DNA of 21,707 bases from a virus. Below are positions 1-21,707 of this stretch, in pieces. The stretch lies in the IMG/VR virus record IMGVR_UViG_3300008267_010143, positions 1 through 21,707 of that record; one strand, written 5' to 3'. The position numbers were made by a program, and so were the translations under genes. The notes below the pieces were generated by a model. That model did not search any database, was not told the DNA's origin, and saw only the letters and a program-made list of their open reading frames with translations. The first letter of the stretch is position 1; each line of letters opens with the position of its first letter.

Positions 1-438
1 CTTTTGATAAATTGCACTGTTTTGTTCGTGTTCCCAAACTTCTACCTTTTCACACCAGCAGCGGCCGTTAGTAATTGCTTTGACGTGGCTGTCTGCCATT
101 TCACAACAGAGCTCGGCAAAACGTTCAATACCAACTCCTTTTTCAAGTTCGATCAACTCAATCATACCTTTCTTTTCTAACTCTCTAAACATCTGAATAT
201 CCGGGTCCTTTGACCATACTACAGTCTTATGATCGAAATAAAACTCAAGTTGCTTCTTTAACTCTTTCAAACCACCAAAGTCAACTACCCAATTATTTTC
301 ATCAAGTTCATTACTTGTGAACCAAAACTTAGCTTGCAATCTATACCCATGCACGAACTTGCAATGGCTCTTTGCATAAGGTTGACGAAATGCGCATGAT
401 CCTAGCGGGATCACTTTAGTAGAATAAAATTTACCCAT
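1..438 (-). CDS. queD: QueD/6-pyruvoyl-tetrahydropterin synthase-like protein, C-terminus cut by window edge
   Basis: 146 codons are visible, from ATG at 438 to the window edge, with no stop reached. In this family, QueD converts 7,8-dihydroneopterin triphosphate to 6-carboxy-tetrahydropterin, the second step towards preQ0. Family landmarks seen: catalytic Cys26 followed by His30-Gly31-Tyr32 (normally C-x3-H-G-H), then the Asp69-His70 dyad before a K-D-P-D stretch, then a G-I-E-R-F helix matching the usual pterin-binding Glu region. The metal site is atypical. By ungapped alignment with E. coli QueD (zinc on His16, His31, His33), the first ligand is Cys15 and the third is Tyr32; only His30 is kept. 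It could be a divergent active enzyme or one with altered metal use. It reads away from the rest of the window, and 36 nt separate its start from the next minus-strand gene. The family call is fairly firm; the exact reaction is inferred. Confidence 0.8.
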   Translation of the reverse strand, partial: MGKFYSTKVIPLGSCAFRQPYAKSHCKFVHGYRLQAKFWFTSNELDENNWVVDFGGLKELKKQLEFYFDHKTVVWSKDPDIQMFRELEKKGMIELIELEKGVGIERFAELCCEMADSHVKAITNGRCWCEKVEVWEHEQNSAIYQK

Positions 439-474
439 ACTAAATAGTATGATAAAATAGCTTGTTATCAACTA

Positions 475-828
475 CTATTTCAAATTATCGATATTATTTT
501 CAAGCCATATTTCCAGACTTCTTTCTTCTATGTCTGGCGGGCTACATAAAAATGCGTTGCTATCTCTAGGATTAAAAAATATGCTCTTTTGTAATACTCG
601 TTTTTCTTCAATTTCTTCAAAAGAAATGTAAACGCCTGATCTTTTATCTTTTATGATTGCGTTACCTGCTAAAACTACATGTACCTGGGGTACTTTCTTA
701 TATTCGTTGATTAAAGAGTTAGTCGCCAAAAATGTAATAAATTCGTCTTTATCTTCTGGATTTTTAAAATAAAAAAATAAAGGAATATCCTCGCTACTAT
801 AAACTTTATTTTTATATTTTACTCTCAC
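475..828 (-). CDS. Hypothetical phage protein (117 aa)
   Basis: I do not recognise a family. The start is GTG at 828 (GTG AGA GTA), with a weak purine-rich stretch (gagag) overlapping it rather than a normal ribosome site. The protein is 117 aa, charged and soluble, with no signal peptide or membrane segment. It starts with a lysine/tyrosine-rich beta-like stretch and has an acidic C-terminal end. It lies between the QueD-like gene, in the same orientation, and the divergent lysin gene. Good codon structure, the clean fit between neighbours and the lack of a competing frame support a real gene. No function is proposed. Confidence 0.6.
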   Translation of the reverse strand: MRVKYKNKVYSSEDIPLFFYFKNPEDKDEFITFLATNSLINEYKKVPQVHVVLAGNAIIKDKRSGVYISFEEIEEKRVLQKSIFFNPRDSNAFLCSPPDIEERSLEIWLENNIDNLK

Positions 829-849
829 TAAAATTACTTACTATTCGGG

Positions 850-857
850 TGTAAATA
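850..857 (+). promoter_or_regulatory. Possible T4-type late promoter box (TGTAAATA) before the lysin gene
   Basis: TGTAAATA differs at one base from the T4 late consensus TATAAATA. It sits in the divergent gap between the gene starting at 828 (minus) and the lysin. Initiation about six bases downstream would fall near 863, leaving a roughly 39-nt leader to the ATG at 902 and making the upstream ATGs at 859 and 863 unlikely starts. Such an AT-rich near match can occur by chance, so this is weak. Confidence 0.3.
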
Positions 858-901
858 TATGCATGCAAGGTAGTTTTAAAGAGTATTACATATCAACTAT
901 T

Positions 902-1408
902 ATGTCTGAAGCACCTATGGATCTACCACCGCCTCCACCTGCAGTGGTGAGGTATGTCGGTCCAGAAGTAACTAAGATCACAACAATTAATAAAGAAAGA
1001 CTGAAAAAACTCGAAACAGTGGTTGCATGTTTAATACTTGAAGCCGGTGGAGAAAGAGATCCAAGAGCTATGCCGGCAGTTAACGAAGTAATACACAATA
1101 GAGCTAAAAGATTGCCTGAATATAATACTGATAAAATATCAGCACTTTACAAAGTTGTAACTGCCCGTAAACAGTTTTCTTGTTTTAATTCTGGAGTAGA
1201 GGCAGGGGTAGAAAGAGCTAAAAAACACCCTAAATGGGGCACAGCAATAAAAATATTACAGCAGCCAGTAACCAACTATACTAACGGAGCAGATCATTAC
1301 CATGTAACTAAAATGAAGACTCCGTACTGGGTACCTGACTTATTACGCAAAGGTTATACGCCTCAAAATATCGAAAACCATACGTTTTATAGCAAACGTA
1401 AGCGTTAA
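902..1408 (+). CDS. SleB-type (Hydrolase_2) cell-wall hydrolase, probable endolysin
   Basis: SleB/CwlJ-type peptidoglycan hydrolases cleave the glycan strands; in a phage the usual role is host lysis. The domain fills most of the protein: the catalytic-type Glu47 lies in L-E-A-G-G-E, followed by an A-V-N-E-V-I-H-N-R helix, a Q-F-S-C-F segment, a G-A-D-H-Y-H motif and a closing N-H-T-F-Y, all typical of the family. A short proline-rich linker (six prolines near residues 7-12) precedes it. No signal peptide or transmembrane segment is visible, so export would need a holin or similar factor not seen here. I chose ATG 902 (M-S-E-A-P); an in-frame ATG at 863 would add 13 residues. It is the only plus-strand gene among minus-strand neighbours, and its stop codon shares the bases TTAA with the stop of the opposing gene. 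Confidence 0.82.
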   Translation: MSEAPMDLPPPPPAVVRYVGPEVTKITTINKERLKKLETVVACLILEAGGERDPRAMPAVNEVIHNRAKRLPEYNTDKISALYKVVTARKQFSCFNSGVEAGVERAKKHPKWGTAIKILQQPVTNYTNGADHYHVTKMKTPYWVPDLLRKGYTPQNIENHTFYSKRKR

Positions 1409-1788
1409 TCTACTTTAGAAGGATTGAGACGGTTAATAATCTCTGCTAACTTTTTCTCTATATCTGCTGCATTTTCGATAGTTACATCGTCATCTGCAAA
1501 AACATCTATGTCCCCAGATTGTAAGGACTTAGGATCAATTTCTAAAGCTCTACGAATCATATCTACAAGATACGCTCTACCGGGAGGGGAAAGCGGCTTT
1601 GCTTCTTGAGGCTCTGGTGCTGCAGGGGGTTCTGCCGCTGGAGCAGGAGCTGGGGCTGGACCTGGAGCAGGAGTTACTTGAGCGGTAGGGCCGCCCCCTT
1701 GAGGTAAACCTACTGGTGGTTGACCAGCTTCCTGCTCTAATAAAATACCGGAATAAACCCTATTAACTAGTGTATCAAATTTTTTCAT
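1405..1788 (-). CDS. Small Pro/Ala-rich phage protein, possible head-associated protein
   Basis: 127 aa with three parts: an N-terminal amphipathic helix (M-K-K-F-D-T-L-V, up to L-L-E-Q-E-A-G near residue 22), a low-complexity linker rich in Pro, Ala and Gly (about residues 23-65), and an acidic helical C-terminal domain. The start ATG overlaps the stop of the upstream gene by one base (TAATG), so the two are probably translationally coupled. The N-terminus resembles the capsid-targeting leaders of T4 internal head proteins, which are cut by the gp21 protease after an (L/I)-x-E site. That comparison is mine and rests on pattern only. The gene ends convergently against the lysin gene with no intergenic space and no visible terminator. 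No recognised family. Confidence 0.65.
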   Translation of the reverse strand: MKKFDTLVNRVYSGILLEQEAGQPPVGLPQGGGPTAQVTPAPGPAPAPAPAAEPPAAPEPQEAKPLSPPGRAYLVDMIRRALEIDPKSLQSGDIDVFADDDVTIENAADIEKKLAEIINRLNPSKVD

Positions 1789-2117
1789 TATACTGGCTTA
1801 GTTGCTTGTAATTTACCGGAAACAATATTTTGCAGTTCTTGCATTCTCTTTTTATTGAGAGGGTCCTGCTTCTTAAGAGCGTCTAATTCTGCCTGTGCAG
1901 CTTTCTTTTGCGCGTCTTTAGCTGTTTTTTGAGCTGCAATAATTTTTGGATCCATGCCCCCTGTAGCTTGAGATGCTTGTGGTTGAGGGGTTACAGGTAA
2001 GGTGCCCGGGTTAGCTCCAGATGCTGTAGCGGTTGTAGGGGAACCACTCAAATTATATTCTTTTAATAATTTGGTAAACTTACCTTTGGATACTACCTTC
2101 TTATAAATGTCTTCCAT
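1788..2117 (-). CDS. Small low-complexity/coiled-coil phage protein, possible head-associated protein
   Basis: 109 aa. It has a basic N-terminal helix (M-E-D-I-Y-K-K-V, followed by L-L-K-E-Y), a Ser/Thr/Pro/Gln-rich linker with a P-Q-P-Q stretch (about residues 25-55), and a strongly predicted Ala/Lys/Gln-rich helix or coiled coil (about 56-100). It is the first gene downstream of the perfect late-promoter box at 2230-2237 and is coupled to the next gene by a TAATG overlap. Late expression and this build fit a structural or prohead-core role, but no family is recognised. A weak purine stretch (aagg) lies well upstream of ATG 2117. Confidence 0.62.
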   Translation of the reverse strand: MEDIYKKVVSKGKFTKLLKEYNLSGSPTTATASGANPGTLPVTPQPQASQATGGMDPKIIAAQKTAKDAQKKAAQAELDALKKQDPLNKKRMQELQNIVSGKLQATKPV

Positions 2118-2212
2118 ACAAATATTTACTACCTTACCACTCTTTTAAAATAACTAAGTTGATTTTTTAGGATAAAAAGGTTAAAATTACCTGAGGGAGA
2201 AAGGCGAGAACC

Positions 2213-2232
2213 ATACTCATAGTAATGAGTAT
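2213..2232. repeat. Perfect 8-bp inverted repeat overlapping the late promoter start region
   Basis: ATACTCAT (2213-2220), spacer AGTA, then ATGAGTAT (2225-2232): a perfect palindrome with a four-base loop. It overlaps the late-promoter box (2230-2237), and the expected start site (about 2224) falls in the loop. It would therefore act mainly as a DNA element over the start site, such as an operator or an easily melted site, not as a hairpin in that transcript. Confidence 0.45.
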
Positions 2233-2237
2233 TTATA
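2230..2237 (-). promoter_or_regulatory. T4-type late promoter (TATAAATA) for the 2117-1405 gene pair
   Basis: The minus strand reads TATAAATA, an exact match to the T4 late consensus recognised by gp55-type sigma factors, and a gp55 homologue is encoded in this window. It sits in the only minus-strand intergenic gap of note, about 110 nt upstream of ATG 2117 and pointing towards it. Two other exact matches lie inside plus-strand genes (7120, 20937), so the motif alone is not proof; its position is what makes it convincing. Confidence 0.6.
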
Positions 2238-2239
2238 AA

Positions 2240-2299
2240 GGTATATGGAGTCTCTTTGTATCATATTTTTAAGGCTCACTTCGTTCGCCTTAATATACC
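2240..2299. repeat. Nested inverted repeats in the gap after the 2317-2805 gene
   Basis: Two perfect 7-bp pairs nest here. The outer pair is GGTATAT (2240-2246) with ATATACC (2293-2299). The inner pair is TTAAGGC (2269-2275) with GCCTTAA (2287-2293), enclosing an 11-nt loop that contains TTCG. The right-hand arms run together while the left has a 22-nt bulge. It lies between the end of one minus-strand transcription unit and the late promoter of the next. No T-tract follows in either direction, so it is not a standard intrinsic terminator; it could be an RNA-processing or 3'-end-stabilising structure. Confidence 0.4.
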
Positions 2300-2316
2300 A
2301 TATATAATAATATATC

Positions 2317-2805
2317 TCACAGGGATTTTTTATTTGAATATGGTTGGATTTTATACTTTTTGTAGAATGTTGCAGTCTTTTTAGCGGGGTACAGACTGTA
2401 ATCGAAATTAAATCTGGTTGTTTTAACCCCTTCAAGTATCTCCTTAGTCTCACCAGTATTTTGTTTAATCCAAGAAAAATCGAGATTACCGTAGTGTATT
2501 ATAAAGGGTATATATTTTGTAATAATATCTATATATTTTTTACCACTTGAATCAGTTACATAAAAAACTGTATTTTTGTTATTATCTGTCGCTATAGTCA
2601 TATATTTGACGTACAGATACAATAACAGTCTTTCTTTTTCTTTTTCTTTTATCGTGTCAATTAAAAGACCCCAACTATCAAGTCTTTCTTTAAACTCTTT
2701 ATTAATCTCTTCTAAGGTAGTGTTAAAATCAACTACTATTAGATTGAGAGCCGTTTTGTGAGAATGCATCACGGTATAGTCTATAGTTTTCTTCATTAAG
2801 AGCAA
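2317..2805 (-). CDS. Hypothetical phage protein overlapping the nuclease gene
   Basis: Up to 162 aa and not recognised. It looks like a soluble alpha/beta protein: an early beta strand (L-N-L-I-V-V-D-F), a charged helix, then aromatic- and lysine-rich strands and a basic C-terminus (K-K-Y-K-I-Q-P-Y-S-N-K-K). The longest start (ATG 2805) overlaps the upstream nuclease gene by 77 nt. The last ATG before the conserved-looking part, at 2769, still overlaps by 41 nt, so some overlap is unavoidable. The true start could be 2805, 2796 or 2769. It probably shares a transcript with the two genes upstream (2729-3307 and 3321-3581). Confidence 0.6.
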   Translation of the reverse strand: MLLMKKTIDYTVMHSHKTALNLIVVDFNTTLEEINKEFKERLDSWGLLIDTIKEKEKERLLLYLYVKYMTIATDNNKNTVFYVTDSSGKKYIDIITKYIPFIIHYGNLDFSWIKQNTGETKEILEGVKTTRFNFDYSLYPAKKTATFYKKYKIQPYSNKKSL

Positions 2806-3307
2806 CTATTGCATCCTTGTTTTTTTCGAAAAAACCTTCCATTTTAACTATGATATAGCACCCTACAGCGGTGCACTTTTTACTCGTAACCCAGTAGTTT
2901 AAATGACTACCTTCAACTATTAATTTGTCTTTAATAGCTGACGGAAACACAACAAACCCACCTTTACGGTTTATCTTAAAAACTACAAAAGGTATTTTGC
3001 CACCAACAGCAGCTTGTTCTATCCATCCATCAAGTTGCTGATTATTAATTAACAAACTCTCGAAATTGAAATCTTTATAAAATTTACCTTCTATAGTTAT
3101 ATGCGATAAAAACCTTGGAAGTATAATATCTCCAGATGCTAGTAATAACTGTTCTGGGGTTAAATTAGCTATACGATTTGCATTAAACCCGCCTACAAAC
3201 GCCCCGCTGTTAGGCACTCTCTGAAAGTTAACACCGTATATAGCGGTAAGATGTTTTGCTATATCTCTCTCCCAAGACTTACCCTTATTCTTACTCGCAT
3301 TAGCCAT
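2729..3307 (-). CDS. PD-(D/E)XK-fold nuclease, Holliday-junction-resolvase-like
   Basis: 192 aa. The N-terminal half shows the active-site layout of small PD-(D/E)XK nucleases: Glu13 in K-S-W-E-R-D, Asp60 in A-S-G-D-I-I-L-P, and Glu73-x-Lys75 in I-E-G-K-F-Y. Between them are a conserved-looking R-V-P-N-S-G-A loop and an N-R-I stretch, as in archaeal-type resolvases and related phage endonucleases. This predicts a metal-dependent DNA endonuclease. In a T4-type phage it could resolve recombination or packaging intermediates, a role that T4 gives to the unrelated endonuclease VII. The C-terminal Ser/Gln/Asn-rich tail overlaps the next gene. The active-site reading is from the sequence; the substrate is inferred. 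Confidence 0.65.
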   Translation of the reverse strand: MANASKNKGKSWERDIAKHLTAIYGVNFQRVPNSGAFVGGFNANRIANLTPEQLLLASGDIILPRFLSHITIEGKFYKDFNFESLLINNQQLDGWIEQAAVGGKIPFVVFKINRKGGFVVFPSAIKDKLIVEGSHLNYWVTSKKCTAVGCYIIVKMEGFFEKNKDAIVALNEENYRLYRDAFSQNGSQSNSS

Positions 3308-3320
3308 TTACGGCTATTTA

Positions 3321-3581
3321 TTACATACTTGGTAATGTTCTACGTATTACCTTGCCCTTTTTAAAACCAGGCGGCTTAAACTTAGTATTTCTCTTTTTTT
3401 TACTTACCCCGGCCCCAAATAAATTACGAGCATCCCCTGGGGCATAAAAATCCCCACTCTTTCCAATTTGAGCTGAATGTCCTTGAGTAGGTCCTAGGGC
3501 AGATGAAGTTGTATTACCTATATCACCAACTACTGCTCCATCTTCCATAATTTGTTTGTATCTTTTATTAAACTTCTTCAT
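3321..3581 (-). CDS. Small basic phage protein with leader-like N-terminus
   Basis: 86 aa. The N-terminus (M-K-K-F-N-K-R-Y-K-Q-I-M-E-D-G) looks like a short amphipathic helix ending in I-M-E, a pattern compatible with T4 gp21-type prohead protease cleavage. The middle is Gly/Ser/Ala-rich and the C-terminal third is strongly basic (K-K-K-R-N, then F-K-P-P-G-F-K-K-G-K-V), suggesting nucleic-acid contact. It is the first minus-strand gene left of the strand switch; only 35 nt separate its start from that of uvsY. No family recognised. A virion-internal protein is a guess based on composition. Confidence 0.58.
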   Translation of the reverse strand: MKKFNKRYKQIMEDGAVVGDIGNTTSSALGPTQGHSAQIGKSGDFYAPGDARNLFGAGVSKKKRNTKFKPPGFKKGKVIRRTLPSM

Positions 3582-3616
3582 GTTGATTAATGTATATATT
3601 ATACTATACTTAGATT
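3582..3616. promoter_or_regulatory. Divergent AT-rich start region at the strand switch
   Basis: These 35 bp separate two divergent starts (3581 minus, 3617 plus). The sequence is almost entirely A/T, with TATA-like hexamers readable on both strands (TATACT on plus, TATAAT on minus). Any promoter here would give a very short or absent leader, so the true start sites may lie inside the neighbouring genes. No Shine-Dalgarno sequence precedes either start. Confidence 0.3.
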
Positions 3617-4018
3617 ATGGAGTCTCAAGTACTAGATAGTTTATTTGAAACATATCAGAAAGAAATTGCTGAAGATATTAAGGTTGATGAGCTTTCCTTA
3701 AAGGACAAAACTATGCTTGTACCAACTATAAAGCATAAATGGGTCGGTCGTTTAATGATGCATAAAGTACAGCTTAGAAAATTAAATGACATTAAGAAAA
3801 AAGAAATAAAAAGACTAACTAACAATTCTCCTATACCTTTGTCTAAATCTACTTTAGATCAAGCAATAAACGGGGATGAAAGTATTATTAAAATTCAGAA
3901 CAGTATAGAGAGACTTGAAGTTATCATAGAGTACTTAGAAAAAGTAGAAAAACTAACGAGTTCATTGACTTGGGATTGCAAAAATCTTATAGATCTGCAA
4001 AAGCTGGAAACTACGTAA
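3617..4018 (+). CDS. uvsY: UvsY-like recombination mediator
   Basis: 133 aa, against 137 aa for T4 UvsY. UvsY loads the UvsX recombinase onto gp32-coated single-stranded DNA. The protein is all-helical and highly charged: a central W-V-G-R-L-M-M-H-K segment followed by a Lys/Arg-rich helix matches the W-L-N-K-H region of T4 UvsY. Next come a short loop, a D-E-S-I-I-K-I-Q-N-S-I helix and a long C-terminal helix ending in a basic and acidic alternation, as in T4. Identity is low, so the call rests on length, layout and the gene order uvsY-uvsW, which also occurs in T4. Its TAA stop overlaps the uvsW ATG (TAATG). Confidence 0.72.
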   Translation: MESQVLDSLFETYQKEIAEDIKVDELSLKDKTMLVPTIKHKWVGRLMMHKVQLRKLNDIKKKEIKRLTNNSPIPLSKSTLDQAINGDESIIKIQNSIERLEVIIEYLEKVEKLTSSLTWDCKNLIDLQKLETT

Positions 4019-5475
4019 TGAGAATAGAATTTAACTACGATCCTAAAAGAAAGGAAGTTAAATTAGTTACTGAGCTGTTCAGTAGCATAAGAGAACATTT
4101 TTCGGTACGTAATCCCGGCGCGAGCTTTAATAGAAACAACCGTTTTATACCGCAAAGAATATATGCTATAACGCCAACTGGTTATTTTGGTATAGGTTTA
4201 ATACCGGAGATCGTAAAATATGTAAAAAGTTTAAATATACCCTACGAATTATTTTTTAATCATGAGTTAGTTAGGCTATTCGGTAAAATACCTATATGTG
4301 CAAATACAGCAATAAAAAAACTTGAATGCGAATTCACCCTTAGAGAGTATCAGTTAGAAGCAGTTGAGCAAGCTCTTGCGAGAGGCAATGGAATAATCGA
4401 ACTCGCAACAGGTGGTGGTAAGACGTTTATTATATCAAATTTGGTTTATGCTGCTTTACAGCATATAGAGTATACTGAAAAGATTTTAATAATTGTACCC
4501 GATTTAGGTCTAGTAGAGCAGACCTATAAGGATTTTACTTCATATAATTTTCCTATGAAGTTAGTTACTAAGTGGACTGGTAATAACGAACTTGATCCGC
4601 ACTGCAGGGTAATTATTGCAAATTTAGGTATACTGCAAAGTGAAAAATCTGATATATCTTGGTTTACTGATGTAGGTCTGTTGATAGTAGATGAATGCCA
4701 TAAGTTACGTAAGGGTAATAAAGTAAACAAACTTATTGACAAAATACCCACTTTAAGGAGATTCGGCTTTACCGGAACACTTCCGGAAAGCGAAATAGAT
4801 AAGTGGAATATATATAATTATATCGGCCCTGTTATCTATAAAAAGACCACGACCGAGCTTAGAGAAATAGCAGGAGATAAATATATAGCTAACGCTCAAG
4901 CTGTAGCTATAAAGCTACAATATACCTATATACCAGACTATACGTCTGTAGCTGCAATGCAAAAATATAGACTGGAATTAGACTTTATACATAACAGTTC
5001 ATTCCGGAATAACGTAATTAAAAACGTAGTCAGTAAACTCAATCAAAACTGTTTAATACTTGCAGATCATATTCAACATGGTCAGAACATGTTTAACACG
5101 TTAAGCGTATTAACTGATAAACAAGTTTATTTTATACAAGGTAGCGTAGAAGTAGAAGATAGAATTAAAATACAACAGTTAATGGAAAAAGATAATAATG
5201 TTGTTTGTATAGCTATTAGTAAAATCTTTTCTACTGGTATTTCAATAAAAAACATACACTATATTATGTTTGCCGCAGGCGGTAAATCTAAAATTAAAAC
5301 TTTACAGTCAATAGGTAGAGGGCTGCGTACCCATGAAAATAAAAACGTACTGACCCTAATAGATATAGTGGATGATTTAATATACGGAATAGCTCACTAT
5401 CAAAAGCGTAAAAATTTTTATGATCTTGAAAAAATCAAAATTACCGAAAAAAACATCAACGAAGCAAGTCGATAA
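4018..5475 (+). CDS. uvsW: UvsW-like recombination/repair DNA helicase (SF2)
   Basis: 485 aa from ATG 4018, against 503 in T4. UvsW drives branch migration, unwinds R-loops and D-loops, and shifts T4 from origin-dependent to recombination-dependent replication. The N-terminal domain (1-100) is UvsW-like; SF2 motifs follow in order: motif I A-T-G-G-G-K-T (Lys135), Ia around I-I-V-P-D, motif II D-E-C-H (Asp225), motif III F-T-G-T-L, and motif VI Q-S-I-G-R-G-L-R (430-437). A TTG at 3970 would extend the frame into uvsY, but the TAATG junction makes 4018 far more likely. The 3' end overlaps gene 55 by 56 nt. Confidence 0.9.
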   Translation: MRIEFNYDPKRKEVKLVTELFSSIREHFSVRNPGASFNRNNRFIPQRIYAITPTGYFGIGLIPEIVKYVKSLNIPYELFFNHELVRLFGKIPICANTAIKKLECEFTLREYQLEAVEQALARGNGIIELATGGGKTFIISNLVYAALQHIEYTEKILIIVPDLGLVEQTYKDFTSYNFPMKLVTKWTGNNELDPHCRVIIANLGILQSEKSDISWFTDVGLLIVDECHKLRKGNKVNKLIDKIPTLRRFGFTGTLPESEIDKWNIYNYIGPVIYKKTTTELREIAGDKYIANAQAVAIKLQYTYIPDYTSVAAMQKYRLELDFIHNSSFRNNVIKNVVSKLNQNCLILADHIQHGQNMFNTLSVLTDKQVYFIQGSVEVEDRIKIQQLMEKDNNVVCIAISKIFSTGISIKNIHYIMFAAGGKSKIKTLQSIGRGLRTHENKNVLTLIDIVDDLIYGIAHYQKRKNFYDLEKIKITEKNINEASR

Positions 5476-5926
5476 AAACGAAGTAAAAAAAGAAAAAAAA
5501 CTTAGCCCGTCTGCCCAGGCTAAGAAGATTTACTATGTAAGCCCGAAAGAGTTTACGGATGAGCTTAGATTGTATTACGAAACTGATATTATTACTGATA
5601 AGCTCGCTTTAATGATAAAAAATATAGCATACGGATTAGCGCATGCTCCTAATTTTATTAATTACACTTTTAAAGAAGAAGCGATAGGAGATTCTTTAAT
5701 TAATATGTTTAATGCAGTTAAAGATAAAAAATACAAATTTGATCGTGGCTTTAACCCGTTTTCATATTTTAATTCTATAGCTTTTAATTGCTGGCGGTCC
5801 CGTATAAAAAAAGAAAAACGTATGAGAGATACATTGGCTGCTTATCAAGAAGAAGTATATAGTGTCATTGGCCCGCAAGTAGGAGTAGATGACCCAACCA
5901 ACCCTGCACAACGTAACGATGTTTAA
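5420..5926 (+). CDS. 55: gp55-like late-transcription sigma factor
   Basis: 168 aa, against 185 in T4. gp55 redirects host RNA polymerase to TATAAATA late promoters. The core resembles T4 gp55: I-A-Y-G-L-A with N-F-x-x-Y-T, a helix with E-E-A-I-G-D-S-L, K-F-D-R-G-F-N-P-F-S-Y-F (T4 has a comparable F-D-E-T-K-Y-K-N-P-H-A-Y), then a C-W-R-S-R-I-K-K-E-K-R basic helix matching the R-I-K-K-E-R-K of T4. The N-terminus is an extra Lys-rich stretch (about 30 residues) encoded where the gene overlaps uvsW. The C-terminus lacks a hydrophobic tail like the sliding-clamp-binding end of T4 gp55. No Shine-Dalgarno sequence precedes ATG 5420, and no later ATG would preserve the core. Confidence 0.85.
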   Translation: MILKKSKLPKKTSTKQVDKNEVKKEKKLSPSAQAKKIYYVSPKEFTDELRLYYETDIITDKLALMIKNIAYGLAHAPNFINYTFKEEAIGDSLINMFNAVKDKKYKFDRGFNPFSYFNSIAFNCWRSRIKKEKRMRDTLAAYQEEVYSVIGPQVGVDDPTNPAQRNDV

Positions 5927-6974
5927 AACTAACACTTCAGAAATTGGTTTATTCTCAGACCCTCATTACGGGGTACACCGTAATAGTGAGATTTGGCATA
6001 AAATTGCTTTGCAACACGCTAAATGGGCTGCAGATGAATTTAAGCAGAGAGGTATAAAAGATATACTTATACCCGGAGATATCTTTCATGATCGTAATGA
6101 TATAGCAGTTAACACATTACACGTTGCTACTGACATTTTTGATATTTTTCGTAATTTTAATATAGTTATTACGGTCGGTAACCATGATGCATATTATAGA
6201 GATAACTCTACGGTAAATTCCGTATCTATTCTCAGAGGTTGGTCTAATATTACAGTTATTGATAAACTTCTTGTAACTAATTTTAAGAATAAAAAAATAG
6301 CATTTTGCCCGTGGGGTCAGGATATTACCGAAGTACCGGAATGTGATTTAATCGTGGGTCATTTCGAAATTAATAGTTTTAAAATGAACGCTTTTAAGGT
6401 CTGTACTGCAGGCGCCAAAGCTTCAGATTTTACGGATAGAGCTAAGCTAACGATATCCGGTCATTTTCATCATAGAGATGAACGAAAATATAAAAACGGT
6501 ACTATTTTATATGTAGGTTCACCTTACCAGCAAGATTGGGGAGACTATAATACAACAAAGGGTTTGTATATACTAGATCTAGAAAGTCTTAAATACGAAT
6601 TCATCGAAAATAATATTTCCCCAAAATATACTAAAATCATTTATTCAGAAGTAGCTTCTGGTAAACTTGCACCAGAACAAATAAAGAATACAATAACTAA
6701 CAATATTGTAAAGCTTATTGTAGATAAGCAACTTGACCCTGCAGTAGCTGATGTGTTAGTGCGTAAGTTAGTATCTTTTAAACCTACTGAACTTACTATA
6801 GATTACGATATAGCCCCGGTTGCAAAGCTCGATGAAGAAGCGGCTAGTACTAAAAGCTTTAGTGTAAGCATAGAAGATTCTATTACAGAGTTTATTGATT
6901 TATTGGATATTAAGAATAAGAATAAAGTTAGAGAGTACGTAACCGAACTCTACCATAAAGCAAGTACAACATGA
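5919..6974 (+). CDS. 47: gp47-like recombination endonuclease subunit (Mre11/SbcD family)
   Basis: 351 aa from ATG 5919, against 339 in T4. With gp46 it forms the Mre11/Rad50-type complex that resects DNA ends for recombination and host DNA breakdown. Phosphoesterase motifs: Asp14-x-His16 (S-D-P-H-Y-G), Asp54 (G-D-I-F-H-D), Asn88-His89-Asp90 (G-N-H-D), His148 (V-G-H-F-E) and His182/His184 (S-G-H-F-H-H). The start is uncertain: ATG 5889 adds ten residues and has AGGAG only 3 nt upstream, but overlaps gene 55 by 38 nt; 5919 overlaps by 8 nt and gives the usual short lead-in to motif I. The stop overlaps the next start (ATGA), joining it directly to the glycan cassette rather than to gene 46. 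Confidence 0.92.
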   Translation: MFKTNTSEIGLFSDPHYGVHRNSEIWHKIALQHAKWAADEFKQRGIKDILIPGDIFHDRNDIAVNTLHVATDIFDIFRNFNIVITVGNHDAYYRDNSTVNSVSILRGWSNITVIDKLLVTNFKNKKIAFCPWGQDITEVPECDLIVGHFEINSFKMNAFKVCTAGAKASDFTDRAKLTISGHFHHRDERKYKNGTILYVGSPYQQDWGDYNTTKGLYILDLESLKYEFIENNISPKYTKIIYSEVASGKLAPEQIKNTITNNIVKLIVDKQLDPAVADVLVRKLVSFKPTELTIDYDIAPVAKLDEEAASTKSFSVSIEDSITEFIDLLDIKNKNKVREYVTELYHKASTT

Positions 6975-7768
6975 AAATTGGAGCTGCAATTATCGCGTGT
7001 GATAGAACTGAGTATACTAACAAGTGTATAGACGGATTGCTTGTTAATAAAAAGGATTTACACGAGTGTATTGTTATTAACGACGGTCAACCGTGGGTTA
7101 ACAGTAAGCCTGTTGAAATTATAAATAACATTCCACCCTATCAAACAGTAGGGGTTGCTAAAAATAATGCAATAAAAGAACTTCTTAAAAGAGGCTGTAA
7201 TCATATATTTTTGATAGAAAATGATATGATTATTAAATCTTCAGATATATTTAAAAAGTATATTGAAGCTGCTGAAAATACTGGTATAACGCATTTGAAT
7301 TTTGGTTACCATGGACCGGCAAATAGAACTCCTGATTATAAAGAGGCAAAGGCTAGATATGTTGTAGAATATCCCGGTGGTATAAAAATAGCATTAAACA
7401 TGCATTCAGTCGGAGCTTTTTCCTATTTTAATAAACGATATATAGACACAGTAGGTATACATGATACGTATTTCAAAAATGCTTGGGAACACGTAGAGCT
7501 ATGTCAGCGTGGTATTAAGAGAGGTATGCTACCCGCTTTCTGGTGGTTTCCTGATATAGAGAGTAGCGATAAGCTCATAGAGGAAATACCTGGTTCAATA
7601 CAAAACAGTTCTATCACACATACTCAAGAATGGACAGATAATATGAAAAAGGGCGCAGAGTATTATAAGAAGCAACACGGCTGGATACCTGTACACACAC
7701 CAGATACCCCGTTAGAATTAGTTTTAAAAAACCTTAAGACTATTTACAAAAAATACAAATGTACGTAA
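6971..7768 (+). CDS. GT2-like (GT-A fold) glycosyltransferase
   Basis: 265 aa. Likely transfers a sugar from a nucleotide donor. The N-terminus has the GT-A nucleotide-binding start (A-A-I-I-A-C-D-R), a V-I-N-D-G-Q strand end, G-V-A-K-N-N-A-I (61-68), and L-I-E-N-D-M at 81-86 in place of the classic D-x-D metal site. A C-terminal N-A-W-E-H-V-E-L motif (around 170) resembles the W-x-x-E-D/H end of galactosyltransferase-type enzymes. It is the first gene of the carbohydrate cassette and overlaps gene 47 by 4 nt (ATGA) and the next gene by 10 nt. No transmembrane segment. Donor and acceptor cannot be read from the sequence. Confidence 0.72.
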   Translation: MKIGAAIIACDRTEYTNKCIDGLLVNKKDLHECIVINDGQPWVNSKPVEIINNIPPYQTVGVAKNNAIKELLKRGCNHIFLIENDMIIKSSDIFKKYIEAAENTGITHLNFGYHGPANRTPDYKEAKARYVVEYPGGIKIALNMHSVGAFSYFNKRYIDTVGIHDTYFKNAWEHVELCQRGIKRGMLPAFWWFPDIESSDKLIEEIPGSIQNSSITHTQEWTDNMKKGAEYYKKQHGWIPVHTPDTPLELVLKNLKTIYKKYKCT

Positions 7769-8565
7769 CTCATTCTAGTGTAGTTCAGACAGGGGAATAC
7801 GGTCTTGGTAATCAAATGTTTCAAATTGCTAGTACTATAGGTATAGCATTAGAGCACGGCGGGTTTCCAACGTTTTTTGGAGAATGGAATAATAATAAAT
7901 ACTTTAAAAACAAATTACATAGACTCCTAACCATCTATAAAGACCCCTTTTACATTTCAGAAGCAAGCTTTGATTATAACCCAATCATATTGCCAAAAAA
8001 TAAAGCTATAATTTGTCTAAACGGTTATCTACAGAGTCACAAATACTTCTCAAAGTCTGAGCAGGTCATAAGAGATACGTTCGAATTTAAGGAAGAGTGT
8101 TTAAAAGAAGTACAAGAATTAAAAGATAGTTTAAAACTAGGAAAGACATGCTCAATAAGCGTGCGTAGAGGAGACTATGTACATCTACAACATATACACT
8201 CTCTGCAGCCTGATACCTACTGGTCGGCCGCGCAAGACATCGTTGAAAGTAAGTCAGAGGTTAACACTTATATTGTTTTCTCAGATGACATTAAATGGTG
8301 TAGAGAAAATCAGCATTTATTTAAGAGACAAGGTAAAAAGCTATTCTTTATGGAAGGTCGCACTCAAATAGACGATTTTATAATGATTACACTTTGCGAT
8401 AATAATATTATTACTAATTCAACGTTTGCTTGGTGGGGCGCATTTCTAAATAAAAATTTTAATAAAACAGTCGTTATGCCTAAGCTTTGGTTTGGCCCTA
8501 CAGGTCCATGGTCTGGACCTTCGAATGCTGATGATTTACACGTAGAAGGGTGGTACAGAGTATGA
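7759..8565 (+). CDS. GT11 family alpha-1,2-fucosyltransferase-like enzyme
   Basis: 268 aa, usual for the family. GT11 enzymes transfer L-fucose, and in some O-antigen clusters the related L-colitose, from GDP donors to galactose-type acceptors. All hallmark motifs are present: G-L-G-N-Q-M-F-Q (residues 15-22), the donor-binding S-V-R-R-G-D-Y (134-140) and N-S-T-F-A-W-W-G-A (220-228). It therefore looks intact and active. The cassette also encodes GDP-fucose/colitose-type enzymes (13094-15143), so donor synthesis and transfer are paired. Its stop overlaps the next start by ATGA. Confidence 0.88.
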   Translation: MYVTHSSVVQTGEYGLGNQMFQIASTIGIALEHGGFPTFFGEWNNNKYFKNKLHRLLTIYKDPFYISEASFDYNPIILPKNKAIICLNGYLQSHKYFSKSEQVIRDTFEFKEECLKEVQELKDSLKLGKTCSISVRRGDYVHLQHIHSLQPDTYWSAAQDIVESKSEVNTYIVFSDDIKWCRENQHLFKRQGKKLFFMEGRTQIDDFIMITLCDNNIITNSTFAWWGAFLNKNFNKTVVMPKLWFGPTGPWSGPSNADDLHVEGWYRV

Positions 8566-9365
8566 TTACCTTATCTCTTAGAGACAAATCATTCAGTCAT
8601 TGTATTTTTAGTAACAACCCTCTACCGCCTACATCTTTTTCAAGACATGTACAGTGGGACAGAGCTACGATTAATAATAATACAATTTATACAGATTATT
8701 GTATAGAGGAAGCTCCAGATAACTCTAGGGTTTGGTTAATTGAACCAAGAGAGCTTATTTCTCATATATATCAAAACGTTGAAAATAATGCTCTTAGGTA
8801 TAGAGCTATTTGGACTCATGATGAAGAGATCTTAAAGAAACACTCTAATGCGGTTTTCGTACCTCTGGGGGGGTGTTGGATAAAAAAAGAAGATCAGAAA
8901 ATATACGATAAAACAGAGATGTTTTCTATTATTGCTTCAAGTAAAAGATATTTACCTGGGCATCAAATGCGTCATGATGTTGTGGTAGCGGCAGAAAATA
9001 AAATAGATACGTACGGTAACGGTTATACTCATATACCCTATAAACTGGATGGCTTAAAAGACTATAGATACCATTTTGCTATAGAAAATACTAAAAAAAA
9101 TTTTTGGTTTACCGAAAAATTAATAGATTGCTTAGTAACCGGTACTATGCCGATTTACTGGGGTTGTCCTTCTATTTCTAAATTCTTTAACACTGATGGA
9201 TTTATTTTATTCAACGATTTAGTAGATTTAAAGGAACAGCTAAAAAAATGTACCCCTGAATACTATGAGAATAAACTACCGGCTATAAAGGAGAACTTTA
9301 ATTTAGCACAGAAGTATATTTTAGCAGAAGATTGGATCTACGAAAATGATATACATATCTCATAG
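8562..9365 (+). CDS. GT10-like (alpha-1,3/4-fucosyltransferase type) glycosyltransferase
   Basis: 267 aa from ATG 8562, which makes an ATGA overlap with the upstream stop; a GTG at 8550 in the same frame is less likely. The C-terminal half carries the GT10 donor-binding signature Y-H-F-A-I-E-N-T followed by F-W-F-T-E-K-L (170-187), then C-L-V-T-G-T-M-P-I-Y-W-G-C-P. GT10 enzymes use GDP-fucose or related GDP sugars. The N-terminal acceptor domain is divergent, with R-E-L-I-S-H and I-W-T-H-D-E stretches. Together with the GT11 gene it gives two GDP-deoxyhexose-type transferases side by side. The sugar specificity is inferred from the family. Confidence 0.8.
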   Translation: MITLSLRDKSFSHCIFSNNPLPPTSFSRHVQWDRATINNNTIYTDYCIEEAPDNSRVWLIEPRELISHIYQNVENNALRYRAIWTHDEEILKKHSNAVFVPLGGCWIKKEDQKIYDKTEMFSIIASSKRYLPGHQMRHDVVVAAENKIDTYGNGYTHIPYKLDGLKDYRYHFAIENTKKNFWFTEKLIDCLVTGTMPIYWGCPSISKFFNTDGFILFNDLVDLKEQLKKCTPEYYENKLPAIKENFNLAQKYILAEDWIYENDIHIS

Positions 9366-9816
9366 AGGCAATCTAGAAGGCAAAAGCTCTCAAGAAAATC
9401 ATCCTGATCAAGTTAAATACTGTCTAGACCAGGGGTTCGATGTAGAAGTAGATGTATGGTTCAATGAAGGGGAGTTTTACCTAGGGCATGATTACGGGCA
9501 ATATAAAATAGAATTCGAATTTCTACTAAACAAAAAGCTCTGGGTACATTGTAAAAATGTCGCAGCTTTAGCAGCTTTAAAGGGTTCGTTTTATAATATA
9601 AATTGTTTTTTTATTGATAAAGACGACTGTGTTTTAACTAGTAAAGGAGATATTTGGTTAAGTCCTACTTACAAAAAATCCTTTAAACACGCAATATGTG
9701 TAATGCCAGAAGATTCTAGATGGGAATACCCAAGAGAAGAACTTTTAGACTTTAGTGGCATTTGCACTGATAATGTATACTATTATACTCGTTATGTTGC
9801 TAATCTTAGATGTTGA
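9346..9816 (+). CDS. GDPD-like (glycerophosphodiester phosphodiesterase superfamily) protein
   Basis: 156 aa, shorter than the roughly 240-aa typical phosphodiesterases. The N-terminal catalytic residues of the TIM-barrel family are all visible: His6-Arg7-Gly8, Glu17-Asn18, Glu34-x-Asp36 in V-E-V-D-V-W, and His48-Asp49 in L-G-H-D. A W-V-H-C-K strand and a G-I-C-T-D end follow. Compact relatives of this kind occur in polysaccharide gene clusters, but their substrate is not clear to me; cleavage of a glycerophosphate or sugar-phosphate diester is plausible. It overlaps the genes on both sides by about 20 nt. Confidence 0.68.
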   Translation: MIYISHRGNLEGKSSQENHPDQVKYCLDQGFDVEVDVWFNEGEFYLGHDYGQYKIEFEFLLNKKLWVHCKNVAALAALKGSFYNINCFFIDKDDCVLTSKGDIWLSPTYKKSFKHAICVMPEDSRWEYPREELLDFSGICTDNVYYYTRYVANLRC

Positions 9817-10315
9817 CGGAGTACTCACGGACGGTAAAAAGTACTATGATAATACTGGTAAAGTATTACTAAAAACATTTTGCGATAGAGATTTTACCGC
9901 AATTAAAAAAATTAAAGCAGCTGGCTGGTCAGTAGTGTTTTTGTCAGGGGACAAGAATATAAACGAAAGTATTGCTAAGAATAGAAACATAGATTTCTAT
10001 TGCAATAGAAATAACAATATAATGATTGACAAAGTTACTTTTATCGAATTGTTTGAGCAAAAGTATAATTGTGATAGAGATAATATGGTCTACATGGGAG
10101 ATGATATTTTTGATATCAATATATTAAAAAATGTAGGTTACGCGTTCTGCCCAGAAGATGCAGCGTTTGAAGTTAAAAAAGTAGCAAAAGTAATTAACGC
10201 TAAAGGCGGGGAATGCTGCGTTGATAAACTCTACGAGACCTTATTACATTTACAATTATTGGAAGCACCTACTTTAGATGAAGTACTACTTTTAGATCAA
10301 AATGAACGCTTTTGA
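9794..10315 (+). CDS. KdsC-like HAD-family sugar phosphatase
   Basis: 173 aa from ATG 9794, close to the 170-190 aa of KdsC-type phosphatases. HAD motifs: Asp6-x-Asp8-Gly-V-L-T-D-G (the nucleophile loop, with the KdsC-typical V-L-T-D-G), Ser51-Gly, Lys80, and G-D-D (102-104) with Asp107. KdsC-type enzymes remove phosphate from KDO-8-phosphate or related acidic or heptose sugar phosphates. No KDO-8-P synthase is seen here, so the substrate may be another phosphorylated sugar made by the neighbouring kinase/isomerase genes. A GTG at 9755 would add 13 hydrophobic residues but is deep inside the upstream gene and unlikely. Confidence 0.8.
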   Translation: MLLILDVDGVLTDGKKYYDNTGKVLLKTFCDRDFTAIKKIKAAGWSVVFLSGDKNINESIAKNRNIDFYCNRNNNIMIDKVTFIELFEQKYNCDRDNMVYMGDDIFDINILKNVGYAFCPEDAAFEVKKVAKVINAKGGECCVDKLYETLLHLQLLEAPTLDEVLLLDQNERF

Positions 10316-10979
10316 TATAGCCATTTACGGTCATTTAAGTTTTGATAACATCTACGAAGGCTTTAATTACAAGTCTTCAGTAGGCTGCATGGGTAATGTA
10401 TGGAACCATCTAAAATACATAAATTCAGATTTAAAAATAAAGTTAGAGCCGACCGATATAGGGGAATCTTTAATAATAGTAGATGTAGAGCATAATAAAC
10501 GCGCTAGTATATCCCGTTTATCTTTAAAAACTAACAAACCCACTATACATAGCGCTACTATCAACCATATAATGTATTTAAATGAACTATCCGATTGTAG
10601 TTTTATTAAAGATATAAAAGGATATATAGTAGCAGATACGTGCAATGGAAAGACTTTACAGCTTGATTCCAACGTATTAAAGGATATTGATTTGCTGCTG
10701 ATATCTGAAGAAGATTTAACTGAAAAAATATCTGATATCGTTTCTTTAGTAAGAGGTCATGTTTTAGTGCATTACCCAGCTGGGAGTACTTTATATTGCA
10801 AAAACAGTCGCCAAGCTCGTTTTGAAGCAGAATTTGTGCCGAACATAAATGTATTAGGCGCGGGAGATAAATTGGTATCATACATTCTCGCAGGACTGGA
10901 CAATACTCGAGGTATAGATAAAGTAATACAGCAGGCTCATAATAGCTTGACTGATTACTTTAAGAATGAAAAAATATAA
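10302..10979 (+). CDS. PfkB/ribokinase-family sugar kinase, short form
   Basis: 225 aa, well below the roughly 300 aa of full PfkB kinases. The N-terminus (D-I-A-I-Y-G-H-L-S-F-D-N) and S-V-G-C-M-G-N-V-W-N (26-35) match the substrate-binding start of the family; the catalytic signature L-G-A-G-D (185-189) ends the nucleotide-binding part. The region between is compressed and diverged, so either a minimal kinase or a decayed one is possible. Placed between a sugar phosphatase and a nucleotidyltransferase-isomerase, it would fit phosphorylation of a sugar phosphate, as HldE-type kinases do in heptose activation. It overlaps both neighbours by 14 nt. Confidence 0.7.
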   Translation: MNAFDIAIYGHLSFDNIYEGFNYKSSVGCMGNVWNHLKYINSDLKIKLEPTDIGESLIIVDVEHNKRASISRLSLKTNKPTIHSATINHIMYLNELSDCSFIKDIKGYIVADTCNGKTLQLDSNVLKDIDLLLISEEDLTEKISDIVSLVRGHVLVHYPAGSTLYCKNSRQARFEAEFVPNINVLGAGDKLVSYILAGLDNTRGIDKVIQQAHNSLTDYFKNEKI

Positions 10980-12135
10980 TCTTTTAGTCCCCCTTGCTGG
11001 TAGAGGTCAACGCTTTGTCGATGAAGGGTATGTAGTACCCAAGTATATGATTACAGCCCGAGATAAACACCTTATCGACTGGGCTCTGAGTTCTATAGAC
11101 ACTCACGAATGTAATCTTATTTTTTGTCTACGCCAAGATCATATTAATAATTTTGGGGTAGATGATGTGTTTCGTAAAAAATTCGGTAACGATATTACAA
11201 TCGTACCTATAGACAAAATTACTGATGGAAGCGTATCTACGTGTTTATTAGCTGAAAAATATATTGATAGCGATCTCCCGTTGTATATCTATACAGTGGA
11301 TGTGCACTTTCAAAGAAAGTTCGTACCTCAGTCTTTAGAGGGTAAATCAGGCCTGGTATTAACTTTTAAAAGTAATAACCCTGCATATAGTTACGTCAAA
11401 ACCGGCAAAAACGGTATAGCTACATTAACCGCAGAGAAAGAAGTCATTAGTAATAATGCTTGTGTAGGGGTTTATGGATTTGCAACTGGTAAGCTATTTG
11501 TTGAGTACGCGCAAAAAATGATTGCTATGAATTTGCGTACTCGCAATGAATTTTATATAACACCTCTGTATAATTTAATGATACAAGATGCTCATCAAAT
11601 TAACATACAGGAAGTAGAGCGTATGTATATAATGGGTACCCCTGAAGAGTATAAATTTTTTACTACAAGAGTGTTGAATCCTTTTGCAGATAAGCCTATT
11701 GCTTTAGTAAGTGATCATAGCGGTTACGAACTTAAAGAACAAGCTAAAAACGTAATTACCGCTCACGGTTTGAAATATATTGATTTAGGGTGTTACACAA
11801 ATAAAGACTGTGATCAGTTCGATTACGTATCTCAAGCAATATCTTTTATTAAAAACGGAACCTGCGGCTACGCGCTAGGCTTTTGCTGTACCGGTCAAGC
11901 TGTTAACATGGCTGCTAACAAAACTAATGGTATTAGAGCTGCTTTAATATATGACGCTTATAGCGCAGAGTATGCTATAAAGCATAACTGTAGCAATTTC
12001 TTTTCTATTCCTTCAAGGTCTACTACAGTTTCGGATCTTTCTCAATATATTAGTTTGTGGTTAGCTACTGATTTCGAAGGAGGTCGGCATTGCGCGAGAA
12101 TACAAAAAATAGAAAACAGCTATGGACGTCTATAA
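10966..12135 (+). CDS. Fusion: sugar nucleotidyltransferase plus RpiB-type sugar-phosphate isomerase
   Basis: 389 aa in two domains. Residues 1-240 are a nucleotidyltransferase with the pyrophosphorylase loop P-L-A-G-R-G-Q-R-F (9-17) and P-K (25-26), as in HddC/GlmU-type enzymes that join a sugar-1-phosphate to an NTP. Residues 245-389 are an RpiB/LacAB isomerase: S-D-H-S-G-Y-E-L-K (Asp250, His251), F-C-C-T-G (catalytic-type Cys307, with Cys308 where RpiB has Gly), A-A-N-K, G-I-R-A-A-L, and the F-E-G-G-R-H ending. Both active sites look intact. Isomerase and activating enzyme are thus made as one chain, at the end of a phosphatase-kinase-nucleotidyltransferase run. The join is within one continuous frame. 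The sugar is not identifiable; pentose or heptose phosphates are candidates. Confidence 0.8.
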   Translation: MKKYNLLVPLAGRGQRFVDEGYVVPKYMITARDKHLIDWALSSIDTHECNLIFCLRQDHINNFGVDDVFRKKFGNDITIVPIDKITDGSVSTCLLAEKYIDSDLPLYIYTVDVHFQRKFVPQSLEGKSGLVLTFKSNNPAYSYVKTGKNGIATLTAEKEVISNNACVGVYGFATGKLFVEYAQKMIAMNLRTRNEFYITPLYNLMIQDAHQINIQEVERMYIMGTPEEYKFFTTRVLNPFADKPIALVSDHSGYELKEQAKNVITAHGLKYIDLGCYTNKDCDQFDYVSQAISFIKNGTCGYALGFCCTGQAVNMAANKTNGIRAALIYDAYSAEYAIKHNCSNFFSIPSRSTTVSDLSQYISLWLATDFEGGRHCARIQKIENSYGRL

Positions 12136-12442
12136 TATTAAAAATTTTCATAATGGGTGGTTTATAGGTAATTTTGATAAGTCTATTTTTAAAAATCCTT
12201 TTTTTGAAGTAGCACATCATAAATTAATTAAAGGGTATACTGGACCTCTTCATTATCATAAAATTGCAGAAGAAGTGACCTATATAGTATCAGGCCGTCT
12301 TATTGCAGATGGAAAAGAGCTTACACCAGGAGATATGTTTGTTTACCACCCTAAAGAAGTATCTAATGTAACATTTTTAGAAGACACTGATTTAATTGTA
12401 ATTAAATGGCCCTCTGTACCTACCGATAAATATCTTGTTTAA
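12122..12442 (+). CDS. Cupin-domain protein
   Basis: 106 aa, single cupin barrel. Metal-binding motif 1 is H-Y-H-x3/4-E (His44, His46, Glu50 or Glu51) leading into V-T-Y-I-V-S-G-R-L; motif 2 is P-G-D-M-F-V-Y-H (His76). Small cupins in sugar gene clusters act as isomerases, epimerases or unassigned accessory proteins. Nothing here decides which, although there is no obvious match to the larger RmlC/FdtA types. It overlaps the fusion gene by 14 nt and is followed by one of the few gaps in the cassette (5 nt). Confidence 0.75.
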   Translation: MDVYNIKNFHNGWFIGNFDKSIFKNPFFEVAHHKLIKGYTGPLHYHKIAEEVTYIVSGRLIADGKELTPGDMFVYHPKEVSNVTFLEDTDLIVIKWPSVPTDKYLV

Positions 12443-12447
12443 ACAGA

Positions 12448-13104
12448 ATGAGAAAGGCTATCTCGTTTTCTGGGCAAAGTAGATTTATTAAAGAGGGATA
12501 TATCACGCTTAAACGTAATTTACCCGACTTTGAGTCTTATGATGTCTTTATACATACCTGGGAGGATAGTTTAAATAAAGACTGTACTCTTTATAACCCT
12601 AAAAAAATACTAATTGAACCTCAAAAAAATGTAGTACCTTCAACTGTTAAAGAGTACGATAGTGCCCACTTTGTTCATTTTAGTATGTTTTATACTATGA
12701 AAGAAAGCCTCAGACTTAAATCTGAGTACGAAAAAGAAAATAATTTTAAATATGATTTAGTAATAAGAACACGCTTTGATATAGGACTTGAAACAAAATT
12801 TAACCCTGAAAGTTATAATCTCTTAGAAGGTGTGTATTCGCCAGATGTTTGTGCTAATCCTGCTGTTATTTCTGATTGGTTAAATTTTTCTACCTCTACA
12901 AATATTGATTTATATCAAGGCATATACGATAATATTATTAGTTACTGTAAAAAAGGAGTCAATATTGTTTCCGGGGAAGAAATTATTACTCATATGCTTA
13001 AAAGTAACAACATACCTATTAAAAAGATACCATGTGAGTTATTTTTATTAAGAGATCGCAATAAACATCACACCCTTTCTCCCTACTGGAAATATGCAAA
13101 CTAA
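12448..13104 (+). CDS. Putative glycosyltransferase-like protein (R-x-R-F-D-I motif)
   Basis: 218 aa. Not a firmly recognised family. It begins like small sugar-transfer proteins of capsule clusters (A-I-S-F-S-G-Q-S-R), has Y-D-V-F-I-H-T-W (31-38), then Y-D-L-V-I-R-T-R-F-D-I (102-112), where the Arg/Asp-rich strand end resembles the metal or donor site of GT-A enzymes. A later S-G-E-E-I-I-T-H segment and a C-terminal L-L-R-D-R-N-K follow. The setting between cupin and GDP-sugar reductase supports a carbohydrate role. It overlaps the next gene by 11 nt. Confidence 0.55.
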   Translation: MRKAISFSGQSRFIKEGYITLKRNLPDFESYDVFIHTWEDSLNKDCTLYNPKKILIEPQKNVVPSTVKEYDSAHFVHFSMFYTMKESLRLKSEYEKENNFKYDLVIRTRFDIGLETKFNPESYNLLEGVYSPDVCANPAVISDWLNFSTSTNIDLYQGIYDNIISYCKKGVNIVSGEEIITHMLKSNNIPIKKIPCELFLLRDRNKHHTLSPYWKYAN

Positions 13105-14020
13105 AATCTTAGTAACAGGTGGTACAGGTATGGTCGGCCGCCATTTGAAAGATCTAGGCTTACAAGCTATATATTCAAACAGTAAGATGTGTGACTTGAC
13201 AGATTCTAGTCAAGTAAAGGAATTTTTTGAAACAGTAAGACCTAATATAGTTGTACATTTAGCTGCTAAAGTCGGTGGTATAATGGATAATATTAAAAAC
13301 CCTGTTGGTTTTTTTGAAGACAATATCCTTATAAACACGAATGTAGTAAAGTATGCTAAGCAATACGGCTGCACACGTTTTATAGGTATATTAAGTACTT
13401 GTATATACCCTGACAAACTTGATGACAGTCTTTATCCGCTTAAAGAAGACACTTTACATATCGGGCCTCCAACTCAAACTAATTTTTCTTATGGTTACGC
13501 AAAACGATGCTTAGCAGTACAGTTAGAGTGTTATAGAAAACAACACTCATCGTTTTATAGTAGTATTATACCGTGTAATTTATATTCCGAACATGACCAT
13601 TTTTCAGGAGATAAAGCCCATTTTGTTACAAGCTTAATCCGTAAAATTTATGAAGCAAAAACAACAAATGCTTCTTCTATACAGCTGTTTGGCACCGGAA
13701 CCCCGCTAAGGCAGTTCATGTATGCTGAAGACTTAGCTAGAGCAATTATAGATTACATCTATAAAGGGGTGTACGCAGATTTAAACATAGCAACAGACGA
13801 AGTGTATACAATTAAACAAATAGCGGAAATAGCCTTAGATGCATGCGATGCAAAGCACTTAACTATAAATTGGGATACTAGCAAACCTGACGGTCAGTAC
13901 AGAAAAGACGTATCTGATGCGATATTTAAAAAACATTTTCCTGAGTTTAAATATACTACCTTAAAAGATGGCATAAAAAGGACCTACGATAATTATTCAT
14001 ATGGCCTGGCTACTAAATGA
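13094..14020 (+). CDS. GDP-L-fucose synthase (Fcl/WcaG) or ColC-like epimerase-reductase
   Basis: 308 aa, an extended SDR. NAD(P)-binding G-G-T-G-M-V-G (9-15), then H-L-A-A-K-V-G-G-I-M (55-64). Catalytic residues of GDP-fucose synthase are conserved: Ser101, Cys103 (S-T-C-I-Y-P), Tyr133-x3-Lys137, and the epimerisation His167 (N-L-Y-S-E-H-D-H-F). The G-T-G-T-P-L-R-Q-F-M-Y segment is also typical. The enzyme epimerises and reduces GDP-4-keto-6-deoxy-D-mannose to GDP-L-fucose; the homologous ColC does the same on the 3-deoxy intermediate to give GDP-L-colitose. The next gene is ColD-like, which favours the colitose option. No GDP-mannose 4,6-dehydratase is visible in the window. Confidence 0.88.
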   Translation: MQTKILVTGGTGMVGRHLKDLGLQAIYSNSKMCDLTDSSQVKEFFETVRPNIVVHLAAKVGGIMDNIKNPVGFFEDNILINTNVVKYAKQYGCTRFIGILSTCIYPDKLDDSLYPLKEDTLHIGPPTQTNFSYGYAKRCLAVQLECYRKQHSSFYSSIIPCNLYSEHDHFSGDKAHFVTSLIRKIYEAKTTNASSIQLFGTGTPLRQFMYAEDLARAIIDYIYKGVYADLNIATDEVYTIKQIAEIALDACDAKHLTINWDTSKPDGQYRKDVSDAIFKKHFPEFKYTTLKDGIKRTYDNYSYGLATK

Positions 14021-15143
14021 ATCTAATTTTACTTGGAAAGATCGCTTAAAGATTTGTTCGTTTTTTCTTAAAAAAGAAAAATTCTGGACAATGACAGATG
14101 AAGTTGCCAAGTTTGAAAAAAAAATGGCTCAGTATACTGGTACGAAGTATGCTGTATTTGTTTCGAACGGATCAACTGCAAATACATTACTCGCTATGTA
14201 TCTCAAGGACCAGCTAAGAGGTTCAATAAAAGATACTGTAGTATTTCCGTCTACTACCTGGATAACGTCTGTATCTCCATTTTTACGAGAGGGTTTCAAA
14301 CCGCAATTTATAGATATTACATTAGACTCTTTAAGTTTAGATTTAGATAAATTAGAGAATTATCTAAAGGATAATAGACATAGAGTAGCCTGTGTTTTCG
14401 TTACGTCTCTGTTAGGATTTAGCCCTAACATAGATAGGTTAAAATATATCAGAAAAAAATACCAGGTAAAAATAATGTTAGATAATTGCGAAAGTACATT
14501 TACAAGATGGAACGGGCGTAATATTTCTTCATATTTTACTTCTACAACTAGTACGTACTTCGGACATTTACTTCAAAGCGTAGAGGGCGGTTTCATTTTT
14601 ACAAATAGTCAGTACGAGTATGAGTATTTTATTATGGCTCGTAATCACGGCATGACACGAGGATTAACGAATAATAAAGAATATTACCTTAACAAACAAG
14701 TAGACTCTCGTTTTGATTTCAATATATTAGGTAACAATTTTAGAAATACTAATATTAACGCTTTCATAGGGCAGTTAGATTTTGAAAGAATTTCTGAATA
14801 TACAGATAAGAGATGTCTACTGTACGATATATTTTACGGTTTTTGTCAGGAAAGCGCAACAGTCACTACATTTTCTAGAAAGTTAGAAGACGTACCGTTT
14901 AGCCTGCCGTTTATACTTCCTACAGTACAAGAAAAACATAGAGTTATAGAATATTGTAAAGAAAACAATATTGAGACCCGACCTATAGTTTCTGGTAATC
15001 TTTTACGGCAAACTTGTTTAAAGGGCTATGCGAACCCTGAAGATTTTGAAAACAGTGACATAGTACATCATAACGGCTTATATGTTGGCTTACACAGTAA
15101 GGTAAAGGAGCAGGATATAAAGAAACTAGCGAGAGTTCTATGA
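14001..15143 (+). CDS. DegT/DnrJ-family PLP enzyme, ColD-like sugar 3-dehydratase
   Basis: 380 aa, whole-family length. The fold signature is clear: S-N-G-S-T-A-N near 54-60, V-F-P-S-T-T-W-I-T, Asp161 in M-L-D-N-C-E (contacts the PLP ring nitrogen), and V-E-G-G-F-I-F-T-N. At the position of the PLP-linking lysine the sequence reads F-G-H-L-L-Q-S-V-E-G-G, with His189 instead of Lys (codon CAT, 14565-14567). Aminotransferases need that Lys; ColD, the GDP-4-keto-6-deoxy-D-mannose 3-dehydratase, has His188 there and removes the C3 hydroxyl. The following R-N-H-G-M-T-R-G loop also fits. Directly downstream of an Fcl/ColC-like gene, this points to 3,6-dideoxy sugar synthesis. The dehydratase assignment is inferred from the His and context. 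Confidence 0.82.
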   Translation: MAWLLNESNFTWKDRLKICSFFLKKEKFWTMTDEVAKFEKKMAQYTGTKYAVFVSNGSTANTLLAMYLKDQLRGSIKDTVVFPSTTWITSVSPFLREGFKPQFIDITLDSLSLDLDKLENYLKDNRHRVACVFVTSLLGFSPNIDRLKYIRKKYQVKIMLDNCESTFTRWNGRNISSYFTSTTSTYFGHLLQSVEGGFIFTNSQYEYEYFIMARNHGMTRGLTNNKEYYLNKQVDSRFDFNILGNNFRNTNINAFIGQLDFERISEYTDKRCLLYDIFYGFCQESATVTTFSRKLEDVPFSLPFILPTVQEKHRVIEYCKENNIETRPIVSGNLLRQTCLKGYANPEDFENSDIVHHNGLYVGLHSKVKEQDIKKLARVL

Positions 15144-15901
15144 AGCACGATCTTAAAGATATTACCTTTACAATACCAGTTAGAATAGATTCAAAAGATC
15201 GTTTTGACAATATTCACTATATTATAGACTATCTTACAGCAAATTTTGATACAAATATAATTGTATTTGAAAATGGACCTAAACAAAATTTAAATTTAGA
15301 TAAGTCTATTAAATATGTTTTTACAGAAAACACCGGTTCTTTTCACCGTACTAAATATCTCAATGATATGGCGAAACTCGCTGAAACTAAGTTTATTGCT
15401 AATTATGACTGCGATGTTACATTCCCTGTAAAGCAAGTACTAAAAGCGTATAATTTATTACAAGAAAATGCGGTGGATTTTATTTACCCGTACGATGGTC
15501 TTTTTGTTAATATAGTTAGAGCAACACTGGATAGTGAAATTACTAATTTTAATATGGATCCTGCAGGCTTAAACCCTGAGCGTTATCAGAATTTCGGGCG
15601 CAATTCTATGGGCGGTGCTTTATTCTGGAACAAAAAGTCTTTCGTTGAAGGAGGAATGGAAAATGAAAAATTTGTTTCGTGGGGGTGTGAAGACTGGGAA
15701 AGATTTCATAGATTTACTAAGCTAGGATACGGGGTCGGCAGAGTAAAAGGCCCTTTATACCATATAAGTCATTCCAGAACTCAAGAAAGTAACGAAACCA
15801 ATCCCTTTTATCAGCAAAATTTAATAGAATTTCAAAAAGTAGATAAGATGGATAGCAACGCCTTAAAAGAATACATTAAGACCTGGCCTTGGCTTTCGTG
15901 A
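15140..15901 (+). CDS. GT-A glycosyltransferase, galactosyltransferase (GT7 C-terminal) type
   Basis: 253 aa. N-terminal F-T-I-P-V-R-I-D-S-x-x-R (10-21) and F-E-N-G strand, D-x-D metal site as Asp90-Cys-Asp92 (N-Y-D-C-D-V), and the galactosyltransferase C-terminal signature: G-G-A-L-F-W, G-G-M-E-N-E, then W-G-C-E-D-W-E-R followed by a C-terminal Y-H-I-S-H. The W-G-x-E-D motif carries the acceptor-activating acid in this group. Likely transfers Gal/GalNAc or a related sugar. It is the last cassette gene: it overlaps the ColD-like gene by ATGA and is followed by a 21-nt gap before gene 46. Confidence 0.8.
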   Translation: MKHDLKDITFTIPVRIDSKDRFDNIHYIIDYLTANFDTNIIVFENGPKQNLNLDKSIKYVFTENTGSFHRTKYLNDMAKLAETKFIANYDCDVTFPVKQVLKAYNLLQENAVDFIYPYDGLFVNIVRATLDSEITNFNMDPAGLNPERYQNFGRNSMGGALFWNKKSFVEGGMENEKFVSWGCEDWERFHRFTKLGYGVGRVKGPLYHISHSRTQESNETNPFYQQNLIEFQKVDKMDSNALKEYIKTWPWLS

Positions 15902-15916
15902 AATATCGCGTATAAT
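15889..15916 (+). promoter_or_regulatory. Possible sigma70-like promoter before gene 46
   Basis: A perfect TATAAT at 15911-15916 lies in the 21-nt gap before gene 46, with TTGGCT (4 of 6 matches to TTGACA) at 15889-15894 and a 16-bp spacer. If used, transcription would start almost at ATG 15923, giving a leaderless or nearly leaderless message. It could keep gene 46 expression independent of the cassette. In such AT-rich DNA the match may be accidental. Confidence 0.35.
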
Positions 15917-15922
15917 AACTTA

Positions 15923-17746
15923 ATGCGGTATATTTATTTTAAGAGCTTAAAAGCTACTAATTTTCTCTCTATAGGTAAAAAACCTGTTGAATTAGCTTTT
16001 AAGCCTGGCCTTAACATTATTACAGGTAAGAATTACGATAAGTCTGATAGAGCTAATGGGGTAGGTAAGTCTACTATTGCAGATGCTATACATTTTGCTT
16101 TGTATGGTAACACAATCAGAGAGCTTAAAAAAGAAAACATAGTTAACGATCAGGCCCCTGATAGTCTTTGTGAAGTAGAGCTTCATTTCACTCTACAGCA
16201 AAATAAGACTAAGAAAGAATGCAAAGTGGTACGCTCAATTAATCCTACTAAGTGTTTTTTCTTTGTTGATGGAGAAGACGTAACCCGTTCAGGGGTACCT
16301 CAAACTACTGAATATATAGTTGATACTATCAAAACGTCGTCTGAAGTATTTCAGAATAGCGTTGTGATGACTATTAATAATACTGTACCGTTTATGGCAC
16401 AGAAAAAAGTTGAAAAGCGTAAGTTTATTGAGGGTATTCTAGGTCTAGAAGTGTTTAGCAATATGTTGCTTTTAGCGCGTCAAGAGTATAATGAAACTAA
16501 GAAAGAAGGAGAAATACAAACCGGTAAATTTGAAGAAATAAACCGATCCTTACAAGATAACGTAAAACAGCAAGAAGTTTACGAAGAGAATAAGAAAAAG
16601 AGAATAATTACATTAGAAACCCGGCAGAAGGATAATGAAAAAGAGCTTAACTCTCTTCAAATTAAAGTAGATAAATTTGATCCAGTTGATTCTGTTAGTC
16701 AGAAAAAAATAGAAGATGATATTAAAACTTTAAAAGAGGCCGAAAAAGCAGCTTCTAAAAAAGTAGCTGAAATAGTTAAAATAATTACCGAATCAAATGC
16801 TAATATTCGATTTAACGCTGAACGAGTTAAAAAACTTAAAAAAGTAGATAGTAAGTGTCCGCATTGCGGTAAGGATCTAGCAGAATCTGCTAATAAACAG
16901 TATGACAAGGATAAATCTGATTGCGAAAAAGAAATTGAAAAGCATAAATGTGTTGTTGAAAAGCAAACACCTTTGCATGAGAAAGCTCTAGCTAATCAGG
17001 AGAAAATAACTAAAGCTATACCTACTTTTGAAAAAAAGCTTAATGAGTTTGCTTTACGCAAAAAAGAAATCGAAAATATTAATAATCGTATTACTCAGTT
17101 AGAAGTTTGGCAGAAGCAAATAGGTATTGATATACGCCAACTCAACAATGAGTCTAATAGCTATCAAGAGACTATTAATGATATTAGTAAGAGACTTAAT
17201 GAATCTAAAGCACTAATCGAACAACTTCAAGAAAAAATAGATATTATTGAGAATGCTAAATTAATTGTATCGGAAGAGGGGGTTAAGTCTTATATAGTTA
17301 AAAAGATTATAGAAAACTTTAATACTAGATTAACTTTTTATCTTAAAAAACTTGAAAGTAATAGTATTGTTAAGTTTAATGAATATTTTGAAGAAACAAT
17401 TACAAATGAACGCGGAAGAGAGTGTAGCTATTTTAGCTTTTCCGGGGCAGAGCGTAAAGCAATAGATCTTGCAATGCTTTTTACATTTCAAGATATCCGA
17501 CGAGCACAAGCGGCGGTATGGTTAAATCTCTCTATGTTCGATGAACTTATTGATTCATCTCTAGACGAGAAAGGTATTGAGTTAGTACTTGATATTCTTA
17601 AAGAACGGGTAGATAACTATAGTGAATCAATTTATATTATTTCCCACCGTAAAGAGAGTAAGAAGTACTGCATAGGCGGGGAAATAGTGTACTTGGAAAA
17701 GAAAAACGGCATTACTACAAGAACAACTAATTATGATCTATCCTAA
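15923..17746 (+). CDS. 46: gp46-like recombination endonuclease subunit (Rad50/SbcC family ATPase)
   Basis: 607 aa, against 560 in T4. The ATPase partner of gp47. Walker A is N-G-V-G-K-S-T (45-51), preceded by a longer loop than in T4 (I-T-G-K-N-Y-D-K-S-D). Two long coiled coils flank a zinc hook C-P-H-C at 312-315. The ABC signature region F-S-F-S-G-A-E-R-K lies near 504-512, Walker B ends in F-D-E-L (Asp540, Glu541), and the switch His575 is in I-I-S-H-R. The start at 15923 gives the normal M-R-Y-I-Y-F-K-S-L lead-in. It is 8.9 kb from gene 47 because of the carbohydrate cassette. Its 3' end overlaps the next gene by 14 nt. Confidence 0.93.
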   Translation: MRYIYFKSLKATNFLSIGKKPVELAFKPGLNIITGKNYDKSDRANGVGKSTIADAIHFALYGNTIRELKKENIVNDQAPDSLCEVELHFTLQQNKTKKECKVVRSINPTKCFFFVDGEDVTRSGVPQTTEYIVDTIKTSSEVFQNSVVMTINNTVPFMAQKKVEKRKFIEGILGLEVFSNMLLLARQEYNETKKEGEIQTGKFEEINRSLQDNVKQQEVYEENKKKRIITLETRQKDNEKELNSLQIKVDKFDPVDSVSQKKIEDDIKTLKEAEKAASKKVAEIVKIITESNANIRFNAERVKKLKKVDSKCPHCGKDLAESANKQYDKDKSDCEKEIEKHKCVVEKQTPLHEKALANQEKITKAIPTFEKKLNEFALRKKEIENINNRITQLEVWQKQIGIDIRQLNNESNSYQETINDISKRLNESKALIEQLQEKIDIIENAKLIVSEEGVKSYIVKKIIENFNTRLTFYLKKLESNSIVKFNEYFEETITNERGRECSYFSFSGAERKAIDLAMLFTFQDIRRAQAAVWLNLSMFDELIDSSLDEKGIELVLDILKERVDNYSESIYIISHRKESKKYCIGGEIVYLEKKNGITTRTTNYDLS

Positions 17747-18908
17747 CTTTGGCAGTGTACTAGGGGCCCCACAGCTTCCAGTAGGAGTACCTTCAGTAGG
17801 TAACCCTATGATTAACTCTCCAGCTCAAAACGTAATGCAGCACGGTGGTATGCCTGCTGGTATGAGCCGAGCTGTAAGCTTTGCAGCAGATCATCAAGGA
17901 TGTGGTTTTTGGAGAATACACTGGCCCGAAGCATTAATTAATGGTCAGCAGCTTGGTATCATAAACAATAATAATTTTATGATACTACAAGAGAATTTTT
18001 ATAACGGTATCAAGAGCGTACGCATACAAAGACAGGTTACCCCGTCTCAACTACAATTTGTAAAATTCTTAAGAGAACTTTCAAATAAAACTAACAATTT
18101 TAAGATTTATTACGAGATTGACGATGTTATCTTCCCTGAAGATATTCCAGTATATAACAAAGCCCGAGAAGCATTCTTAGACCCTACAATCGGTACTACT
18201 GCTATAGAAATTATGAAACTTTGCGATATGATTACTACTCCCACCCAGTACATGTCTCAATATTATCAAAACAGAAGCGGAGTACCGGCAATAGTTCTGC
18301 CTAATTACATGCCTAAATTTTGGATGGATCGTTTTTACAGTAAGGCTAAAGTCGTTGAAAATTATGATAGAAACAGAAAAAGACCTCGCGTGGGGTACGT
18401 AGGAAGCCCTACGCATTTTAATATAGCCAGAACCCCAGGAGTAAGAGATGATTTTAAGGACATAGGGGATGTAATTGTTAAGACAATTAAAGACTTTAAA
18501 TGGGTGCTTATGGGCGGTTACCCGGAAGAGCTTGAATCATACATACGTTCTGGGGATATAGAATTTAAGCCCTGGGCTCGTATATTTGATTATCCGGCAG
18601 TATATGACAGTTTAAATTTGAATGTAGCTATTGCACCTATTCAAAATAACCCGTTTAACCTGGCAAAAGCTAATATTAAATATATTGAAGCTGGAGCTTT
18701 AGGTATACCTTGCGTTTGTCAAGATTTAGAACCTTATAAGATTGCACCTTTACGGTTTAACACTGCTGATGAAATGATTGACAAGATTAAAAAGCTGACT
18801 TCAGATCGTAAAGTTTACTTAACTGAATCTGATAATGCACGTAAAGTTGCATCCAAATACTGGCTTGAAGACCATATTGACGAATACGTAAAGCTATATT
18901 TTGCTTGA
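17733..18908 (+). CDS. GT4-like (GT-B fold) glycosyltransferase
   Basis: 391 aa. An N-terminal Gly/Pro/Asn-rich tail (1-45) precedes a G-C-G-F-W-R-I-H-W-P segment typical of phage GT-B enzymes; the N-terminal half includes Y-Y-E-I-D-D-V-I-F. The C-terminal donor domain starts with R-V-G-Y-V-G-S-P-T-H-F, then L-M-G-G-Y-P, and ends with the K-A-N-I-K-Y-I-E-A-G-A-L-G-I-P signature (312-326; Glu319), matching the E-x7-E-type sugar-nucleotide site of GT4 enzymes. It lies between genes 46 and 43, outside the cassette, among DNA metabolism genes. This makes DNA or virion glycosylation as plausible as surface glycan work. Substrate unknown. Confidence 0.78.
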   Translation: MIYPNFGSVLGAPQLPVGVPSVGNPMINSPAQNVMQHGGMPAGMSRAVSFAADHQGCGFWRIHWPEALINGQQLGIINNNNFMILQENFYNGIKSVRIQRQVTPSQLQFVKFLRELSNKTNNFKIYYEIDDVIFPEDIPVYNKAREAFLDPTIGTTAIEIMKLCDMITTPTQYMSQYYQNRSGVPAIVLPNYMPKFWMDRFYSKAKVVENYDRNRKRPRVGYVGSPTHFNIARTPGVRDDFKDIGDVIVKTIKDFKWVLMGGYPEELESYIRSGDIEFKPWARIFDYPAVYDSLNLNVAIAPIQNNPFNLAKANIKYIEAGALGIPCVCQDLEPYKIAPLRFNTADEMIDKIKKLTSDRKVYLTESDNARKVASKYWLEDHIDEYVKLYFA

Positions 18909-18920
18909 GTTTTAAGTAAG

Positions 18921-18937
18921 GCCATAGACAATATGGC
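18921..18937 (+). promoter_or_regulatory. 43: Hairpin directly before gene 43, candidate translational operator
   Basis: GCCATA (18921-18926), loop GACAA, TATGGC (18932-18937): a perfect 6-bp stem ending two bases before the ATG of gene 43. T4 gp43 represses its own translation by binding a hairpin at its ribosome-binding site. The loop here differs from the T4 operator loop, so the parallel is positional. The only purine stretch (taagg) overlaps the base of the stem. Confidence 0.5.
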
Positions 18938-18939
18938 GT

Positions 18940-21504
18940 ATGTACCGTAACTTATACTATAGTTCCAGGGAAGGGATTGTAAATCTTTTTACTTGGGATG
19001 AAAACGGTAATCGCATCGTTAAAAAGATGCCGTTTCAACCGTATTTTTATATTGAGACGAACACCGATAATGCAGACGGGCTTTCTATTTTTAATACAAA
19101 GCTTAAGAAGAAAGTGTTCAGAAACGGTTATGAGCGTAATCAAGCCGCGCAAGACGGCGCCATTAAGAGACTCTACCATAATATTCAGGCCGAACAACAG
19201 TTTCTTATAGATAAATTTAAAGATACGTATGATAAGCCTGAATTTATACAATATCCATTAAGGATAAACTTTTTAGATATTGAAGTCTTTTCCCCAGACG
19301 AGTTTCCGGAGGCTAAGGATGCTAAACATCCTATTAACCTTATAACTATATATGATAACCTTAGTAGTAAGTTTTATACTTGGGGTTGTAAGCCATATAC
19401 CCCTAAAAAAGATAACGTAGAGTATACTGAATGCACTACTGAGGTCGATATGCTCAATAAGTTCTTAGAGCACCTTGAAAAGGATAACTATCCAGATATT
19501 CTTACAGGGTGGAACACTGACTTTTTTGATTTTCCTTATCTTATTAATCGTATAACTAATCTTTTAGGAGAAGATTCAGCTAAACGGCTTTCTCCACTTA
19601 AAAGTCTCTGGTGCCGTAAAGGTATTTTTGTGAAGGGTCAGGAATTAGATCGTTGGTATATACATGGGGTAGCAGCAATGGATTATCTTGAAGTTTATAA
19701 AGGTTTTGCGCGCGGGCTACTTGAATCTTATGCCTTAAATTTTGTAGCCCAGCACGAGCTTGGAGAAGGTAAACTTGCAATTAACGCTACTAATCTCGCC
19801 ACCCTATCAGACTCAGATTGGAATAATTTTGTTGAGTACAATATTCAAGACGTCGACCTACTTGTTCGTATGGAGAACAAGTTACAGTTCTTTAAGATTA
19901 TTAGAATGTTAGCACATAAAGGCCTAACAAGTTTTGAATCTGCTTTAGGTAAAGTTTCGATTGTAACTGGCTGTGTTGCTCTGGAGGCATCTAAGCATGG
20001 TCTAATTATACCTACATTTGTAGACGGACCCACACGAGAAGCTATTGAAGGAGGTTATGTAAGAGACCCTGAACGCGGGTTAAAAACTGCAGTTGTGAGC
20101 TATGACGCTAACTCACTGTATCCTAACACTATCATTACTCTTAATATTTCTCCTGAAACTAAAGTAGGTAAGATTATTAGTAAAACAGATGATTCTGTAA
20201 CAGTACTATTGACAAGTGGTAAAGACTATAAACTACCTATTGAAAAATTTAATAAATTTGCTGAGGCCGAAAAATTAGCTATATCGAAAGCTGGGGTTCT
20301 GTATACTCAGAAGAAAAAAGGGGTAGTACCGTCATTAATTGACGGTCTCTATGCTGAGCGTGTTGCTAATAAGAATCAATATGTAGAATATAAGAAAAAA
20401 CTCAGTAAGTTAACACCAGATACAGATGAATACCGGAATTGCAAAGCCAGCATGGAGCGTGCGGATACTATCCAGTATGTCATCAAAATTTTGCTTAATT
20501 CTATTTACGGGGTTTTCGCTAATAAGTTTAGCCCTATATGCGATAGCGATCATGCTGGTAGCATTACTCTCACTGGCCAGTCAGTCGTTAAGCAGGCGAG
20601 TGTCATCCTTGATGAATATGCTAGATCTAGATACGGTATTGGGTCTTCTCTTACTATTTACGGCGATACTGACAGTACTCATATCACTATACAGCCTATC
20701 CTTGATAAGATTAAGTTAGATATATTTGAAAATAACAAGGTTACTGCTGCAGGTTTAGAGTTAATTGATAAAGATATGGGTACCTATCTTAATAATGAAA
20801 TTAAGAAATGGTCAGCATCTGAATTTAAGTCTGTAGACCCTCGTTACTTTTTTAAGAGAGAATCAATATGTCAGGTGGGGGTATATCTAGAAAAGAAACG
20901 GTACATTATTCATGTACTCAATGATGAAGGAGCAGATATAAATAAATTTAAGTACGTAGGGGTAGAGATTGCTCGTTCTACCACGCCTAAAAAAGCTAAG
21001 GAACTAATTAAAAAAGTTATTGAAACTTCTTTAGTATTACAAGATCAGAACAAAGCTAATAACTTGTATAAGGACACTTATGAAAGCTTTAAAAAGCTAA
21101 AGGTAGACGATATAGCTATTAGAGGTGGTTTAAGCGACCTAGAAAAATATGATAGTAAGTGTGAATATCCTTTTAAAATCGCTAAAGGTACTCCCAATCA
21201 CGTAAAAGGAGCAATCTACTTTAACCATCTTCTTAAGAAGATGGGACTAGAGACAAAGTACGAAAAGATTACATCTGGAGGCAAGGTAAAGAAAATATAT
21301 GTTGCACCGAACAAGTATCAAATTGATACTCTCTGCTATACCGGTTCATACCCGGAAGAATTTACTGATTTTCAAGTCGATTATATTGAAATGTTTGATA
21401 CACTTATCAAACCACCAATCGAAGCAGTTTATGAATCTATCGGTTGGCGTTTGCCCGATGTCGTTAACGAAACAGAAACTGACTTATTCTCTCTCTTTTC
21501 ATGA
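18940..21504 (+). CDS. 43: gp43-like family B DNA polymerase
   Basis: 854 aa, against 898 in T4. Replicative polymerase with 3'-5' exonuclease. Exo I is L-D-I-E-V-F (Asp113, Glu115, close to Asp112/Glu114 of T4), Exo II G-W-N-T-D-F-F-D-F-P-Y, Exo III Y-N-I-Q-D-V-D. Polymerase motif A is Y-D-A-N-S-L-Y-P (Asp389), motif B K-I-L-L-N-S-I-Y-G, and motif C Y-G-D-T-D-S (Asp576, Asp578). The C-terminus D-L-F-S-L-F-S resembles the hydrophobic sliding-clamp-binding tail of T4-type polymerases. All catalytic residues are present and there is no intein or split. The start at 18940 is supported by the conserved N-terminal Y-S-S-R-E-G and F-x-P-Y-F-Y-I-E. The stop overlaps the next start (ATGA). Confidence 0.96.
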   Translation: MYRNLYYSSREGIVNLFTWDENGNRIVKKMPFQPYFYIETNTDNADGLSIFNTKLKKKVFRNGYERNQAAQDGAIKRLYHNIQAEQQFLIDKFKDTYDKPEFIQYPLRINFLDIEVFSPDEFPEAKDAKHPINLITIYDNLSSKFYTWGCKPYTPKKDNVEYTECTTEVDMLNKFLEHLEKDNYPDILTGWNTDFFDFPYLINRITNLLGEDSAKRLSPLKSLWCRKGIFVKGQELDRWYIHGVAAMDYLEVYKGFARGLLESYALNFVAQHELGEGKLAINATNLATLSDSDWNNFVEYNIQDVDLLVRMENKLQFFKIIRMLAHKGLTSFESALGKVSIVTGCVALEASKHGLIIPTFVDGPTREAIEGGYVRDPERGLKTAVVSYDANSLYPNTIITLNISPETKVGKIISKTDDSVTVLLTSGKDYKLPIEKFNKFAEAEKLAISKAGVLYTQKKKGVVPSLIDGLYAERVANKNQYVEYKKKLSKLTPDTDEYRNCKASMERADTIQYVIKILLNSIYGVFANKFSPICDSDHAGSITLTGQSVVKQASVILDEYARSRYGIGSSLTIYGDTDSTHITIQPILDKIKLDIFENNKVTAAGLELIDKDMGTYLNNEIKKWSASEFKSVDPRYFFKRESICQVGVYLEKKRYIIHVLNDEGADINKFKYVGVEIARSTTPKKAKELIKKVIETSLVLQDQNKANNLYKDTYESFKKLKVDDIAIRGGLSDLEKYDSKCEYPFKIAKGTPNHVKGAIYFNHLLKKMGLETKYEKITSGGKVKKIYVAPNKYQIDTLCYTGSYPEEFTDFQVDYIEMFDTLIKPPIEAVYESIGWRLPDVVNETETDLFSLFS

Positions 21505-21707
21505 TTAAAATATCTCACGAATCTCCTTTAAGTATGCTCGAGATCTCTCGTACATATAATGACTACGACTATGCTCTAGTGCATCTTTTTGAAAAGCACC
21601 CTAGTTACTTTCAGTTTTTTCAGGAGAGTCTCCGTCTAGGTCGTACAGTGCTTCTTGATAATTCTATTTTCGAGCTTGGTACAGCTTTTGATAGTCATAA
21701 ATACATG
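21501..21707 (+). CDS. Probable DpdA-like (TGT-family) DNA base-exchange enzyme, N-terminal part
   Basis: 69 codons, open to the window edge. The start makes an ATGA overlap with gene 43. The visible part reads I-S-H-E-S-P-L-S-M-L, then D-Y-D-Y-A-L-V-H-L-F, and L-L-D-N-S-I-F-E-L-G followed by A-F-D. These match my memory of a phage protein group related to tRNA-guanine transglycosylases (DpdA type), in which the D-N-S/D-S-G strand end carries a substrate-binding Asp. DpdA enzymes swap guanine in DNA for a 7-deazaguanine such as preQ0. The call rests on one short conserved stretch plus the QueD-like gene at the other edge, so it is provisional. Confidence 0.5.
   Translation, partial: MIKISHESPLSMLEISRTYNDYDYALVHLFEKHPSYFQFFQESLRLGRTVLLDNSIFELGTAFDSHKYM

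Follow-up and report, generated by a model that had tools for sequence, protein, structure and literature searches.

A ColD-like enzyme and a GDP-L-fucose synthase homologue encoded as an overlapping gene pair in a T4-like phage

Described C3-dehydratases and the phage locus

ColD, known from E. coli O55 (2gms, 2gmu, 2r0t, 3b8x and 3gr9) and Y. pseudotuberculosis IVA, has the DegT/aspartate aminotransferase fold with a histidine in place of the PLP lysine, and its gene is linked to fcl/colC and GT11. RfbH/E1 (CDP-4-keto-6-deoxy-D-glucose-3-dehydrase) has the same lysine-to-histidine replacement and likewise deoxygenates C3, but it takes a CDP substrate and requires a [2Fe-2S] cluster together with E3 reductase. 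ColD lacks an iron-sulphur cluster, whereas E1 and SpnQ have one (PMC8987622). ColD-type chemistry on a GDP-4-keto sugar is also carried out by the C3-dehydratase of C. jejuni HS:5/HS:11, which is 62-67% identical to ColD, acts on GDP-6-deoxy-4-keto-heptose and is partnered by a heptose dehydratase (PMC10440746). ColC, the GDP-L-colitose synthase, is an SDR-fold protein with a Ser/Cys/Tyr/Lys/His catalytic set that it shares with GDP-L-fucose synthase (human 4b8w, E. coli Fcl).

The auxiliary genes listed in a viral survey include gmd, fcl and ascC/ddhC/rfbH (PMC10653327), and phage gmd and fcl have been assigned to GDP-fucose in cyanophages (PMC9602691). One cultured cyanophage record (S-CAM7) is already annotated with a 3-dehydrase. 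In the open-access papers searched, we found no description of a colitose pathway encoded by a phage.

The window analysed here is an entire IMG/VR record, a linear stretch of 21,707 nucleotides, and is a fragment of a T4-like phage. Between gp47 and gp46 it carries a sugar cassette that includes two open reading frames, encoding 308 and 380 amino acids, which overlap by 20 bases:

6971-7768, plus strand: phage glycosyltransferase-like product, also part of the cassette (phrog_2456, 1.3e-18), retained in two related viral records (L002 and L009)
7759-8565, plus strand: GT11, fucosyl/colitosyl-type transferase (PF01531, 1.5e-23; phrog_2644)
8550-9365, plus strand: GT10, fucosyltransferase C-terminal family (PF00852, 1.4e-7)
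9755-12442, plus strand: second, separable sugar-nucleotide module with a KdsC-type HAD phosphatase, a PfkB-like protein (10302-10979; poor structure model, pLDDT 43), a nucleotidyltransferase-RpiB fusion and a cupin
13094-14020, plus strand: GDP-L-fucose-synthase family C5-epimerase/C4-reductase, by context a probable GDP-colitose synthase (NF047922, 4b8w, tree, AU test)
14001-15143, plus strand: predicted ColD-like nucleotide-sugar C3-dehydratase, DegT fold with the PLP lysine replaced by His189 (PDB, AlphaFold2, Foldseek, tree, signature residues)
14565-14567, plus strand: codon of His189, which occupies the lysine position (GHLLQSVEGG) as the predicted catalytic base and aligns with ColD His188
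15140-15901, plus strand: putative glycosyltransferase directly behind the dehydratase gene (phrog_15655 of unknown function, 4e-58; weak galactosyltransferase match phrog_1721, 4e-5)

The histidine enzyme

The product of 14001-15143 matches DegT_DnrJ_EryC1 (PF01041, 1.1e-46), and its best sequence relative in the PDB is ColD (2gms, 137 bits, 6e-39), followed by E1/RfbH at 74 bits. His189 aligns with ColD His188, exactly at the position of the PLP lysine, as had been proposed from the letters of the sequence. It is conserved in 181 of 185 aligned rows, among them a 90% identical virus, a viral group at 63% identity and Hydromonas bacteria at 53-54%; the other four rows are distant lysine paralogues. 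This rules out a chance substitution or a sequencing error. A search for an alternative lysine nearby found, within residues 165-240, only Lys226 and Lys232, both outside the Schiff-base position.

Thirteen signature positions match ColD: W87, C163, E164, H189, H216, R220, F238, R248, E325, R327, P328, G332 and N333 correspond, in that order, to ColD W88, C161, E162, H188, H215, R219, F240, R250, E329, R331, P332, G336 and N337. At most of these E1, the lysine enzymes or both carry different residues. The [2Fe-2S] cysteine loop of E1 is missing, as it is in ColD. The two enzymes nevertheless differ: identity to ColD is only about 28%, and the window enzyme has Gly at ColD Ser187 and Leu at ColD His189.

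The AlphaFold2 model (pLDDT 94) retrieves ColD at Foldseek ranks 1 to 12, with TM scores of 0.90-0.92; GDP-perosamine synthase, a fold neighbour, comes well behind, as does E1. In the tree the enzyme falls in a virus-rich clade that is sister to the bacterial ColD clade (joint node 99/90) and is not nested among characterised ColD proteins. E1 lies outside the viral and ColD clades, and all 13 lysine homologues are separated from them with 100/100 support, so the trees reject an origin among lysine aminotransferases, the outcome that had been named as fatal to the sequence-only reading. Sequence, fold, signature residues and phylogeny together give good support to the prediction of a ColD-type enzyme.

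The Fcl homologue and the linkage of the pair

The product of 13094-14020 belongs to the Epimerase family (PF01370, 2.8e-49) and matches the GDP-fucose synthase model NF047922 (7.2e-59) with 199.7 bits, below the strict cut-off of 500. Its closest solved relatives are GDP-L-fucose synthases (the human enzyme 4b8w, with 220 bits, and Fcl of E. coli). Ser101, Cys103, Tyr133, Lys137 and His176 align with S107, C109, Y136, K140 and H179 of E. coli Fcl. The sequence-only reading had matched this protein to ColC. That it is a GDP-fucose-synthase homologue with an intact catalytic set holds good; however, because the set is common to Fcl and ColC it is not diagnostic for the latter, and the protein groups with human-type GDP-L-fucose synthases (support 98-99), an AU test rejecting its union with the ColC clade (p 0.003). 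We therefore reject ColC orthology. Most proteins of the ColC clade have Lys where E. coli Fcl has Arg187; we dropped this position as a discriminator because the human enzyme also aligns a Lys there. Judged by the same C5-epimerase/C4-reductase chemistry, the protein may well do the job of ColC. Unlike the described GDP-L-fucose synthases, it is coupled directly to a C3-dehydratase gene.

Relatives of the histidine enzyme were found in 57 phage records and over 300 viral stretches. A scan of bacterial genomes for close relatives of the single protein gave no matches; bacterial relatives were recovered by a profile scan instead. Among 49 distinct viral loci, Fcl adjoins the histidine enzyme in 35, gmd is present in 36 and GT11 in 30; the corresponding figures for 60 bacterial ColD-like loci are 44, 48 and 21. 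Three different Fcl subfamilies are each linked to the histidine enzyme. The sequence-only reading had called such a pathway unusual for a phage, yet cyanophages and other aquatic viruses commonly carry the pair, in many cases together with gmd.

The cultured cyanophages S-CAM7 (KU686212) and ACG-2014f (NC_047712), T4-like as well, have contiguous gmd, fcl and histidine-enzyme genes with a GT11-type gene next to them; the ACG-2014f GT11, which matches that of the window, is annotated merely as a glycosyltransferase. These cassettes differ from the window in the presence of gmd, in a DegT protein of about 32-35% identity, in an Fcl of the E. coli type and in their position near tail fibre genes. 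In contrast to ColD, the window enzyme has no adjoining gmd. As noted from the sequence, this gene is absent from the window; it is also absent from the contig of the 90% identical relative (L002) and from a 119.8-kb record (L009). In several relatives (L003, L013-L018, Hydromonas) the histidine enzyme lacks an Fcl neighbour, so that the end product may not be the same sugar in all members.

A probable dideoxy-sugar pathway and its alternatives

From the protein family, the histidine swap, the fold, the signature residues, the gene overlap and the recurrent viral linkage to gmd, fcl and GT11, we infer the activity, substrate, product and acceptor of the pair, which probably carries out the later steps of a GDP-L-colitose-type pathway. 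The starting compound, GDP-4-keto-6-deoxy-D-mannose, would come from a GDP-mannose 4,6-dehydratase encoded either by the host or in an unsequenced part of the phage. The histidine enzyme, carrying PMP regenerated from glutamate, would form a Schiff base with C4; His189 would abstract a proton of PMP, with loss of the C3 hydroxyl, and hydrolysis would yield GDP-4-keto-3,6-dideoxymannose and ammonia. The Fcl homologue would then epimerise C5 and reduce C4 with NADPH to give GDP-L-colitose (3-deoxy-L-fucose) or a near isomer, which the GT11, GT10 and neighbouring transferases may place on a glycan of the host surface or on a glycoprotein of the virion. No membrane protein, flippase or polymerase is evident in the window cassette, and therefore an existing acceptor is probably decorated.

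If the two enzymes instead served separate branches, the Fcl homologue would make GDP-L-fucose for GT10 and GT11 while the ColD-like enzyme fed another reductase and another sugar. The placement of the Fcl homologue outside ColC would fit, as would relatives with the histidine enzyme and gmd but no Fcl, and both transferases belong to fucosyltransferase families. The presence of GT10 and GT11, which we confirm, does not decide between fucose and colitose: L-Col, L-Fuc and L-Gal are all accepted for transfer both by WbgN, an O-antigen transferase, and by human FUT2 (PMC12409901). Against separate branches stand the overlap and frequent adjacency of the two genes, the linkage of all three Fcl subfamilies to the histidine enzyme, which fits one shared pathway, and the lack of a visible second hexose reductase in the window; we regard this arrangement as unlikely. 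It is very improbable that the same chemistry acts on a GDP-heptose made by the second module, even though the C. jejuni ColD homologue uses such a substrate and a phosphatase, a possible kinase, a nucleotidyltransferase and an RpiB-type isomerase are all in the window. The isomerase is of RpiB type with no GmhA match, and the ACG-2014f gmd beside a related enzyme is of the hexose type (492 bits to GDP-mannose 4,6-dehydratase, 121 to the heptose enzyme). The Fcl homologue scores 220 bits with hexose enzymes but 69-109 with the 'GDP-L-fucose synthase' entries 7anh, 8ewu and 7anc, which we take to be C. jejuni heptose enzymes. L009 has the Fcl-DegT-GT10-GT11 genes without the second module, and phage Bellamy has that module in the same gene order without the histidine enzyme; because the modules are thus separable, we dropped the second as evidence for a heptose route.

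The shared Pfam family and the fold similarity of GDP-perosamine synthase might suggest a DegT sugar aminotransferase in which another residue replaces the lysine, making, for example, GDP-perosamine. With no lysine at the Schiff-base position and every lysine homologue outside the clade, we give this little credence; according to a review, neither ColD nor E1 displayed transferase activity, and E1 H220K performed a non-catalytic round only (PMC8987622). An E1/RfbH-type CDP-sugar 3-dehydrase of the paratose/abequose/tyvelose path, as the S-CAM7 annotation would suggest, shares the histidine, and among NCBIfam models RfbH scores highest (120.6 bits), though far under its cut-off of 423. The [2Fe-2S] cysteine loop is missing, ColD outscores E1 by 63 bits and outranks it in the fold search, and neither a CDP-glucose dehydratase nor a gene for E3 reductase turned up in the window; the missing cysteines and the tree lead us to reject this identity as scarcely credible.

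The GDP-L-colitose-type reading put forward from the sequence is thus largely right, and the window is not a unique case. More tentatively, a virus-borne C3-dehydratase family, distinct from bacterial ColD, may have repeatedly joined unrelated Fcl lineages, with T4-like phages making their own GDP-3,6-dideoxy sugars to glycosylate virions or to give the host a new coat against competing phages; where Fcl is missing, family members may produce different dideoxy sugars, perhaps ones not yet described. Annotations of phage sugar genes usually read 'aminotransferase', 'nucleotide-sugar epimerase' or LPS gene. The histidine swap and the linked gmd, fcl and GT11 genes turn many such annotations into a specific, testable dideoxy-sugar pathway, and what phage 'LPS genes' build would become directly testable.

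Identity and kinship of the ColD-like enzyme

The enzyme encoded at 14001-15143 is genuine, and its family is well established. It matches PF01041 (1.1e-46), and a sequence search of the PDB placed four ColD sequences on top (133-137 bits), followed by E1 (74 and 71), a putative NDP-4-keto-6-deoxyglucose-3-dehydratase (69) and then lysine-bearing aminotransferases (65 and below). The histidine that the sequence-only reading had seen at the PLP-lysine position is confirmed: His189 (GHLLQSVEGG) aligns on ColD His188, and among 185 aligned rows (window, viruses, bacteria and two reference chains) the column holds His in 181 and Lys in four, these four being other DegT genes lying by chance in fetched bacterial stretches. 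An AlphaFold2 model built from 51 native relatives (pLDDT 94) retrieved ColD chains at all of Foldseek ranks 1-12 against the PDB (TM 0.90-0.92), with E1 at rank 14 and GDP-perosamine synthase at rank 15.

The active site gives the same picture. All 13 ColD residues compared (W88, C161, E162, H188, H215, R219, F240, R250, E329, R331, P332, G336 and N337) are matched in the window enzyme; E1 has, in order, F, C, D, H, W, R, Y, K, G, R, L, G and N, and lysine enzymes have mainly F/Y, A/S, Q/H and K at the first four. The window enzyme shares with E1 the histidine in place of lysine but, by column comparison, lacks its cysteine loop. In ColD the histidine is both base and acid and PMP is regenerated with glutamate; ColD has no iron-sulphur cluster, whereas E1 and SpnQ do (review PMC8987622). 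By homology, the window enzyme would follow the ColD mechanism.

Phylogeny, proposed at the outset as one way to separate ColD from lysine aminotransferases, sided with ColD. In an IQ-TREE tree of 65 rows, including 11 Lys homologues from fetched bacterial genomes and stretches, His and Lys proteins split at 100/100 and E1 with an E1-like phage group branches first (96/91). A viral clade of 30 rows that includes the window (100/99) then unites with a bacterial ColD clade of 15 (100/100) at 99/90; a larger quick tree gave the same groups, with 89 on the joint branch. The window protein is thus a close cousin of ColD, outside the characterised ColD clade. Its neighbours are L002 (90% identity), L009 (63%), the viral stretches L013 and L014, and the bacterium Hydromonas (53-54%).

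Several other relatives deserve mention. The E1-like phage group forms a second phage His-DegT clade, sister to E1/RfbH, with motifs CSFYPAHEITT/CSFYPAHHITT. Its members are as follows.

L014:9447-10760
L016:8103-9413
L006:5833-7131
L007:8971-10290

In L014 and L016 the gene lies near a ColD-like one, so a single phage may hold two different C3-dehydratases. A divergent group from Lachnospiraceae, Oscillospiraceae and Clostridia MAGs (L155, L157-L161, L165), with ACSTYVAHTLTTGVGG and neither EGG nor GN motif, adjoins gmd and Fcl and is possibly an independent variant; in the quick tree, L155 is a long branch on the Lys side. Among bacteria, relatives exceeding 50% identity come solely from Hydromonas (L088 and L089). 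The L089 gene, together with two glycan-type genes, is flanked by housekeeping genes, and gmd lies elsewhere in that genome; gene exchange with phages is possible, and these loci hint at the host group. In L003 (4854-9152) a His-DegT gene, with SGFLGYQ in place of SGNLLRQ, directly follows a UvsX/RecA-like gene that by eye seems interrupted by intein and endonuclease ORFs, and has no sugar neighbours.

Reductase partners and neighbouring genes

The 13094-14020 protein is homologous to GDP-fucose synthases, scoring 220 bits with human GFS and about 130 with E. coli Fcl. The sequence-only reading had matched it to ColC. Its catalytic residues are indeed intact, S101, C103, Y133, K137 and H176 aligning with the E. 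coli set, but they cannot decide between Fcl and ColC because both groups carry them. In an Fcl tree, the ColC proteins encoded beside bacterial colD make up a single clade (99); the partners from cyanophages fall with E. coli Fcl (98), and the window partner falls with the human type (98). A tree constrained to place the window trio within the ColC clade is worse by 92 log units and was rejected (p-AU 0.003). Placements and constraint test together indicate that at least three Fcl lineages are paired with His-DegT enzymes, a repeated pairing in which, on our reading, the same epimerase/reductase chemistry was recruited. That the window partner, for all its human-type affinity, serves a plain GDP-fucose role is unlikely.

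Loci were collected by the DegT profile alone, and therefore the linkages among them are independent evidence. After near-copies and loci too near contig ends were dropped, 49 viral loci remained: Fcl is adjacent in 35, gmd present in 36, GT11 in 30 and GT10 in 18 (44, 48, 21 and 12 of 60 bacterial loci). Cassettes of this type, first thought unusual for a phage, are not rare among aquatic phages. S-CAM7 carries consecutive gmd, fcl, a 'putative CDP-4-keto-6-deoxy-D-glucose-3-dehydrase' and GT11; ACG-2014f has two nucleotide-sugar epimerases, the first being clearly a GDP-mannose 4,6-dehydratase (492 bits; a GDP-heptose dehydratase scores 121), then an 'aminotransferase' and a glycosyltransferase. 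The cyanophage DegT proteins have the histidine (SFYFGHHMTTIEGG).

The window shares fcl, His-DegT and GT11 with S-CAM7, but gmd was not found in its nearest group, including the possibly incomplete 119.8-kb record L009. This absence points to the host, which probably supplies GDP-4-keto-6-deoxymannose. In L013, L014 and L016-L018 gmd lies elsewhere in the record, and Fcl was not found in those records.

The locus and a second sugar-nucleotide module

The window comprises a complete IMG/VR record of 21,707 bases, which has no end repeats. Its sugar genes all run on the plus strand and lie between T4-like genes; most flanking genes were named by eye, and the polymerase was recognised from tblastn matches (about 30% identity) to T4-like and cyanophage counterparts.

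3970-5475, helicase, before the cassette
5420-5926, small sigma-like ORF, before the cassette
5889-6974, gp47-like nuclease, before the cassette
9755-12442, plus strand, KdsC-type HAD phosphatase, PfkB-like protein, nucleotidyltransferase-RpiB fusion and cupin
13094-14020, plus strand, Fcl homologue, intact
14001-15143, plus strand, ColD-like enzyme, intact, overlapping the former by 20 bases
15923-17746, gp46-like ATPase, after the cassette
18940-21504, B-type DNA polymerase, after the cassette

The cassette has the same G+C content (0.30-0.35) as its flanks (0.33-0.35) and so bears no mark of recent foreign DNA. The small protein of 9346-9816 (phrog_34507, unknown function) has by eye a glycerophosphodiesterase-like start (HRG...ENHP) and homologues in the His-DegT loci L059, L078, L081 and L085.

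The genes of 9755-12442 (and 12448-13104) form a conserved phage sugar-nucleotide module; the PfkB-like protein has a GAGD motif by eye and no family match, and the fusion is phrog_3980, of unknown function. Since a C. jejuni ColD homologue produces GDP-3,6-dideoxy-heptose (PMC10440746), this module could make the substrate of a GDP-heptose route. Synechococcus phage Bellamy, however, carries these genes in unchanged order as gp098-gp095 (identities of 41, 37, 52 and 60%) with a weak homologue of 12448-13104 after them, and His-DegT was found nowhere in its 204,930-base genome; conversely, the Fcl-DegT-GT set of L009 comes without the module. The two are therefore separate building blocks, which makes the heptose route highly improbable.

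Role of the sugar

Among the cassette proteins no strong transmembrane stretch was found (the single hydrophobic peak lies at an upstream start of the HAD gene that is itself doubtful), nor was a flippase, polymerase or ligase seen. Addition of the sugar to an existing acceptor, either a phage protein or, at the inner membrane, a host glycan, is therefore more likely than a new O antigen. Tail-fibre genes near the cassette in S-CAM7 and ACG-2014f slightly favour virion glycosylation.

Phage gmd and fcl have been described as GDP-fucose genes (PMC9602691), and ascC/ddhC/rfbH is listed with them among viral auxiliary genes (PMC10653327); no account of a phage colitose route was found in the open-licence papers searched. 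The biochemical kind is already known; what is new is the viral clade and its non-orthologous partner.
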